From: Chloroflexi bacterium OHK40
GTDB lineage: Bacteria; Chloroflexota; Chloroflexia; Chloroflexales; Chloroflexaceae
Length of the DNA stretch: 64,000 nucleotides
Reading direction: 5' to 3'
NCBI GenBank assembly: GCA_004367505.1
Contig: SFCB01000266.1
Coordinates: 1-64,000, forward strand
The first letter of the stretch is position 1, and every line of letters starts with the position of its first letter. The notes under the pieces are model-generated. The model made no database searches. It saw nothing but the letters and a program-made list of their open reading frames with translations, and was not told where the DNA came from. This document shows positions 1-64,000 of the stretch, in pieces. The translations under genes and the position numbers were made by a program.

Positions 1-323
1 GGGGTCGCGATCGAGCGAGCTCACCGTGGTAGCCACTAGCTGCCAAGTGCCGCGCGCAGCACCGCCTGAGGCGTCTCAGCGGGGTCGCGATCGAGCGAGA
101 TCACCGTGGTGAGCCATTAGCTGTCACGCGCCGCGCGCAGCACCGCCTGAGGCGGCTCAGCGGGGTCGCGATCCAGCGCTATCACCGTGGTGAGCCACTA
201 GCTGTCAAGTGCCGCGCGCATCACCTCCAGGGGCGGCTCAGCGGGGTCGCAATCGAGCGAGATCACCGTGGTGAGCCACTAGCTGCCAAGTGCCGCGCGC
301 ATCACCTCCAGGGGTGGCTCGCG
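1..323. repeat. 81-bp tandem repeat array, four copies, last one is the aroE 3' end
   Basis: Units begin at 1, 81, 162 and 243, each with GGGGTCGC, then ATCACCGTGGTGAGCCACTAG and a stretch that on the minus strand encodes the last dozen or so residues of shikimate dehydrogenase plus its stop. Unit 1 is 80 bp because of one missing G; the others are 81 bp and differ by scattered substitutions. The fourth unit is the real end of aroE; the other three are tandem copies of that gene end plus downstream sequence. There are no spacers, so it is not CRISPR. The array may continue beyond the window edge. Confidence 0.9.
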
Positions 324-1133
324 GCCTGTCCAGCGGGCGAGGGCCAGGGCGCCCTGGTGCAGGAGCATGCCGATGCCGGTTCGGGTGCTCGCGCCTCGCG
401 CGGCCGCCTCATGGAGCAGCCGCGTAGGCCGGTAGACCATGTCGTACACCAGTGTATGGGGGCCGACGGGTGGGGCGGGCAGCGGCGTCTCGTCATCGTG
501 CCAGCCGAGGGCTGTGGCGTTGATGAGCAGGTCGCAGCCGGCCACATAGTCGGCCAGCTCCGGGTCATCGAGAGCGAGGGCCACGAGGGTTGGTGGCGGA
601 GTGCCATCGGGAGTCAGGCCAGTCTCGTCGGTGATGCCAAGGAGCACATCGGCGAGCAGCGCTTCGGCGCGCTCGGCGGTGCGGTTGGCAACCACGAGGG
701 CGGCCACGCGGGCGCCGGCCAGGGCGAAGGCGGCGGCCCGGGCGGCGCCGCTGGCACCCAGCACCAGAGCCGTGCGGCCGGCCGGCGCAAACCCGGCCTC
801 AGCCAGGTCGGCAAGGAGCGCGGGCGCATCGGTGTTGGCGCCTCGCAACGCGCCGTCGGCGTGCTTGTAGATCGTGTTCACCGCCCCGATCCGTGCCGCC
901 TCGTCCTCCAGGGTATCGAGCAGCGGCACCACTGCCTGCTTGTGGGGGAGCGTCACATTGGCGCCGAGGAAGGTGGGGTCGCGCAGCGATGCCACGCGCT
1001 CGGCGAGCTCCTCGGCGCTCGTGCGCACGGCCTCATAGCGGGCGGCAATTCCCAGGTGCGCCAGGGCCGCATTCTGCATCAGCGGCGAGCGACTATGGGC
1101 GACCGGGTCGCCGATGAGCACGATCTTCTGCAT
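279..1133 (-). CDS. aroE: Shikimate dehydrogenase
   Basis: NADP-dependent reduction of 3-dehydroshikimate to shikimate in cytosolic aromatic amino acid biosynthesis. The 284-residue length is normal for the family. The N-terminal substrate motif GDPVAHSRSPLMQNAA, the catalytic-lysine motif NVTLPHK and the Rossmann glycine motif GASGAARAA are all present, and the C-terminal end (GIGMLLHQGALAL) is typical. The start is the ATG whose last base shares a TGA with mltG (ATGA overlap at 1133), which is preferred over an ATG six codons upstream inside mltG. It is translationally coupled to mltG. Its 3' end has been copied into the tandem repeat at 1-323. Confidence 0.95.
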   Translation of the reverse strand: MQKIVLIGDPVAHSRSPLMQNAALAHLGIAARYEAVRTSAEELAERVASLRDPTFLGANVTLPHKQAVVPLLDTLEDEAARIGAVNTIYKHADGALRGANTDAPALLADLAEAGFAPAGRTALVLGASGAARAAAFALAGARVAALVVANRTAERAEALLADVLLGITDETGLTPDGTPPPTLVALALDDPELADYVAGCDLLINATALGWHDDETPLPAPPVGPHTLVYDMVYRPTRLLHEAAARGASTRTGIGMLLHQGALALARWTGREPPLEVMRAALGS

Positions 1134-2200
1134 CACTGGCAGGCGAGCCATTCGGCTTCATACTGCTGGAACTCTTCGAGGGTGGTAGCGAAGTTATGCG
1201 TGCCGTCCCTGGCGCAGTCGGCCACAAAGAAGAGGTAGGGGCTGGATTCGTCGGGGCGCGCGGCGGCCTCAAGGGCGGCCAGCCCCGGGGCGGCGATGGG
1301 GCCAGGCGGCAGGCCGGGCGTGGTGCGGGTGTTGTACGGGCTGGCGATCTGCAGATCGCTCTGGGTGAGTTGGCGGCGCCACCAGGTTCCCTCCTGGGTA
1401 CTGTAGCCGAGCGCGTACTGCACGGTGGCATCGGCGCCGAGGAGCCCGCCGCCGAAGCTCGCGGCGTTCTCGGGCTTCAGCCGGTTCCAGAAGACGGCGG
1501 CGATACGAGGCATCTCACGCTCCAGGGCCGACTCGCGCTGCACGATCGACGCCATCGTCACTAGCTGGTGGACATTCACCCCGGGGACCCGCACATCGCG
1601 CTCGATCGAGCTGTACTGCTCCACGAAGCGGTCCAGCATCACGCGCACCACCTCTTCGGCTTCGGCCCGCTGCGGGAAGCGGTAGGTATCGGGGAAGAGG
1701 TATCCCTCCAGGGTTGCGCCGGGGGGCAGGCTTCCGAGCAGGAAGTAGGAGTCGCGGAAGCGATCGCTGTCCTGCACAACACTGAGGAAGGCATCCCCGC
1801 TCACTACGCCCGCATTTTCGAGCAGCACGGCCACCTCTTCGAGGCGCAGGCCCTCGGGGATGGTCACCTGCACTTCTTCGACGCGGCTACTCTGGAGCGC
1901 AATCAAGATCTCGCTCATGGTCATGGTCGGGCTGAGCACGTAGCGCCCCGCCTGAAGCTGATCATCGAGACCCTGGGCACGAGCGAGCAGAGTGAACAGA
2001 ACCGGCTGGCGGATGAGGCCCGCGGTCTGGAGCCTGGTGGCGATCGCCGAGGTCGACTCGCCGTCCTCGATGATGAACTCAACCGGCTCGCCTGCCGGAT
2101 CGGCCGGGGCGCGGAGCTCGCTGAGGGCCACGTAGCCGCCGCAGGCGACCACCAGCGCGATCAGGGCGACTCCAAGCATCAGGGCGCGCACATGGCGCAT
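1133..2200 (-). CDS. mltG: Endolytic murein transglycosylase MltG (YceG-like)
   Basis: Cleaves nascent glycan strands at the inner membrane and helps set peptidoglycan strand length. The protein is 355 residues with one N-terminal membrane helix (roughly 6-27) followed by a LysM-like region and the YceG catalytic domain. The catalytic glutamate lies in ASIVQRESALE, and the family signature YNTRTTPGLPPGPIAAPG is intact. The ATG at 2200 is chosen because an AGGAGG sits nine bases upstream; the TTG three codons earlier abuts that ribosome site. First gene of an mltG-aroE pair. Confidence 0.93.
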   Translation of the reverse strand: MRHVRALMLGVALIALVVACGGYVALSELRAPADPAGEPVEFIIEDGESTSAIATRLQTAGLIRQPVLFTLLARAQGLDDQLQAGRYVLSPTMTMSEILIALQSSRVEEVQVTIPEGLRLEEVAVLLENAGVVSGDAFLSVVQDSDRFRDSYFLLGSLPPGATLEGYLFPDTYRFPQRAEAEEVVRVMLDRFVEQYSSIERDVRVPGVNVHQLVTMASIVQRESALEREMPRIAAVFWNRLKPENAASFGGGLLGADATVQYALGYSTQEGTWWRRQLTQSDLQIASPYNTRTTPGLPPGPIAAPGLAALEAAARPDESSPYLFFVADCARDGTHNFATTLEEFQQYEAEWLACQ

Positions 2201-2209
2201 CAACTGCAA

Positions 2210-2632
2210 CCTCCTGGGATGTCCTCACCATGCGTGCTCCAGACCAGTTCGACCCTTTGAGCCGCTCTCCTGCCAGCCCTTAACGCCTGTCGTCGTGCCA
2301 TGGAGGATACGAGCCCGTGGTCGTGCCGTCTCACGCATGCCCGGGCCCGGAACAGCGGGGCAGAGCGCGCCGGATGTGTCGGGGATCGTCCCAACAGCGT
2401 GGGGCGCGGTGCCGATACGCATGGTGCTTCGATCATGTGCTTGTCCGGCAAGCCCCGGGGCGCGGCCGGGATGGGCACACCATCCCCCTGGTGGGCCGGA
2501 TGGAGGATTATAGCACGGTCGAGGGATATAATGGGCCCACCGGGGTGCCGATGGCATGGAGCGGCATCCACGCCGGTTCCGGCGCGCTCCCCCGCCGTGG
2601 CGTGATGGAGCTCATGCGATCGGGAGGAACGA
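2210..2632. promoter_or_regulatory. Intergenic region with back-to-back promoters for mltG and the TPR gene
   Basis: No gene is supported here. On the minus strand an extended -10 (TGC-TATAAT) occupies 2507-2515, reading toward mltG. On the plus strand a TATAAT lies at 2527-2532, reading toward the gene at 2633. Neither has a convincing -35, and the two -10 boxes are only 14 bp apart, so the polymerases would compete. Both leave leaders of about 100 bases (plus) and 300 bases (minus). Confidence 0.5.
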
Positions 2633-3074
2633 ATGGCACAACGCTCGCGCACCTCGCCGCTTGGCCGCCTGGCGGCCCGCTGGTGGTACCTCTGGGGGCT
2701 GAGCCTTTGCTACAGCGGCCACCTGCTGGCTGACCGCTCCTTCTACAGGGGTGGGGTCTGGTCATTCGCGCGCGCCGCGCGGCTCTGGCCGGAGTTCGCC
2801 GCGGCACACTACCAGCGCGGCCTCATCCGTGGGCGAGAGCTTGGCGAGTACGCCGCAGCCATCAGCGATCTTGAGCGGGCGAGCGCCCTGCGCCCGGAGT
2901 GGCCGGAGCCCTACCTGCAGCGGGGCTTGCTCCACCGCTTCAACGGCGCGCCGGGGCGGGCGGTGGGCGAGTTGCGGCGCTTCGTCGAGCTGGCGCCGGC
3001 GGGTTACTGGCGCGAGGAGGCCACCCGGCAGATCGCCAGCCTGGAACGCGAGGGCGGCCCGCCCGGGCCGGCCG

Positions 3075-3082
<8 letters not shown>
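2633..3082 (+). CDS. TPR-repeat protein
   Basis: A 149-residue protein, start supported by GGGAGGAAC directly upstream. An N-terminal hydrophobic stretch (about 14-30) may be a membrane anchor or uncleaved signal. It is followed by about three TPR-like helical hairpins with the usual spacing of small and aromatic residues (AAHYQRGLIRG, AAISDLERASALRPEWPEPY, QRGLLHRFNGAPGRAVGEL). It probably acts as a protein-interaction scaffold; no enzymatic motif is present. The thrC promoter lies across its stop codon, so the two genes are adjacent but separately initiated. Confidence 0.75.
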
Positions 3083-4456
<1,374 letters not shown>

Positions 4457-4459
4457 GCC

Positions 4460-5668
4460 ATGCGTTCAAAGGAGTTCCGCCGCCTGGTGGCCGATCTGGC
4501 CCGTGCTGCCGCGCCAATTGAGCCGCGCTGCCGCCATGCCGGGGAATGTGGCGGCTGCGCCTTTCAGGAGCGGGACTATGTGGGGCAGGTGGCGGCCAAG
4601 CGCGAGGCACTCCTGCGGCTCTTCAGCGAGGCCGGGCTGATGCGGGCGGATGGGCCGCCGGGGCTGCGGCCAGACGACTTCGCGGTCGTGGCCTCGCCGG
4701 ACCCCTTCGGTTACCGGACGCGAATGGACTATGTTGCCACAAAAGGGCGCTTTGGCCTGCGGGCGCGTGGCAAATTTAACTACATCATCGAGCTCGACGA
4801 GTGCCACCTTATTCCGCCGGCGGCCTTTGCGGCGGCGAAGGCGGTATGGCTGGCGGCGCGCGAACTTGGCCTGCCGGATTACAACATCCGCTCCCACGAA
4901 GGCTTTCTGCGCTACGTTGTGGTGCGGCGCAGCCCGGCCAACCGGCTGTTGCTCGCGGTGGTCACGGCGGCCGGCCCGTATGAGGCCGAGGTTGAGCAGC
5001 TGGCTGAGGTGGCCCTGGCCCAGCCAGGGGTGGTGGGCTTCCACTGGCTGCTGAACGACAGCCTGACCGATCTCTCTTTCGGTTCGCCGCTGCGGCACTG
5101 GGGTGCCATGGAACTGGTCATGGAGGTGGGTACCAGGCAGTTGGCGATTGGCCCCAACACCTTCTTCCAGAACAACACGCACCTGCTGGATCGGCTACTC
5201 GACGACGTGTGGCAGGCTGTAAGGCCGGAGGCAGGCATAAGCGTCGCGGACCTCTACGGTGGAGTCGGGACGATTGCGTTGCACCTGGCGCCGGCGGTGG
5301 GTCGGGTGGTGTGTGTTGAGAGCGTCGCGGAGAGCGCCGCGCTGGCGCGGGAGAACGCGGCCAGGGCCGGTGCTGGGAACGTCGAGGTGCGCTGCGAAGA
5401 CGTGCTGCCGTACCTGCGCGGTCAGCCTCCTGGCGTGATGGCCGTCGCGGTGGCCGACCCACCGCGCACCGGGCTCGGGCCGGAGGTTTGCGCGGAGTTG
5501 TTGCGGGTCGCGCCGGAGCGCATCGTGTACGTCTCCTGTAACGCGCTCACCCAGGTGGACGATCTGAGGCTCCTCGGCCAGGGCTACGCGCTGCGGTTCC
5601 TCCGCGGCTATGACATGTTCCCGCACACCCCCCACGTCGAGAGCCTGGCACTGCTCGAGTGCCGGTGA
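4460..5668 (+). CDS. RlmD/TrmA-type RNA (uracil-5)-methyltransferase
   Basis: SAM-dependent 5-methyluridine methyltransferase of the RumA/RlmD/RlmC group, 402 residues. An iron-sulfur cluster site is formed by C24, C30, C33 and C115 (CRHAGECGGC and DECHLI). The SAM-binding motif DLYGGVGTIAL, the PPRTGL motif, the nucleophile in YVSCNALTQVDDL and the catalytic base in HVESLALLE are all visible. There is no N-terminal TRAM domain, unlike E. coli RlmD. Which uridine (23S or tRNA) is modified cannot be read from the sequence. Confidence 0.88.
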   Translation: MRSKEFRRLVADLARAAAPIEPRCRHAGECGGCAFQERDYVGQVAAKREALLRLFSEAGLMRADGPPGLRPDDFAVVASPDPFGYRTRMDYVATKGRFGLRARGKFNYIIELDECHLIPPAAFAAAKAVWLAARELGLPDYNIRSHEGFLRYVVVRRSPANRLLLAVVTAAGPYEAEVEQLAEVALAQPGVVGFHWLLNDSLTDLSFGSPLRHWGAMELVMEVGTRQLAIGPNTFFQNNTHLLDRLLDDVWQAVRPEAGISVADLYGGVGTIALHLAPAVGRVVCVESVAESAALARENAARAGAGNVEVRCEDVLPYLRGQPPGVMAVAVADPPRTGLGPEVCAELLRVAPERIVYVSCNALTQVDDLRLLGQGYALRFLRGYDMFPHTPHVESLALLECR

Positions 5669-5849
5669 GATCAACCCCTGTTTGATGGCGTGCCGTAGGT
5701 GTTCTGCGCAGGGGCCTGTGGCGCCTCCTTCTGGCCAACCGCCGCACCCCGCGAAGTCAGGCGCGCGATAAAAATCCTTTACACCCGACGCGGCGGGCGC
5801 ATCCAGGGAGCCCCGGGAGGGTGGTCGAAAATCATTTACACACTGGATA

Positions 5850-5914
5850 CGAACACATGTTTCTAAATGCTTGACACCGAACAAGTGTTCTGATACAATG
5901 CGCACACGTGTTCG
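5850..5914 (+). promoter_or_regulatory. Consensus sigma-70 promoter with three overlaid palindromic operators
   Basis: TTGACA (5871-5876) and TACAAT (5894-5899) are separated by exactly 17 bp. CGAACAAGTGTTCT (5878-5891) fills the spacer. CGAACACATGTTTC (5850-5863) lies upstream and CGCACACGTGTTCG (5901-5914) sits on the expected start site. All match CGAAC-N4-GTTYG to differing degrees, the shape of the LexA box known from Gram-positive bacteria. A repressor bound here would block the polymerase, so I infer tight, possibly DNA-damage-linked, control of the downstream envelope operon. The rest of 5669-6108 holds a long leader and no supported gene. Confidence 0.75.
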
Positions 5915-6041
5915 CATCCTCCATGCACCGTACGCTACGAGCAGCCTCGTGCCCCCGGCGGGCCCCACAGCCCGGAAACGAGCAACAGAACGGTGGGGAG
6001 GTCAACGGCGGCGGGATGGACCTGCCGCAGTGCTCCGCGTT

Positions 6042-6072
6042 GATGTCGCCGGCCAATCTGGCCGGCGGCATC
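6042..6072 (+). other. Strong leader hairpin
   Basis: GATGTCGCCGGCCA and TGGCCGGCGGCATC form a 14-bp stem with one mismatch and a three-base loop, in the ~200-base leader between the promoter and the gene at 6109. It is not followed by a T run, so it may be an mRNA-stabilising or attenuation element rather than a simple terminator. Confidence 0.55.
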
Positions 6073-6108
6073 TGTTGTCCCGTGAGCGGGCGATGAAGGG
6101 GTGTCGTC

Positions 6109-6633
6109 ATGGCGGTGACAAGTAAAGAGATCAATGGCAAGGGGGCAGGCCGCGTATCGGTCGTACCGCGTGGCCTGGGGCCAGTGGCGTATGGGGTTAC
6201 CTTCGTACTGGCGGCGCTGGCGATCTACGTCCTGGTGGGCACAGCGGTAGAGTGGGGGCGCGTCAAGCTCGACGATCTGCGCTACGGGCGGCCGCGCACC
6301 ACGCACCTGGAGGGGTACGTCGGGCATGGGGCGGAGGTAGGGGGGCGGCCCACACGGTTGGTGGGGCTCAACATCGACCGGCAGGTCGTCGTGCTTGAGC
6401 TTCCAGCCGGGGACGCGACTCAGGTACGCAGCCTGCCAGGTCCCTACCTTTTTGGGGCCGACGAGCACTTAACACCTGTGATATTATCACTGCGGGACAT
6501 GGACGGTGACGGCCTGGATGACCTGATCGTCGATGTGCGCAACGAGCAGGTGGTCTACCTGAACCGGGACGGAGGCTTCCGGCTACCGACGCCGGAGGAG
6601 CAGCAGGTGTTATTGCAGAAGCATGGGTCGTGA
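6109..6633 (+). CDS. Membrane-anchored FG-GAP/calcium-loop protein
   Basis: A 174-residue protein with a short cytoplasmic N-terminus, one membrane helix (about 24-45, VAYGVTFVLAALAIYVLVG) and an extracytoplasmic domain. Near residue 125 it carries DMDGDGLDDLIV, a calcium-binding loop typical of FG-GAP/VCBS repeats. First gene of a three-gene operon: its stop lies two bases before the ATG of the next gene. The context suggests an envelope role; the specific function is unknown. Confidence 0.75.
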   Translation: MAVTSKEINGKGAGRVSVVPRGLGPVAYGVTFVLAALAIYVLVGTAVEWGRVKLDDLRYGRPRTTHLEGYVGHGAEVGGRPTRLVGLNIDRQVVVLELPAGDATQVRSLPGPYLFGADEHLTPVILSLRDMDGDGLDDLIVDVRNEQVVYLNRDGGFRLPTPEEQQVLLQKHGS

Positions 6634-6635
6634 GC

Positions 6636-7820
6636 ATGGCTGACGATCGTCACCCGGGGCGACCGGACCCGAGCCAGGGGGAGCGGCCGGCGCGACAGCG
6701 CCGCACGCCGCTCTTCCCACTTGAGGACGATGATATTGCGCCCCGTTCGCGGCGCCGGCCGCCGGCCCCCCTGGGCGATCTCCTCGACGACATCAACGAA
6801 GCGATACCGGTGCGGGCTGATCCGCCAGTGTCACGGCAGCGCGCCCCCGCCGAGCCCACCGGGCGCCCACCAGCGCGGGTGAGTGAACGACCTGGCGCTG
6901 GTACCCCCACCGGGCGCTCGGCGGTCGCGCGGGAGGATGGCCGTTCCCCTGCGATTGGGCCCGCTGCGCGTCGACAGAGTGGCCAGCCCGTCGTGAGCAC
7001 CCGGGAGCAGCACCGGCAGGAACTTCGTACCGGGCCTGCGCTCCTCGCCGATATGCTTGCGGCCCCGGTGGTTGAGGCCCGTGCCGACCTTGAAGAGCTC
7101 GACGCCGAGCTCTGGCGCCTGGAGCACCGAGCGACCGGCTCGCGGCTGCGTGTGCCGCCTACGATGGGGATGCCAGCTCCGAGCCTGAACGGGTGGGTCG
7201 CCCTGGTGCTGGTGGCGCTGGGCAGCCTGGTTGTGCTCCTCACCCTGGGTGGGGGCGAGCGAACGGGCCTGAGCCGCTGGGCGCCCTTCGGCCTGGGGGA
7301 GAACAGCCCGAACCTCGCGCAGCTATCCGCAGCGGCGCGCCCGCCTGGCGACTACCAACTCCAGGGGCCACCGAGCCTCACCGCGGCGCAGATCGACCGC
7401 ATCCTGGAGAGCTACGGCTCACCCGCAGCCGGCACCGGCGAACTGTGGTACAACCTGGGCTTGAAGTACGGTATCGACCCGGCGTTCGCGGTTGCCTTCT
7501 TCATCCACGAGAGCAGCGCCGGGACGAACCCGGCCTGGGCCGGGATCAAGCCCGGTGGGGGCACCACACATAACGTCGGGAACATCATCTGTGCAGGCTA
7601 CCCCACCTGCTACGGTCGTTTCCGCGACTACAGCTCATGGGCCGAGGGGATCGAGGACTGGTACCGCCTGATTGATGTCGAGTACATCAAAGGTCGCGGC
7701 ACGCTCACCGTAGCTGAGATCATCCCGATCTACGCACCGTCCTTCGAGAACGACGTGCAGGGCTACATCAACTCGGTGCACCAACTCGTGGACTCCTGGC
7801 GCAGCGAAGGGGTGCGCTAG
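6636..7820 (+). CDS. Membrane-anchored lysozyme-like (glucosaminidase-type) protein
   Basis: 394 residues. The first ~185 are a Pro/Arg-rich, probably disordered cytoplasmic region. A membrane helix follows (about 186-206), then an extracytoplasmic lysozyme-fold domain (about 245-390). The likely catalytic glutamate is E292 in FFIHESSAGTNP. GNIICAGYPTCYGRFRDY looks like the N-acetylglucosaminidase/GH73-type cleft, with two cysteines that could form a disulfide. ATG 6636 is preferred over a GTG two codons upstream that overlaps the previous gene's stop. It probably cuts peptidoglycan glycan strands next to the membrane. Confidence 0.8.
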   Translation: MADDRHPGRPDPSQGERPARQRRTPLFPLEDDDIAPRSRRRPPAPLGDLLDDINEAIPVRADPPVSRQRAPAEPTGRPPARVSERPGAGTPTGRSAVAREDGRSPAIGPAARRQSGQPVVSTREQHRQELRTGPALLADMLAAPVVEARADLEELDAELWRLEHRATGSRLRVPPTMGMPAPSLNGWVALVLVALGSLVVLLTLGGGERTGLSRWAPFGLGENSPNLAQLSAAARPPGDYQLQGPPSLTAAQIDRILESYGSPAAGTGELWYNLGLKYGIDPAFAVAFFIHESSAGTNPAWAGIKPGGGTTHNVGNIICAGYPTCYGRFRDYSSWAEGIEDWYRLIDVEYIKGRGTLTVAEIIPIYAPSFENDVQGYINSVHQLVDSWRSEGVR

Positions 7821-7821
7821 C

Positions 7822-8496
7822 ATGGCGCCGCGTATCGGCCCGGCACAACTAGTGTTCTACGGTCTGGCCTTTCTCGGCCTGATCTTCGCGCTTGGCGAAG
7901 TGCGGCAACAGCTGGGTGGCAGCGACACCAGCCTCAGCAGCTACGTGCGATCGGGTGTCGCCGGGAACCTTGAGGGTGCGAGTCCTGGCCTCACCGACGC
8001 CGTTGCGGAGCCGGTCGAGTCCATGGCGGGCCGCGGCTTGCCCGGGGCGCTGCGGCCCTACGGAAACCCGCTGCGGGCGCCCAACACGGTGATGACCCAG
8101 GACTACGGCGTTGGCACCCACGCGCCTGCCGAGATCTGGGGCGCGGTTGATCTGGCCCTGGACGGCGACGGCGACGGCCTGGCTGATCCGGAGGGGTCGT
8201 GGGATCAACCGGTCTACGCGACGCACAGCGGTGTAGTTACAACGACGCCGAACAGCTATCCTGCGGGGAACCACATCTGGGTGAGCAACGACGAGTACCG
8301 TACCGGCTACGCGCACCTCTCGGGGTTCGCCGTACGCAACGGCCAGACCGTGCGTCAGGGCGAGTTGATCGGCTACATCGGCTCGACCGGCATGTCGTCC
8401 GGGCCCCACCTGGATTACCAGGTCTGGGTGAAGCAGGGCGACGGGTGGGTGAATGTGAACCCCCTGGAGTTCGGGGCGCTGGAGCCCGCGCCCTGA
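7822..8496 (+). CDS. M23-family (LytM-like) protein with altered zinc site
   Basis: 224 residues with an N-terminal membrane helix (9-27) and a LytM/M23 fold from about residue 80. The fold is recognisable from VYATHSGVV, GYAHLSGF and GYIGSTGMSSGPHLDYQVW. In active M23 enzymes the zinc ligands are H and D of HxGxD and the second H of HxH. Here these read W106-G-A-V-D110 and H196-L-D198, so two of three ligands are replaced while D110, H165 and H196 remain. It may be a non-catalytic activator, like EnvC/NlpD-type LytM factors, or use a different metal site. It starts one base after the preceding stop. Confidence 0.8.
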   Translation: MAPRIGPAQLVFYGLAFLGLIFALGEVRQQLGGSDTSLSSYVRSGVAGNLEGASPGLTDAVAEPVESMAGRGLPGALRPYGNPLRAPNTVMTQDYGVGTHAPAEIWGAVDLALDGDGDGLADPEGSWDQPVYATHSGVVTTTPNSYPAGNHIWVSNDEYRTGYAHLSGFAVRNGQTVRQGELIGYIGSTGMSSGPHLDYQVWVKQGDGWVNVNPLEFGALEPAP

Positions 8497-8834
8497 ATCA
8501 AACACGAGAGCTATAGCAATCTCATCCGGGTCGTGCAGCCCGGCCTGGGAGCGCGGGCGTCCCGCCCGCATGGAAGCGTTGCGATGGCGCTCCCTGGTGT
8601 GCGTTCAAGCCACCGTATACACAACCTGGAGAGGCTTGCTATATCAAGCCCGGCTTGATACGGGGCATCGGCGGGGAGTCCCGCAGGCGCCTGCGCAACA
8701 GAACGTTGTGCACCCACGCAAACAGGGTTTGCGTGACCGGAACGTGAAGAAGCGCCGGGCGCGCGAACCAGTGGCGCGCCCGGCGTGTGATTTCCCCTGA
8801 GGCGGTCATGGGCTCACCAACCTGACCATGCGGC
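8497..8834. other. Convergent intergenic region with a small inverted repeat
   Basis: No supported gene. It contains TATCAAGC-CCG-GCTTGATA (8642-8660), a short perfect inverted repeat, and the GC-rich hairpin listed separately at 8754-8784. The flanking genes converge on it. Confidence 0.5.
8754..8784 (-). terminator. Probable terminator hairpin between convergent genes
   Basis: GCCGGGCGCGC and GCGCGCCCGGC form a perfect 11-bp stem with a nine-base loop. On the minus strand it is followed by CTTCTTC, a weak pyrimidine tract, and lies 50 bases past the stop of the TPR gene at 8835, so it most likely serves that gene. Confidence 0.6.
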
Positions 8835-9701
8835 TCAGGAGCGAGCGGCGCGCCAGGCGGCAGCGGCGAAGCGCCCGTGGGGGTCGGTCGTCTCGCTGGC
8901 GCGGAAGTGGCTTCGGGCAGCCTCGATATCCCCGTTGAGGCGCAGCAACTCACCGAGGTAGAAGTGCAGGCTCGCCCGTTGGGGCGCGGGGCAGCGAGCC
9001 AGGAGCCGCTCCGCGCCAACCAGGGCCAGCTGGGCCTCGGTGGCGCGGCCCTGATCAAGAAGCAGGGCGGCAAGGGCACAGCGCAGAGCCGCCTCATCGG
9101 CCGGGGTAGTGGCGACGGCGAGGCCTGCCCGCAGGTGGCGCTCGACGAGCTCGGGCGGTCCGGCGAGTTGCTCCTCGGCGCCGGCGAGCTGCAGGAAGGC
9201 CGCAGCGCAGCGCGGGCTGATGGCCAGTGCGCGGAGCGCCTCATCGCGAGCGGCCAGCGGGTTACCGGCCTCGAGGAGCGCCGCGCTCAGGGCCGTACGC
9301 AGGTCAGCCTGGAGGGGGTAGAACGCCACAGCCTGGCGGAACGCCTCGGTGGCAGCGGCAGCATCGCCACGGGCCAGGAGGACGCTCCCGCACAGGGCCT
9401 GGGCGTCGGCGGAGGCAGGATAGAGCCAGCGCGCCAGCCGCGCCAGGCGGGCTGCCCGGGCGTAGCTGGCGGCCCGAAGGGCTCGCCTGGCGAGGGCCAG
9501 CAGCGCCGTGCGAGCGCCAAAGTAGGCGGTGAGCAGCAAGCCACACAGCGCGAGCAGCGGAGGCGCGCCGAGCGCGCTATGCAGGCAGAGGAGCGCCAGC
9601 AGCAGCACGGCCTCGGGAACCAGCAACAGCTGGCGGCCGAGCCAGGCCAGCTGGGCGGCGGCCCAACTCGTGTGCGCGGGACGCGGAGTGGATGGCAGCA
9701 T
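8835..9701 (-). CDS. Membrane-anchored TPR protein
   Basis: 288 residues. Two hydrophobic helices near the N-terminus (about 26-45 and 49-68) are followed by a TPR solenoid of five or six hairpins (for example ADAQALCGSVLLARGDAAAA, LHFYLGELLRLNGDIEAARSHF). The start at 9701 has AGGGAGAG nine bases upstream. No catalytic motif was seen. It is divergent from the PspC gene across a 187-bp region with a perfect palindrome. Confidence 0.78.
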   Translation of the reverse strand: MLPSTPRPAHTSWAAAQLAWLGRQLLLVPEAVLLLALLCLHSALGAPPLLALCGLLLTAYFGARTALLALARRALRAASYARAARLARLARWLYPASADAQALCGSVLLARGDAAAATEAFRQAVAFYPLQADLRTALSAALLEAGNPLAARDEALRALAISPRCAAAFLQLAGAEEQLAGPPELVERHLRAGLAVATTPADEAALRCALAALLLDQGRATEAQLALVGAERLLARCPAPQRASLHFYLGELLRLNGDIEAARSHFRASETTDPHGRFAAAAWRAARS

Positions 9702-9754
9702 CGGCAGTCTCTCCCTGGGCAGACGTTGGTGTCGGAGGTAGTGTATGATGGACC

Positions 9755-9773
9755 TGTGACACCTACTGTCACA
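9755..9773. promoter_or_regulatory. Perfect palindrome TGTGACA-N5-TGTCACA
   Basis: A 7-5-7 dyad in the divergent region between the TPR gene (start 9701) and the PspC gene (start 9889). Position and symmetry suggest an operator for a dimeric regulator. The half-site resembles CRP/FNR sites (TGTGA), but the spacing between TGTGA and TCACA is nine rather than six bases, so the CRP family is not implied. Confidence 0.5.
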
Positions 9774-9888
9774 GCCTGGAACTGTTCGATGCAACAATCG
9801 GGCCGGCCGCGCAACACTTACCGGGGTTTAACCGTCGTATGGCCAGTACCGACGGAGGGACCGTCGACACAGGTCAAGGAGCAACGCG

Positions 9889-10530
9889 ATGCAACCGCGT
9901 CTCTCGCGCAGCGCCACCGAGAAAATGGTGGCGGGCGTCTGCGGCGGGCTCGCCGAGTATTTCAATATCGACCCGGTGATCGTCCGACTCATCTTTGTGC
10001 TCGTCACGCTGACAAGTGGCCTCGGGCTGCCGGTCTACCTGCTCCTCTGGATAGTGATGCCGAAGAGTGCTGGCGTGCCAGGTAGCCAGACGCTGGAGCA
10101 GAGCGCGCGGCAGTTCGGACAGGAGGTCTCGGAGTTCGGGCGTGGCCTGAGCCAGGAGGCGGCGCGGCTCAGCCGCGAGGTTCTGGTGGGGCAGCGCGAG
10201 CAGGGAGCGTCACAGGCCCGTCGCGGGGGGGTGGACACGCAGATGCCGCCAGCCGAGCATCGCTTCGACCCGGAGACGGGCCAGCCGCTCGGGCCGGAGC
10301 AGCCAGCGCTGGGCCAGACGATCAACCTGACGCCACCGCAGGCCGATCTACCGGTCGCCTACCCGCAGCCGGCGACCCCGCGGCGCGCACGTAGCTGGAG
10401 CACGCTGGGAGCCATCCTGATCGGGATCGGCGGGCTGATCTTACTGGAGCAGCTTGGCATCGACATGTCGCTGATCTTTCCGGTGCTGCTGATCATCGCG
10501 GGGGTGATTCTGCTCCGGCGCAAGCGCTGA
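9889..10530 (+). CDS. PspC-domain membrane protein
   Basis: 213 residues. The N-terminal PspC domain (about 1-65) has the signature MVAGVCGGLAEYFNIDP followed by a membrane hairpin (IVRLIFVLVTL..LPVYLLLWIVMP). A charged, Gln/Pro-rich linker (about 70-165) leads to a C-terminal pair of membrane segments (LGAILIGIGGLILLEQ and SLIFPVLLIIAGVILLRR) like those of LiaF/DUF5668 proteins. PspC and LiaF-type proteins sense envelope stress; here no psp partner is adjacent, so the role is inferred from the family. Confidence 0.88.
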   Translation: MQPRLSRSATEKMVAGVCGGLAEYFNIDPVIVRLIFVLVTLTSGLGLPVYLLLWIVMPKSAGVPGSQTLEQSARQFGQEVSEFGRGLSQEAARLSREVLVGQREQGASQARRGGVDTQMPPAEHRFDPETGQPLGPEQPALGQTINLTPPQADLPVAYPQPATPRRARSWSTLGAILIGIGGLILLEQLGIDMSLIFPVLLIIAGVILLRRKR

Positions 10531-10572
10531 ATGAGGGAACGTCGGGCCAGGAACCAGATGGCGCGCTGAGAG

Positions 10573-10601
10573 TTTACATTCTGCGTCATCCGTGCTAGGA
10601 T
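10573..10601 (+). promoter_or_regulatory. Promoter for rsfS
   Basis: TTTACA (10573-10578), 17-bp spacer, TAGGAT (10596-10601); the predicted start lies about 40 bases before the rsfS ribosome-binding site. Confidence 0.55.
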
Positions 10602-10650
10602 CTAGCCACAAGCGACAATGTGGTACGCGTTGGAGTGAGGAGAACGAGCC

Positions 10651-10995
10651 ATCGAGACAGGAACCATCGCCCGGCGCATGGTGGAGCTAGCGGAGGACAA
10701 GCAGGCGCACGAGATCGTTCTGCTCGACATCCGCTCGCAGAGTACTATCGCCGACTATTTCGTGATCTGCTCGGGTGACAACGATCGCCAGATCAAGGCG
10801 ATCGTCGAGCATATCGATCTGAAGGTCAAACAGGAATTCGGGCTCGCCCCCCGCACCGAGGGTTCGCCCGACACCGGTTGGATTGTGCTCGACTACGACG
10901 ACGTGGTCGTCCACGTGTTCAGCCCGGCCCAGCGCGACTACTATCGGCTGGAGCGGCTCTGGAGCAAAGTGCCGCCGGTCGTCGTCGTCCAGTGA
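10651..10995 (+). CDS. rsfS: Ribosomal silencing factor RsfS (Iojap)
   Basis: Binds ribosomal protein uL14 on the 50S subunit and blocks subunit joining under starvation. The conserved core HEIVLLDIRSQSTIADYFVI and the GWIVLDYDDVVVHVFSPAQR-type end are clear. The first ATG (10678) would begin at MVELAEDKQ and lacks a good ribosome site. Nine codons upstream an ATC (10651) sits eight bases after AGGAGA and adds IETGTIARR, matching the extra N-terminal helix of most family members. I annotate ATC as the start (114 residues); a sequencing error for ATG or use of 10678 remain possible. Confidence 0.85.
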   Translation: METGTIARRMVELAEDKQAHEIVLLDIRSQSTIADYFVICSGDNDRQIKAIVEHIDLKVKQEFGLAPRTEGSPDTGWIVLDYDDVVVHVFSPAQRDYYRLERLWSKVPPVVVVQ

Positions 10996-11002
10996 GGACG
11001 TT

Positions 11003-11218
11003 ATGAGTAAGTCTCCCCCGCGACGCAGGGTTGTGTCGCGACGCAAACGGATGCTCCTCTTCGCCTCTGGCGCAGCACTGGGTAGCGCCCTGGGCCTGAT
11101 TGTGGGCTCGCTGCTAACCTTCTGGCTTGGCGAGGGCACTGTGCGAGCGCTGCAGCGCGGCTTGCGTAGGCTCAGCGGCGACGATAGCCACCCCAACTTC
11201 GACCTGCTGCTGCAATAA
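11003..11218 (+). CDS. Small membrane protein
   Basis: 71 residues: a basic N-terminus (SPPRRRVVSRRKRM), one glycine-rich membrane helix (about 20-43) and a short C-terminal tail ending NFDLLLQ. It begins seven bases after the rsfS stop, so the two are probably cotranscribed. I do not recognise a family; it resembles YtxH-like small membrane proteins only in general form. Confidence 0.7.
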   Translation: MSKSPPRRRVVSRRKRMLLFASGAALGSALGLIVGSLLTFWLGEGTVRALQRGLRRLSGDDSHPNFDLLLQ

Positions 11219-11340
11219 CACGCTCCGGACACGACCCAAGCGGCGCCGATCCACCCGATCGGCGCCGCGTCGATTCTGCTATGATGCGCTGCGAGAGACG
11301 GCGCACACGGGCGTGCCGCGCGCAGCGGAAGGAGGCTGTG

Positions 11341-12057
11341 ATGGAGCTTGCTGGCAAGGTCGCGATCGTCACCGGGGGGGCGGGTGCGCTGGGTGGGGCA
11401 GTGGTACAGGCGCTCCTGGAGGCCGGCGCGGCGGTGGTGGTACCGTACCAGCGAGAGGGCGACCTGGAGGCCCTGCGGGAGCGGCCCGGCATACCAGCCG
11501 GGGCGGCGCTCAGCGGGATGCAGCTGGACCTGACCGACGAGGCGGCGGTGGGCGAGGCGTACAGCCGGGTAGCCACGGAGCGGGGCGGGATCGACATTCT
11601 CGTGAACATTGCCGGGGGCTTCGCTGGCGGGAAGCCGGTCCACGAGAGTGGTTGGGCGATCTGGCAGCAACAGCTCGATCTGAACTTGAAGACGGCGGTC
11701 CTCTCCTGTGCGGCGGCGGTGCCCCACATGATCGAGCGGGGTGGTGGAGCGATCGTCAATGTCGGCACGCGCACGGCCACCCAGGCTGCGGCGAACCTGG
11801 CCGCCTACGCCGCCTCCAAGCGGGCAGTGCTCCAGCTCACCGAAGCTCTCGCCGCCGAACTGCGTGACCAGGATATCACGGCGAACGCCATCCTGCCGAG
11901 CACGATCGACACACCGGCCAATCGCGCGGCGTCGCCCCGGGCCGATCACAGCCGCTGGGTGCGGCCTGAAGCGATCGCGCGGGTGGTCCGCTTCCTCGTC
12001 GGACCGGACGCACGGATCATCAGTGGGGCGCACATACCGGTGTACGGCAAAGCGTGA
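11341..12057 (+). CDS. Short-chain dehydrogenase/reductase
   Basis: 238 residues, classical SDR. The cofactor motif TGGAGALGGAV (near residue 11), NIAGG (near 90) and the catalytic Tyr/Lys in YAASK are present, with the Asn-helix and Ser regions in the expected places (VNVGTRTATQ replaces the more usual serine motif with Thr/Gly). The start follows GGAAGGAGG. The C-terminal GAHIPVYG is typical. Substrate cannot be predicted. Confidence 0.88.
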   Translation: MELAGKVAIVTGGAGALGGAVVQALLEAGAAVVVPYQREGDLEALRERPGIPAGAALSGMQLDLTDEAAVGEAYSRVATERGGIDILVNIAGGFAGGKPVHESGWAIWQQQLDLNLKTAVLSCAAAVPHMIERGGGAIVNVGTRTATQAAANLAAYAASKRAVLQLTEALAAELRDQDITANAILPSTIDTPANRAASPRADHSRWVRPEAIARVVRFLVGPDARIISGAHIPVYGKA

Positions 12058-12259
12058 TAGCAACCCCTGGTTGAGTCAGACAGGGTTCGAGAGATCGTGC
12101 CAGTCTGGTGACGGATGCGGCGTGCTGGAGCGCGTCAGAACGCCATTGGCGTGCGGCGCTCGGGCTTGCGCACCGTGCATCCGGGGAGCTCGTTTGGCAC
12201 CCTGGAGACGTGGCACACTGCGCCCGGGTGCGCGCGACCGAGCGATGGTGGTGTTCCAG

Positions 12260-12565
12260 TTAGTGATCGCCTGCCCACGTTTCAGCGCCGGGCAAGCTCA
12301 CGTCCCGTAGGGTTCCATCGTTGTCGGGAGTGGGGGCGTACGCAGCGGGCGACTCGGCCACCCGGCGTGGGGAGGGGGCGTCCGGGCGCACATCGAGGAG
12401 GGCTTCAACGTCGGCGCGGCGATAGAGACGCTCGCGCCCGACCCCTTTGCGGTAGCTGCGCAACAGGCCACGGCTCACGTAGGCATAGAGTGTCGCGCGT
12501 TTCACGCCAAGAAGGGCACTGGCCTCGGCGACCGTCAGATAGTGCTCGCCATCGATCATCTCCAT
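12260..12565 (-). CDS. Excisionase/MerR-type helix-turn-helix DNA-binding protein
   Basis: 101 residues. The N-terminal winged helix YLTVAEASALLGVKRATLYA followed by YVSRGLLRSYRKG and LYRRADVEALLD is the excisionase-family HTH found in phage, plasmid and chromosomal regulators. The Pro-rich C-terminal tail is unassigned. Its promoter (TTGACG-N17-TATACT) puts the transcript start essentially at the ATG at 12565, so the mRNA is probably leaderless. The gene is divergent from citrate synthase and separated from it by a phased repeat array that it may bind (inference). Confidence 0.8.
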   Translation of the reverse strand: MEMIDGEHYLTVAEASALLGVKRATLYAYVSRGLLRSYRKGVGRERLYRRADVEALLDVRPDAPSPRRVAESPAAYAPTPDNDGTLRDVSLPGAETWAGDH

Positions 12566-12572
12566 AATAGGG

Positions 12573-12656
12573 AGTATACGCCACCGGCTTATTCTCGTCA
12601 ACACACATCAAGTAACATCAACATATATTGACATTCGTCAAGAGGTGTGCTATGCT
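12573..12656. promoter_or_regulatory. Divergent promoters with a 10-bp-phased TCAA operator array
   Basis: Minus-strand promoter: TTGACG (12596-12601), 17-bp spacer, TATACT (12573-12578). Plus-strand promoter: TTGACA (12628-12633), 17-bp spacer, TATGCT (12651-12656). Between and over the two -35 boxes, TCAA occurs at 12598, 12608, 12618 and 12638, and its complement TTGA at 12628, i.e. exactly every 10 bp on one face of the helix. The flanking bases give a CRTCAA consensus. This looks like a cooperative operator controlling both genes, most simply bound by the HTH protein encoded at 12260. Confidence 0.75.
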
Positions 12657-12854
12657 CGTGGCGCCAGGGGGCGACGACGGGTTCGTCATGGTACGCATCC
12701 TGAGCGCGTACAGCACCTGGCGTCCTGTCGCATGGGTAAGAACGTGGATGCGTAAGGACGGCGCGTAGCAGGAGAGGCCGGCGGCTGGCCACCAGGTGGA
12801 GGTGGCCCACCAGGCAGCGGGCGTCGGGGCGGTGATACCCTCTTGAGGTACGTC

Positions 12855-13994
12855 ATGGGCAGGCAGGCATTAGGGCTGGATGGGACGATCGTCGCGGAGA
12901 CGCGGCTGGGCGCGATCGACGGGTTGGCTGGGCAGCTCAGCTACTGTGGATACAGCGTCCACGAGCTTGCGGAGGGAGCGAGCTGGGAGGAGGTGCTGTA
13001 CCTGTTATGGCACGGCGAGCTACCCAACGCAGGAGAGCTGGCGGCACTGCGGGAGGAGCTTGAAACCGAGCGTGTTCTGACGGAGGCCGAACTTGCCCTG
13101 GTACAGCGGCTCCCACAGGAGGGCCACGGGATGGACGTCATCCGGGCGGGGGTCAGCTTGCTGGCGGGCCTCCACCGTCCGGGGCTGATGCGAGCGAGCC
13201 GGCTTTACGCCGAGGGGCTGCGGCTGGCGGCGAAGCTTCCCTTGCTGGTGGCGGTGTGGGCCCGGCACCGCGAGGGGCGCGAGCCAGTAACGCCAGCACG
13301 GGGGCGGAGCCACGCGGCGGCCTTCCTGGAGGCACTCCACGGGCGGGCGCCGGATGCGGTGGAGGAGGCCGCATGCAACGCCTACCTGGTGCTGCTGGCG
13401 GAGCATGGTCTGAACGTCTCAACCTTTGTCGCGCGGATCGTGGCTAGCGCGCAGAACGATCTCTACGCCGCGGTAGACGCGGCCCTAGCGGCGTTGAAAG
13501 GTGTGGCGCATGGAGGCGCAAACGAGCAGGCCATGCGCACATTTCTGGCGATCGGCAGCCCGGCGGCGGTACCGGCCACCGTGGATGCGCTGGTGGCGCG
13601 CAAGGAGCGGCTGATGGGGGTGGGGCACCGGATCTACAGGACGGAGGACCCGCGAGTGCGGCATCTGCGGCAACACTCTGCGGCGTTGGCGGCGCGCCCT
13701 GGCGCGGACGGCTCGGCCCATGCGGTGGCGGAGGCAGTGGCGGCCTACGTGCTTGAACACCCCTACTTTGTGGAGCGCAAGCTCTACCCGAATGTGGAGT
13801 TCTTCAGCGCGCCCTTGCTCTACCAGCTCGGCCTGCCGCTCGACACATTCACCCTGGCTTTCGCCATCGCGCGGGTGCCGGGGTGGGTGGGGCACATTGG
13901 CGAGCAGCTGGAAGTGGCGCGGCTGGTCCGGCCCGAGGCCGAGTATGTAGGCTCGGCACCCCGAGCGTTTGTGCCGCTGGCACAAAGAGGGTAG
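12855..13994 (+). CDS. Citrate synthase
   Basis: 379 residues, condenses acetyl-CoA with oxaloacetate (or a related 2-oxoacid such as a methylcitrate synthase substrate). The active-site histidines lie in GVAHGGANEQAM and MGVGHRIYRTEDPR; the third catalytic residue, normally Asp in YPNVDFYS, is Glu here (YPNVEFFSAPLLY). The end GWVGHIGEQLEVARLVRPEAEYVG is characteristic. The ATG at 12855 has GAGG seven bases upstream. It is transcribed from the regulated promoter at 12628, unusual for a housekeeping enzyme, so it may be a specialised paralogue. Confidence 0.88.
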   Translation: MGRQALGLDGTIVAETRLGAIDGLAGQLSYCGYSVHELAEGASWEEVLYLLWHGELPNAGELAALREELETERVLTEAELALVQRLPQEGHGMDVIRAGVSLLAGLHRPGLMRASRLYAEGLRLAAKLPLLVAVWARHREGREPVTPARGRSHAAAFLEALHGRAPDAVEEAACNAYLVLLAEHGLNVSTFVARIVASAQNDLYAAVDAALAALKGVAHGGANEQAMRTFLAIGSPAAVPATVDALVARKERLMGVGHRIYRTEDPRVRHLRQHSAALAARPGADGSAHAVAEAVAAYVLEHPYFVERKLYPNVEFFSAPLLYQLGLPLDTFTLAFAIARVPGWVGHIGEQLEVARLVRPEAEYVGSAPRAFVPLAQRG

Positions 13995-14056
13995 TAGGTC
14001 ACCTTGATGATGTTGCCAGCTGGCGATGCTGCGGGCGCCAGCTGGCGATCCCGCTG

Positions 14057-14092
14057 AGACGCCCCGGTGGGGCGTCTTTACGCTGCACGATC
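14057..14092 (+). terminator. Rho-independent terminator, part of a dispersed repeat
   Basis: AGACGCCCC-GGT-GGGGCGTCT followed by TTTA forms a perfect nine-base stem downstream of citrate synthase. The 32 bases 14061-14092 match, with three mismatches, the reverse complement of 35790-35821 next to the LCP gene, so this terminator belongs to a repeated element. Confidence 0.8.
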
Positions 14093-14114
14093 TGTGTGGT
14101 GGGCCACCAGTCCT

Positions 14115-14370
14115 ATGAACCGAGAGGCTGTGAGGCACTCATTTGAGCTCTTCACGAGTTTCGAGGAGCCGCGTTCGGCGATCTACGGGGCGCTTGCGAC
14201 GGCGATCCTCGACGAACCCGAGTTGCTCCCATTGGCAGGCCAGGCTCGCGTGGGCCAGCCGGCGGCTCACATGCTCTTCGCCGCCGCTCAACTGCCCGGG
14301 ACGAGGGCACCAGGCGGGCTACCGGCCTCGGAGCTGAGTCGCGATGCGGCGCTGCCCGGCCTGTTCACGG
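14115..14370 (+). pseudogene. DUF2332 protein, N-terminal remnant
   Basis: From the ATG at 14115 the frame encodes a stretch like the start of DUF2332 proteins: SFELFTSFEEPRSAIYGALA, ILDEPELLPLAGQARVGQP and HMLFAAAQL. A full DUF2332 protein is over 300 residues; recognisable similarity ends after about 70, and the frame then runs antisense through the next gene with no family resemblance. I interpret it as a truncated remnant. Confidence 0.55.
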
Positions 14371-14378
14371 CCTCGCGG

Positions 14379-14666
14379 TCACTCGCCCTCGGGGATGTTG
14401 CCGGTCTCTTCGTACTCGCGCAGCGCGGCCACCGCGCGCTCGAAGGAGTAGTAGTAGATCCCGGCGTCCCACTGGTCCGTCATGGGGTTCAGGCTACAGA
14501 GGAGCTCGATCTCGGCGGCGCCATCGTTGTAGATGGTCGCCTGGGCGAGCCAGAGGTTGCCACAGCGCACCGCGTGAGCGCTGAGCAACTCGCTTCGGAA
14601 GCTGTCTGCTCCGGCATCGGTGAAGATCTGGCCGGGCGCCATCGCGGTTGTGATCCTGCCCGCCAT
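14379..14666 (-). CDS. Small hypothetical protein
   Basis: 95 residues, start chosen at 14666 (MAGRITTAMAPG) because GGAAGGAG lies nine bases upstream. The sequence is mixed alpha/beta in character, with LLSAHAVRCGNLWLAQATIY, a Trp/Asp/Tyr-rich middle (DQWDAGIYYYSFERAVAAL) and an acidic C-terminus. No family was recognised. It lies downstream of nothing obvious and ends facing the DUF2332 remnant. Confidence 0.6.
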   Translation of the reverse strand: MAGRITTAMAPGQIFTDAGADSFRSELLSAHAVRCGNLWLAQATIYNDGAAEIELLCSLNPMTDQWDAGIYYYSFERAVAALREYEETGNIPEGE

Positions 14667-14745
14667 GGGCCGCTCCTTCCCGGTGTGATCGCTTCCCTGC
14701 AGGCGCTGGCGGGTATTATATCGCATCCAGCGCTGGATGCTGGTG

Positions 14746-15819
14746 CTACTCATCTCCTGTTTTTCCGAGGAAGGGGTAGAGCATCTCGGCGGTGAGCAGA
14801 TCGTGGGCGCTGGCGCCATCGCGGAAGCGGAAGGAGCTGAGCGTCTTCATATAGTTGGCCCGCTCGAAGGCGGCCGGCTCGGCCACGGCCCGCTGGCTCA
14901 TGCTCCCCTGCATCTGGGCGATCGACACGTACTCGTGTTCCTCCATCCAGGCCCGTATGTCGGCGAGCACACTCGTCACGTGGGCATGGTAGTCGCCGCG
15001 GAGCAGGGCCGAGGCCATCATGGCTACCCGGGCGCCCGCCATCATGGCTTTGAGCACGTCGTGGGCCGTATGGACGCCGCTGGTGATCGCGAAGTCGACG
15101 GGGATGCGCCCGTAGAGCAGCGCTACCCAGCGCAAGGGGAGGCGTAGTTCGTCGGAGGTGCTGAGGTGCAGGTTGGGCACCACCGTGAGTTGCTCAAGAT
15201 CCAGGTCGGCCTGGTAGAAGCGGTTGAAGAGCACGAGCCCATTGGCGCCGGCCTCCATCAGGCGCCAGGCCAGGTTGGGCAGGGCCGTAAAGCTCGGGCT
15301 GAGCTTGACGGCCAGGGGGATGTGGAGCTCGGCCCGGACGGCCCGGACCAGCTGCACGTAGTTTTCCTCCAGCTCACTGCTGGTGAGAGCGGGGTCGGTG
15401 GGCAGATAGTAAATGTTGAGTTCCAGGGCATCGGCGCCGGCCTCCTGGATTAACCGGGCGTAGCGCACCCACCCGCCCGGCGAAACGCCGTTGAGGCTGC
15501 CGATGATCGGGATGCTTACGGCGCGCTTGAGCCGGTCGAGCTGCTCCAGGTAGCGCTCCGGGCCGGCGCTGTAACGACCGCTCTCAGGCAGGTAGCTCAG
15601 GGCTTCGGCGTAGCTCTCCGCGCCATGGCTCAGCAGGTGGTCTAGCTCCAGGCTGGTCTGGATGATCTGCTCCTCAAAGAGCGAATACATGACGACGGCC
15701 GCCACGCCGGCCTCCTCCATCCGCTGTACGCTCTCTACCCGCTGGGAGAGCGGCGAGGCGGCGGCCACGATCGGCGAGCGCAGGGTTAGCCCCAGGTAGC
15801 GGGTGGTCAGGTCGAGCAT
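14746..15819 (-). CDS. Dihydroorotate dehydrogenase-like flavoprotein
   Basis: 357 residues, DHOD-type FMN TIM barrel. Conserved pieces are [20 protein letters not shown] at the N-terminus, [32 protein letters not shown] and the FMN phosphate region [19 protein letters not shown]. This subgroup commonly sits beside nifJ rather than pyr genes, as here: the nifJ stop lies 17 bases upstream of its start, indicating one operon. An accessory role in pyruvate/ferredoxin metabolism is inferred; genuine dihydroorotate activity is less likely. Confidence 0.88.
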
Positions 15820-15836
15820 GGCGATCGCTCCTCTTC

Positions 15837-18800
15837 TCAGCGGCGGCTCATCTGCTCGAGGCGGGCCAGGTGCTCCTGATTGCTGCGCCTGGCCTCGGCG
15901 AGTAACGCCTCGGCCCGCTCCGGGTCGCTGTGCTGCAACATCAGGAAGCGCCCCTCACCAGCGACATAGTGCTCGACGCCGACGGAGGGCGCCTTCGAGT
16001 CGATCGTCAGCGGGTTGGCGCCTGCGGCGGCTAGCGCCGGATTGTAGCGGTAGAGGGTCCACATGCCCGACTGTACGGCGAGTTTCTGTTGCTCCAGGCC
16101 ACGGCGCATGTCGATGCCGTGGGCGATACAGTGGCTGTAGGCGATCACCAGCGAGGGGCCATCGTAGGCTTCGGCCTCCTGGATGGCCCGCAGCGTCTGA
16201 ACGTCGTCGTAGCCCATGGCTACCCGCGCCACATAGACGTTGCCGTAGGTCATGGCGAGCAGTCCCAGGTCCTTCTTCGCGGTGCGCTTGCCCTTCGCGG
16301 CAAACTTTGCCACCGCGCCCAGGGGGGTGGCTTTGCTCGCCTGGCCACCCGTGTTCGAGTAGACTTCGGTGTCGAGCACGAGGATGTTGACGTTGCGTCC
16401 CGAGGCGAGCACGTGGTCCAGCCCGCCGTAGCCGATATCGTAGGCCCAGCCGTCGCCCCCGATGATCCAGACGCTGCGGCGCACCAGCACGTCGGCCAGC
16501 GAGCGCAGTTCACTCAGCGCAGCCTGCCGCTCGCCCGGATGTTCGGCGATTAGCGCATCGAGGCGGGCCTTCAGCTGCTTCACCCGCGCGCGCTGCGCCG
16601 CGATGCCGGCCTCGTCGCGCTGCGCGGCCGTGAGAAGCTCTTCCACGAGCGTGGGGCCCACCGCGTCGGCCAGCCGGGTGAGCAACTCGCTGGCGTACTC
16701 AAGCTGTTTGTCGAGCGTCAGGCGCATGCCCAGCCCGAACTCGGCGTTGTCTTCGAAGAGTGAGTTGGCCCAGGCCGGGCCACGGCCCTCGTGGTTGACC
16801 GTCCAGGGGGTGGTGGGCAGGTTGCCGCCATAGATCGAGGAGCAGCCGGTGGCGTTGGCAATAATGGCCCTGTCACCGTAGAGCTGGCTGACAAGTTTGA
16901 GGTAGGGAGTCTCGCCACAACCCGCGCAGGCGCCGGAGAACTCGAAGAGCGGTGTGAGCAGCTGGGCGTTCTTCACACTGCCCAGGTGGAGCCGGGTGCG
17001 GTCCACCTCTGGTAAGCCAAGGAAGAAGGCCCAGTTGGTTGCCTCCTGGGCCCGCAATGGGGCTTGGGGGGCCATGTTGATCGCCTTGCGGCCTGTCTGC
17101 CGCTTGTCCTTCACCGGGCAGGCCTCAATACAGAGGGCGCAGCCCGTGCAGTCCTCAGGTGCCACCTGGAGGGTGTAGCGCTGACCGGGCAGCTCTTTGT
17201 AACGGGCCTCGGCGCTCTTGAATCCAGGTGGCGCGCCGGCCAGGGCTTCTGGAGGGTACACCTTCGGGCGGATGACGGCGTGCGGGCAGACGAAGGCGCA
17301 CTTGTTGCACTGGATGCAGATGTCGGGCTCCCAGACGGGGATCTCCATGGCGATGTTGCGCTTCTCCCAGCGACTTGTGCCCGTGGGGAAGGTGCCATCT
17401 ACGGGCAGGGCGCTCACCGGCAGTTCGTCGCCATGGAGGGCGATCATCGGCCCGAGCACCTCGCGCACAAAAGGTGGGGCCTCGGCGGGGACGGGCGGGC
17501 GGAGTGCCAGGTCGGGGGCCTCGTCGTCGGTCTCCGGCAGTGTCACCTCGTGGAGCTGGCCGAGAGTCTGATCGACCGCCATGAAGTTCTGCTGCACAAC
17601 CGCCTCGCCGCGCTTGCCGTAGGTCTTCCGGATACTGCGCTTGATCTGGGCGATCGCTGCATCTCGGGGCAGGACACCGCTGATGGCGAAGAAGCAGGTC
17701 TGCATCACGGTATTGATCCGCCCGCGCATGCCCGTGGCTGCGGCAACGGTCGATGCGTCGATCACCCAGAGGTGCAGGCCCCTGTCCCGGATCGTCCGGC
17801 GCACCTCGGCTGGAAGGTGCCTCCAGACCTCCGTGGGGCCGTAGGGGCTGTTGAGCAGGAAGACACCGCCAGGCGCGGCGTAGCGCAGCACGTCGAAGCG
17901 TTCGAGGAAGCTGAACTGGTGGCAGGCTACAAACTGGGCTTCGCCGTCGCCGATCAGATAGGGGGCGCGGATCGGCTCTGGGCCAAAGCGCAGGTGCGAG
18001 ATCGTCACCGAGCCAGACTTTTTGGAGTCGTAGACGAAATAGCCCTGGGCCGCGTTAGGCGTCTCCTCGCCAATGATCTTGATGCTGTTCTTGTTGGCGC
18101 CAACCGTGCCATCGGCGCCGAGGCCCCAGAAGACGCAGCGGACGGTGCCGGCGGGCTCGACGTTGAAGCTCGGGTCGTAGGGCAGGCTGGTGCCGCCGAC
18201 GTCGTCGGTAATACCCACGGTAAAACGACGCCGTGGCTGATCGGTGGCCAGGTTGTCGTAGATCGCCCTGACCATCCCCGGGGTAAACTCCTTGGAGGAG
18301 AGGCCGTAGCGCCCACCAGTGACCATGGGCGCTTCCTGCCGGTGGCGCTCTTGCCAGAGATCGGCTAAGGCGCAGACCACGTCGAGGAAGAGCGGCTCGC
18401 CGGCGCTGCCGGGCTCCCTGGTGCGATCGAGCACGGCAATCCTGCGAACGGTCGGGGGCAGAGCTTCCAGCAGCGCTGCGGGGGCGAAGGGCCGGAAGAG
18501 CCGCACGCGCACCACACCCACCCGCTCACCCCGAGCCACCAGTGCGCGGGCGGTCTCCGCCGCCGTCTCACCGCCCGAACCCATGATCACGATCACCCGT
18601 TCGGCCTCGGGGTGACCCGTATAGTCGAAGCAGTGGTAGGAGCGGCCGGTGAGCGCCGCGAACCGGTCCATGGCCCGCTGGACTACTGTCGGGCAGGTGT
18701 CGTAGAAGGGGTTGGCACGCTCGCGCGCCTGGAAGTAGACATCGGGGTTCTGGGCGGTGCCGCGGATCACCGGATGCTCGGGGGAGAGAGCCCGGGCGCG

Positions 18801-19451
18801 ATGGGCGCGGACCAGCTCGTCATCGATCATTGCCCGGATCGTGGTGGTCTCCAGCGGCGTGATCTTGTTCACCTCGTGGGAGGTGCGAAAGCCGTCGAAG
18901 AAGTGGAGGAAGGGCACGCGGGCCTCAAGCGTGGCGGCGTGGGCGATTAAGGCCAGATCCTGAGCCTCCTGGACCGATCCGGAGGAGAGCAGGGCGAAGC
19001 CGGTGGCCCGGGTGGCCATCACGTCGGAGTGGTCGCCGAAGATCGAGAGGCCCTGGGCGGCGAGGGAACGGGCCGCCACGTGGAAGACCGTCGGAGTGAG
19101 CTCACCGGCGATCTTGTACATATTCGGGATCATCAGCAGCAGGCCCTGAGAGGCGGTGAAGGTCGTGGTGAGCGCGCCAGTCTGCATGGCGCCGTGGAGC
19201 GCGCCAGCCGCGCCACCCTCGGACTGCATCTCATAGACCGTCGGGACGGTGCCCCAGAGGTTGGGGCGGCCACTTGCGGCGGCGGCATCAGCCGCCTCGC
19301 CCATCTGGGTCGAGGGGGTTATCGGGTAGATCGCCACCACCTCGCTGAGCAGATAGGCCACCTGCGCGACGGCATCGTTGGCGTCGGTTGTTACCTGGGG
19401 CGCCCCTTCCGCTGTCGCTGGGAGGCTTTCACCTGTGCGGCGCGTGTCCAT
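15837..19451 (-). CDS. nifJ: Pyruvate:ferredoxin (flavodoxin) oxidoreductase
   Basis: 1204 residues, the full single-chain PFOR. It oxidises pyruvate plus CoA to acetyl-CoA and CO2, reducing ferredoxin. Domains in order: TPP pyrimidine domain ([16 protein letters not shown] near the start), transketolase C-like domain, gamma domain, a 2[4Fe-4S] ferredoxin insert ([13 protein letters not shown] and [13 protein letters not shown]), then the TPP diphosphate domain with [21 protein letters not shown] and [12 protein letters not shown] fourth cluster is expected from the C-terminal cysteines. The start at 19451 follows GGAGAGGAG; a long in-frame upstream extension is antisense to the next gene and is rejected. 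It suggests anaerobic or microaerobic carbon metabolism. Confidence 0.96.
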
Positions 19452-19597
19452 CTGGCCAACTCCTCTCCACAATGCCGTGCTCGCTGCCACAGGTAGTATA
19501 GATTTGTTCCTGCCATCACCAGGTAAAAGCAGGGCAACCGGTAGTGACAATCTCGTGCGCGGCGGCATTTCTGACAATTCCCTCATCGATGTCACGA

Positions 19598-19626
19598 TTG
19601 TTCTGCCAGCGTACCCCGCGTATAAT
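19598..19626 (+). promoter_or_regulatory. Promoter for the DUF2064 gene
   Basis: TTGTTC (19598-19603), 17-bp spacer, TATAAT (19621-19626), 70 bases before the start codon, in the divergent region between nifJ and the DUF2064 gene. Confidence 0.5.
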
Positions 19627-19697
19627 GCGCGTACACGAGCGAGAGAAGCAATAGGGCGAGCGCGTGGGGGCAGCTGTCGTCTGCCAGAGGTACTGTC

Positions 19698-20360
19698 ATG
19701 GAAATCACCCTGGTTGTGGTCGCTGATCGGGCAGAAGAGCGCGAGCTTGAGGCCCGGTTCGGCGTGGCCGCCGCGACGATCGCCGCAAGCCTGCTCCAGG
19801 ATACGGTAGCCGTTGCGCGGGCCGTCGATACGGTGCGTGTGGAGGTATACGCCGAGGGCGCCGCGCAGGCCTTTGCGCTCGCCGGCCTCGGCCCCATCCA
19901 TCGGGTGAGGGCACCTGACGCTGCTTCGACCTGCCGGACGACCGCCGAGATCCTGGGGATGGCCCTGGAAGGCGGTGGGCCGGCGCTTCTCCTGAGCAGT
20001 GGCCTGCCACACCTGCCGGCCTGGCGCCTGCGAGATGCCGTCACCCACCTGGAGAACGGTGCCGACCTCGTGCTCGGCCCGGCTGACCGTGGCGGGTGGT
20101 ACCTGCTCGGGATGCGTAGCCCCCACTCCCGGCTCCTCAGCCTGGTAGAGGCCTCTCGTGAGCCAACCAATGCCCTTGTGGCTGAGGCACAGCTCTCCGG
20201 GCAGCGCCTGGTGATCCTGCCACCCTGGTTCGCCGTGCGCACGCTAGAGGATCTCCTGGAGCTAGCCGAGCTTCTGCGACCGATGCCGGAGCATGTGGCG
20301 GCCAGTACACGCGCGCTCGGCGCGGCTGGCTTTGGGCGCGCCCGCGCGCTCGGCGGATAA
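19698..20360 (+). CDS. DUF2064 (glycosyltransferase-A-like) protein
   Basis: 220 residues, GT-A/CofC-like nucleotide-diphospho-sugar transferase fold. Visible are the DUF2064 pattern PALLLSSGLPHLPAWRLRDA, the VLGPADRGGWYLLGM motif that lines the active site, and the usual N-terminal VDTVRVEVYAEG strand. In active relatives the first motif reads GsDxPxl; here it is SSGLPHL, so a metal-binding Asp is missing and activity is uncertain. Confidence 0.75.
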   Translation: MEITLVVVADRAEERELEARFGVAAATIAASLLQDTVAVARAVDTVRVEVYAEGAAQAFALAGLGPIHRVRAPDAASTCRTTAEILGMALEGGGPALLLSSGLPHLPAWRLRDAVTHLENGADLVLGPADRGGWYLLGMRSPHSRLLSLVEASREPTNALVAEAQLSGQRLVILPPWFAVRTLEDLLELAELLRPMPEHVAASTRALGAAGFGRARALGG

Positions 20361-20476
20361 CAAAAGCGTTATCTTGCGGGTCGCTCCATGTCAGCCCCGG
20401 CCCATCAGGGTGGGATACACTCACACCGTCTGTCTCTATCCACCGGTCGGGCTCACCGTGCTGAGGAGTGCCATCG

Positions 20477-21544
20477 ATGAGCGACGACATGCGCTCTGAC
20501 GACGATCGCCTGCCGATCTTTGTTGACAGCGATGCAGGATGCGACGATGTGATCGCGCTCGCGTGGTTGTTGCGTTGCCCTGAAGCGCGCGTCGTTGGGA
20601 TGAGCAGTGTGTTTGGCAACAGCAGCGTGCAGAACACAACTGCCAACCTGCTGACCCTCCTGGACCACCTCGGGCACGACATCCCGCTCACCCGCGGCGC
20701 CTCGGCCCCGTTGGTCTACCCGCGCACGAGTACCGGCGCCCTCGTGCATGGCCCCGATGGGCTGTGGGGCGCCCAGGAGCCTCACGATCTCACCGGGGTG
20801 GCTGAGGGTGCGCCGGGCGCGATTGCCGCAGCGGCCCGTGCCAACCCCGGGCTCACCCTGCTGGCCCTGGGTCCGCTCACAAACATTGCCCGCGCGGTGC
20901 AGGCGTACCCCGACGATCTCGCGAATGTGCGCCTGGTGGCCCTCGCGGGGGCCCGGGGAACGGGCACCATCACGCCTGCGGCCGAATTCAACGTCTTCGC
21001 CGATCCGCACGCCCTCGCCGTAGTGCTGGAGAGTAAGCTCAGGGTTGAGCTCGTCACCCGCGATGCCTTTCAGCACATGCTGCTGGACACCCGGCTGGCG
21101 GCGCGCCTGGAGGCCGAGGGCAGCGCGGTCGGGCGATTTCTGGCGCGCGTCCTATACGGCTATTCCCGCGCCGTCACCCACCAGCAGGGAGCCATCGCCG
21201 TTCCCGATGCGGTCGCGACGATCTACGCGCTGTACCCGGCGCTCGGCGTCGCGGTGCCCGCCACGGTTCGTGTCGTGACCGAGGGGGAGTTGACCCGGGG
21301 CCAGACGGTGATCGCCTTGAGCGCGCGGCACCAGGCCGCACTCGCCCTCGGCACTGGCGGAGTCGAGTGGCTCGCCAGTAGTATCGCTAGCCCCAACTTT
21401 GACTACGAGGCCGCCCTGCGTGAGGCGAGCGCCCGTGCCCCCCGTAACGCCAGTGTCGTGCTTGAGATCGATGCCCCCACCCTGGGTGAGATGCTCGAGG
21501 ATGGTCTGATGGCGCTGAGTGTGGAGCGGGCTGTTGGTGAGTAG
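20477..21544 (+). CDS. Inosine-uridine preferring nucleoside hydrolase
   Basis: 355 residues. Hydrolyses the N-glycosidic bond of ribonucleosides for salvage. The calcium-binding N-terminal motif is VDSDAGCDDVIALAWLL (DxDxGxDD type); the core LLALGPLTNIARAV and the ligand Asp region near EFNVFADPHALAVVL are present. The ATG at 20477 has GAGGAG eight bases upstream and is preferred over the GTG at 20468. Confidence 0.9.
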   Translation: MSDDMRSDDDRLPIFVDSDAGCDDVIALAWLLRCPEARVVGMSSVFGNSSVQNTTANLLTLLDHLGHDIPLTRGASAPLVYPRTSTGALVHGPDGLWGAQEPHDLTGVAEGAPGAIAAAARANPGLTLLALGPLTNIARAVQAYPDDLANVRLVALAGARGTGTITPAAEFNVFADPHALAVVLESKLRVELVTRDAFQHMLLDTRLAARLEAEGSAVGRFLARVLYGYSRAVTHQQGAIAVPDAVATIYALYPALGVAVPATVRVVTEGELTRGQTVIALSARHQAALALGTGGVEWLASSIASPNFDYEAALREASARAPRNASVVLEIDAPTLGEMLEDGLMALSVERAVGE

Positions 21545-21548
21545 GGTA

Positions 21549-21592
21549 GGGCGGTTGTAGGGACGCAGCGCACTGGGTCCCTACAACCGCCC
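21549..21592. repeat. Perfect 16-bp inverted repeat
   Basis: GGGCGGTTGTAGGGAC, a 12-base loop, then GTCCCTACAACCGCCC. It lies five bases beyond the nucleoside hydrolase stop and could act as a terminator, but the arms and loop resemble a dispersed palindromic (MITE/REP-like) element rather than a GC stem with a T tract. Confidence 0.7.
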
Positions 21593-21720
21593 GCGTGTCT
21601 CGTCGCGCCCCCCGGTACCTTCCCGACTGTCTCCCGACCCGCGTGCCTCGTCGCGCCCCCCGGCGCCTTCCCTGACCGCCCCGCCTGCGTGCCTCGTCGC
21701 GTCTCCCGGCCAACGTCCGG
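21590..21720. repeat. About 47-bp degenerate direct repeats (three copies)
   Basis: Three successive copies of a unit beginning GCGTGYCTCGTCGCG, starting near 21591, 21641 and 21688, the first two continuing with CCCCCCGG and a CTTCCC. They fill the space between the inverted repeat and the pcm leader. No function is apparent. Confidence 0.6.
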
Positions 21721-21823
21721 TTCCCCCCGGCTGTCCACGGTCGCCCGTAGCAGCCCGGTTTTGCCTCGGGGCTGGGCGTGTTATACTCGGTGCAGTAGGC
21801 GGGCATACGGGAAAGGAGCGGCA

Positions 21824-22636
21824 ATGGCTGAGCAACGACCGGCCTTCGACCCCGATGCCGCGCGCCGGTTGCACGGGGTGCTGATCGAGGAGTTGACACG
21901 CGATGGCCTGCTCGATGATCAGGCGATTGCGGCAGCCTTCCGGGCCATTCCCCGCCACCACTTCCTGCCCGGCTATCAGCTCGAGGAGATCTACGCCGAC
22001 AAGGCTGTCGCGGTGAAGCGTGAGGGCGATGAGTGGGTCAGTTCGTCGTCGCAGCCTGCCATGATGGCGATTATGCTGGCGCAACTAGCCCTGGCCCCGG
22101 GCCAGCGCGTGCTCGAGGTGGGCGCGGGCACCGGCTACAACGCCGCGCTGATCGCGCAGATCGTCGGCCCGCAGGGGCGGGTTGTGAGCCTGGAGATCGA
22201 CGACGATCTCGTCGTGGCAGCCCGCGCCAATCTGGCGGCGGCGGGCGTTGTGGGTGTCGAGGTGCGCTGCGGCGATGGGGCACTCGGCGCGCCCGATGCA
22301 GCCCCCTTCGACCGGATCATCGTCACGGTGGGCGCGTGGGACGTGCTGCCCGCCTGGCGTGAGCAACTGGCCACTGGTGGCCGTATCGTCGTGCCGCTGA
22401 CGTTGCTGCCGGGGATGATGCTCTCGCTCGCCCTGGAGCAGCGCGGCGACCACTGGGTGGCTGTGTCGGCCAGGCCCTGCGGCTTTCTGCTCATGCGCGG
22501 ATCAGCGGCCCACCCCGAGCGGAGTTGGGGCCTCCCGCAGATCGATCTGTACCCACGGGCCACGCGCGGCGCTAGCCTGCGTATGGCGGCCAGCATCGAA
22601 AAGGAGTGGAACCGCTACGAGCTGCGCTGGGGCTGA
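21824..22636 (+). CDS. pcm: Protein-L-isoaspartate O-methyltransferase-like protein
   Basis: 270 residues. SAM-dependent repair methyltransferase for isoaspartyl residues in aged proteins. Conserved elements are AFRAIPRHHFLPG, the substrate serine region SSSQPAMMAIMLAQL, the SAM motif VLEVGAGTGYNAALIAQI and FDRIIVTVGAWDVLPAW. It carries roughly 50 extra C-terminal residues compared with E. coli Pcm, seen also in bacterial homologues linked to other tailoring functions. AAAGGAG precedes the start. Confidence 0.88.
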   Translation: MAEQRPAFDPDAARRLHGVLIEELTRDGLLDDQAIAAAFRAIPRHHFLPGYQLEEIYADKAVAVKREGDEWVSSSSQPAMMAIMLAQLALAPGQRVLEVGAGTGYNAALIAQIVGPQGRVVSLEIDDDLVVAARANLAAAGVVGVEVRCGDGALGAPDAAPFDRIIVTVGAWDVLPAWREQLATGGRIVVPLTLLPGMMLSLALEQRGDHWVAVSARPCGFLLMRGSAAHPERSWGLPQIDLYPRATRGASLRMAASIEKEWNRYELRWG

Positions 22637-22691
22637 GCGGCCCTCGACGCCGCGCTCTTAGGAGGCGATTGCTCCGTGGACAGGCGCGCCG

Positions 22692-22697
22692 TATAAT
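22692..22697 (+). promoter_or_regulatory. -10 box for the STAND-like ATPase gene
   Basis: A TATAAT hexamer about 58 bases upstream of the start at 22755, with no clear -35. Confidence 0.4.
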
Positions 22698-22754
22698 GAG
22701 CATACCCACTGGCCGTTCGTTCTGCGCCCGCCTCCCACGGCGGGAGGAGGCCCT

Positions 22755-24848
22755 ATGGCCATGCGCATGGCCGAGCGGCTCCGCGCCGCCCGGTGGCGAC
22801 AGTTCGTCGGGCGGACGGCTGAGCTCGCCACGTTCGCGCAGGTGATCGCCAGCCCTGAGCCGCCGTTCGTGGTGCTACACATCCACGGCCCAGGCGGGGT
22901 GGGCAAGTCCACCTTGCTCAAGGCCTTCGCTCAGCAGTCCGAGCAGAACGGTGTGCGAACGCTGTCCCTCGATGGCCGGGAGATTGAGCCGACCCCCGAA
23001 GCATTCCTTGGCGCCCTCCGGCATGCCATGGCTCTGGATGTGGGTGCCACGCCGCTTGACGCGCTGCTGGCCTACGCCGGGCGCCAGGTGCTCCTGATCG
23101 ATACGTATGAGCAGCTCGGGCCGATCGATGGCTGGCTCCGCGACGTGTTTATGCCCCAGGCCCCGGCCGGGCTGCTTGTCGTGCTGGCTGGCCGGGAGGG
23201 GCCAACCCTCGGTTGGCGCACCGACCTCGGGTGGCAAGGCCTGCTGCGTAGTCTCCCGCTCCGAAATCTCAGCCCCGATGAGGCGCGGGCCTACCTTGGC
23301 ATCCGCGATGTCCCGCCTGAGCACCAGCAGCCGGTGTTGAACTTCACCCACGGCCACCCCCTGGCGCTCTCGCTCGTGGCCGACCTCTTCGCGCAGCGCT
23401 CGCTCACTCGCTTTGAGCCCGAGCAGAGCCCGGATATGATCAGGAGCCTGCTGGCTCATCTGGTCCAGCGGGTGCCAGGACCCGCCCACCGGGTGGCGCT
23501 GGAGGTGTGCGCGCTCGTGCGCCTCACCAGCGAAGCGCTGCTCGCCCACACCCTGGAGCTCCCCGACGCTCACGAGCTCTTCGATTGGCTCCGTGGCCTC
23601 TCCTTTGTCGAGACAACCCCCCGTGGGATCTTCCCCCACGACCTGGCGCGTGAGGCCCTCGCGCTCGACCTGCGCTGGCGTAACCCGGAGTGGTACGCCG
23701 AGTTGCACCGGCGGGCGCGGGCCTACTACACCGCCCGCCTGGGGCAGAGTCATGGTGCTGAGCAGCAGCGCCTGCTGATGGACCTGATCTACCTGCACCG
23801 CGATAACCCGGTGGTGCGCCCCTTCTACGAATGGCAGATGAGCGGCACGTCCCTGCCCGAGCCCGCCCACCCTGAGGAGCACGAGGCCATCCTGGCGTTG
23901 ATCGAGCGTCACGAAGGCCCCACGTCCGCCGCCATTGCCGCTCGCTGGATCGGCGAGCAGCCCGCTGGCGTCCTCGTCCTGCGCGACCCGGAGCACCCGG
24001 AGCCAGCCGGCCTGCTGATCCAGTTGATGCTCCATGCGGCTGATCCGCAGACGATCGCGGCCGACCCGGCCGCCCATGCCGCATGGGAGCACCTGCAGCG
24101 CACGGCGCCGCTCCGCAGTGGTGAGGCGGTGGTCATGTTTCGCTTCTGGATGGCCCGCGAGACCTACCAGGCCGTCTCCGCCGTTCAGAGCACGCTCTTC
24201 GTGGCGATCGTACGCCACTACCTGATCACCCCCGCGCTGGCCTACACCTGCTTCGTGTGCGCCAACCCCGACTTCTGGGCACCGGGGCTGGCCTACGCCG
24301 ACCTCTACCGGCTGCCTGGTGGCGACTTTCAGAGCGGCCAGTACCGCTTCGGGATCTTCGGCCACGACTGGCGCGTGACCCCGCCGGCAGCCTGGCTGGC
24401 GCTGCTCGCCGAGCGTGAGACGGCCAGCGGCATCCAGGCGGTAACGCCACCCCCTGCCCAGGCGGCGCTCGTGGTGCTCAGCGCCGACGAGTTCGCGACG
24501 GCGGTGCGCCAGGCCCTGCAAGAGTATGTGCGCCCCGACGCGCTACGGAGCAGCCCGCTGCTGCGCTCGCGGCTGGTGGCCGAGCGCACGAGCCCTACGG
24601 CTACGCCCGCCGAGCGCGTGGCGGCTCTGCAGAGCGCTATTCGCGAGGCTGCCACTGCGCTGCAGGCCTCGCCCCGCGACCTGAAGGCCTATCGGGCGCT
24701 CCATCATACCTACCTACAGCCTGCCGCCACTCAGGAGCAGGCCGCCGAACTGCTTGACCTGCCCTTCTCGACCTATCGGCGCCACCTGAAGAGCGGCATT
24801 GGTCAGTTGATCGAGTTGCTCTGGCTCCAGGAGACCGAGGGCGGGTAG
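22755..24848 (+). CDS. STAND-like P-loop ATPase with C-terminal helix-turn-helix
   Basis: 697 residues. Near the N-terminus FVGRTAELATF leads into a Walker A motif GPGGVGKSTLL (about residue 45) and Walker B VLLIDTYEQLG (about 115), typical of AAA/STAND NTPases. A helical region with THGHPLALSLVADL follows. A middle part (about 350-580) is unassigned. The C-terminus (about 620-690) has a segment resembling a sigma-like HTH (AAELLDLPFSTYRRHLKSGI). It is probably a signal-dependent switch or transcriptional regulator; the trigger is unknown. The start follows GGGAGGAGG. Confidence 0.8.
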   Translation: MAMRMAERLRAARWRQFVGRTAELATFAQVIASPEPPFVVLHIHGPGGVGKSTLLKAFAQQSEQNGVRTLSLDGREIEPTPEAFLGALRHAMALDVGATPLDALLAYAGRQVLLIDTYEQLGPIDGWLRDVFMPQAPAGLLVVLAGREGPTLGWRTDLGWQGLLRSLPLRNLSPDEARAYLGIRDVPPEHQQPVLNFTHGHPLALSLVADLFAQRSLTRFEPEQSPDMIRSLLAHLVQRVPGPAHRVALEVCALVRLTSEALLAHTLELPDAHELFDWLRGLSFVETTPRGIFPHDLAREALALDLRWRNPEWYAELHRRARAYYTARLGQSHGAEQQRLLMDLIYLHRDNPVVRPFYEWQMSGTSLPEPAHPEEHEAILALIERHEGPTSAAIAARWIGEQPAGVLVLRDPEHPEPAGLLIQLMLHAADPQTIAADPAAHAAWEHLQRTAPLRSGEAVVMFRFWMARETYQAVSAVQSTLFVAIVRHYLITPALAYTCFVCANPDFWAPGLAYADLYRLPGGDFQSGQYRFGIFGHDWRVTPPAAWLALLAERETASGIQAVTPPPAQAALVVLSADEFATAVRQALQEYVRPDALRSSPLLRSRLVAERTSPTATPAERVAALQSAIREAATALQASPRDLKAYRALHHTYLQPAATQEQAAELLDLPFSTYRRHLKSGIGQLIELLWLQETEGG

Positions 24849-24972
24849 CTGGGTGTCCGTCGCCCGGGTGAACAAAAAGTGAATAGCAGCTGACCTGGAG
24901 CGCCGCTCCGCCGACGGCTACACTGGTGTCAGGAGCGGCCAGTGGGGCCGCCAGAGTAGCAGGTGACCCACC

Positions 24973-25398
24973 ATGATGAGCCAGACGGCTGTTGAGGCGC
25001 TTGTGACCGACCTGTTCGAAGCTCTGAACAGCGGCGACCCTGGCCGGGTGGGCGCATTGTACGCCGCCGACTACCGGGGCAACGATGTTGGCCAGGCGGG
25101 TGGAGTGAGCGGGCGCGAGGCGGTGGTGCGCAGTTACAGCCGCTTGATCGCCGCCTTTCCCGACGCCCGCTTCGAGGGCGAAAGCCTGGTGAGCGGCGAG
25201 CGTGTCGCGCTGATCTGGACGATGCACGGTATCCACCGTGGCCCATTTCTGAACGTTCCCGCCACCGGACGTGAGGTCGAGATCCGTGGCGTTTCGGTGC
25301 TCGCGATCGCCGATGGGCGGTTCGCCAGCGGCACGCGGATCTGGGATGTGGCAGGCTTCCTGCGCCAGGTGCGACTGATCCCCGAGCTTCCGGAGTAA
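24973..25398 (+). CDS. SnoaL-like (NTF2-fold) protein
   Basis: 141 residues, the ester-cyclase type SnoaL family: ALNSGDPGRVGALYAADYRGND, SYSRLIAAFPDARFEGESLV, and FLNVPATGREVEIRGVSVLAIADGR. Such proteins bind small hydrophobic molecules or act as cyclases and isomerases; the substrate cannot be predicted. ATG at 24973 and 24976 are both possible starts. Confidence 0.85.
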   Translation: MMSQTAVEALVTDLFEALNSGDPGRVGALYAADYRGNDVGQAGGVSGREAVVRSYSRLIAAFPDARFEGESLVSGERVALIWTMHGIHRGPFLNVPATGREVEIRGVSVLAIADGRFASGTRIWDVAGFLRQVRLIPELPE

Positions 25399-26127
25399 GC
25401 CGGAACGATACCCTTCCGTGCACGCGGTGAACCGGGGGCCAGCAGGCCACCCGGCGTTGGCGTTTGGGCACCCCATAGGCGTATCGGGCCTGGCTTGCTG
25501 CACGCTCAGCAACACGACTGGCGCCACGACTCACGTGAGGGATCACACGCCCAGCGTGGCACCCCATCGTAGCCCCAGCGCGCTGTGGCCCACCTGACTT
25601 CGCCGGCCGAATCGTGGGCCTCGACTGGCGGCGAAGATCCTAACAGGCGTTGCGCTCCGCAGTGTTCTACGGAGCCACCACACAACATTGAGCGTCGTGG
25701 GCCCCAGGCCGCACCGGCCCGATCCCGCGACGCCGTGCCCACCTGAAGGGAGGTATGCCAGCCAGACGATACCACCCCTGACTGGTCGCGTCCATCGCGA
25801 TGGTCGAAGCGCTTGAGCCACGTGCGCTTCGCTCTCCACAAGCGGGAGTGGGCGCCCCCCGCGTATGCGGGGTGGTGAGGGCGGCCCCCGGCTCAACAGA
25901 TCGACCTGCAGCGAGGATGCCAACGGGTGCTCGGAGCCCTCCTGGCCAGCATCGGCCGCCCGTACTCGTGGCTCGCGGCGGTGCCCTGGCCCCACGGGCT
26001 CCGCGTGAACCCGCTCCATCCCGGTGGCGCCGCCATCGGGCCGGCTCGCTGCTGCCCGAATTCACCCGCAAGGCGACGCGCGCACACCCCGCCCACGCGC
26101 CCGCTCGCACCACGAGGAGCACGACCA
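25399..26127. other. 729-bp region without a supported gene
   Basis: Several open frames exist on both strands, as expected at this GC content, but none has a ribosome site, family motif or balanced composition. No terminator with a T tract or full promoter was found. It may contain regulatory sequence for the DUF4331 gene. Confidence 0.4.
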
Positions 26128-27825
26128 ATGAGTCCTCTTCGCCGCTTCACGCGCCAGCTCAGCCTGGCGCTGACGCCCCTGGCGCTGCTGGCAACCCTGC
26201 TGGTTGGCTTTGGCCCGGGCCCGCTCGGCGCCTCCAGCCACCGGGAAGCCCCGCTGATCTCCTCCGATCCGGACGCCGACGGCACCGACTTCTACATGTT
26301 CGTCAGCCCCGATGCGCCCGACACGGTTACCCTCCTCGCCAACTACATCCCCTTCTCGGCCCCGGAGGGCGCACCGAACTTCAACGCCTTCTCGCCCAAT
26401 GTGCTCTACGAGATCAACATTGACACGGTCGGCGACGGCGTAGCCCACGTAAAGTACCAGTTCGAGTTCACACCCCCCACCCGCAGCGGCACCGACGCGC
26501 TCACCTTCCTCTACAACGATGGTCCGGTGACCAGCCTGGACGATCCGAACCTCAAAGTGCGCCAGAGCTACACCGTGCGCGAGATCGTCACGTACGGCAC
26601 CAGCACGACCACTACCACGCTCAAGAGTGGCATCCCCGTGCCGCCCCCGAACATCGGCAGCAAGTCCACCCCCGATTACGAGGCCCTGGTGGAGGAAGCC
26701 CTGGCCGAGGGTGTGATCAGCAACGGCGGCGACACGATCAAGGTATTTGCTGGCCCCCGCGACGACCCCTTCTGGGTGGACCTGGGCTCGATCTTCGATC
26801 TGCTCTCGCTGCGCGGCCAGGCCAGCCCGATCGGCTACCCGGGCGGGCCGACCGTAGGTGTGGATAACCTGACGGGCTTCAACGTCTATAGCCTCGCCAT
26901 CCAGGTGCCGATCAGCCGCATTCTGAGCGGCGCCCCGGTCGACGAGACGGTGATCGGCGGCTGGACGAGCGCGAGCCGGCGTAGCAACCGCGTGCTGGCG
27001 AATATCACCGACGTGCTCGGCGGTAGCGCGAGCGGCCTCGATACCAGCAGCGGCGCCTACGTGCAGGTTTCGCGCCTCGGGATGCCCCTGGTAAACGAGG
27101 TGGTGATCCCGGTGGCGCTCAAGGACGCCTTCAACAATCTGGCGCCCACCCTTGATGCCCCGATCTACACTGCCACCGACGCCACCCTCGGCCCGATCGG
27201 CGACCTGTTGCAGACCAGTGTGGAGGACCCGGAGGTTGGCCGGCTGCTCTGCGCTCTCTACGGCGTGCCCCTGCCCGCCGACGCGAATGACGACTGCCGT
27301 AGCGAGGTGGATCTAGACACCCCGGCCTCCGGCCGCGACGACATCTTCAAGATCTTCCTCACCGGCATGACTCTCACGAAGCCCTTCACGATCATCACGA
27401 GGGGCGGCGCAGTGACCCTGCCCGCCGGTACGGTGGTGAACCAGCCCACCAAAGGCACAGGCATTGTGCCGGCCGAGATGCTGCGCCTGAACACGGCGAT
27501 CAAGGGCGACCTCTGCTCGCCCACACCCAGCCGGCTCGGCATCCTCGGCGGTGATGCCTGCGGCTTCCCGAATGGCCGGCGCCTTGGCGACGATGTTGTG
27601 GAGATCGAGTTGCTGGCTGTGGCCGGCGCGGCCCATAGCGTGCTGACCGACAGCAGCGAGACCTTCGTCTTCAACACCGACCTGATCAGCGTGCTGGACG
27701 ATGGCATCGACGGCAACGACCGGCCCTTCCTGAGCAGCTTCCCCTACCTCGCCACTCCCCACCAGGGCCAGGAGCATCTGCACACCAACCTCTACCGGCA
27801 GCTCATCCCGCTGACGGCACGCTAA
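26128..27825 (+). CDS. DUF4331 secreted protein
   Basis: 565 residues with a Sec signal peptide (basic SPLRRFTRQ, hydrophobic core to about residue 30, cleavage near GPLGA-SSH). The family begins at once with SSHREAPLISSDPDADGTDFYMFVSP and includes VLYEINID and the distal ASGRDDIFKIFLTGM. Function of DUF4331 is unknown; members are exported. It is followed by a TPR gene, a pairing I know from other genomes, which suggests a common process. Confidence 0.9.
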   Translation: MSPLRRFTRQLSLALTPLALLATLLVGFGPGPLGASSHREAPLISSDPDADGTDFYMFVSPDAPDTVTLLANYIPFSAPEGAPNFNAFSPNVLYEINIDTVGDGVAHVKYQFEFTPPTRSGTDALTFLYNDGPVTSLDDPNLKVRQSYTVREIVTYGTSTTTTTLKSGIPVPPPNIGSKSTPDYEALVEEALAEGVISNGGDTIKVFAGPRDDPFWVDLGSIFDLLSLRGQASPIGYPGGPTVGVDNLTGFNVYSLAIQVPISRILSGAPVDETVIGGWTSASRRSNRVLANITDVLGGSASGLDTSSGAYVQVSRLGMPLVNEVVIPVALKDAFNNLAPTLDAPIYTATDATLGPIGDLLQTSVEDPEVGRLLCALYGVPLPADANDDCRSEVDLDTPASGRDDIFKIFLTGMTLTKPFTIITRGGAVTLPAGTVVNQPTKGTGIVPAEMLRLNTAIKGDLCSPTPSRLGILGGDACGFPNGRRLGDDVVEIELLAVAGAAHSVLTDSSETFVFNTDLISVLDDGIDGNDRPFLSSFPYLATPHQGQEHLHTNLYRQLIPLTAR

Positions 27826-27898
27826 GCGTGGCGCCCGTCCTAAGACGAGGTTCGTGGCTGCTTGACAGTTTGCCGCCGCCACGGCCCTCACCCCATTG

Positions 27899-27926
27899 CC
27901 CCCTCTCCCGCACGCGGGAGAGGGGG
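27899..27926. repeat. REP-like palindrome
   Basis: CCCCCTCTCCCGC-AC-GCGGGAGAGGGGG, a perfect 13-bp stem with a two-base loop, 70 bases after the DUF4331 stop. The sequence is of the common intergenic palindrome type; without a T tract a termination role is uncertain. Confidence 0.7.
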
Positions 27927-28063
27927 AAGCCACGGCAGCGGTAGTACAGGTGCGTCATACCAACTCCACTATACAGAGTCGCCTCAAAGCCTACCCGAAT
28001 GCCTTGCACGAGAAGCTGCAATCCAACATCTGCAATCTGAAATGGTATCAGGGAGGTACACGG

Positions 28064-29377
28064 ATGCGCGTGATGACAGCCCGTAGGCCAGAGGTGTTGC
28101 TGCTGGCTGCGCTGCTGGCTCTGGCCATAGTGGCAGCTCTGCGCGGGATCGAGCCTCCGCCCGCGCCGATGGCCGGCGGATCGCTGGCGGCGCCGGCCAC
28201 CCTGGGCGACCCCCGCACGATCGCGCGGCTGCAGGAGCGGCTGCGGCGCGCCCCCAACGATGTGGACGCTGCGGCGAGCCTTGGCCTGGCTTACCTGCAG
28301 CGGGCGCGCGAGACAGGCGACCAGGGGCTCTACGGGCAGGCCGAGCAGGCGCTGGAGGTGGCGCTCGCCGGCAACCCGCAACATCTCGATGCGCTGGTGG
28401 GCCGCGGAGCCCTGGCCCTGGCGCGGCACCAGTTCGGCGAGGCCCTCGAGTGGGGCGAGCGGGCCCGCGCCGTGGCCCCGCAGCGCGCCGTCGTCTACGG
28501 TGTGCTCACCGACGCCTACGTCGAGCTCGGACGCTACGAGGAGGCCGTAGCCGCCGCCCAGCAGATGATCGACATCCGGCCGGACCGCGACTCCTACAGC
28601 CGGGTCGCCTACCTGCGCGAACTCCACGGGGACGTGGCCGGCGCGATCGCGGCGATGGAACTGGCCGTCGATGCCGGGGCACCCGGTACCGAGGGTACCG
28701 CCTGGAGCTACGTGCAGCTGGGCAATCTTGCCCTTGGCCAGGGCAATGTGGCGCGGGCCGAGGAGGCCTACCGGGCGGCGCTCGTCGAGTGGCCGGGCTA
28801 CGCCCACGCCGAGGCCGGGCTGGCACGGGTCGCCGTGGCCCGCGGCGACGATGCGCGGGCGGCCGCGCGCTACGCGACGGCTCTGGAGCGCCTACCGCTG
28901 CCCGAGTTTGCGATTGCCCTTGGCGAGCTCTACGCCCATATGGGCCGCCCCACAGACGCTGAGCGCCAGTACGAACTGGTGCGAGCCATGCAGCAGCTCA
29001 ACGCAGCCGCCGGAGTGGACGTGGATATGGAGCTAGCGCTCTTCGACGCGGATCACGGCGATGATCCGGCGGGCACTGTGGCCCGCGCGCGGGCGGCCTA
29101 TCTGGCGCGCCCCTCGATCTACGCCGCCGATGCGCTGGCATGGGCGCTCTACCGGGCTGGCCAGGGAGAAGAGGCCGCGCGCTACAGTGCCGAGGCGCTA
29201 CGGCTGGGCACGCGCGACCCGGCGCTACGTCTGCGGGCCGGCCTGATCGCGACCGCTGCCGGTGAGACGGTGGCCGCCCGCGAGCACCTGGAGCTCGCCC
29301 TGACCGGCGCGCCGGCCCTCTCGCCCCTGCGGGTGGCCGAGGGGCGGGCGGCCCTGGAGCGGCTCGCTCACCGCTAA
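28064..29377 (+). CDS. TPR protein with N-terminal membrane anchor
   Basis: 437 residues. A signal-anchor (about 10-27, LLLAALLALAIVAAL) is followed by an extracytoplasmic TPR solenoid of about ten repeats (for example AAASLGLAYLQRARETGDQG, ERARAVAPQRAVVYGVLTDA, YVQLGNLALGQGNVARAEEA). The start has GGGAGG ten bases upstream. It is downstream of the DUF4331 gene and probably works with it; no enzyme motif is present. Confidence 0.85.
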   Translation: MRVMTARRPEVLLLAALLALAIVAALRGIEPPPAPMAGGSLAAPATLGDPRTIARLQERLRRAPNDVDAAASLGLAYLQRARETGDQGLYGQAEQALEVALAGNPQHLDALVGRGALALARHQFGEALEWGERARAVAPQRAVVYGVLTDAYVELGRYEEAVAAAQQMIDIRPDRDSYSRVAYLRELHGDVAGAIAAMELAVDAGAPGTEGTAWSYVQLGNLALGQGNVARAEEAYRAALVEWPGYAHAEAGLARVAVARGDDARAAARYATALERLPLPEFAIALGELYAHMGRPTDAERQYELVRAMQQLNAAAGVDVDMELALFDADHGDDPAGTVARARAAYLARPSIYAADALAWALYRAGQGEEAARYSAEALRLGTRDPALRLRAGLIATAAGETVAAREHLELALTGAPALSPLRVAEGRAALERLAHR

Positions 29378-29491
29378 TGGGTTGCCCGACGACCCGTCAT
29401 CCGTGTGGGCCGCCGTCGTCGCTGCGGCGATCGGGTGGCCGGACCGCAGGCTGAGGAACAAGCAACGCCCGATCGAACAAGGAGCACAACG

Positions 29492-30028
29492 ATGATCCCC
29501 CCGAACAAAGCCGCGCCTATGGCATCGGCGCCCATGCGCTACAGCGATGACGGCCAGGTTGACTGGGGCTCGATGTGGGACAGCTTCTGCGCCCTGGCTC
29601 TGGATGGAGGCCCGCCCCATCGCGGTACCATGCTCCACCCCGGCGACGCCTCGGAGCCGGCGAGCCCGGCCTACCAGGCGGTGGTGGCCGAGATCGCCCG
29701 TGGGGTGCTGGCGGTGAGCGGGCTGCGGGCCGAGGCGGCGGCGCCGGGCTGGCTGGCCCTAACCTGCGACTCGCCAGGCATGGCCCGCTGGCTCGCCGAG
29801 GCGATTGTTGGCGAGAACGTGGCTGCGCGCCATGAGGGCGCGCGGCTCCTGGTACCCACCGGCGCCAACTACAGCCTCAAGGGCGAGATCAAGAACGTAA
29901 TCACCGCCGTGGCCAAGACGACCCACTACTGGCGCGAGCATCTGCCCCAGGCCGCCAAAGAGGCCGTGGAGTCCCAGGAGCGGCTGGCGAGTCTCTGGCG
30001 TGGGCTGCGACGGGCCTTCAGGGGTTGA
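29492..30028 (+). CDS. Conserved hypothetical protein
   Basis: 178 residues, start preceded by AAGGAGC. The composition is that of a folded cytosolic protein. Two stretches look family-like: DSPGMARWLAEAIVGENVAA and SLKGEIKNVITAVAKTTHYW, which I associate with a widespread uncharacterised family but cannot name. Its last 11 bases overlap the end of the convergent kinase gene. Confidence 0.75.
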   Translation: MIPPNKAAPMASAPMRYSDDGQVDWGSMWDSFCALALDGGPPHRGTMLHPGDASEPASPAYQAVVAEIARGVLAVSGLRAEAAAPGWLALTCDSPGMARWLAEAIVGENVAARHEGARLLVPTGANYSLKGEIKNVITAVAKTTHYWREHLPQAAKEAVESQERLASLWRGLRRAFRG

Positions 30029-32108
30029 GTGCCACCTTCAGCACGCGCGGCGCGTTCGTCGCCGCGTAGAGGTAGTTGGCCGTGTCGATCGTGAGCGCGA
30101 AGGCCGAGCCCGTGGTGGCCACACTCCCCAGGGGCCGCCCGTCGCCAGCGAAGACCTGGATGCCGCTCCCGAAACTCGACACGTAGACGCGGCCCTGCCC
30201 ATCGACGGCCAGTGCATTGAAGGACCAGGTATCAGGCACGCTGAACCGGTCGCGGAAAGCACCGTCGGGCCCGAAGATGAAGAGGTTCTGGCCGCTGGCA
30301 TCGAGGGCGTAGATCGTGCCCTGGCCGTCGGCGGCGATGGCGTGGATGGAGCCATCGGCGTCGGCGGCCGCTAGTAGCTCAGGGATGCGGCTCGTCTCGC
30401 GGCCCTCGGCATCGAAGCGCACCAGGTCGCCGCTGGCCCAGGGAACGCCGAGCATGCTGCCATCGCCGAGCACGACAAGCTCCTCCAGGCCGTTGCCGTC
30501 GGCGTCGGTGAAGCGACCGAGCAACGTGCCGGTGGCGCCATCGAAGATGCTCACGGCGAAGTTCTGCGCCACAAAGACACGACCCTGGCGGTCGGCGGCG
30601 AGTGCGAGGACGGGGCGATCATCATCCAGGAGCCAGCTGCGCTCGAAGACACCCTCGGAGCTGAAGCGCTGCACCCGGCCCGGGCTGTAGTCGGCCACGT
30701 AGATTGCGCCGTCGGGGCCCACGGCGATGCCGCGGGGATCGTTGAGGAACCCGTCGCCGATCCCTTCCTGGCCGAACTCCAGCGTGGTGGTGCCGATCGA
30801 TGGCCCCGTCTGGGCCGGCGCAACCGTGCCGAAAGCGGCGGTCGTGGTAGCCTGAATGGCCTGCACCGTGGCGGCCACATCAGGGATCTCGATCGTGGGG
30901 ATGACCACATCGGGGATCGCGATCGTAGGGATGGCTGCCGTTGGGGGAGCCTGCTCCTGCTCACGCGGGTCGGTGGTAGGGGGGAGCACCGGCGCCTCTG
31001 GTGTGGGCGCGGTGGTGGCCGGCTGGTCATCGAGGCCGATCTGAGCGAAACCACTCGCCAGGGCCAGCAGGGCCGCAGCCAGGGCCGCCACAAGGAGCAG
31101 GGCGAGCCCGCCGATGATCGCAGGTGTGAGCCAGCGGGGTGCGCCGGTAGCCCGGGCCATCACCGGTGGGGCGGGCGGCGACGCGGGGGCTGGCTGGGGC
31201 GCGGCCCCTGGAACAGCCGAGACGCCTGGCCGAGGTACCTGGACGGTAGTGGCCATCCCGGCGGTAGAGGCGCCAGCGGAACCGGTACGCACGGCGGCGG
31301 CCAGGTCGGCGCGCACACTGGCGGCGCTCGCCGGGCGATCGGCGGGCTGAAGAGCCATCGCGCGGCCGATCAGCTCGCCGAGGGCGCGGGGCAACTGGGG
31401 GCTCAGCTCGCCGAGGGGGCGGAGCGGGTCCGGCTGCCCCTGGAGCTGCGCCGAGGCTCGCTCCAGCGCGTTCGGCGGAGCGGTATGGGCGAGCAGGGCA
31501 TAGAGGGTCGCGCCCAGGCTGTAGAGATCGCTGCGAGGGTCGGTGCCGGTGCCCCGGATCTGCTCCAGCGGGGCAAACTGCGGTGTGTAGCCGAAGAGGC
31601 TCGCGCCCTGGCCCGTACCACCTTTGGCGAGGCCGAAATCAAGGAGCACCACCTCACCGCGCGGGGTGAGCTTGAGATTCTGGGGCTTAATATCGCGGTG
31701 AACGATCGGCGGGTTCTGGGTGTGCAGATAGTCGAGCGCGTCGAGCAGCTGATCGGCCCAGGGCAGCACCTCGCCGAGCCCGAAGGGCGCACTGCGCTGG
31801 GCAGCCAGGGTTGCCAGGTCGGTGCCGGGGATGAACTGCATCACCAGGAAGTGGCTCTCCCCCTCGGCGAAATAGTCGCTCACCACGGGGAGAGCGGGGT
31901 GGCGCAGCGAGGAGAGCAGGCGCGCCTCGCGAGCGAAGGCGTCGTCGAGTTGGGCGCCGCGCACGAGGGTCTGCTTGAGCGCCACGCTGTTGCCGAGGCG
32001 CGTATCAATCGCCTCGTACACGGCCCCCATGCCGCCGCGACCGACCTGGCGCACAACCCTGTAGCGGCCGTGGATCAGGGTGTCGGGCTGGATTGGGCCA
32101 GGGTGCAT
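30018..32108 (-). CDS. Ser/Thr protein kinase with extracytoplasmic beta-propeller
   Basis: 696 residues. Cytoplasmic Hanks-type kinase domain (about 15-270): glycine loop VGRGGMGAVYEA, ATP lysine K45 in VALKQ, catalytic loop HRDIKPQN with D139, and DFGLAKGG with D157. After a Pro-rich linker comes one membrane helix (about 325-350), then a Thr/Pro-rich stalk and about six NHL/SMP30-like repeats (PRGIAVGPDGAIYVADY, ALAVDGQGRVYVSSFGSG). The propeller probably senses an external ligand or cell wall and tunes phosphorylation, in the manner of PknD. Targets may include FHA proteins such as that at 54264 (inference). Confidence 0.92.
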   Translation of the reverse strand: MHPGPIQPDTLIHGRYRVVRQVGRGGMGAVYEAIDTRLGNSVALKQTLVRGAQLDDAFAREARLLSSLRHPALPVVSDYFAEGESHFLVMQFIPGTDLATLAAQRSAPFGLGEVLPWADQLLDALDYLHTQNPPIVHRDIKPQNLKLTPRGEVVLLDFGLAKGGTGQGASLFGYTPQFAPLEQIRGTGTDPRSDLYSLGATLYALLAHTAPPNALERASAQLQGQPDPLRPLGELSPQLPRALGELIGRAMALQPADRPASAASVRADLAAAVRTGSAGASTAGMATTVQVPRPGVSAVPGAAPQPAPASPPAPPVMARATGAPRWLTPAIIGGLALLLVAALAAALLALASGFAQIGLDDQPATTAPTPEAPVLPPTTDPREQEQAPPTAAIPTIAIPDVVIPTIEIPDVAATVQAIQATTTAAFGTVAPAQTGPSIGTTTLEFGQEGIGDGFLNDPRGIAVGPDGAIYVADYSPGRVQRFSSEGVFERSWLLDDDRPVLALAADRQGRVFVAQNFAVSIFDGATGTLLGRFTDADGNGLEELVVLGDGSMLGVPWASGDLVRFDAEGRETSRIPELLAAADADGSIHAIAADGQGTIYALDASGQNLFIFGPDGAFRDRFSVPDTWSFNALAVDGQGRVYVSSFGSGIQVFAGDGRPLGSVATTGSAFALTIDTANYLYAATNAPRVLKVALNP

Positions 32109-32122
32109 ATGATAGGCGTTGA

Positions 32123-32755
32123 TCAGCTAAGGGTGTGCTGCAGTTCGGACTCGATGCGGGCCACGAGCATATCGATCGCGATCGTGTTGCGGCCGCCCTC
32201 GGGGATGATCAGGTCGGCGTAGCGTTTGGTGGGCTCCACAAACTCCAGGTGCATCAGCCGCACCGTGTTAAGGTACTGGTCGATCACTGAGTCGACGCTG
32301 CGCCCGCGCTCCTCCACATCGCGCTTGAGGCGGCGGATGAAGCGCAGGTCGGCGTCGGCGTCCACGAAGAGCTTCACCTGCATCCGGCGCCGCAGCACCG
32401 GCTCGGCGAAAATCAGGATGCCCTCGATCAAGATCACCGGGCGCGGGAGAATAGTGCGCGTCTCGGGGAGGCGCGCGTAGGTGGCGAAATCGTAGGTGGG
32501 CACCTCCACCGGATGACCGGCCGCGAGTGCGTCGAGGTGGGCCACGAGCAGTTCATTATCGAGCGCGTCGGGGTGATCAAAGTTGAAGCGGGCGCGCTGC
32601 TCAAATGGCAAGTGGCTCAGGTCGCGGTAGTAGAGGTCGTGGGGGATGTAGGCGATGCGGTCGGCGCCGACACGCCGCAAGATCGCCTGAGAGACGGTCG
32701 TCTTGCCGCTGGCGCTCCCCCCGGCCACGCCAATGATGATCGGTTTGTGCTCCAA
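32123..32755 (-). CDS. udk: Uridine kinase
   Basis: 210 residues, the normal length. Phosphorylates uridine and cytidine with ATP or GTP for salvage. Walker A GVAGGSASGKTTV, substrate region YIPHDLYYRDLSHL, NFDHPDALDNELL, the VILIEGILIF Walker B-like strand and DADADLRFIRRLKRDVEERG lid are intact. Its start is 115 bases from the terminator of the upstream small gene and its stop is 15 bases from the kinase start, so it may be cotranscribed with the kinase. Confidence 0.95.
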   Translation of the reverse strand: MEHKPIIIGVAGGSASGKTTVSQAILRRVGADRIAYIPHDLYYRDLSHLPFEQRARFNFDHPDALDNELLVAHLDALAAGHPVEVPTYDFATYARLPETRTILPRPVILIEGILIFAEPVLRRRMQVKLFVDADADLRFIRRLKRDVEERGRSVDSVIDQYLNTVRLMHLEFVEPTKRYADLIIPEGGRNTIAIDMLVARIESELQHTLS

Positions 32756-32836
32756 TGCTCGTCCCTGTGCCTGTGCTTACACGAACTGCCCGCCAGCATA
32801 AACGCAGCGGCGGCCTGTTTTGCACAGGCGACGATG

Positions 32837-32861
32837 AAGCCGCAGGTGGGGCCTGCGGCTT
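32837..32861 (-). terminator. Terminator-like hairpin
   Basis: AAGCCGCAGG-TGGGG-CCTGCGGCTT gives a perfect 10-bp stem ten bases past the stop of the small gene at 32871. The T tract is short (TT then CATC). Confidence 0.6.
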
Positions 32862-32870
32862 CGGGGGCGG

Positions 32871-33008
32871 CTAGCCTTCCAGCTGTTTTTGCACCGCAGG
32901 GTTGCCGAGGATCTTATTGGTGAGGTAGGTGGCCAGCCAGGCGGCGGCGAGGCCGAGGGCGAGGTTGAGCAGGCCATAGACCATGCGGCGGCGCATATCG
33001 TCGTCCAT
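32871..33008 (-). CDS. Small membrane protein, 45 residues
   Basis: An open frame with a good GGAGGGAAT ribosome site, starting MDDDMRRRM, one membrane helix (about 10-30: GLLNLALGLAAAWLATYL) and a short polar tail ending QLEG. It begins three bases after the stop of the zinc peptidase gene and ends at a hairpin, so it is the last gene of that operon. It could be a regulator or anchor for the peptidase, as small membrane proteins often are; this is inference. Confidence 0.7.
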   Translation of the reverse strand: MDDDMRRRMVYGLLNLALGLAAAWLATYLTNKILGNPAVQKQLEG

Positions 33009-33011
33009 AGA

Positions 33012-33722
33012 TTATTCCCTCCGTCTTCCGAGGATGGTAATGAAGTAGAGCAACTGAGCGATCGACTGAGCGGCGGCGGCCACGTAGGTGAGTGCGGCGG
33101 CGTTGAGCACTGCGTTGACGCCGGCCGACTCCTCTACGGTGACGAGGCCGTTGCGCTGAAGCATCTCCCTGGCGCGGGCGCTGGCGTTGAACTCTACCGG
33201 CAGGGTCACAAGGGTAAAGGCCACCGCAGCGCTGAAGAGGATCACGCCGAGCACGGCGATGCTGTAGCCGAGGTTACCGCCACTGCCGCTCAGGGTGCCG
33301 AAGGTGATGCCCACAAAGAAGAGCAGGGTGCCGAGGTTGGAGCCGATGTTGGCGAGGCCAACGATCCCGGCGCGGGCCCGCAGCCAGACGTAGCCTTCCT
33401 TATCCTGGGCGGCGTGGCCAAGCTCATGGGCGACGATCGCGGCGGCGGCCACTGAGGGCTGGGTGGAGCTTTCGGAGAGGCGCATCACCTTGCCACGGGG
33501 GTCGTAGTGGTCGGTGAGCATGCCGCCGATGCGCTCAACCTGCACATGGCTCAGGCCTTCGTTCTGCATCAGGGTGCGGGCCACATCCAGGCCGCTGATC
33601 CGCCGGGCCGTTGGCACCTGTGACCACTTGCGGAACGCCGACTGGACCTGATACTGGGCCCACATGGCGAAGAGCATCGCCGGTAGGGCAAAGAGAAAAT
33701 AGGTGGGGTCGAAGAAAAACAT
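33012..33722 (-). CDS. Membrane zinc metallopeptidase, YugP type
   Basis: 236 residues. N-terminal helix (about 4-22), cytoplasmic or peripheral catalytic part with the zinc motif VAHELGHAAQD (about residue 105) preceded by RLSESSTQPSVAAAAI, then three more membrane helices, and PVEFNASARAREML, a conserved family signature. This matches the DUF/YugP family of integral membrane zinc peptidases. The substrate is unknown. Confidence 0.9.
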   Translation of the reverse strand: MFFFDPTYFLFALPAMLFAMWAQYQVQSAFRKWSQVPTARRISGLDVARTLMQNEGLSHVQVERIGGMLTDHYDPRGKVMRLSESSTQPSVAAAAIVAHELGHAAQDKEGYVWLRARAGIVGLANIGSNLGTLLFFVGITFGTLSGSGGNLGYSIAVLGVILFSAAVAFTLVTLPVEFNASARAREMLQRNGLVTVEESAGVNAVLNAAALTYVAAAAQSIAQLLYFITILGRRRE

Positions 33723-34287
33723 CCTGCTCTCCTTAAGGAAGGGTACAGGGGAAGTGCCTCAGGGGACAGGGCTGCCACAATCGCGCGCCGTGTGCTTCAC
33801 CAAACGGGAAAGCCGGCTAGAACCCTGTCTCAGGCATGCGAGGCAGCGGCGCCCCGGCACTGCCCATTGCAATCAGTATACCATCGCCCGTGCCACTCGT
33901 ACGCACTAAGACAGCGCCGCCAGCGTCAGGGTCCTGGATGGCGGGCCGCAGCCGCGTCGCCTACCGAGAACCAGGAACCAGGGAAGCGCCGGCGGATAGC
34001 GTTCTGACGCCCTTCAGCCCACCGCAGACGGGGCAACCGGTCGGCATGTGGCGCTAGCGGATATTGTGCAACCAGGGCGGAGATGGGTGGAAACCGGCAC
34101 GTTGGGCGAGCGGACCACGGCGGCATCGCGGCGCACGGGCACCCCACACGCCCGGCGGCTCACGCCGCGGGCTACCGTCCTGCGAAGCTGGAATGCGCCG
34201 GCTCGACCGGCACCCGACTGTACAGCCTGAAGGTCGGCGTTTCCGCGCGGGTTGGGTCATCTGCGCTCCTGTTGCACACGGGCTACG
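33723..34287. other. 565-bp intergenic region without a supported gene
   Basis: A TGGTATACT-like -10 on the minus strand near 33880 could drive the zinc peptidase gene. Open frames on both strands have the biased Arg/Pro/Ala composition of non-coding high-GC DNA. No repeat or RNA structure stood out. Confidence 0.35.
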
Positions 34288-34506
34288 CTAGAGCGGGGAG
34301 GCCTGGCTACTACCGGGTGCGATCGCCGAACCCGGGCTGGTCGGCGGCCAGCGCGGCTCGGCGACCTGGCGCCCCTGGGCGCGCCCGAGGAGGAAGAGGC
34401 CAGCGGCGAGCGCGCCGAGCAGTACGCCGAGCAGCGCCCCACGCAGCAGCGGCCAGCCATCCGGGGGCGGGATCAGGCGCTCAACATCCCTGGCAATGCG
34501 TTTCAT
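34288..34506 (-). CDS. Small single-pass membrane protein
   Basis: 72 residues, start supported by GGAGCAGG. A charged N-terminus (MKRIARDVERLIPPP) precedes one Leu/Gly-rich helix (about 21-41) and a polar, Pro/Ser-rich tail. It is divergent from the LCP gene. No family was recognised. Confidence 0.6.
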   Translation of the reverse strand: MKRIARDVERLIPPPDGWPLLRGALLGVLLGALAAGLFLLGRAQGRQVAEPRWPPTSPGSAIAPGSSQASPL

Positions 34507-34680
34507 AGACCTGCTCCTGGTCTTCTGGCGGCGCTGTCAGTATAGCACGAGGCCCGGGTGCCCCGCGCCAGCGCACCACGGGGAGGTGTGGCATCGCGTT
34601 CTGCACAGACGGCGCACCGACCGATTGGGCCGTTCCGGCGGACGCGGGAATCCGGGGGGCGGGTGCCGGTGCCAGGATAG

Positions 34681-34686
34681 TATAAT
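34681..34686 (+). promoter_or_regulatory. -10 box for the LCP gene
   Basis: TATAAT about 47 bases before the proposed TTG start; no -35 visible. Confidence 0.45.
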
Positions 34687-34732
34687 CAGCGTAGCCGCCC
34701 CCGGCCTTGCCGGGCAGTCCAGGGGGGCTTGC

Positions 34733-35791
34733 TTGGAACATCCTGGCCGTCCCGGCCCGCAGCGCCACCGTGGTGCCGGCCTGCTCCTGCTGATCGTCGC
34801 CATGGGCCTGCTGGCCGCCCTCACCGCCCCGTTGCGCTCGGTGCTCGGTGTGCGGCGCAATCTGGAGGCGCTGGTCGTTACGGCAGCGCCCCCGCCTGGC
34901 GCGAGCGCGCCGGTGTTACCGTTGCTCGCCCTGCCAACGGTTGCGCCGCCCCGAACGGGGGTGCCCAATCCGGCCACCGTGCTGGTGCTCGGGGTCGATC
35001 GGCGCCCCGGCGAGGCGACGACGCCCCGCAGCGACGCCGTGCTGGTGGTGCGGCTCGACCCGGCCAATGGTCGAGTGGCCGTGCTTTCGCTCCCCCGCGA
35101 CCTCTGGGTGACCATTCCCGGCCATGGCCGGAACCGGCTTAACGCTGCCTACCTGTGGGGCGAGCGCGATGGGCCCGCTGGCGGGGGCATGGCCCTGTCC
35201 CGCGCCACGGTGGCCGGGTTGCTCGGCATGCCGATCGACTACGTCGTGGTGGCGGACTTTCGGGGCTTTGTGGCGCTCGTTGACGCGATCGGCGGTGTGA
35301 CGGTAGACGTGGAGCGCCCACTCGTGGATACTCGGTTCCCAACTGCGGACCGGCGCACGACGACGGTGCGCTTCGCGGCTGGCCCACAACGTATGGACGG
35401 CGTGGCGGCCCTGACTTACGCGCGTATTCGCCACCCCGACAGCGATTTCGAGCGGGGCCGGCGCCAGCAGGCCGTGTTGATCGCCATCGTTGAGCGCCTG
35501 CGCGAGCAGGGCAGCCTGGAGACCATGCGCGCCGCCGAGCGGCTCAGCGCGGCCCTGGTGGGCTATGTGCAGACCGACATGCCCACGGCGCGCATGCTCG
35601 AACTGGCCTGGGCCCTGCGCGAACTCGATAGCAGCGCCGTCGAGCGCTACGCCCTCGCCGAGGGCGATGTGAGCTTTGGTGTGGACAACGACCGCTTCGC
35701 CCAGATGCCCCGGCCAGGGGTGATCGAGCGCGTCACCCGCTTGCTCCTCGGTGGGGAAGAGCAGCAGGGCTCTAGTGGCCGCCCACCCTGA
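34733..35791 (+). CDS. LytR-CpsA-Psr (LCP) family protein
   Basis: 352 residues. LCP proteins transfer polyprenyl-linked glycopolymers to peptidoglycan on the outer face of the membrane. One N-terminal helix (about 13-35) precedes the LCP domain: TVLVLGVDRRPGE, TPRSDAVLVVRLDP, AVLSLPRDLWVTIPGHGRNR, ALVDAIGGVTVDVERPL and YARIRHPDSDFERGRRQQAV are the conserved Arg/Asp blocks. TTG at 34733 is chosen because a GGGGGG run lies seven bases upstream and the first ATG would fall inside the helix. The stop codon begins the dispersed repeat at 35790. Confidence 0.88.
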   Translation: MEHPGRPGPQRHRGAGLLLLIVAMGLLAALTAPLRSVLGVRRNLEALVVTAAPPPGASAPVLPLLALPTVAPPRTGVPNPATVLVLGVDRRPGEATTPRSDAVLVVRLDPANGRVAVLSLPRDLWVTIPGHGRNRLNAAYLWGERDGPAGGGMALSRATVAGLLGMPIDYVVVADFRGFVALVDAIGGVTVDVERPLVDTRFPTADRRTTTVRFAAGPQRMDGVAALTYARIRHPDSDFERGRRQQAVLIAIVERLREQGSLETMRAAERLSAALVGYVQTDMPTARMLELAWALRELDSSAVERYALAEGDVSFGVDNDRFAQMPRPGVIERVTRLLLGGEEQQGSSGRPP

Positions 35792-35925
35792 TCGGGCAGA
35801 GTAAAGACGCCCCATCGGGGCGGCTCCCCATCGGGGCGGCTCCCCATCGGGGCGGCTCCCCATCGGGGCGGCTCCCCACCGGGGCGGCTCCCCACCGGGG
35901 CGGCTCCCCATCGGGGCGGCTCCGT
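35790..35925. repeat. Dispersed terminator element plus seven 16-bp palindromic tandem repeats
   Basis: 35790-35821 is the inverted copy of 14061-14092 (29 of 32 bases equal). It runs into seven units of ATCGGGGCGGCTCCCC (or ACC at the start) at 35814, 35830, 35846, 35862, 35878, 35894 and 35910, the last degenerating. Neighbouring units pair with each other (GGGGAGCC against GGGGCGGCTCCCC-type arms), so the transcript would be heavily structured. No spacers, so not CRISPR. Confidence 0.85.
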
Positions 35926-36064
35926 GGGAGCGCGACCCAGCGCAAGCTCCGTAGTGAGCCACTCGTAATCCCAGCAGCACCGAGCAGCGAGACCCAGAAA
36001 GCGCTGTACGGCCACGTAGTGCTGAAGGCACAACGCAGAGAGAACTGCCAAAGTCGCGGGTCGC

Positions 36065-36092
36065 TTGACAAGTACACGATGGGCTCTACAAT
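36065..36092 (+). promoter_or_regulatory. Strong promoter without an intact downstream gene
   Basis: TTGACA (36065-36070), 16-bp spacer, TACAAT (36087-36092). The first coding-like stretch downstream is the frameshifted one at 36240. Confidence 0.55.
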
Positions 36093-36239
36093 AAAGTGGA
36101 CAGGAATATGCAGGCGCCATAGCACGCCCGGGGCGTGCCACGTATATGCGGCGGAGACGTGCGATCGGCACGGCGACGTTTCCGGTATTACAACCTATCC
36201 ATCAGAAGCTCATGCGGTTCGCGGGCTGCCGCTGCGCCT

Positions 36240-36409
36240 ATGGCGAATGTGGTCGAGCAGGCGATTGAGTATTCTGCCGCACGCGCCTCCTCGTCCAGAT
36301 CATCGCCAATGATGCCGTCTTGCACGATGGCCGGGTGGTGTGGGCCGAGGAGTTGGCTGAGCGGTCGCGTTGGGGCGTAACGCTGGCTGGTCAGTTCCCC
36401 CAGGCGTAG
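36240..36409 (+). pseudogene. Possible frameshifted small gene
   Basis: ATG at 36240 opens MANVVEQAIEYSA; from about 36284 a different frame continues RLLVQIIANDAVLHDGRVVW, then AEELAERSRWGVTLAGQF and a stop at 36407. The two parts look like one short protein of about 56 residues broken by a one- or two-base indel. Family unknown; an assembly error is an alternative. Confidence 0.35.
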
Positions 36410-37297
36410 AGGCGATGGGTGGAGCGCCGTCGCGTCACGCAATTTGTTCGCTTAACCGGATCGATGGCCGTCACTGAGCAGGTCGGTTCTCGTCCGGTTC
36501 GAGATGTCTCGACCAATGCCTTCAACCACGGCCCGGCCAGCCTTTTGTGCCAGCCGCTCATTCGTGGGGCGCATACCGCCGCGATGAACACCGGCCCTCG
36601 TACAGAAGCGGCGCGTCGGATCCTGCGGTCGCTGCGGATGGCGGCCCGCCGGCTCCTGCGCTCGTTGCACCTCCCGGGGCACTCTCCGGCATACGCCGCT
36701 CGGCAGGCTTCGTGGGGTGTCGCATGCAGGCCACTCGCCGCGCAGACGGAGGCGATGCTGTCGCTCAGCGAGTTCGCCATCCAAACCTGGCAAGCACGGG
36801 GGCCGGCTGCCTGCGCTGCTGCTCAGTTCGTGTCGTGCTGCGTCCTTAGCGTGAAGCGTAGCCCGATGTGCCAACCGCTTTCGCGCACGATCCGAGCCTT
36901 GCCGGTATACAACTGGCCGTGGGCATAGTGGTGGTGAACGGTTCCAACGTATGCACGGCGTGGGGGGCGTTCACCTGGCCTGGCGGCCCAGGGTTGGGCA
37001 TGCTGCCGTAGCGACCAGCGTCAGGCCGTGGGCTGGCCGGCAGATGGCGCGGCGCCAGTAGGCCACTGCGCGGCAGCGTTACACGCACGTGAATGGCCTG
37101 CGCGCACAGGGGACCTGGCTGGCGATTCGGCACGGCTAGTGGGGCTTGAAGGATGCCACGAAGGATGGGAGTGGAAGGAGTTGCTTCCTGACGGTTTCAG
37201 GCGGCGACGCCCGCGTTGTGGTCGCCCTGGCTGGCGCCGTCTGGCCCCTACCCGCCGTGGTATGATAGCCGCGGCCTTGGAGACGAGACATAACTGA

Positions 37298-40200
37298 ATG
37301 ACCAACGTTCTGCATGGTACATGGCTGCCTACCGAGCAGCGCTTGTTCCTCTGGGGGGAGAGCGATACACCGACCCCGCGCCGGAGGCCTGGTGAGGGTG
37401 AAGCGCGCGCCCCACGCCGCCGGCGCAAGGGGAGTGCCCATACCCATCCTTTCCAGGTTGCGCCTGATGCACTCCACGAGCGCCTCGCCGATCTTCCTTT
37501 GAGCACCCTGGTGCCCCCTGATGGCGAGCGCACCGTCTGGCTCCCCTCGGTCAACGGGTCGCCGCTGCCCCTGCGCGAGCTGCGCGCGGCGGGCGTACAG
37601 GTTCCGGATGGTGCCCCGGCCCTGGCCGCCTGGCGCGTGCGGGGCCTGCTGATCGAGCCCGGCCAGGCCGTCGAGTTGCTGCTGGCGCTCGGCACCGCCC
37701 ACGACGCCGGCTCGGACCTGCGGAGTTGGCGCGTGGCCGCCCTGCTGGCCCTGGAACTGCTCGCCGGCCAGCAACTCATGCCCGCCCTTGCGCGGGATGG
37801 GCACCGGCTGCGGGCCTTCTGGCAGCCTCGCCCGGTGCCCGCGACCGCCCAGAAGATCGGGGCCCTCGCCCGCGCGCTCCCGCCCCTCTGCCGCGCCGTG
37901 ACCGACCGGCCCGATGCCGCGCCCGCGCCCCGCGAACTCGTCGATGCCTTTCTCGCCGCCGCCGCTGATGCGTTGGCCCGCGACCTGGCCGCCCGCGACG
38001 ATGCTCTGGCGCTGCTACTCGCCCACGGCCGCGAGGCCGGGGCTTCGGTGGGCGCCGCCTGGTTTGCCGCCCTGCTCGGCCGCAACCCTGTGCTGCCGCT
38101 CCAGGGCCGCCCCGCCGATGAGTTGCTGCGGGCCTGGCAGGAGTGGGCCGGTTTCGAGCACGTCGCCGGCGATGAGGTCTTTCGGATTACTTTCCGCCTT
38201 GAGCCCCCCGCTGACCCACAGGGCTACTGGGGGCTCTCCTACATGCTTCAGGCCGCCGACGACCCGAGTCTGCTGGTGCCTGCTGCTCAGCTCTGGCGCG
38301 AGCGCGGCACGTTCTTCAGCTACCTGGACCGGCGCTTCGCTCACCCCCAGGAGCGTCTGTTACGTGGTCTCGCCTTCGCGGCCCGGCTCGTGCCCGCCAT
38401 CGAGCGTAGCCTGCGCGACAAGGCCCCCGAGCAAGCCCAGCTGACCCTCGACGAGGCCTTCCACTTTCTCAAGGAGGCCGCCCCGCTACTCGAGCAGAGC
38501 GGTTTCGGCGTGCTCGTGCCGGGATGGTGGACGGGCCCCGGCCGTCTGCGGGCCCGCGCCCGCGCTACCGCCGCCGAGCGCAAGGGCAAGCAGAAGGACA
38601 ATCTTGGCATCCTCAGCTTCTCCAGCATGATCAACTTTCGCTGGGAGCTGAGCGTCGGCGATCAGCCGATCGACGCCGCAGAGTTCGAGCGCCTCGTGGC
38701 CCTCAAGCAGCCGCTGGTGCAAGTGCGCGGCGAGTGGGTAGCTCTCGACCCCGAGCAGGCCCGCCAGGCGCTTGACCTGCTCAAGCAGCAGGGGCAGATG
38801 ACGGTGGCTCAGGCCATCCACCTTGGCCTCGGTGGCGCCGAGCAAGAGCTCCCCGCCGGGATCGCCTTCGGCGGCCTGGAGGCCGAGGGCGCCCTCGGTG
38901 AGCTCCTGCGCGATCTCTCGGACACCCGGCGCCTCGAGGAGCTCCCCCAGCCCGCGACCTTCCAGGGCACCCTCCGACCCTACCAGCTGCGGGGCTTCTC
39001 CTGGCTGGCCTTTATGCGTCGCTACGGGCTCGGCGCTTGCCTCGCCGATGATATGGGGCTGGGCAAGTCTCCGCAGGCGATCGCCCTGTTGCTCCACGAG
39101 CAAGCGATGGCGCCCCGTGGTGGCCCTACCCTGCTCGTCTGCCCCACCTCGGTGGTGGGCAACTGGCAGCGTGAACTGGCCCGGTTCGGCCCCTCCCTGC
39201 GTGTCTACGCCCATCAGGGCCCCGAGCGCCGCCGTGGCGAGGAGCTTGAGGCCACCGTGGCCGCCAGTGATGTGGTGCTCACCAGCTACCCGCTGCTCGC
39301 GCGCGACCGCGAGGCCCTCACCGCCATCCCCTGGCGCCTGGCCGTGCTCGACGAGGCCCAGAATATCAAGAACAGCGACACCCGTCAGGCTCAGGCCGCC
39401 CGGGCCCTGCGGGCCGAGAGCCGCCTGGTGCTCACCGGTACTCCGGTGGAGAACCGTCTGTCTGAGCTGTGGAGCATTATGGCTTTCCTCAACCCCGGCT
39501 ACCTCAGTGGGGAGACGGAGTTCCGCCGCGTTTTTGCCCGGCCGATTGAGCGGGCCGGCGACGCCGAGGCCGCCGAGCGCCTGCGGCGGCTGGTGGGGCC
39601 TTTCATCCTGCGCCGCCTGAAGACCGACCCGACGATCATCTCCGATCTGCCCGAAAAGCTGGAGATGAAGGTCTTTGTGCCGCTCACCCAGGAACAGGCC
39701 ACGCTCTACGAGGCTACCGTGCGTGACGCGCTGAGCCAGATTCAGGTGGCCGATGAGGAGGGCGAGCAGACGCGCCGCCGTGGTCTGGTACTGGCCATGC
39801 TCACCAGGCTCAAGCAGATCTGCAACCACCCGGCCCATTTCCTCAAGGATGGCTCACCGCTAGCCGGGCGCTCGGGTAAGCTCGCGCGCCTCGACGAGTT
39901 GCTCGAAGAGGTGCTCGCCGAGGGCGACCGGGCGCTGATCTTCACCCAGTTCGCCGAGATGGGCGAGCTGCTACAGCGGCATATCGCCGGGCGGCTTTTT
40001 GCCGAGGCCCTCTTCCTCCATGGCGGCACGCCCGCCCGAGAGCGCGATGCGATGGTGCGGCGCTTCCAGGCGCCCGAGGGGCCGCCAATCTTCATCCTCT
40101 CGCTTAAAGCCGGTGGCGTGGGCCTGAACCTCACCCGGGCGAGCCATGTGATCCACTTCGATCGCTGGTGGAACCCCGCCGTGGAGGATCAGGCCACCGA

Positions 40201-40411
40201 CCGGGCCTTCCGCATCGGCCAGACGCGCAATGTGCAGGTGCGCAAGTTCGTCTGCAGCGGCACGCTCGAGGAGAAGATCGATGCCCTGATCGAGGGCAAG
40301 CGGGCGCTGGTAGCCCAGGTGCTTGGCGCCGGCGAGGCATGGCTCACCGAGCTCAGCACCGACCAGTTGCGCGATCTGGTGGCCCTGCGACGTGAGGATG
40401 TGACAGAGTAG
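37298..40411 (+). CDS. SNF2-family helicase with bacterial SNF2-associated domain
   Basis: 1037 residues. The N-terminal half (to about 560) contains the bacterial SNF2-associated region; the ATPase core has motif I DDMGLGKSPQAIALLL (about residue 585, Ser in place of the usual Thr), the DEAQNIKN Walker B (about 685), TGTPVENRLSELWSI, and the C-terminal lobe ending with SLKAGGVGLNLTRASHVIHF and DRAFRIGQTRNV. It is a DNA translocase probably acting in transcription restart or nucleic-acid remodelling. It is followed 11 bases later by a SWIM protein, the usual bacterial pairing (as for HepA/RapA-type SNF2 with SWIM). Confidence 0.93.
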   Translation: MTNVLHGTWLPTEQRLFLWGESDTPTPRRRPGEGEARAPRRRRKGSAHTHPFQVAPDALHERLADLPLSTLVPPDGERTVWLPSVNGSPLPLRELRAAGVQVPDGAPALAAWRVRGLLIEPGQAVELLLALGTAHDAGSDLRSWRVAALLALELLAGQQLMPALARDGHRLRAFWQPRPVPATAQKIGALARALPPLCRAVTDRPDAAPAPRELVDAFLAAAADALARDLAARDDALALLLAHGREAGASVGAAWFAALLGRNPVLPLQGRPADELLRAWQEWAGFEHVAGDEVFRITFRLEPPADPQGYWGLSYMLQAADDPSLLVPAAQLWRERGTFFSYLDRRFAHPQERLLRGLAFAARLVPAIERSLRDKAPEQAQLTLDEAFHFLKEAAPLLEQSGFGVLVPGWWTGPGRLRARARATAAERKGKQKDNLGILSFSSMINFRWELSVGDQPIDAAEFERLVALKQPLVQVRGEWVALDPEQARQALDLLKQQGQMTVAQAIHLGLGGAEQELPAGIAFGGLEAEGALGELLRDLSDTRRLEELPQPATFQGTLRPYQLRGFSWLAFMRRYGLGACLADDMGLGKSPQAIALLLHEQAMAPRGGPTLLVCPTSVVGNWQRELARFGPSLRVYAHQGPERRRGEELEATVAASDVVLTSYPLLARDREALTAIPWRLAVLDEAQNIKNSDTRQAQAARALRAESRLVLTGTPVENRLSELWSIMAFLNPGYLSGETEFRRVFARPIERAGDAEAAERLRRLVGPFILRRLKTDPTIISDLPEKLEMKVFVPLTQEQATLYEATVRDALSQIQVADEEGEQTRRRGLVLAMLTRLKQICNHPAHFLKDGSPLAGRSGKLARLDELLEEVLAEGDRALIFTQFAEMGELLQRHIAGRLFAEALFLHGGTPARERDAMVRRFQAPEGPPIFILSLKAGGVGLNLTRASHVIHFDRWWNPAVEDQATDRAFRIGQTRNVQVRKFVCSGTLEEKIDALIEGKRALVAQVLGAGEAWLTELSTDQLRDLVALRREDVTE

Positions 40412-40422
40412 AGGGGACACGG

Positions 40423-41277
40423 ATGCCGCGCTATAACAACAGTTGGCGTCGCGAGCGCCGCGAGCGCCGTGGGCGCCTGCCCGCCGAGGGGATCCGCGCC
40501 GAGAGCCAGCACGGCAGCTTCGGCGAGTCCTGGTGGGCCCAGCGCTGGGTGGCTGCCCTGGAGCGCCTGGGCTATGGCAGCCGACTCGCGCGCGGTCGCA
40601 CCTACGCTCGTGGCGGCGCGGTGCTCAGCCTCGATCTGGGCCGTGGGACGGTGAGCGCCCGGGTGCAGGGCTCCCGACCGACTCCCTACCGCGTGACGAT
40701 GGAGATCGCTCAGCTCAGCGATCGCCAGTGGGAGCAGGCGATCGATGCGATGGCCGAGCAGGCGATCTTTGCCGCCAAGCTCCTCGCCGGCGAGATGCCG
40801 CGCGAGATCGAGCAGGCCTTCACCACTGCCGGCGTCTCACTCTTTCCCCAGACGGCCCGGGAGCTGAAGACCAACTGCACCTGCCCCGACAGCGCCAACC
40901 CCTGCAAGCATATCGCGGCCGTCTATTACCTGCTGGGCGAGCGCTTCGACAAGGACCCCTTCCTGCTCTTCGCCCTGCGCGGGCGTGACCGCGATCAGGT
41001 GATCGAGGCGCTGCGCGGGCGTCGCGCCGATGCCGCTGGCGACGAGGTTGAGGCGCCGCCGGTCGAGCAGCCGCCGGGGCTGGCCGAGCAGCTGGAGCAC
41101 TTCGATGAGCCGGGCCCGGGGCTGGCCGAGATCGCGCCCCAGATCGCAGCGCCGCCCGTGGCCTCGGCTCTGCTGCGGCGCTACGGCCCGCCCCCCGGCG
41201 ACATTTCCAGCGAGCTGCACGTGGCCTACGTCGCGCTGACTCGCGCTACCCTCAAGCGGCTCTTCGGCGACGAGTAG
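40423..41277 (+). CDS. SWIM zinc-finger protein
   Basis: 284 residues. The SWIM motif CxCx(6)CxH is C152, C154, C161 and H163 in CTCPDSANPCKHIAAVYYL. The N-terminal region (GSFGESWWAQRWVAALERLG) is the conserved opening of bacterial SNF2-linked SWIM proteins. It probably helps the adjacent helicase bind nucleic acid or protein. Start 11 bases after the helicase stop. Confidence 0.92.
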   Translation: MPRYNNSWRRERRERRGRLPAEGIRAESQHGSFGESWWAQRWVAALERLGYGSRLARGRTYARGGAVLSLDLGRGTVSARVQGSRPTPYRVTMEIAQLSDRQWEQAIDAMAEQAIFAAKLLAGEMPREIEQAFTTAGVSLFPQTARELKTNCTCPDSANPCKHIAAVYYLLGERFDKDPFLLFALRGRDRDQVIEALRGRRADAAGDEVEAPPVEQPPGLAEQLEHFDEPGPGLAEIAPQIAAPPVASALLRRYGPPPGDISSELHVAYVALTRATLKRLFGDE

Positions 41278-41295
41278 ACCTCCCGGGCGGCGAAC

Positions 41296-43059
41296 CTACT
41301 CGTCGTCCAGCTCGTAGAGCAGGTCGAGCAGGGCCTCGCTGGCGGTCTCCACTGCGGTCGAATCGCTTTGCCGGGCGGCCTCTTCCAGGGCGGTGATCGC
41401 TCGCCGCAACTCGGCGTTCTCGGGGTGCGCCGCGCTGGCCCGCTGGGCGCGCCCGAGCAGCCCGAGCGTCTCCAGGCTCATGGATGCGGTGCCAGGCGGA
41501 GGTAAGGCAGCGGGTGCGCCCGGCGTGGGGGCGTCCCAGCCTTCCAGTTCCAGGTTGTCCAGGTCGTCGCGGATGCCGGCGAGTTCGGCGGGGGCCAGGC
41601 GAGCGTAGGCCGCGCGCACACTGGCGTTGATCTGCCGGCCGCTCCCCCGATCGACAGCGGAGATCGTGACGATCCCGTTCAGGTCAAAGTCGAACTGCAC
41701 CGTGATGCGGGGTGGCTGGCCGGGCGCCTCGGGACGCAGGTGCTCAAAGAGGAACTGGCCGAGCAGGGTGTTCTGCGAGGCCACCGGGTGCTCGCCCTGG
41801 TAGATCTTCAGGTCGATCGCCGTCTGCGCGGGGTGCAGGGCGGAGTAGATCTCGGCGCGCGAGGTGGGAATGGTGGTGTTGCGTGGGATGATCACACTGT
41901 AGTGGTCGGGGATCACCCGCCCGTGCTCCAGTTCAGCGATCTCAATGCCCAGCGAGTGGGCGGTCACGTCCACCAGGATCGCGTCAAGGGGTTCGCCGGC
42001 GATAATGGCGGCCTGCACGGCGGCGCCAAGGGCCACGGCCTCGTCGGGGTTGACGGCGACGGCGGGTTCCAGGCCGGTGCGCTCGCGCACCAGTTCCCAC
42101 ACCAGCGGAATGCGCGTGCTGCCGCCGACGAAGAGCACTTTGTCCAGATCCTCGGCGCTCATGCCCGCGTCGCGCAGGGCCGCGTCGAGCGATTCAAGCG
42201 TGCCATCGAGCAGGTCGGCGATGGCGGCCTCGAAATCGGCCCGCTCCAGCTCTTCGTCCAGGTGCAGGGGCCTGCCCTCCACGGTGAGCAGGTACTCCTC
42301 CTGGACGCGCACGGTAGGCCGGCTGGAGAGGGCAATCTTGGCCGCCTCAGCGGCGCGCAGCAAGCGCGCCATGGCCCGCTGGTCGGAGCGCGGATCGACA
42401 CCGTGCCGGGCCTCAAAGCGCTCGACGAGCACGTCGCGCAGGCGCTCGTCGAAGTCGTCGCCGCCGAGTTGGGTATTGCCGTGACTGGCGCGCACCTCGA
42501 CCACGCCGCTGTCGAGCTCGATGATCGAGACATCGAAGGTGCCGCCACCGAGATCGTAGACGGCCACGAGCTGGCGCTCGGCGCTGCGGTCGAGGCCATA
42601 GGCGAGGGCCGCGGCGGTGGGCTCGTTGATGATCCGCTCCACGGTGAACCCGGCGAGCTCGCCGGCCTCGCGGGTCGCCTGGCGGGCGGCATCGGAGAAG
42701 TAGGCCGGCACGGTGATCACGGCGCGGCGCACAGCCTCGCCGAGCTGGGCCTCGGCGCGTCGCCGGAGCTCGCGCAGGATGAGCGCCGAGATCTGCTGGG
42801 GCGAAAAGGTGCGCCCGCCGAGCAGCACCGGGGTGTCGCGGCCCATCAGGCGCTTGATGGAGCGTACCGTGCGCTCGGGGTAGAGGGCGTATTGGTTGCG
42901 GGCGGGGGTGCCGATGAGCAGACCGCCGTCGGGGCCAACGCCCACCACCGAGGGCATGATCCGCTCGTCGCCGTGGGGGAGGATCTGCGGCACGCCGTCG
43001 CGCACGATCGCGGCGGCGGAGAAGGTTGTTCCGAGGTCGATTCCGATGATCCGGCTCAT
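41296..43059 (-). CDS. Hsp70-family chaperone (DnaK-like)
   Basis: 587 residues. ATPase domain signatures are IGIDLGTTFSAAAI, VAVYDLGGGTFDVSIIELD, the phosphate loop and VLFVGGSTRIPLVWELV; the substrate domain has DVTAHSLGIEIAELEHGRVI and the conserved NTTIPTSRAE. The C-terminal lid is short and Pro-rich compared with canonical DnaK (about 630-640), so this is likely a secondary Hsp70. Last gene of the TPR-J-GrpE-Hsp70 operon. The start at 43059 is preceded by GGAG; an upstream in-frame ATG is rejected. Confidence 0.93.
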   Translation of the reverse strand: MSRIIGIDLGTTFSAAAIVRDGVPQILPHGDERIMPSVVGVGPDGGLLIGTPARNQYALYPERTVRSIKRLMGRDTPVLLGGRTFSPQQISALILRELRRRAEAQLGEAVRRAVITVPAYFSDAARQATREAGELAGFTVERIINEPTAAALAYGLDRSAERQLVAVYDLGGGTFDVSIIELDSGVVEVRASHGNTQLGGDDFDERLRDVLVERFEARHGVDPRSDQRAMARLLRAAEAAKIALSSRPTVRVQEEYLLTVEGRPLHLDEELERADFEAAIADLLDGTLESLDAALRDAGMSAEDLDKVLFVGGSTRIPLVWELVRERTGLEPAVAVNPDEAVALGAAVQAAIIAGEPLDAILVDVTAHSLGIEIAELEHGRVIPDHYSVIIPRNTTIPTSRAEIYSALHPAQTAIDLKIYQGEHPVASQNTLLGQFLFEHLRPEAPGQPPRITVQFDFDLNGIVTISAVDRGSGRQINASVRAAYARLAPAELAGIRDDLDNLELEGWDAPTPGAPAALPPPGTASMSLETLGLLGRAQRASAAHPENAELRRAITALEEAARQSDSTAVETASEALLDLLYELDDE

Positions 43060-43082
43060 GGGGGCTCCGTAGGGATACGCGA

Positions 43083-43748
43083 TCACCCGGCCACAGTCAC
43101 CTCGGCGTGGCGCAGGACGCGCTCGCCCGCCACGAATCCGCGGCGCAGTTCGTGGACGACGGTGCCGGGGGGCGTCGCGCCAGGCACCACCTCAACGGCA
43201 AGGTGGCGGCGCGGGTCGAAGGGGTGCCCAACGGTGGGGATTGGCAGCACGCCCTCGGCGGCCAGGGCATCGAGCAGGCGGCGGCGTACAATCGCCAGGC
43301 CCTCCAGCCAGGGTCCCAGAGTTGGATCGGGCGGGGGAGGGGGAGCGTTGGCTGCGTCGTCGGCGCCGAGCAGCAGGCGCCGCAGCAGCGCGCCGGGTGG
43401 TTCGACGGAATCTGGCCTGGCGCGGGCCGCGTCGCCGGCGCGCAGGGCCTCGTCAAGGCCGTCGAGCACGGGGAACATTGCCCGCGCCACCTCGAGGCGG
43501 GCCTCGGCCACGGCGGCGCGGGCGCGGGCGCGCTCGGCTGCCAGCTCCTCCTCGCGGTGCCGCTCGGCGGTGCGCAGGGCCTCCAGAGCGGCGTCGAGGC
43601 GCTCGGCCTGGGCTTCGGCCAGCGCGTTACTCTTGAGTTGCTCGCGACCGGCGCGGCCCAGTTGCTTCTCCAGGGCGGCGACGCTGGCCTGCAGGGCCTC
43701 CAGCCGGGCGGCCAGTTCGGCCGTTGCGGGGAGAACGTCCTCGTTCAT
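43083..43748 (-). CDS. grpE: GrpE nucleotide exchange factor
   Basis: 221 residues. Long N-terminal coiled coil (about 8-85, heptads rich in Ala/Leu/Glu) and C-terminal beta domain with the GrpE signature IPTVGHPFDPRRHLAVEVVP and VHELRRGFVAGERVLRHAEV. It drives ADP release from the Hsp70 encoded 23 bases downstream. Its ATG overlaps the stop of the J-protein gene. Confidence 0.93.
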   Translation of the reverse strand: MNEDVLPATAELAARLEALQASVAALEKQLGRAGREQLKSNALAEAQAERLDAALEALRTAERHREEELAAERARARAAVAEARLEVARAMFPVLDGLDEALRAGDAARARPDSVEPPGALLRRLLLGADDAANAPPPPPDPTLGPWLEGLAIVRRRLLDALAAEGVLPIPTVGHPFDPRRHLAVEVVPGATPPGTVVHELRRGFVAGERVLRHAEVTVAG

Positions 43749-44098
43749 GGCTCCAGGGTCACCTTTGCGTAGTCGGAGCGCCAGTCGCTGCGGTCGAGCT
43801 CGGTAAGAGCCCGTAGCACGGCGAGCACGTCGGCGGGCAACACTGCGAAGGAGAGCTTCGGCGGGCTGCGCCGGCGGGCGGGCTCGGGCCAGGGCTGCAG
43901 CAGCTGCATGGCGCTCTCCAGGCGCTGATCGGGGTCGCGCAGGCGCTCGTAAGCGGCTCGGATGCGCTTGAACTGCTCAGGGGAGCGCTCGGGCGGGTGC
44001 TCGCGCACGGCGGTGAAGTAGGCCCGCTTGATCTGCTCGGCGGTCGCCCCACGTTCCAGCCCGAGCACCGCGAAGGGGTCGATGTACGCTTCGCTCAT
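43745..44098 (-). CDS. J-domain protein with HPP in place of HPD
   Basis: 117 residues. J-domain from 7 to about 60: DPFAVLGLERGATAEQIKRA, helix II, then REHPPERSPEQFKRIRAAYE. The universally important HPD tripeptide, which triggers Hsp70 ATP hydrolysis, reads HPP (34-36). The C-terminal 55 residues are unlike DnaJ and lack zinc or substrate domains. It lies between the TPR and GrpE genes, so it is probably the partner of this Hsp70 despite the substitution. Confidence 0.85.
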   Translation of the reverse strand: MSEAYIDPFAVLGLERGATAEQIKRAYFTAVREHPPERSPEQFKRIRAAYERLRDPDQRLESAMQLLQPWPEPARRRSPPKLSFAVLPADVLAVLRALTELDRSDWRSDYAKVTLEP

Positions 44099-44112
44099 CA
44101 GGACATCCCCCA

Positions 44113-46368
44113 TCAATCCTGGAAGAACTCCTCATCCAGTTCGTCGAGCAGGTCCGGGTCGCTGAGGCCCGACTGAAGCATGAGTCGCAGCATGGGGGTG
44201 CCCACCACGCGGCGGATCTCCTGGGCCTGCTCTTGAAGGTCGCGGTTGCCCTGGCGGCGGGCAAGCTGAGCGGCGCGCTGCAGGGTGGCCTTCGCCTCTT
44301 GCACCTGGTCGCCCAGGCCGAGAACCAGGCCCAGCAAGATCAGCGCCTGGGGGTCGTCGGGCAGTTGCGCGACGGCGGCCTCGGCAAAGGGGCGGGCCAG
44401 GTCGGGCCGGGGCAGCATAAGGAAGGAGGCGATCGCCTGTTTGATGCGTGGCTCATCGGGCTCGATGGCCACGGCCCGCTCCAGCAGTTCCATGGCCAGG
44501 CGCGTCCAGGGGGTGTCGGTGGGCCTGGGAGGGGCCAGCGGCCCGAAGAGGGCGAGAGGCATGGCGGGCTGGGGGAGGGCGCGCAGCATCAGGGCGGTGC
44601 CCATGGCCACATAGTCCTCGGCGGCGGGCTGACGCTCACGGGCAAAGCGTTCCAGCAGAGCGCGGGCGGCCACTTCATCGCCGGCCATCTGCCATGTCTC
44701 CAGCGCGATCGTCCAGGTTTCGGCGCGGTCGCCGGCAGCGTTGAGCGCCCGCTCCACCAGGCCGGCGGTGTCGCCCGAGCGGCGCTGGAGGATCAGCATG
44801 CGGGCCTGGTTGATCGGGAAGCGCGGGTTGCTCGGGTCGTAGCGTTCACCTTCGACGAAGGCCCGGTAGGCGGCATCGTAGCGCATGAACTCGGCGTGCT
44901 GGCGGCCATTGTGGAGGAAGATCCCCGCAGCGGCGCGGCGCAGGTCGTCGCGGTCGGGGTGGCGCTCAACCAGGCCACGGGCGATCTCTTCGGCCTCGGC
45001 GTAGAAGCCGCGCTCACTCTGGGCGATCGCCAAGCGCAACAGGGCCTCGGGATGCTGCGGGTCGATCTGCAGGATGCGCTGGAGCTCGTTGGTGGCGGCG
45101 CGCTCCTGCTGGTTGGCCATCAGCGCATCGGCGAGCTGGATGCGCAGGTCCAGGTCGTTCGGCTCGGCCTTGAGGGCCTGGCGAAAGACGGTGACGGCCT
45201 CGTCGGGGCGGCCAGCCCGGCGGTAGCACTCGATGATCCGTTTGCGCACCCAGGCCCAGCGGGCCTCGGCGGCGGCGTCCTCGGCGCTCCGCTTGCGGGG
45301 GCGAGTGCGCAGAAGGGCGCGCCAGGATTCGGCGGCCGGCTCCCACTCCTCCAGGCGCTCGTAAGCCAGGGCGAGGTTGTGGAGGATGGGCTGGGGCGAG
45401 CCGAGACCCTGCCCGCGCCCGAGGATCTCGCGGGCGGCCTCCCAGTCGGCGGCGGCCCGGTCCCAGTTGCCCGTGGCGGCGGCAGCGTGGGCGGATCGGT
45501 CGAGCACCAGCACGCGCAGTTCGTCGAAGGCCGGCCCATCGGCCAGGGCGGCCCAGCTGCGGGCGAGGGCGGCGGCAGCCGGCAGGTCGCCGCTCTCGTA
45601 GGCAGCGGCGAGACGCTCGTGAACCAGGGCGGCGAGGTTCTGCTCCAGCCGCCCGGGCTTCTCGCCCATGCTGAAGAGTTGTTGCCAGAGCCGCAGGGCC
45701 TGCTCGCTATCGCCAGCGAGGGCGGCGGCGAGGCCGCGATAGTAGCGCCGCAGCCCGTGGAGGGCCGGCGCCGGGAGCTGCCGTTCGTCGGCGAGCATCG
45801 GCAGCGCCGACGGGTCGCGGGTGGCCAGGCGGCCAAGGCCGCGCCAGAGGCGACCGAGCGGGCTCTCATCGGTTGTAGGCACCTGGCCGCGGATCACGGC
45901 CTGCGCCGGGGCGGCCCAGGCGAGGGCCTCCGGGGTGAGCCCGGGCATGCCCTGCAGTTGGGCGTAGGGGTGGCGCTCGAGCGTGAGCAGGGCGAGCAGG
46001 CGGGCCGCTTCGACGTGGCCCGGCTCGGCGGCGAGCACCGCGCGGTAGGCGGCCTCGGCTGCGGCGTGCTCGCCGGCCTGGTGCTGCAAGCGGCCAAGGT
46101 GAAACCGGTAGCGCAGGTCGTGTGGGGCGAACTCGGCAGCGCGGCGGATGTCGTCCAGGGCGTGGGGGCTCCCCGGTGCCAGGGCGCGCCGGAAGTGGGC
46201 CTCGGCCAGGGCTGTGCGCACCGCTGGATCGCTGCTGGCCAGCGGCGCCCACAGCGCGATCGCCTGATCCAGGCGGCCCGATTGGAAGGCACGCAGGCCG
46301 CGCTCACGGGGAGAAGTGGGGGCTGAGGTGGGGGCCGGGCGAGCGGGCGGTTTCTTGGCTCGTGGCAT
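44113..46368 (-). CDS. Large TPR protein of the Hsp70 operon
   Basis: 751 residues, mostly TPR hairpins from about 25 to 700 (RERGLRAFQSGRLDQAIALW, LGRLQHQAGEHAAAEAAYRA, AVTVFRQALKAEPNDLDLRI, LLRLAIAQSERGFYAEAEEI). The N-terminus is Lys/Pro/Ala-rich. The end is acidic (LDELDEEFFQD), which could dock a basic partner. Start at 46368 with GGAGCAGTG upstream. First gene of the chaperone operon; it may deliver clients or act as a scaffold (inference). Confidence 0.88.
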   Translation of the reverse strand: MPRAKKPPARPAPTSAPTSPRERGLRAFQSGRLDQAIALWAPLASSDPAVRTALAEAHFRRALAPGSPHALDDIRRAAEFAPHDLRYRFHLGRLQHQAGEHAAAEAAYRAVLAAEPGHVEAARLLALLTLERHPYAQLQGMPGLTPEALAWAAPAQAVIRGQVPTTDESPLGRLWRGLGRLATRDPSALPMLADERQLPAPALHGLRRYYRGLAAALAGDSEQALRLWQQLFSMGEKPGRLEQNLAALVHERLAAAYESGDLPAAAALARSWAALADGPAFDELRVLVLDRSAHAAAATGNWDRAAADWEAAREILGRGQGLGSPQPILHNLALAYERLEEWEPAAESWRALLRTRPRKRSAEDAAAEARWAWVRKRIIECYRRAGRPDEAVTVFRQALKAEPNDLDLRIQLADALMANQQERAATNELQRILQIDPQHPEALLRLAIAQSERGFYAEAEEIARGLVERHPDRDDLRRAAAGIFLHNGRQHAEFMRYDAAYRAFVEGERYDPSNPRFPINQARMLILQRRSGDTAGLVERALNAAGDRAETWTIALETWQMAGDEVAARALLERFARERQPAAEDYVAMGTALMLRALPQPAMPLALFGPLAPPRPTDTPWTRLAMELLERAVAIEPDEPRIKQAIASFLMLPRPDLARPFAEAAVAQLPDDPQALILLGLVLGLGDQVQEAKATLQRAAQLARRQGNRDLQEQAQEIRRVVGTPMLRLMLQSGLSDPDLLDELDEEFFQD

Positions 46369-46402
46369 CACTGCTCCGGCGGCGCGGCAAGCGACTGGAG
46401 GG

Positions 46403-46870
46403 CTACCCCAGCGCCGCCAGCGCCCGCTCAACGCTATCGGCCGGGGAGACCTTCACCTCGGCCTGGACGATCCGGCCCTCCTCGTCGATCACGAAGTGGC
46501 TACGGATGATGCCCATATACTTGCGGCCCATCATCGACTTCTCGCCCCATACGCCGTAGGCCTCGGCAACGGCGTGCTGGTCGTCGACCAGCAGGGTGAA
46601 GGGCAGATTGTACTTGGTGCGGAACTTCTGGTGCGACTTCTGGCCGTCGGTGCTGATGCCCAGCACCACCCCGTTGCGCTCCTCGATCGCCAGGTAGTTA
46701 TCGCGGAAGCCGCAGGCCTGTGAGGTACAGCCCGGGGTGTCGTCTTTGGGGTAGAAGTAAAGGATTACCTTTTTGCCCCGCAGGTCGGAGAGCCTGACGG
46801 GCTCGCCGCGATCACTCAGCAGCTCGAAGTCCGGGGCCAGATCGCCAACCTTGAGCATCTGCTCTGCCAT
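46403..46870 (-). CDS. bcp: Thiol peroxidase Bcp (peroxiredoxin Q)
   Basis: 155 residues. Reduces H2O2 and organic hydroperoxides. Peroxidatic C48 in YPKDDTPGCTSQACGF and resolving C53 five residues later mark the Bcp/PrxQ type. A TACAAT-like -10 lies at 46909-46914 on the minus strand and GGAGCACCC precedes the start. Confidence 0.95.
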   Translation of the reverse strand: MAEQMLKVGDLAPDFELLSDRGEPVRLSDLRGKKVILYFYPKDDTPGCTSQACGFRDNYLAIEERNGVVLGISTDGQKSHQKFRTKYNLPFTLLVDDQHAVAEAYGVWGEKSMMGRKYMGIIRSHFVIDEEGRIVQAEVKVSPADSVERALAALG

Positions 46871-47170
46871 GGGTGCTCCGTGAGCGTAGAAATCATGCCG
46901 GTGTCCTCATTGTACCCCAACTACGTGCCGTTATCGGCAGGGGCGGGTGCGGTGTCCAGGGTTGCTCCATCACCCGCCCGCACAGGCATGGCCTTGCCCA
47001 GGCGCCCATGGGGGCACGAGAACGAGACCGCGCTTCCCGGTACCGCTAGTGACAACCTGTTGGGCGTGCCACGGCACAGGCGGCGGGCCATGCAGGACCC
47101 TGCGTCGTTGTGCGGCGGTTCTCGACGCTCGGTTTTGCCGGGGTTGCCACAGGGGCGTTGTGCGCCTCAA
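46871..47170. other. 300-bp spacer upstream of bcp
   Basis: Apart from the bcp -10 (46909-46914, minus strand) I see no gene, repeat or structured RNA. Confidence 0.4.
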
Positions 47171-47686
47171 TTAGTAGCGCTCGCGGTGCACGATCGCGTC
47201 GAGGGGCTTGCGGCCGCCGGGTCGTGGTGGCCGAGGCGGCTCGGCCGAGTAGCCGAAGGTGATCGACCAGCGGCAGTTCAGCTCAGCGGGAACCCCGAGG
47301 ATGGCGTGGGCCGCTTCGGTGTTGTGCAGGGTTGTGACGCAGGAGCCCACTCCGAGTTCGGTGGCCGCCAACTGCATGTAGGCCGCCGCCTGCCCCAGGT
47401 CAAACTCGGAGCCGGGCGGGCCAACAAGCACCACCGTGAAGGCCGAGGATGGCATGTGGGCGGCGAAATTGCCGGCGCTGCTCAGGCGCTGGAGTTGCTC
47501 GCGCTCCGTGACCAGGATGAAGCTCCAGGGCTGGCTGTTCTTGCTGCTCTGGGCGCGCCGGCCGGCATCGAGGATGGCGGTGATCGTCTCCTCGGGCACC
47601 GGCTCGGGTGTGTAGGCGCGTACCGCGCGTTTGCGGCGGATGGCCTCGGCGACGCTCATCGTGGCGGCTCCATCGGGGGCGCTCAT
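47171..47686 (-). CDS. Nitroreductase-family flavoprotein
   Basis: 171 residues, FMN-dependent NAD(P)H oxidoreductase fold: SVAEAIRRKRAVRAYTPEPV, RRAQSSKNSQPWSFILVTE, the helix LGQAAAYMQLAATELGVGSC and ITFGYSAEPP at the end. Start at 47686 follows AAAGGAG; the physiological electron acceptor is unknown. It is divergent from the ATPase gene at 48069 and shares the 382-bp promoter region. Confidence 0.9.
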   Translation of the reverse strand: MSAPDGAATMSVAEAIRRKRAVRAYTPEPVPEETITAILDAGRRAQSSKNSQPWSFILVTEREQLQRLSSAGNFAAHMPSSAFTVVLVGPPGSEFDLGQAAAYMQLAATELGVGSCVTTLHNTEAAHAILGVPAELNCRWSITFGYSAEPPRPPRPGGRKPLDAIVHRERY

Positions 47687-48068
47687 ACCGACTCCTTTCG
47701 TGGCGTGTTTCACTCCCGGGGTGCGCAGCGCCCGCGCGGACAGTTCCGTGCTGGCCCCTCCGGCAGCGCTGTCAGGGGGCGATTGCGAACAACAACAATC
47801 AATGGACCTGCGGCAGTATAGCACCCTACCGCCCGTGCGATCGCGCGGTGGGCCGTGCTCGGGTGTGGCGCATGGTGCTGCCCGCCAGCCCGCCGCGCGC
47901 TACAGCGCCACGGCACGCGAGGGGACAGGGGACAGAAGCATGTGCCCTGCACGGCCCCCATGACGGCAACGAGGATGCTATAATCAGGAAAGTCCCCGGG
48001 CTTCTGAATCCGCATGGCCCCACAGCGGTGTAGCCCGAGCCTCTGGCGCACCAGCCCCCGAGATTAGC
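47687..48068. promoter_or_regulatory. Promoter region of the Pup/ubiquitin-like operon
   Basis: An extended -10, TGC-TATAAT (47976-47984), reads toward the operon and leaves an 80-base leader. A TGC-TATACT on the minus strand (47816-47824) could drive the nitroreductase. No clear -35 and no operator palindrome were found. No other gene is supported in the interval. Confidence 0.55.
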
Positions 48069-50525
48069 ATGACGACGCCTTCCTCCATTGAGCGGATCGA
48101 GAAGCTCATCCTGGAGCACGCCCGCCAGGCCCAGGACTGGGCCCTCCCCAGCGAGTGGAATCGTATCCGAGCGGCCTACCAGGCCCTGCCCGAGCTCCAG
48201 CAAGAGCTCGCTGCGGTGCGCCAGAGCCAGGCCGGGATCAATGATAGCCCGCGTCACTATGCGATCTTCCTTGGCCGTAGCCCCGACTCGCCCGGTGATC
48301 TGGTCGTGGGGCTTGGCTCCACCCGGCTGGAGGTGCGCGTGGCCCCCGGCCTGCTCTCCAGCCCCGAGCAGCTCACTGTCGGCCAGGAAGTGATCCTCAA
48401 CCGCGACCAGAACACCGTGATCGGCCTGCGCGACACCTACCTTCGCGGTGAGACGGCGGAGGTGGTCAATCTCCTCAAGCCCGCCGGTGCCGCCGAGGTG
48501 CTGGCCCTCGGCGAAACGGCTGAGGGCGCGCCCTCGGTGCGGGTGGCCTGGCGCGAGGGTGAAAAGCTGGATCTGGGCTGCCCGCCGGAGCTCGCGGCTA
48601 GCCTGCGCCCCGGCGATCTGGTCCGCTTCGATGGTTCCTCGCAGATGGTCGTGGAGCGCCTGCGCCCCCGGCTCCACGTGCGCTCCGGCGGCAGCGATGG
48701 AGTAGTGGTGGAGGTCAGCGACGCGCTCTTCGCCGAGCGGGTCGCGATCGGCGATATCGTGCGCATCGAGCCCGCCCTCAAGCTTGCGCTCGAGAAGCTC
48801 CCCGCCTATGAGACCGGCGGCCTCTCGCTGGAGGAGGTCCCGGATGTGACCTACGAGGATATTGCCGGGCTCGACACCGAGATCGAGCAGATCTATGATG
48901 CGATTGAGTTGCCCTATCTCTACCGCGCGCAGTTCGAGCGCTTTCGCCTCGAGCGGCCCAAGGGCATCCTGCTCACCGGCCCCCCCGGCTGCGGCAAGAC
49001 GATGGTCGCCAAGGCCGTGGCCAATAACCTCACCCAGAGCATCCGCCGCTACCTGACCGGCCTCGAACGCCTGCTGAAGGTTTATGTCGAGCTTCTTGAT
49101 GCGCCGTCCGACGCCGAGGCCATGGCCGCTTACGCGCGCCTTGCGGGCCAGGGCCACCCGGCCGTAGCCACCCGCGCGGCCGCTCTGGAGTACTGTGGCG
49201 AGTTGCTGCGGGCCGCCGATCTCGACCCGGCCCTGGCCCGCAAGCGGCTGGGCGAGATCGCCCGCCGCCTCGACAGCCAGGACGGGGTGCGCAGCTTCTT
49301 CCTCAACGTCAAGGGCCCCGAGCTGCTGAATAAGTACGTTGGCGAGACCGAGCACCGGATCCGCAAGATCTTTGAGGAGGCCCGCGAGCGCGCCGACTAC
49401 TACACGCCGGTGATCATCTTTTTCGACGAGATGGAGGCCATGTTCCGCACGCGCGGCAGCGGCCGCTCCTCCGATGTCGAGACGACGATCGTTCCCCAGT
49501 TTCTCACCGAGCTCGATGGGGTCGAGGCAACCGCGAACCTGATTATCATCGGGGCGAGCAACCGCCAGGATATGATCGACCCGGCCATCCTTCGCCCGGG
49601 CCGCCTCGATGTGAAGGTGAAGATCGACCGCCCCGACGCCGACGCGGCCCGCGAGATCTTCGCGCTCTACCTGCTTCCGACGCTCCCGCTCATGGCCGAG
49701 GGCCCGGTGGTCCCTGCGCCTCCTGGCACCCCCGGCGCGGTCGTTTTTCGGACTGCCTACCGCCTACCCGCCGACGAGGCAGCCCGCGAGCGTCTGTCGC
49801 CCGAGCTACGGGCCGTGGGCGAGTTGCTGCCCTTCCCCTGCGATCTGCGGCTGATCCAGAGCCTCGGCCCGGCCCTGCCTGGCCGTCTCGCCAGGCTCCC
49901 CGCCGAGCTCAGCGTGGCCCAGGCCCTCGCCCGCCACCCCGACGATGAGGAGTTCGCCGGCAAGCTCGGGCGTTTCCGGAGCTCTACTCCCATAGGGGCG
50001 ATCGTAGCGGCCGCTCAGGAGTTGCAGGCCCGCAGTGCCGCCGACCCGGCCTTCGCCACGGGCCTGGAGCGGCTCCGGCGCCAGGAGTGGCTGGCCGAGG
50101 CCCTGATCGACGAGGTGGTCGAGTTGATGTATAGCTCCACCAGCGCGATCAGCGTGCTCACCCGCCAGAATACGCGCTACCGCTTCCCGCTCAAAGAGTT
50201 CGCCAGCGGCGCGGTGATCGCCAATATCGTCGCTCGTGCCAAGAAACAGGCCGTCAAGGAGCTTGTTGCCGCCGGTGATGGCGCCGCCCGTGGCCTCGGC
50301 CGCGCGCACCTCTTCGCGGCGCTGCGCCAGGAGTTCGAGGAGAACCGTGAGCAGCTCGCCCTCCACAAGCTCCGCACCGAGATGGGCCTCGCTGGCGAGG
50401 AGTTGCTGACGGTGGATCTGCACCTCGAACGGTTTGACCAGGACCCCTGGGCTGAGGAGAAGGTGCGCCAGGATCGGGCGGTGGTGGTGGCGGTGCGGAT
50501 CGAGTCGTCCGACGTTGCGGGGTGA
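48069..50525 (+). CDS. Mpa/ARC-like AAA ATPase (proteasomal ATPase homologue)
   Basis: 818 residues. The N-terminal ~60 residues are helical but shorter than the long Pup-binding coiled coil of Mpa. Two OB-like segments follow (about 65-230), then one AAA module: Walker A GPPGCGKTM (304-312), FLNVKGPELLNKYVGETEHR, Walker B IIFFDEMEAMFRTRG (449-463), sensor GASNRQDMIDPAILRPGRLD with the arginine finger. Between Walker A and FLNVKG is an ~85-residue helical insertion (about 320-408) not in Mpa. The C-terminus ends ESSDVAG, without the GQYL tail that docks Mpa to the 20S core. It should unfold tagged proteins. First gene of the operon. Confidence 0.92.
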   Translation: MTTPSSIERIEKLILEHARQAQDWALPSEWNRIRAAYQALPELQQELAAVRQSQAGINDSPRHYAIFLGRSPDSPGDLVVGLGSTRLEVRVAPGLLSSPEQLTVGQEVILNRDQNTVIGLRDTYLRGETAEVVNLLKPAGAAEVLALGETAEGAPSVRVAWREGEKLDLGCPPELAASLRPGDLVRFDGSSQMVVERLRPRLHVRSGGSDGVVVEVSDALFAERVAIGDIVRIEPALKLALEKLPAYETGGLSLEEVPDVTYEDIAGLDTEIEQIYDAIELPYLYRAQFERFRLERPKGILLTGPPGCGKTMVAKAVANNLTQSIRRYLTGLERLLKVYVELLDAPSDAEAMAAYARLAGQGHPAVATRAAALEYCGELLRAADLDPALARKRLGEIARRLDSQDGVRSFFLNVKGPELLNKYVGETEHRIRKIFEEARERADYYTPVIIFFDEMEAMFRTRGSGRSSDVETTIVPQFLTELDGVEATANLIIIGASNRQDMIDPAILRPGRLDVKVKIDRPDADAAREIFALYLLPTLPLMAEGPVVPAPPGTPGAVVFRTAYRLPADEAARERLSPELRAVGELLPFPCDLRLIQSLGPALPGRLARLPAELSVAQALARHPDDEEFAGKLGRFRSSTPIGAIVAAAQELQARSAADPAFATGLERLRRQEWLAEALIDEVVELMYSSTSAISVLTRQNTRYRFPLKEFASGAVIANIVARAKKQAVKELVAAGDGAARGLGRAHLFAALRQEFEENREQLALHKLRTEMGLAGEELLTVDLHLERFDQDPWAEEKVRQDRAVVVAVRIESSDVAG

Positions 50526-50529
50526 GCCG

Positions 50530-52209
50530 ATGGCGACGCTGATGGGCATCGAGACCGAGTACGGGGTGGCGCTCCTCGGCGCTCCGCCTGACCCCTTCTT
50601 CGCCTCGCAGCTGGTCATCCAGGCCTACCAGCAACTCGGCCTCCCCTGGGCCACCGCAGTGTCGCCCCTCGCCAGCTTCGACTTCGATCGGCTCGGTGAT
50701 CCGCCTGGCGCCCTTGAGACCAGCCTGATGCTCACCAACGGCGCAAGGCTCTACATCGACCACGCCCACCCTGAGTACTGCACCCCCGAGTGTGGCTCGC
50801 CGCTCGCCCTCGTCGCCGCCGACAAGGCCGGCGAGCGCATCCTCGCGGCCTGCCAGGCCCGGATAAACGGCAGCGGCGTGCTTCCCGCTGGCTGCCAGCT
50901 GCGGCTCTACAAGAACAACAGCGACCACAAGGGCAACAGCTACGGCTGCCACGAGAACTACCTCGTGCCACCCGGCCTCTACGAGGCGCTCGTCGCCCCT
51001 GGCTCTGCACTCCTGGCCCGTGGCCTGCTGCCCTTCCTCGTCACCCGCCAGATCTTCTGTGGCGCCGGCAAGGTGGGCTCCGAGAATGGCACCCCCGCCG
51101 CCGGCTTCCAGCTCACTCAGCGGGCCGACTTCTTCGAGACGATCACGGGCCACCAGACCACCTACAACCGGCCGATCTTTAACCTGCGCGATGAGCCCCA
51201 TGCCGACCCGCGCCAGGCCCGGCGCCTGCACGTGATCTGTGGCGATGCCACCATGGCCGAGCTCTCCACCTTTTTGAAGGTGGGTACCGCCCAGATCGTT
51301 CTCGCCATGCTCGCCGCCGGGGCCATCCCCGACAACCTGGCGTTCGCCGACCCTGTCGCCGCCCTCCGGCTGGTCTCCCGGGATCTGAGCTTTGCCGGGC
51401 TGCTGGCGCTCGCCGACGGACGCCACATGACGGCCCGCGAGCTCCAGTTGCGCTACCTGGAACTGGCCCACGGCTATCTCAGCCGGAGCGGCGGCAGCGA
51501 TGAGCAGTGGGAGGTGCTCCAGGAGTGGGAACAGGTACTCGGCGCGCTTGCCGGTGATCCCGCCGGCCTGGGCCGCCGCCTGGATTGGGCGATCAAGCGC
51601 CAGGTGCTCGAGCGCTACCTCGAAGCCCGGGGACTCACCTGGGAGCTCGTGCAGACCTGGGAACCAGCGATCGCGCGCACCCTCGTCGCCGAGGAGCCTA
51701 CCACGGCGGACCTGGCGGCCGCCCGTGAGCTCGCTACCGGCGCTGGCCTGCCCTGGGGTGACTACGAGCTCCAGCGCGAGGCCTACTTTGCGCTGCGCCG
51801 GCTCGATCTCGAGTACCACGATCTGCGCCAGGGCGAGGGTGAGGAGCGGGGGCTCTACTACGAACTGGAGCGCCAGGGCCTTGTCGAGCGGCTGCTCTAT
51901 GACGATGACATCGAGCACCTGCGCACGACTCCCCCCGCCGAGACGCGCGCATGGGCAAGAGGCCACTGGATCGCGCGTTTTCATGAGTATCTCCTGGCCG
52001 CCGACTGGGGCGGCATGATCCTGGCGCTTCCCCACGGCAAGGCCCGGCTTGTGTGCCGCCTGAATATGCTTGATCCGCTGCGCGGCAGCGCCGAAGACCC
52101 GGCGGTCGAGGCGTTGACGCTCGCAGCGCTTCAGCAGCAGGCTGTGGCGCTCGCCGGCGCGGAGCCAGCCCCCTCGCGTACGCCAGAGCACCGGAGCGAG
52201 CAGCCATGA
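50530..52209 (+). CDS. dop: Dop-like Pup deamidase/depupylase
   Basis: 559 residues of the glutamine-synthetase-like Dop/PafA family. Nucleotide/metal residues sit in MGIETEYGV (E8, E10); the catalytic Asp is D77 in NGARLYIDHAHPEYCTPECG, which is the Dop form of that motif. KNNSDHKGNSYGCHENYLV and RLHVICGDATMAE complete the active site. Before the D77 motif there is a loop (about 40-66) in the place of the Dop loop. It would remove Pup from substrates. It starts four bases after the ATPase stop and its TGA overlaps the pup ATG. Confidence 0.9.
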   Translation: MATLMGIETEYGVALLGAPPDPFFASQLVIQAYQQLGLPWATAVSPLASFDFDRLGDPPGALETSLMLTNGARLYIDHAHPEYCTPECGSPLALVAADKAGERILAACQARINGSGVLPAGCQLRLYKNNSDHKGNSYGCHENYLVPPGLYEALVAPGSALLARGLLPFLVTRQIFCGAGKVGSENGTPAAGFQLTQRADFFETITGHQTTYNRPIFNLRDEPHADPRQARRLHVICGDATMAELSTFLKVGTAQIVLAMLAAGAIPDNLAFADPVAALRLVSRDLSFAGLLALADGRHMTARELQLRYLELAHGYLSRSGGSDEQWEVLQEWEQVLGALAGDPAGLGRRLDWAIKRQVLERYLEARGLTWELVQTWEPAIARTLVAEEPTTADLAAARELATGAGLPWGDYELQREAYFALRRLDLEYHDLRQGEGEERGLYYELERQGLVERLLYDDDIEHLRTTPPAETRAWARGHWIARFHEYLLAADWGGMILALPHGKARLVCRLNMLDPLRGSAEDPAVEALTLAALQQQAVALAGAEPAPSRTPEHRSEQP

Positions 52210-52478
52210 GCGAGCAGCAGCGTATCCGCAAGATCACCCGCCGGCGCGAGCAACCCGAGGAGCCCCCCCGGGCCGGGCAGTTGCCCACTGGCCCCAGCGA
52301 GGAGCAGCGCGCCGCCGAGGAGCGCTTGAATCGCCTCGATACCACGATCAATCAGATCGTCGGCCAGCCCCAGGCCAGTGCCCCCAGCGAGGTGGCCGGC
52401 GAGCGCCTCCGCACCCGCATGCGCGTCCTTTCGAGCGAGGAGCTCTGGCGCCAGTTCCGTCAGATCGGCGGTGAGTAG
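52206..52478 (+). CDS. pup: Pup-like small modifier ending Gly-Gly-Glu
   Basis: 90 residues, highly charged, with no predicted globular core: an Arg/Lys/Gln-rich N-terminus, Pro-rich middle and a helical segment (about 31-52) as in Pup, which is disordered until bound by the ATPase. The C-terminus is QFRQIGGE. Pup must end GGE (or GGQ followed by deamidation) for PafA to couple its Glu side chain to lysine; here no deamidation is needed. It has a single lysine (K9). Position between dop and pafA is the classical one, joined to dop by ATGA overlap. The sequence is divergent from actinobacterial Pup and could equally be called a UBact-type variant. Confidence 0.88.
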   Translation: MSEQQRIRKITRRREQPEEPPRAGQLPTGPSEEQRAAEERLNRLDTTINQIVGQPQASAPSEVAGERLRTRMRVLSSEELWRQFRQIGGE

Positions 52479-52485
52479 GAGCCCT

Positions 52486-54249
52486 ATGGCCCTCCAACAG
52501 CGCGTCTTCAGCCTCGAAACCGAGTATGCGATCAACTTCTTCCCCGCCGGTGGCCCTGGCAGCCCCCCGGAGCAGGCGATCGTCCAGGCCCTCCAGGAGG
52601 CGATCAATCCGGCCTACGGGCTCCACGGCAGCCTCTTCCTCGTCAACGGCGGCAAGCTCCACCATGATCTCGGCCACGCCGAGTGGTCGCTCCCCGAGTG
52701 CCGCTCGGCCTACGAGGCCACCGTCTACAACAAGGCGGCCGACCACGTGCTCGGTCAGGCCGCCGCTGAGGCGACCGCCATCCTCTCACGCTCCGGCTTT
52801 CGCGGCGACCTGCTGGTGATCAAGAACAATGTCGACTCCGTTGGCGTGACCTACGGCTGCCACGAGAACTATCAGACCCTGCGCGACGCGGAGTTCCTGC
52901 CCGACCTGCCTGAGCAGCGCCACTTCCTGCGCTATATGGTCCGCTGCCTGGTGCCCTTCCTCGCTACCCGGCAGGTCTTCGCTGGCGCCGGTCGCCTGGT
53001 GCTCGAAGCGCAGCCTGGCCCGCCCTGCCTGCGCTTCGAGATCTCCCAGCGGGCCCGCTTCATCGACCGGGTGGTCTCGAAGGAGACGACCAGAGAGCGC
53101 CCGATCGTCAACCTTGGCCGTGAGGGAGAGCCCCACGCCAGCGGGAACTCCCGTCGCCTGCACCTCATCCTCGGCGACGCCAATCTCTCTGGCTGGGCCA
53201 CCTGGCTGAAACTCGGCACGACCGGCGTGCTGCTGCGGATGATCGAGGATCTCTCCCTCACCGATCTGCCCCTGCTCCAGAATCCGGTGGCCGCCCTCGC
53301 CACGATCGCCGCCGACCCGGATTGCCGGGCGATGGTCTCGCTCAAGGATGGCCGCCAGGCGAGTGCCCTCGACATCCAGTGGCACTACTATGAGCAGGCC
53401 TACAGCTACCTGGAGCATTTTGGCAGCAACGACGATGAGCGCCGGGTGATGGAGGAGTGGGGCCAGGCGCTCCAGGATCTGGACAACGATCCGTCGCTGC
53501 TGCGCGATCGGGCCGACTGGGCCGCGAAACGCTACCTGATGGAGCGCAGCCTGCGTGAGCATGGCCTGACGCTTGACGAGGCCGCCAGCCACCCCGAGGC
53601 CCTCCGCGCGCTCCAGCATATCGACCTGCTCTATCACGATATCGGCCCCGCCGGGCTCTTTACCCAGCTCTGGCCCGTGGACACGCTGGTGTCGGCTGCC
53701 GAGATCGAGGCGGCCAGGCGGGCACCGCCATTCTCGCGGGCTCTGCTGCGCGGCGCGACGATCGAGCTCGGGCGGCGTGGGTTGGCGACTGTAAACGTCC
53801 AGGAGTGGTCTTCGGTGAGTATCGACAATACCACCTACCACCTGCCGGCCCCACTTGCCTTCGACCTGCAGCTGCTCCCCGAGGCCGCCCGCGCTGTGGC
53901 GCTGCCCTGGCTCCAGCAGGCCTATCAGCACCCCGACCCGCTGGTACGCCAGCAGGCCATGCGGGCTGCCGGCCCGGCTCCCGTGGAGCAGTTGCCCGGT
54001 CTGGCCGCGATCGCCCGGAGCGATCCGAGCCTCCCGGTGCGCATCGCGGCAGTGGAGGCCCTCGCGGCGAGCGGCCTTCCCGAGGCCGGCGATCTGCTCC
54101 TGCCGCTGCTCGGTACCCCGGAGGCCGGCCTGCGCTGGGCGGTCGAGGCGGCGCTCAGCCACCTCACCCATGCCATTCGCGGTGAGCCCGTGCCCGCCAG
54201 CCCCGAGAGCCCCGTGACCCGCGAGGGCCTCGTCCAGATGATCGGCTAA
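52486..54249 (+). CDS. pafA: PafA-like Pup ligase with C-terminal HEAT-like repeats
   Basis: 587 residues. The N-terminal 460 residues are the Dop/PafA fold: SLETEYAI (E11, E13), NGGKLHHDLGHAEWSLPEC with D61, KNNVDSVGVTYGCHENY and RRLHLILGDANLSGW. The D-x-G-H spacing matches PafA rather than Dop, and there is no Dop loop, so I assign it as the ligase; the residues around the Asp are divergent from actinobacterial PafA. The last ~130 residues (LQQAYQHPDPLVRQQAMRAA, DPSLPVRIAAVEALAASG, GLRWAVEAALSHL) are two or three HEAT-like repeats not present in PafA, possibly for substrate or partner binding. Starts seven bases after the pup stop. Confidence 0.85.
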   Translation: MALQQRVFSLETEYAINFFPAGGPGSPPEQAIVQALQEAINPAYGLHGSLFLVNGGKLHHDLGHAEWSLPECRSAYEATVYNKAADHVLGQAAAEATAILSRSGFRGDLLVIKNNVDSVGVTYGCHENYQTLRDAEFLPDLPEQRHFLRYMVRCLVPFLATRQVFAGAGRLVLEAQPGPPCLRFEISQRARFIDRVVSKETTRERPIVNLGREGEPHASGNSRRLHLILGDANLSGWATWLKLGTTGVLLRMIEDLSLTDLPLLQNPVAALATIAADPDCRAMVSLKDGRQASALDIQWHYYEQAYSYLEHFGSNDDERRVMEEWGQALQDLDNDPSLLRDRADWAAKRYLMERSLREHGLTLDEAASHPEALRALQHIDLLYHDIGPAGLFTQLWPVDTLVSAAEIEAARRAPPFSRALLRGATIELGRRGLATVNVQEWSSVSIDNTTYHLPAPLAFDLQLLPEAARAVALPWLQQAYQHPDPLVRQQAMRAAGPAPVEQLPGLAAIARSDPSLPVRIAAVEALAASGLPEAGDLLLPLLGTPEAGLRWAVEAALSHLTHAIRGEPVPASPESPVTREGLVQMIG

Positions 54250-54263
54250 GAGCGAGGAGCCCC

Positions 54264-55118
54264 ATGGCCATTCTGGTCTACCGCGACGCCACCGGCGCGC
54301 CGAGCAAGCACGAGTTTCGCGGTGACCTGCGGATCGGCGCCGACTCGCGCAACCAGTTGGTGCTACCGGCCGGGCTGGGTGTGGCTCCCGAGCACGCCCT
54401 GATGACTCGCTCGGCCCTCAACCGTGTGCCGGTGCTGATCGATTTCGCCGCTGGCCAGACGTGGGTCGAAGGCCGGCCCGTGGTAGGCTTGCAGGTGCTC
54501 CGCCACGGCGCCCACATCCGCCTCGGCGCCGTCGAGCTCACACTGCTGGAGCTGCGGATTGTGCGCCTGCGTCCGGGGGAGCGCGCCATAGGGCGCGCGT
54601 GCCAGATCTGTAAGGATAGCCTGTGCGCGGGTGACGAGGTGGTGAGTTGCCCCTACTGCCGCATCCTGATCCACCGCTCCTGCTGGGCAGACGCAAGCCT
54701 CTGCCCGAACTACAACTGCAGCTACTCCATGCACAGCGCCGTAATGGACGCCCTGGCCGACCAGGTACACTTTGATCGCGACATCGCCGAGGACTCCCGG
54801 CTCGTCGAGCGTTTCAACCGCCGTGGCACGCTGGTGAACCAGGGCACCTTTTGCCAGGCCGGGGAGCCTCGTGACCAGGTGACCTTCCAGCCCCACGAGC
54901 GGGCCGCCTTCTGCCCCCGGTGTGATACGGCTTTCCACCTGGAGTGCTGGCTGCGCCTGGAGCAATGCCCCGTGTGCCGCTTCGATGTGTGGGGGCTGAT
55001 TGATCGGGCCTTTCGCAGCCCGGAGAGCGAAGCGGAGGACGAGCAGGAGCCCGCCCGGATTGCACGCGTCACCATCCTGATTCACGGCGGGCCGGAAGGC
55101 GGGCGCCATGGCGGCTAA
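54264..55118 (+). CDS. FHA protein with two RING-like zinc clusters (candidate E3)
   Basis: 284 residues. Residues 1-100 look like an FHA domain (RIGADSRNQLVLPA, VAPEHALM, HGAHIRLGAVELTLLE). Cluster 1: C113-x2-C116, C129-x2-C132, H137, C140-W, C147, C152. Cluster 2: C197, C217-x2-C220, H225, C228-W, C235-P-x-C238. The order Cx2C..Cx2C..H..CW..CPxC is that of RING/treble-clef fingers in prokaryotic ubiquitin-like operons. FHA implies reading of phosphothreonine. As it sits directly before E1 and E2 genes, an E3 or adaptor role is inferred. The protein ends GGRHGG, an exposed Gly-Gly. Its 3' end overlaps the E1 start by 11 bases. Confidence 0.85.
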   Translation: MAILVYRDATGAPSKHEFRGDLRIGADSRNQLVLPAGLGVAPEHALMTRSALNRVPVLIDFAAGQTWVEGRPVVGLQVLRHGAHIRLGAVELTLLELRIVRLRPGERAIGRACQICKDSLCAGDEVVSCPYCRILIHRSCWADASLCPNYNCSYSMHSAVMDALADQVHFDRDIAEDSRLVERFNRRGTLVNQGTFCQAGEPRDQVTFQPHERAAFCPRCDTAFHLECWLRLEQCPVCRFDVWGLIDRAFRSPESEAEDEQEPARIARVTILIHGGPEGGRHGG

Positions 55119-56304
55119 CCAGGAGCCGATCGAGATCACGGACCCTCAGGAGGACCGCTACGCGACGCTGCGCGCCATCCCCTGGTGGGACCAGGCCCGC
55201 GTGCAGGCCGCCCGGGTAGTGGTGGTGGGCGCCGGTGCCCTGGGCAACGAGGTGTTAAAGAACCTCGCCCTGCTCGGCGTGGGCACCCTGGTGATCATCG
55301 ACATGGACCGGGTAGAGGCGGCGAACCTCACCCGCTCGCTGCTCTTTCGCGCCGGGGATGCCGGGCGCTCCAAAGCCGAGGCGGCAGCGGCCGGCGTGCG
55401 GGCCATCAACCCCGAGGTGAGCGCCATCTCGCTCCACGCCGATGTCACCCGCGAGGTGGGGCTGGGCCTCTTCCGCCGCGCAGACGTGGTGATTGGTTGC
55501 CTGGACAACCGGGCCGCCCGCCTGGCCGTCAACAGCGCCTGCTGGCAGGTAGGCCGCCCCTGGGTGGACGGCGGCCTGGGCGTACTCGACGGCATGGTGC
55601 GGGCCTTTACGCCGCCCGAGGGCGCCTGCTACGAGTGTACGCTTACCAGCACTGACTACGCCCTGCTCAACCTGCGCTACTCCTGCCCGCCGGGCTTTCG
55701 CCTGGTGGCTGGCCGCGAGCCCACCACGCCCATGGCCGCCGCGATCATCGGCGCCATGCAGGTGCAGGAGGCCGTCAGGCTCATCCATGGCCAGACTGTC
55801 CGTGGTGGCCGGAGCGTGTACTACAGCGCCAGTGGCCCTCGCCTCACCCCGGTGGAGCACCGGCGCCGGGCCGACTGCACGGCCCACCACCGCTACGAGC
55901 CGATCGTCGAGTTGCCGCTCCACGTCGAGAGGCTCACCCTGGGCCAACTCTTCGCCGCCGCCCACGCTCACACCGGCGGACCCGCCGTGCTCTACCTCCA
56001 GCGTCCGATCGTTACCTTCCTTAGCTGCCCCGACTGCGGGCAGCACGAGCTGGCGGCGCGGCCCTACGACACCGTCGTGCCCGATTTCGTGCCGTGCCCG
56101 CAGTGCGGGGCGTTGCGCCGCTTCGATGTGACTGGTACACTGCATAACGATCCGGATCTTGCGGCAATTCCGATCGCCCAGCTCGGTATTCCCCCACTTG
56201 AGATCCTGTCGTTTCGCACCGTGGAGGGCTGGCGCTACCTGGAGTTGAGCGCCGACGCCGACGCCATGTTCGCCCACAGAGAGGAGGATGGCGCGCGATG
56301 CTAA
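55108..56304 (+). CDS. ThiF/E1-like ubiquitin-activating enzyme homologue
   Basis: 398 residues. The Rossmann ATP site is VVVVGAGALGNEVLKNLALL (G41-A-G-A-L-G46), with IIDMDRVEAANLTRSLLF (acidic D65/D67 and N73-x2-R76) and GCLDNRAARLAVN as in E1/MoeB/ThiF. Candidates for the thioester Cys are C174, C177 (GACYECTLTSTDY) and C193. A zinc ribbon is likely from C307, C310, C330 and C333. The C-terminal ~60 residues may be a beta-grasp or UFD-like domain that binds the E2. It should adenylate the C-terminus of a UBL and pass it to the next gene's product. Starts inside the previous gene and its end overlaps the E2 start. Confidence 0.92.
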   Translation: MAANQEPIEITDPQEDRYATLRAIPWWDQARVQAARVVVVGAGALGNEVLKNLALLGVGTLVIIDMDRVEAANLTRSLLFRAGDAGRSKAEAAAAGVRAINPEVSAISLHADVTREVGLGLFRRADVVIGCLDNRAARLAVNSACWQVGRPWVDGGLGVLDGMVRAFTPPEGACYECTLTSTDYALLNLRYSCPPGFRLVAGREPTTPMAAAIIGAMQVQEAVRLIHGQTVRGGRSVYYSASGPRLTPVEHRRRADCTAHHRYEPIVELPLHVERLTLGQLFAAAHAHTGGPAVLYLQRPIVTFLSCPDCGQHELAARPYDTVVPDFVPCPQCGALRRFDVTGTLHNDPDLAAIPIAQLGIPPLEILSFRTVEGWRYLELSADADAMFAHREEDGARC

Positions 56305-56993
56305 CGCCCCGCGAGAAGCGCCTGCTCTACGAATTTCAGCAGGTGCGCACCCTGCAGACGCCCTACAGCCTGTTCGAGATCATCTGCGGTCGGCTTACTC
56401 CTGCCGAGAGCACCGAGTTCCTCAAGGCGGGCATGTCGCCTGAGGTGATTGCCGATGGCCTGAAGAGCGAGTTTCTGCTGCCCGCCGAATTCGAGCGGCG
56501 CTACCCTGGCCTGCCGCCTGAGAAGTATGGCGTGCGCTATCGCTGCACGGGTATGGGGGATAAGAGCACCGAGAGCTCCGAGCACATGATGGAGGTGGTC
56601 TTCAGCCTCAAGTACCCCAGTGAGGCGCCGATCTTCGTCTGGCTCACCCCGATCTGGCACCCCAACTTCCGCCGGCCCTACATTTGCGTGCAGGGCCGCC
56701 CTTTCGCGGTAGGCCTCACGCTAGCCCAGATTATTCTCGAGGTGGGCCGCATGGTGCAGTACCAGAACTATAACCTGGCCGACCCGCTGAACTGGGAGGC
56801 GGCCGAGTGGGTGCGCACCAACCCTCGCCCCTTCCCGGTAGACAACCGCGATCTACGCGACTGGCGCAACATCGTTGGGCCCCGGCGGGTTTCGGCACCC
56901 GCTGACGGTGCTCTGGTGGAGCTCGTGGGAGAGGGCGGCACGGGCACCATGGAGGGCGGCGCGCTACTGGAGCTTTTACCGGAGGAGCCGTGA
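56298..56993 (+). CDS. E2-like (UBC-fold) conjugating enzyme
   Basis: 231 residues. From about 80 to 180 the UBC pattern is plain: FSLKYPSEAPIFVWLTPIWH, H121-P-N123, then the probable catalytic C130 in PYICVQG, GLTLAQIILEVGRMV, and YNLADPLNWEAAEW, which equals the PNPxDPLNxEAA of E2 enzymes. The N-terminal ~75 residues, with a helical bundle of charged residues, replace the usual short E2 helix and may recognise the E1 or target. The C-terminal ~45 residues are Pro/Gly/Glu-rich and disordered. A GAGGAGG lies just upstream inside the E1 gene. Confidence 0.9.
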   Translation: MLTPREKRLLYEFQQVRTLQTPYSLFEIICGRLTPAESTEFLKAGMSPEVIADGLKSEFLLPAEFERRYPGLPPEKYGVRYRCTGMGDKSTESSEHMMEVVFSLKYPSEAPIFVWLTPIWHPNFRRPYICVQGRPFAVGLTLAQIILEVGRMVQYQNYNLADPLNWEAAEWVRTNPRPFPVDNRDLRDWRNIVGPRRVSAPADGALVELVGEGGTGTMEGGALLELLPEEP

Positions 56994-57955
56994 GACAGCT
57001 CGACCAGGTGATCCACGTAGCCCAGCGCAAGGGCTGGCAGGCCCGCCGCGCGGCGGGGTCCTGGCTGCTGCGCCGTAGCGATCTGAGCGGCCCCGTGGAG
57101 CTGAGCCTCTCGACGCACTGGCTTGCCCTGCGCTACCAGTTGCTCAGCGGCGCCAGCCCCTGGCCGGGCCGGCAACTACCTTCCAGCGAGCAGGTAAGCC
57201 TCTACCGGGCCGTGCTGCTGCGCAACGAGCGCATGTACATGGCCAAGATCTGCCTGGACCTCCACGGCTACCCGGCTCTCTGTGTGGAAGTGCCGGCTGC
57301 CGGTCTGGCTCCCCTGTTGATCACCCGCGCCCTGGAGGCCATCCCCCGTTACAAGCTGCGTCTGCCTGCCTCCTGGAAGCCCGCCACCGACGACAGCGAG
57401 CTGGTGGCTATGGCCCCCGAGCACCCCACCCGGCTCTATGCGCCCGACCATAGCACCGCCGGGCTACCCGAGCACCTGCTCTACGACTATGTGCGCATGG
57501 TCGAGCCCTACGGCTGGGCGGTACGCACGACGCCCAGGGAGCCCTATTGGCACTTCGGCTACAAGAACCGCCTGCGGCTCTACGAGGCCTATGCGGTGAT
57601 TACGCGCGCGTGGTGTAGCTTCCGGGTGCCGGTGTTGCTTGAGCCGCGGGCCTCGGTGCTGGGCGCGCCCACGGCCGCCGCCGCTGCCTGCCTGGAGTAT
57701 CTGCTCCGCCTCAGCGACACCTGGCACGTCGCCAAGCCAGGCGTGGACGAGCACGGCCAGGTGCTGCTGCTGCTGGAGGTGCCCACCGAGGCCCTCACCC
57801 CCGAGCTCTTTCGCGCCGTCACCCGCACCATTGGCACCTATCTGGATCGCTACGGCCAGGAGATTCAGATCATGGCCACCCTCGATCAGGATCAGCCCCT
57901 GGCCGAGGCGCTCCTCCGTGCCCGCGCTACGCCTCCCGTTGCTGCCGCCATCTGA
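56990..57955 (+). CDS. Unknown protein, two YbjN/CesT-like domains
   Basis: 321 residues, GTG start overlapping the E2 stop. Two similar halves are visible. The first (about 1-115) has LDQVIHVAQRKGWQARR, then LSLSTHWLALRYQLLSG, LLRNERMYMAKICLDLHGYP and ITRALEAIPRYKL; the second (about 200-310) has AACLEYLLRLSDTWHVA, QVLLLLEVPTEALTPELF and TIGTYLDRYGQEIQIM. This alternation of strands and a long helix resembles the YbjN / type III secretion chaperone fold. I infer a chaperone or adaptor binding UBLs or substrates. No catalytic residues were found. Confidence 0.75.
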   Translation: MRQLDQVIHVAQRKGWQARRAAGSWLLRRSDLSGPVELSLSTHWLALRYQLLSGASPWPGRQLPSSEQVSLYRAVLLRNERMYMAKICLDLHGYPALCVEVPAAGLAPLLITRALEAIPRYKLRLPASWKPATDDSELVAMAPEHPTRLYAPDHSTAGLPEHLLYDYVRMVEPYGWAVRTTPREPYWHFGYKNRLRLYEAYAVITRAWCSFRVPVLLEPRASVLGAPTAAAAACLEYLLRLSDTWHVAKPGVDEHGQVLLLLEVPTEALTPELFRAVTRTIGTYLDRYGQEIQIMATLDQDQPLAEALLRARATPPVAAAI

Positions 57956-57972
57956 GATCTGGGGATGGTTGT

Positions 57973-59688
57973 ATGCCTTTTCAGGTGATGATTGAGGACC
58001 ACACCGGCAATATCAGCCACGCGGCCAAGATGGTAGAGAACGTGCCGATTGCGCGGCTTCTGCCCGCGATCGTCAGCGCCCTCGGTCTGCCGATTATCGA
58101 CTCAACTGGCCGCTCGATGGCCTACAGTATCCGGCATCACGACCGCGAGCTTCAGGATGACGACACCCTCGAGACCGCCGGGGTGGCCCAGGGCGATACG
58201 CTCACGATTGTACCTGCAATGTTCGCCGGAGGTGGCTGGCAAGTTCCCTTCCCGAGCATCGGAGATGTCGGCCTGAACAACTCATCGCCGCGCAATCCGT
58301 GGGACCCTATCACGATGCTCCAGCGAATCCTTGAATCGCAGGCGCTCTCATCGACAGTCCGAGACGAGATTGATCGCTTGCTTGACGTTATTTCGCGTGA
58401 GTACTCCCAGTTTCAGCAACGGTATTCTCACGATAGTCAGTCTGCAACGCCAGATAATACTCCTCATGTGGATGTGCCGCGTGGCCAGCAAGATGATACG
58501 CACTCAACGCAAGGCATCCAGGCGGAAGAAAATCCGGCTCCACAGTCGTTTCCGTACCGGCCGCTTGATCACGCGCTGTTGATGATTACCCATCTTGCGC
58601 CGACCACCCTCAATGTCCACGTGCCAGGCGTGATGCTCCCACCCCAGGGTACGACCTGGCGTCCGCAGCCGGAGGAATGGTCGGCCGAATTGGCCTCGCT
58701 CGCCGTGATGATAGAGCAAGAGCAGGCGATGGCCGAAGATGAACGGCGCGCAAAGCGTCGTCGCTGGCGAACAAAAACGAAAATCCTGGGAAAGCGCTTG
58801 TTCAGAGACCTGCAAGCAACACCCTTTGAAACAGCGCTCCAGAATATTCTTTCCGCGCAGCGGATCGTTGACCGCCGCCATGCGCCAGTCTGCTTTCGAG
58901 CTCCGCGCGAGTTTCTGGCCATCCCCTACGAGCTATTGCACGATCAGACCGGCTATCTCGCTCTCAGGTTGCCGCTCTACCACCAGGTAACCGATTTCGC
59001 TCCATCACCAACGCAGTCATTCGCCCGGCTCGTACGCCAACTTCAGCGCGAAGGTACCCCCTTGCATATGCTTCTTCTAGATGATGACCATCATGAGAGC
59101 ATCGGCAATACTGCTCGCGTAGAGGAAACCATCCGCCACAATAGTGCCATTCGTGTCGAGATTGTCCGGGCGAGCGGACTGGATTGTATTTCCGCACTGC
59201 GAGATCGCGCGCTCTACCACCTCGTCCACTTCGAAGGACAGGCCATCCACGATGCAGAGCTCCCCGACGACAGCCACTTTGATCTCGGCAGTGAGGCGCG
59301 GATCAGCGCAGCCCAGCTTGCGCAGTGGCTCGAGCACAAAGGAACCAGTCTCCTTTATATCAATGGCTGGACTGGTGCGGATATCGGTCGTAGTGACACT
59401 CTGATCGCCAATCAGTACTACAGCCTGATCGACGCAGCCCTCTCCGCCGGGGTGGCCCACGTGGTAGGCTTCCGCTGGCCGCCGCCGGTGGCCGGGCGTG
59501 CCATACTCACGGCTGCCTTCTACCAGCACCTCTTCGCCGATCCTTTTGCCCCGGAGGTAGCGTTGTACGAGGCCCGCCGCGTGGTAGCCCAGGAGCCACT
59601 GGGCGATCTTACCTGGATGAGCTCGCTCCTGGTAAGCCAGCACTCCTACCTGACCGCAACGAGCGACATTGATTGGCAGCTCTTCTGA
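57973..59688 (+). CDS. YukD-like UBL fused to a catalytically degenerate CHAT domain
   Basis: 571 residues. The N-terminal 80 residues form a beta-grasp UBL (VMIEDHTGN, ARLLPAIVSALGLP, LQDDDTLETAGVAQGD, TLTIVP) followed by AGGG (85-88), a possible processing site. A low-complexity polar linker (about 90-215) precedes a CHAT (caspase-like) domain. There the catalytic His region is HFEGQA (H419, Gln at 423) and the expected Cys position is W466 (YINGW), against HFAGHG and YLSAC in the SIR2-CHAT protein. So the protease is probably dead. Bases 58210-59300 are clearly less GC-rich and use rarer codons than both flanks, suggesting recent domain exchange. Confidence 0.88.
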   Translation: MPFQVMIEDHTGNISHAAKMVENVPIARLLPAIVSALGLPIIDSTGRSMAYSIRHHDRELQDDDTLETAGVAQGDTLTIVPAMFAGGGWQVPFPSIGDVGLNNSSPRNPWDPITMLQRILESQALSSTVRDEIDRLLDVISREYSQFQQRYSHDSQSATPDNTPHVDVPRGQQDDTHSTQGIQAEENPAPQSFPYRPLDHALLMITHLAPTTLNVHVPGVMLPPQGTTWRPQPEEWSAELASLAVMIEQEQAMAEDERRAKRRRWRTKTKILGKRLFRDLQATPFETALQNILSAQRIVDRRHAPVCFRAPREFLAIPYELLHDQTGYLALRLPLYHQVTDFAPSPTQSFARLVRQLQREGTPLHMLLLDDDHHESIGNTARVEETIRHNSAIRVEIVRASGLDCISALRDRALYHLVHFEGQAIHDAELPDDSHFDLGSEARISAAQLAQWLEHKGTSLLYINGWTGADIGRSDTLIANQYYSLIDAALSAGVAHVVGFRWPPPVAGRAILTAAFYQHLFADPFAPEVALYEARRVVAQEPLGDLTWMSSLLVSQHSYLTATSDIDWQLF

Positions 59689-59725
59689 CCGGCGAACCGC
59701 CAAGCACCCGCGAAGGAGGATGTTG

Positions 59726-60523
59726 ATGGCCATCCAGGTGACGATCGAGGACCACACCGGCAATACGAGCCGCGCGGCCAAGATGGTAGAGAACGCGCCG
59801 ATCGCGCGGCTGCTCCCGGCGGTGATCAGCGCCCTTGGCCTGCCGATTATCGACTCGGCTGGCCGCCCGATGGTCTATCACCTCAGCCATAACGATCGCC
59901 AACTCCAGGACGACGAGACGCTTGAGGCCGCCGGGGTGGCTCAGGGTGACACCCTGACGATCGTACCGGTGATGACGGCGGGCGCTCTGGCCGCCGCCCA
60001 GGAGCTAGTGGAGCTCGGCGAGGTGCTGCGCGCCCACCGCCCCGTCCCCGGGCTCCCCCGTGGCGTCCGACCCAGTTCCACCGGTCTCCAGGTGCAGATC
60101 GCGCCCGATGCGATGGCCCGCGTCTGGGCTCAGGCCCACGCCGAGCCCGGACGTGAGGTGGGTGGCCTGCTCGTCGGTACGGTCTACGAGGAGCCGGGCC
60201 AGTTCTTCGTGGCCGTCGAGGAGGCCCTGGAGGCCAACCATACCGCCGCCAGCCCTGGTTCGCTCACCTTTACCCTGGCTACCTGGCTAGACCTGCTGCC
60301 CCGCCGGCGCCGCCGCGCCGAGGCCGCTGTGCTCGGCTGGTACCACTCCCACCCCGGCCACGGCATCTTTCTCTCCAGGAGCGACATGCACATCCAGCGC
60401 AACTTCTTCCACAGCGCGCCATGGTACATCGCCCTGGTGGTGGATCCGGCAAGCGAGCGCTGGGGCGTGTTCGGCTGGTCGGGCGATGAGGTGGTGCGCT
60501 GCGCCGATTCGCGCGTTCAGTGA
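59726..60523 (+). CDS. YukD-like UBL fused to a JAB/JAMM isopeptidase
   Basis: 265 residues. UBL domain 1-80, nearly identical to that of the preceding gene. After a linker comes a JAB domain (about 120-262) with intact JAMM zinc site: E144 in REVGGLLVG, H207-S-H209-P, S217 and D220 in IFLSRSDMHIQ. It should be an active deubiquitinase-like enzyme, able to cut UBL precursors or isopeptide conjugates. The ATG at 59726 has AAGGAGG eight bases upstream. The fusion might self-process at VMTAGALAA to free the UBL; this is inference. Confidence 0.92.
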   Translation: MAIQVTIEDHTGNTSRAAKMVENAPIARLLPAVISALGLPIIDSAGRPMVYHLSHNDRQLQDDETLEAAGVAQGDTLTIVPVMTAGALAAAQELVELGEVLRAHRPVPGLPRGVRPSSTGLQVQIAPDAMARVWAQAHAEPGREVGGLLVGTVYEEPGQFFVAVEEALEANHTAASPGSLTFTLATWLDLLPRRRRRAEAAVLGWYHSHPGHGIFLSRSDMHIQRNFFHSAPWYIALVVDPASERWGVFGWSGDEVVRCADSRVQ

Positions 60524-60545
60524 TCTCCGCCAACAGGAGCCGGCT

Positions 60546-61712
60546 ATGAAGTATCTTCGGGTGGCGATCAGTGATGAACGGCAGAGCCCGCTCTATCAGC
60601 GCGATTTCACGGTGCGCGAGCTGCTCGAGCCTCTGGTGCGCCGCCTGATCGAGCAACTGGTGGACCAGAACCTGGTTTTTCAGGGCGAGCATATCGGCTG
60701 TGTGATGATCCCCCGCTACGGCGACCTCATGCGCAAGAACCCCACTGTGGTGATGGACCCTGAGCGCGCCCGCTCCTACGAGTCCTCCTTTAGCCTCAGC
60801 TTCGAGGAGCCTGTGCAGCCCGACACGCCGCTCAAGTACCTAACCTGCGAGTTGCGTGTGCGCGAGCGGGGTGTGATCTACCGCGCCGACTTCGCCCTCA
60901 ACGACCTGCGGGGCTTCTGGTCCGGCCTGGAGCTTGGCCTCGTGCAGCTGAGCGTGCTCCAGAGAGGCCAGACCTACCGCCGGCGCCTGTACGCCCGCGA
61001 CGATGAGCAGGCTCGCATTGGCGTGGACGATGTATTCGCCTGGAGACAGGATGACACGCCCCTGGTAGAGATCATGTCCGACACGCCGGTCGCCCCTGTG
61101 CTTGCCCGCCGCTCCCTCGGCGACTTCCCGGTGGAGGAGCGGGTGACGCTGGAGTTGCTGGGCGATGGTGCCGCTGATCCCGAGGCATGGCAGGCTCGGG
61201 GCGGTGTCGAGGTGCTGATCACCCGCCCGACGCTCGAAGCAGTGCGTGCGGTGGCCCGCAGCGGTGCCACCGTGGAGGAGGGTGGCGTGTTGGTAGGCCA
61301 TGTCTACGAGCGTGACAACGCCAGTGGCTACCTCGTGGAGATCACCGACCATATCAAGTCCGAAGGCACCTTCGCGAGCGTTACCGAGCTACGCTACACC
61401 TTCGAATCCTGGCAGAAGCAGACCGCCGTGCTCAAGGAGCGCTTCCCCGGCAAGCGCATCGTGGGCTGGTACCATACCCACCTGGTGCGGATGGGCGTGC
61501 TGCATATCGAGGGCTCCCAGGGCACGCTCTTTGATACTGGGCTCTTTTTTTCACGGGACGACCACTTTATGCATCGCCAGTTTTTCCGCGAGAAGTGGTA
61601 CGTGGCCCTGGTGCTGGATACCGAGGCCACCGCCGCGTTCTTCTGCTGGTCGGGCGACGAGATTGTGCCCAACCCCAGCTATGTGATCACGAGCCAGGAA
61701 GGAGCGGCATAG
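60546..61712 (+). CDS. JAB/JAMM-domain protein with unknown N-terminal domain
   Basis: 388 residues. The C-terminal JAB domain (about 215-380) keeps E245 in EEGGVLVG, H310-T-H312, S336 and D339 in FFSRDDHFM; the loop between HxH and SxxD is about 23 residues instead of 7, so the active site is extended. The N-terminal ~205 residues include two beta-rich stretches and are unassigned; they may bind the UBL or E2. Start 23 bases after the previous stop, with GGAGCC upstream. Confidence 0.87.
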   Translation: MKYLRVAISDERQSPLYQRDFTVRELLEPLVRRLIEQLVDQNLVFQGEHIGCVMIPRYGDLMRKNPTVVMDPERARSYESSFSLSFEEPVQPDTPLKYLTCELRVRERGVIYRADFALNDLRGFWSGLELGLVQLSVLQRGQTYRRRLYARDDEQARIGVDDVFAWRQDDTPLVEIMSDTPVAPVLARRSLGDFPVEERVTLELLGDGAADPEAWQARGGVEVLITRPTLEAVRAVARSGATVEEGGVLVGHVYERDNASGYLVEITDHIKSEGTFASVTELRYTFESWQKQTAVLKERFPGKRIVGWYHTHLVRMGVLHIEGSQGTLFDTGLFFSRDDHFMHRQFFREKWYVALVLDTEATAAFFCWSGDEIVPNPSYVITSQEGAA

Positions 61713-61713
61713 G

Positions 61714-63939
61714 ATGAGCCTTCCTGCTGAGACGCTCAGAGAACTCCGGATCCTCGCCGCCGGGATCGAGGAGGTACGCGGTTCGCGTGACGATGCCTTC
61801 GTGCTCTTTGTCGGCTCGGGCTCCTCGCTCGTCAACGACCGACCGGTGGCCGAGGAGTTGCTCAGCGAGGTGCTCCAGGCTCGCTGGGGTGGCCAGCTCA
61901 GTGAGCAGGCGATCGCGGCCCTTAGTCTCGAGGAGCGGGTGGGCAAGTTCGAGGAGATCTGGCCCCGCGCGCTCGACGCCGCCAGAAAGCGCAAGCTGCG
62001 CGAGCTCTACGATAGGCTCAAGCCCTCGCCGGGCCACTCGAGCCTGGCCCAGTTGATCAAAGAGGGCTACTTCCCCTTTGTGCTCAGCAGCGCGATCGAC
62101 CCCTTGCTGGACAATGCGCTGGCCCACGTAGCGCACCAGGAGCAGATGCTGCTCGGCCTCTGGCGAGTCTGGATCAACGGCCGCGACCCGGAGGATGAGA
62201 TCCGCGAGGTGCTGCGCAAATCGCCGGTGGATCTGGCGGTGGTGCGCCTCTGCGGCGATTTCCGCTACCCCGGCAAGGATCGCTCGGTGCCTGTGACCCG
62301 CAGCCAGGTGCTCAGTCTGATCCAGCCGATCAAAGATGCGCTCGCCGAGCGGCTCCAGGGGAGCCTGATCATTGTTGACTATACGCCTTTTGATGCCTTC
62401 CTGCTCGACGTGATCCCCGAGTACGGCATGGGCAACGTCTTCGTGATTGGCCGGCAGCGCCCCGACCAGCAGTTCCAGGACCGGCTCTACCACCGCCGGC
62501 CGAAATATATTGAGGACCCCAGCCTGGACTTCAGCACGATCATGAGCATCATCGCCGGTGAGCTCGGGGTCTTCAAGGAGGTGAAGCAGCTCACCGGCAA
62601 GGAGGTGAGCCGCGAGACGATCGAGCGGCTCAGCGAGGTGGTGCCAGAGCCAGCGGAGGCGGGTGAGTCCGAGCCGGTTGCCGACCGCCGCCTGCTTGAG
62701 ATGATCAAGCTGGAGTTCGAGCGGGGCCAGCAGCAGCGTGGCGCCCCCGCCGCCGCTCCTGTGGAGACCCCCATCGACCTTACGCTGGTTGAGCCGAGCG
62801 TGACGATCTTCGCCCTGCATATGGACACGGCCCAGCACGTGAGCTTCAGTGTCGAAGGAGTGCTTAACTACAAGAGTGAGGACGCTCCGCTCTGGCGCGG
62901 CGACAGCCCCGAGGAGCTCAATGCCGTGATGCAGGACATGGGCCGCGACCTCGCCAACGCCCACCGCCTTGCCGATAAGCTCGCCCGCGATGCCTGGCGC
63001 AGCAAAGCCAAGCGCGAGGGCACCCGCCTGCGCAAGGGCCTCATTGATAGCTATAGCGATCTGGTGCGCCGGCTCGACCTCGCCCGGCACACCGTGGACG
63101 ACCCGGAGAATCTGACGCTGGTCTTTAGTGGGCCGCGAACCTCCCTGGGCATGCCCTACGAGTTGCTCTACCTCGACGACCGTCCGCTGGTGACCTACCA
63201 CCCCGCCTGCCGCCAGGTGAGCGGCGCCACCTCGCGCCACAGTCAGACCTTCGAGGCCTTTGCGCGCCAGCTCAAGCGCCAGAAGAAGCCCCTGCGCGTG
63301 TTGCTGCTCTCCGCCGATACCAACAACCTGAAGACTGACCAGGAGATTGCCGACCTGGAGCAGCAGATTGGCCAGCAAGCCCAGGGCCTCGTTGAGGTGC
63401 AGATCGAGGCCCGGCCCACCGCCCGCTCCGGCATCGCCGAGGTTGAGGGCCTGCTCAAGCGCTCGCCCTACCACATCATCCACTTTGCCGGCCACGGCGC
63501 CTTCGATGAGCGCACCGGCGAGAATAGCGGCCTGCTCTTCTGGAAGGACGCTGGCCAGCGCAAGGAGAAGGTCGTGCTCACCGCCCGGCAGCTCAATGAG
63601 TGGCTGAGCGGCAGCGAGACGCGGCTGGTCTACCTGAGCGCCTGTGTGGGCGCGCGGATCGGGGGCGAGGCGCTGCTGCGGGCCAACGACTACCTGGGAG
63701 TGCTGGACGCGGTGGTGCAGGCGGGGGTGCCTTACTGCCTGGGCTACCGCTGGAACGTCACCGATAGTGGCAGCCGGGCCTTCGCCAGCCTGTTCTACCA
63801 GCGACTCTTCAGTGCACCTTTCGCTTTCATCCCCGAGCGGGCCGTTTACCACGCCCGCAAGGAGCGCTACGCCGCCGCCGGTACCGACGATGAAACCTGG
63901 ACTTCGCCCATCCTTGTGGCCCAGAACCTGTACCGCTAG
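61714..63939 (+). CDS. SIR2-like/CHAT fusion protein (active-looking CHAT protease)
   Basis: 741 residues. The N-terminal ~280 residues resemble the SIR2 domain of defence proteins (FVLFVGSGSSLVNDRPVAEE, FPFVLSSAIDPLLDNAL), but the usual Asn and His of the NADase site are not seen: SSAID stands for TTNYD and VRLCGDF for LHG. A linker (about 280-390) follows, then CHAT with PYELLYLDDRPLV, catalytic H594 in HFAGHG, and C644 in VYLSACVGA, then DAVVQAGVPYCLGYRW. It should cut proteins when activated and is the operon's likeliest effector. It begins one base after the preceding stop and is the last gene seen; 63940-64000 shows nothing else. Confidence 0.9.
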   Translation: MSLPAETLRELRILAAGIEEVRGSRDDAFVLFVGSGSSLVNDRPVAEELLSEVLQARWGGQLSEQAIAALSLEERVGKFEEIWPRALDAARKRKLRELYDRLKPSPGHSSLAQLIKEGYFPFVLSSAIDPLLDNALAHVAHQEQMLLGLWRVWINGRDPEDEIREVLRKSPVDLAVVRLCGDFRYPGKDRSVPVTRSQVLSLIQPIKDALAERLQGSLIIVDYTPFDAFLLDVIPEYGMGNVFVIGRQRPDQQFQDRLYHRRPKYIEDPSLDFSTIMSIIAGELGVFKEVKQLTGKEVSRETIERLSEVVPEPAEAGESEPVADRRLLEMIKLEFERGQQQRGAPAAAPVETPIDLTLVEPSVTIFALHMDTAQHVSFSVEGVLNYKSEDAPLWRGDSPEELNAVMQDMGRDLANAHRLADKLARDAWRSKAKREGTRLRKGLIDSYSDLVRRLDLARHTVDDPENLTLVFSGPRTSLGMPYELLYLDDRPLVTYHPACRQVSGATSRHSQTFEAFARQLKRQKKPLRVLLLSADTNNLKTDQEIADLEQQIGQQAQGLVEVQIEARPTARSGIAEVEGLLKRSPYHIIHFAGHGAFDERTGENSGLLFWKDAGQRKEKVVLTARQLNEWLSGSETRLVYLSACVGARIGGEALLRANDYLGVLDAVVQAGVPYCLGYRWNVTDSGSRAFASLFYQRLFSAPFAFIPERAVYHARKERYAAAGTDDETWTSPILVAQNLYR

Positions 63940-64000
63940 GGCAATTGTGTGTATAGGCTCCGTAGCGCCGCAGTTCCCCGCGTTCCGCTGGCGAGTCGTG

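Follow-up and report, generated by a model that had tools for sequence, protein, structure and literature searches.

RING-type E3 candidates of the Prok-RING_1 family were reportedly described in bacterial E1/E2/Ubl/JAB operons by Burroughs, Iyer and Aravind in 2011, and predictions of bacterial RING E3s encoded alongside an E1, an E2, a Ubl and a JAB go back more than a decade; to our knowledge, few if any bacterial RING-containing cascades have been reconstituted. The archaeal cascade of Caldiarchaeum subterraneum has reportedly been reconstituted in vitro, and its gene cluster is not known to contain FHA or Pup genes. We know of no E1/E2/RING cascade at the Pup locus of Corynebacterium glutamicum. 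The FHA domain of KIF13B binds its partner independently of phosphorylation. Prokaryotic RING-type E3 components of Ubl systems are cited as already published in PMC7159879, and the same source (Kaur et al. 2020, PMC7159879) mentions that in Thermofonsia and planctomycetes Ubl conjugation is coupled to Pup, so that both RING-type E3 candidates in such operons and the coupling of a Ubl system to Pup are published. The C. subterraneum E1/E2/RING/Ubl cluster is mentioned in PMC11354881. In C. glutamicum, pupylation takes place without a proteasome, and unfolding of the target has been proposed as the task of ARC (PMC8223512).

The window analysed here (64,000 nt of contig SFCB01000266.1 from Chloroflexi bacterium OHK40) carries genes for a Ubl cascade directly behind a pupylation set, with the gene at 54264 between the two (Table 1). 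Its product had been put forward in an earlier note as an FHA plus double RING-like protein and a candidate phospho-dependent bacterial E3; the pupylation half upstream is absent from that finding. We consider it reasonably probable that the protein is an E3-like or adaptor subunit of a Ubl cascade within a proteasome-less pupylation operon, its FHA-like domain serving for phosphate-independent docking. The open reading frame starts with ATG, has a ribosome-binding-like GAGCGAGGAG upstream and shares 11 nt with the E1 gene, which in turn shares 7 nt with the E2 gene; the description of the gene as fused by overlap to E1 and E2 is correct as to the overlaps, but the genes are separate and there is no fusion. 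Of the claimed architecture, the FHA-like N-terminus and the two Cys/His clusters were confirmed, but there was no Pfam FHA match and cluster 2 is short of one ligand. The E1 contains a CYECT...YSCP segment and a zinc-ribbon-like C-terminal part.

Table 1. Features of the pupylation and Ubl-conjugation locus and of the kinase gene in the window
Feature	Position	Strand	Basis or remark
Hanks-type kinase	30018-32108	-	
Mpa/ARC-like proteasomal ATPase	48069..50525	+	TIGR03689 467 bits; C-terminus without GQYL
Dop-like protein	50530..52209	+	TIGR03688 391 bits; PafA model 332
Pup-like protein, 90 aa	52206..52478	+	ends RQIGGE
PafA/Dop-like ligase, HEAT-like C-terminus	52486..54249	+	about 285 bits with both models
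FHA-like + tandem Prok-RING_1 protein, 284 aa	54264..55118	+	Pfam, ortholog alignment
FHA-like N-terminal domain, aa 1-97	54264..54554	+	Yop-YscD_cpl 6e-4; contact Arg, Ser, Asn absent
RING1, C4HC3	54570..54737	+	8 ligands: C113 C116 C129 C132 H137 C140 C147 C152
RING2, degenerate	54831..55013	+	7 ligands: C197 C217 C220 H225 C228 C235 C238
E1-like adenylating enzyme	55108..56304	+	ThiF 1.6e-52
E2-like conjugating enzyme	56298..56993	+	UQ_con 2.3e-7
YbjN-like protein, conserved neighbour	56990..57955	+	Pfam, locus comparison
Ubl (YukD-like) fused to CHAT protease domain	57973..59688	+	
Ubl (YukD-like, ...MTAG) fused to JAB/JAMM peptidase	59669..60523	+	
Second JAB-domain protein	60486..61712	+	
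Protein with C-terminal CHAT protease domain, N-terminal SIR2-like matches	61714..63939	+	

The 54264 protein matched Prok-RING_1 (PF14446) over two stretches with 6.5e-13 and 48.9 bits against a curated cut-off of 29.1, a score at which cluster 1 is not due to chance; the orthologue at locus L003 (a MAG named 'uncultured Anaerolineae') matched the same family with 3.9e-18 and 65.6 bits. Ligands of RING1 are spaced C113-x2-C116 ... C129-x2-C132 ... H137-x2-C140-W ... C147-x4-C152, those of RING2 C197 ... C217-x2-C220 ... H225-x2-C228-W ... C235-P-V-C238. The order Cx2C-Cx2C-H-CW-CPxC that had been assigned to both therefore needs correction: cluster 1 is C4HC3, but its last pair is Cx4C, not CPxC, and cluster 2 is without the second Cys of the first pair. 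The classic RING order is C3HC4. For prokaryotic RINGs, the C4HC3 order is given in a review (PMC11354881). All eight RING1 ligands are intact in six of the seven syntenic orthologues (window, L003, L092-L096); in L096, Ser is found at the C116 and C140 positions, and in the degenerate relative L097 the same two residues are replaced by non-Cys residues, so that an intact RING1 is not indispensable everywhere. No conserved linchpin Arg follows the last RING1 ligand across the aligned homologues. RING2 is homologous to RING1 (hhalign E 2.8e-10), and in 7/7 syntenic orthologues it has seven invariant ligands, the second Cys of the first pair being always missing.

RING1 alone (folding input: window and L003 rows only) was predicted at pLDDT 88, and a full-length AlphaFold model of the protein from two sequences was discarded at pLDDT 39. 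Compared by Foldseek over most of its length, the RING1 model matched EL5 RING-H2, RNF126 and Ring1b with TM 0.64 each, above PHD fingers at TM 0.42-0.54, with E-values that were weak (0.1 and up), as is usual for a 56-residue domain; matches in a viral structure library were mostly RING proteins. The RING1 profile scored against solved structures with MTF2 PHD at 2e-5 and RING-H2 EL5 at 9e-5. Despite the weak E-values, Foldseek hits and sequence profile agree on a predicted RING-like fold, and profile comparison linked RING1 by homology to RINGs from E1/E2 operons elsewhere in Chloroflexota (3.5e-15). Neither unconserved zinc ligands nor a fold unrelated to RING or treble clef, the two outcomes that the earlier note had named as speaking against it, was found, with the caveat that L096 and L097 are without two cluster-1 ligands, and for RING1 the fold is borne out by the model and its matches to E3 RINGs. 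As the RING fold, the ligand conservation and the conserved co-occurrence with E1, E2, Ubl and JAB come together, a predicted E3-like role is likely, and the designation as a candidate E3 is upheld to that extent.

Relatives were sought by phylum, order and genome-contig scans. The first phylum and order scans returned no full-length relative outside the window genome; the genome-contig scan placed the same locus in L003, and a search among relatives of the L003 genome, near which the relatives cluster, added five full-length homologues in matching gene surroundings (L092-L096) as well as a degenerate relative (L097). The gene is rare, with no full-length match in other genomes of the 400-genome phylum sample, and the search found no relatives on plasmids or viral contigs. 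Two weak matches (G026 at L034, G197 at L078) were rejected as relatives, being lone Prok-RING proteins away from E1/E2. All seven loci share the order ATPase-Dop-Pup-PafA-FHA/RING-E1, followed by E2-YbjN-Ubl-JAB where contigs allow; the full order is ATPase-Dop-Pup-PafA-HEAT-FHA/RING-E1-E2-YbjN-Ubl-JAB, of which the window is a variant with HEAT fused to PafA and one Ubl fused to JAB. The RING protein is thereby tied to E1, E2 and Ubl in a conserved operon, whose gene order has been retained although identity among the FHA/RING proteins is down to 32-42%. In L093 and L096 the contig breaks off within E1, so E2 onward is unseen there; for L094, the stretch read contains E2 and YbjN, but neither Ubl nor JAB was recognised in it. 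The CHAT/SIR2-like gene that ends the window set is accessory and was not seen at the other loci. Downstream of the JAB genes, a large beta-propeller/HEAT protein is encoded in both lineages (L119 1055-4765, contig 64054-67767; L003 15380-20497).

Elsewhere in Chloroflexota, E1-RING-E2-Ubl-JAB operons with the same RING family recur without Pup genes (L022-L031; L090 and L091 duplicate L026 and L021 and were not counted again), and no E1/E2/RING was found near the Pup loci L065-L077. In L022-L031 the RING forms the C-terminal end of proteins that are probably anchored in the membrane, and a Ubl is fused to the E2 in some of these operons (L023, L030).

E2s across the loci conserve the HPN motif and a candidate catalytic Cys (C130 in the window E2). 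The Ubls end in TAG, or carry TAG/FAG at the junction with a fused domain, and this junction suggests that they are processed there by the JAB peptidase. The two Ubls embedded in larger proteins in the window, Ubl-CHAT and Ubl-JAB, share the (T/F)AG junction. On the pupylation side, an ARC/Mpa ATPase, Dop, PafA and a Pup ending in Gly-Glu/Gln were all found; the NCBIfam scores of ATPase, Dop and PafA are high yet under the equivalog cut-offs, and Pup was called from its terminal motif, position and conservation, with no family match. No 20S proteasome match (PF00227) was obtained in the window genome, which is listed as 100% complete, or in the L003 genome, in a search that was positive in 10/14 control genomes, and the ATPase C-termini of the locus are without the proteasome-docking motif GQYL. 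The ATPase-Dop-Pup-PafA set (48069-54249 in the window, and L003, L092-L096) forms one apparent operon with E1/E2/Ubl/JAB, and no 20S was detected in the two genomes searched for it.

For the N-terminus, the Pfam FHA model gave no match, and the FHA relative Yop-YscD_cpl alone was returned, under its cut-off; against solved chains, the profile scored weakly with the FHA domains of KIF13B (E 0.064) and EmbR (0.46). Five residues, Gly, Arg, Ser, His and Asn, typify FHA domains, and three of them, Arg, Ser and Asn, make the contacts with the phosphopeptide (PMC4037201). Of these five, the 54264 protein retains Gly and His; both Arg and Ser are replaced by Ala, and Asn is lost (gap/Gly); the Ala in place of Arg is at the position equivalent to R70 of Rad53 FHA1, where the R70A exchange abolishes binding to phosphorylated targets (PMC5041073). 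The three contact residues were found in none of the eight homologues aligned (the window protein and seven relatives), and in L003-type orthologues the FHA-like loops are shortened or replaced. By contrast, among the 21 distinct aligned PF00498 rows of the same genome, by our own count, Arg is present in 17 of the 19 that cover it and Ser in 15 of 21. Since the contact residues are lost from the 54264 protein while the PF00498 domains of its genome mostly keep Arg and Ser, a phosphothreonine-reading role is unlikely, and the attribute phospho-dependent finds no support.

A Hanks-type kinase, to which attention had been drawn as lying in the same window, is present, but it lies about 16 kb away on the opposite strand with many genes between and is unlinked, outside the conserved locus. 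A Ser/Thr kinase gene (Pkinase 3.3e-57) was seen just upstream of the locus ATPase and co-directional with it in one of the seven loci (L096 9167-10408, - strand), whose FHA-like domain is also without the contact residues; this gene is the strongest point for a phospho link. No kinase was seen in the stretches read near the remaining conserved loci; these stretches cover the flanks in part. In L033, a related RING-Ubl-E1-E2-JAB operon of the same order, the E2 (12143-13951, + strand) is fused to hydrophobic, probably membrane-spanning, segments and to an FHA domain (PF00498 3e-13) in which Ser and His of SxxH are kept, so FHA-type modules recur in such Ubl systems. Because the closest RING relatives, in sister operons, are without FHA, the FHA-RING pairing of the 54264 protein looks independent of CHFR and RNF8, in line with the convergence that had been proposed.

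The proposal of a phosphothreonine-reading E3, in which the FHA domain would recruit substrates phosphorylated by a Hanks-type kinase as in CHFR and RNF8, can draw on the position of the FHA-like sequence N-terminal to a RING, on the kinase gene of L096 and on the recognised FHA domain of the L033 E2, but is made very improbable by the replaced contact residues in the window protein and its seven relatives, by the retention of Arg and Ser in most PF00498 domains of the genome and by the kinase-free stretches read at the other loci. Similarly remote is a defence or conflict module, in which Ubl conjugation and CHAT proteases, one of them Ubl-fused, would act against invaders and the RING protein would mark invader or self targets: related Ubl systems with a RING-type E3 are described in conflict systems in a passage of PMC7159879 and the window has CHAT domains and a Ubl-CHAT fusion, but CHAT is accessory, because the other syntenic loci read show no CHAT match, and PADLOC run on the cascade gave generic E1-E2 and JAB matches only. 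A non-catalytic scaffold, whose PHD or treble-clef modules would bind proteins and bridge the Ubl cascade to PafA/Dop with no E2-activating RING, deserves more weight and is still improbable; it would fit the C4HC3 order together with the MTF2 PHD profile match, the ligand missing from RING2 in all orthologues, the broken first zinc site of RING1 in L096 and L097, and the place of the gene exactly between PafA/HEAT and E1, whereas the whole-domain structural match is better to E3 RINGs than to PHDs and, in sister E1-E2-Ubl-JAB operons that have no Pup genes, the RING-like component belongs to the same family.

For the E3-like or adaptor subunit that we favour, the analysis shows the predicted RING1 fold, the conserved ligands, the homology, the synteny and the loss of phosphate-binding residues; catalysis, docking partners and outcome we infer as follows. 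The JAB peptidase would free the Ubl after its conserved TAG end; E1, to judge by the conserved catalytic motifs, would activate it and hand it to the E2 cysteine; RING1 would dock the charged E2, with the degenerate RING2 as a putative structural or partner-binding zinc module, and the FHA-like domain would hold substrates or the Pup machinery by phosphate-free contact. As a 20S proteasome was not found, ATPase-driven unfolding or remodelling would be a likelier end point than proteasomal degradation. A bolder form, which we hold to be doubtful, is that the FHA-like/tandem-RING ligase physically joins Ubl conjugation to pupylation, two chemically unrelated ways of tagging proteins, and one tag would then govern the other without a proteasome, for example by Ubl marking of pupylation enzymes or by passing substrates on to the ARC ATPase.

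In the literature, with Burroughs et al. 2011 known via citation, we found no description of the FHA-like/tandem-RING protein, of its lost phosphate-binding residues or of its proteasome-less setting. The compact conserved locus holds every part needed for cascade reconstitution and allows a test of whether bacterial RINGs truly act as E3s and of the role that Ubl and Pup tagging plays without a proteasome; it also offers an FHA-RING pairing that seems independent of CHFR/RNF8 and seemingly does without phosphate reading. With C. subterraneum it shares a prokaryotic E1, E2, Ubl, JAB-type peptidase and RING E3 in one cluster, and with C. glutamicum an ATPase, Dop, Pup and PafA but no 20S subunits (PMC8223512). 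Like the eukaryotic ubiquitin ligases CHFR and RNF8, the 54264 protein combines an FHA-type domain with a RING C-terminal to it in a single chain, but it differs from them in its C4HC3 Prok-RING, the absent phosphate-contact residues and the tandem degenerate RING; the best-scoring, if weak, FHA chain, that of KIF13B (PDB 3fm8/3mdb), comes from a kinesin context. The Prok-RING_1 E3 candidates have the same RING family, operon partners, YukD-like Ubl and C4HC3 order, whereas the FHA-like N-terminus, the degenerate second RING in tandem and the insertion into a Pup operon set the window protein apart, the sister Chloroflexota versions being RINGs that are either stand-alone or preceded by hydrophobic, probably membrane-spanning, segments. 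In the system of Kaur et al. (PMC7159879), a Ubl cascade of the kind with a RING-type E3 likewise stands beside Pup conjugation; the sentence that describes it makes no mention of an FHA fusion, a tandem RING or a missing proteasome, and relative to that description the window locus adds the Ubl-CHAT and Ubl-JAB fusions.
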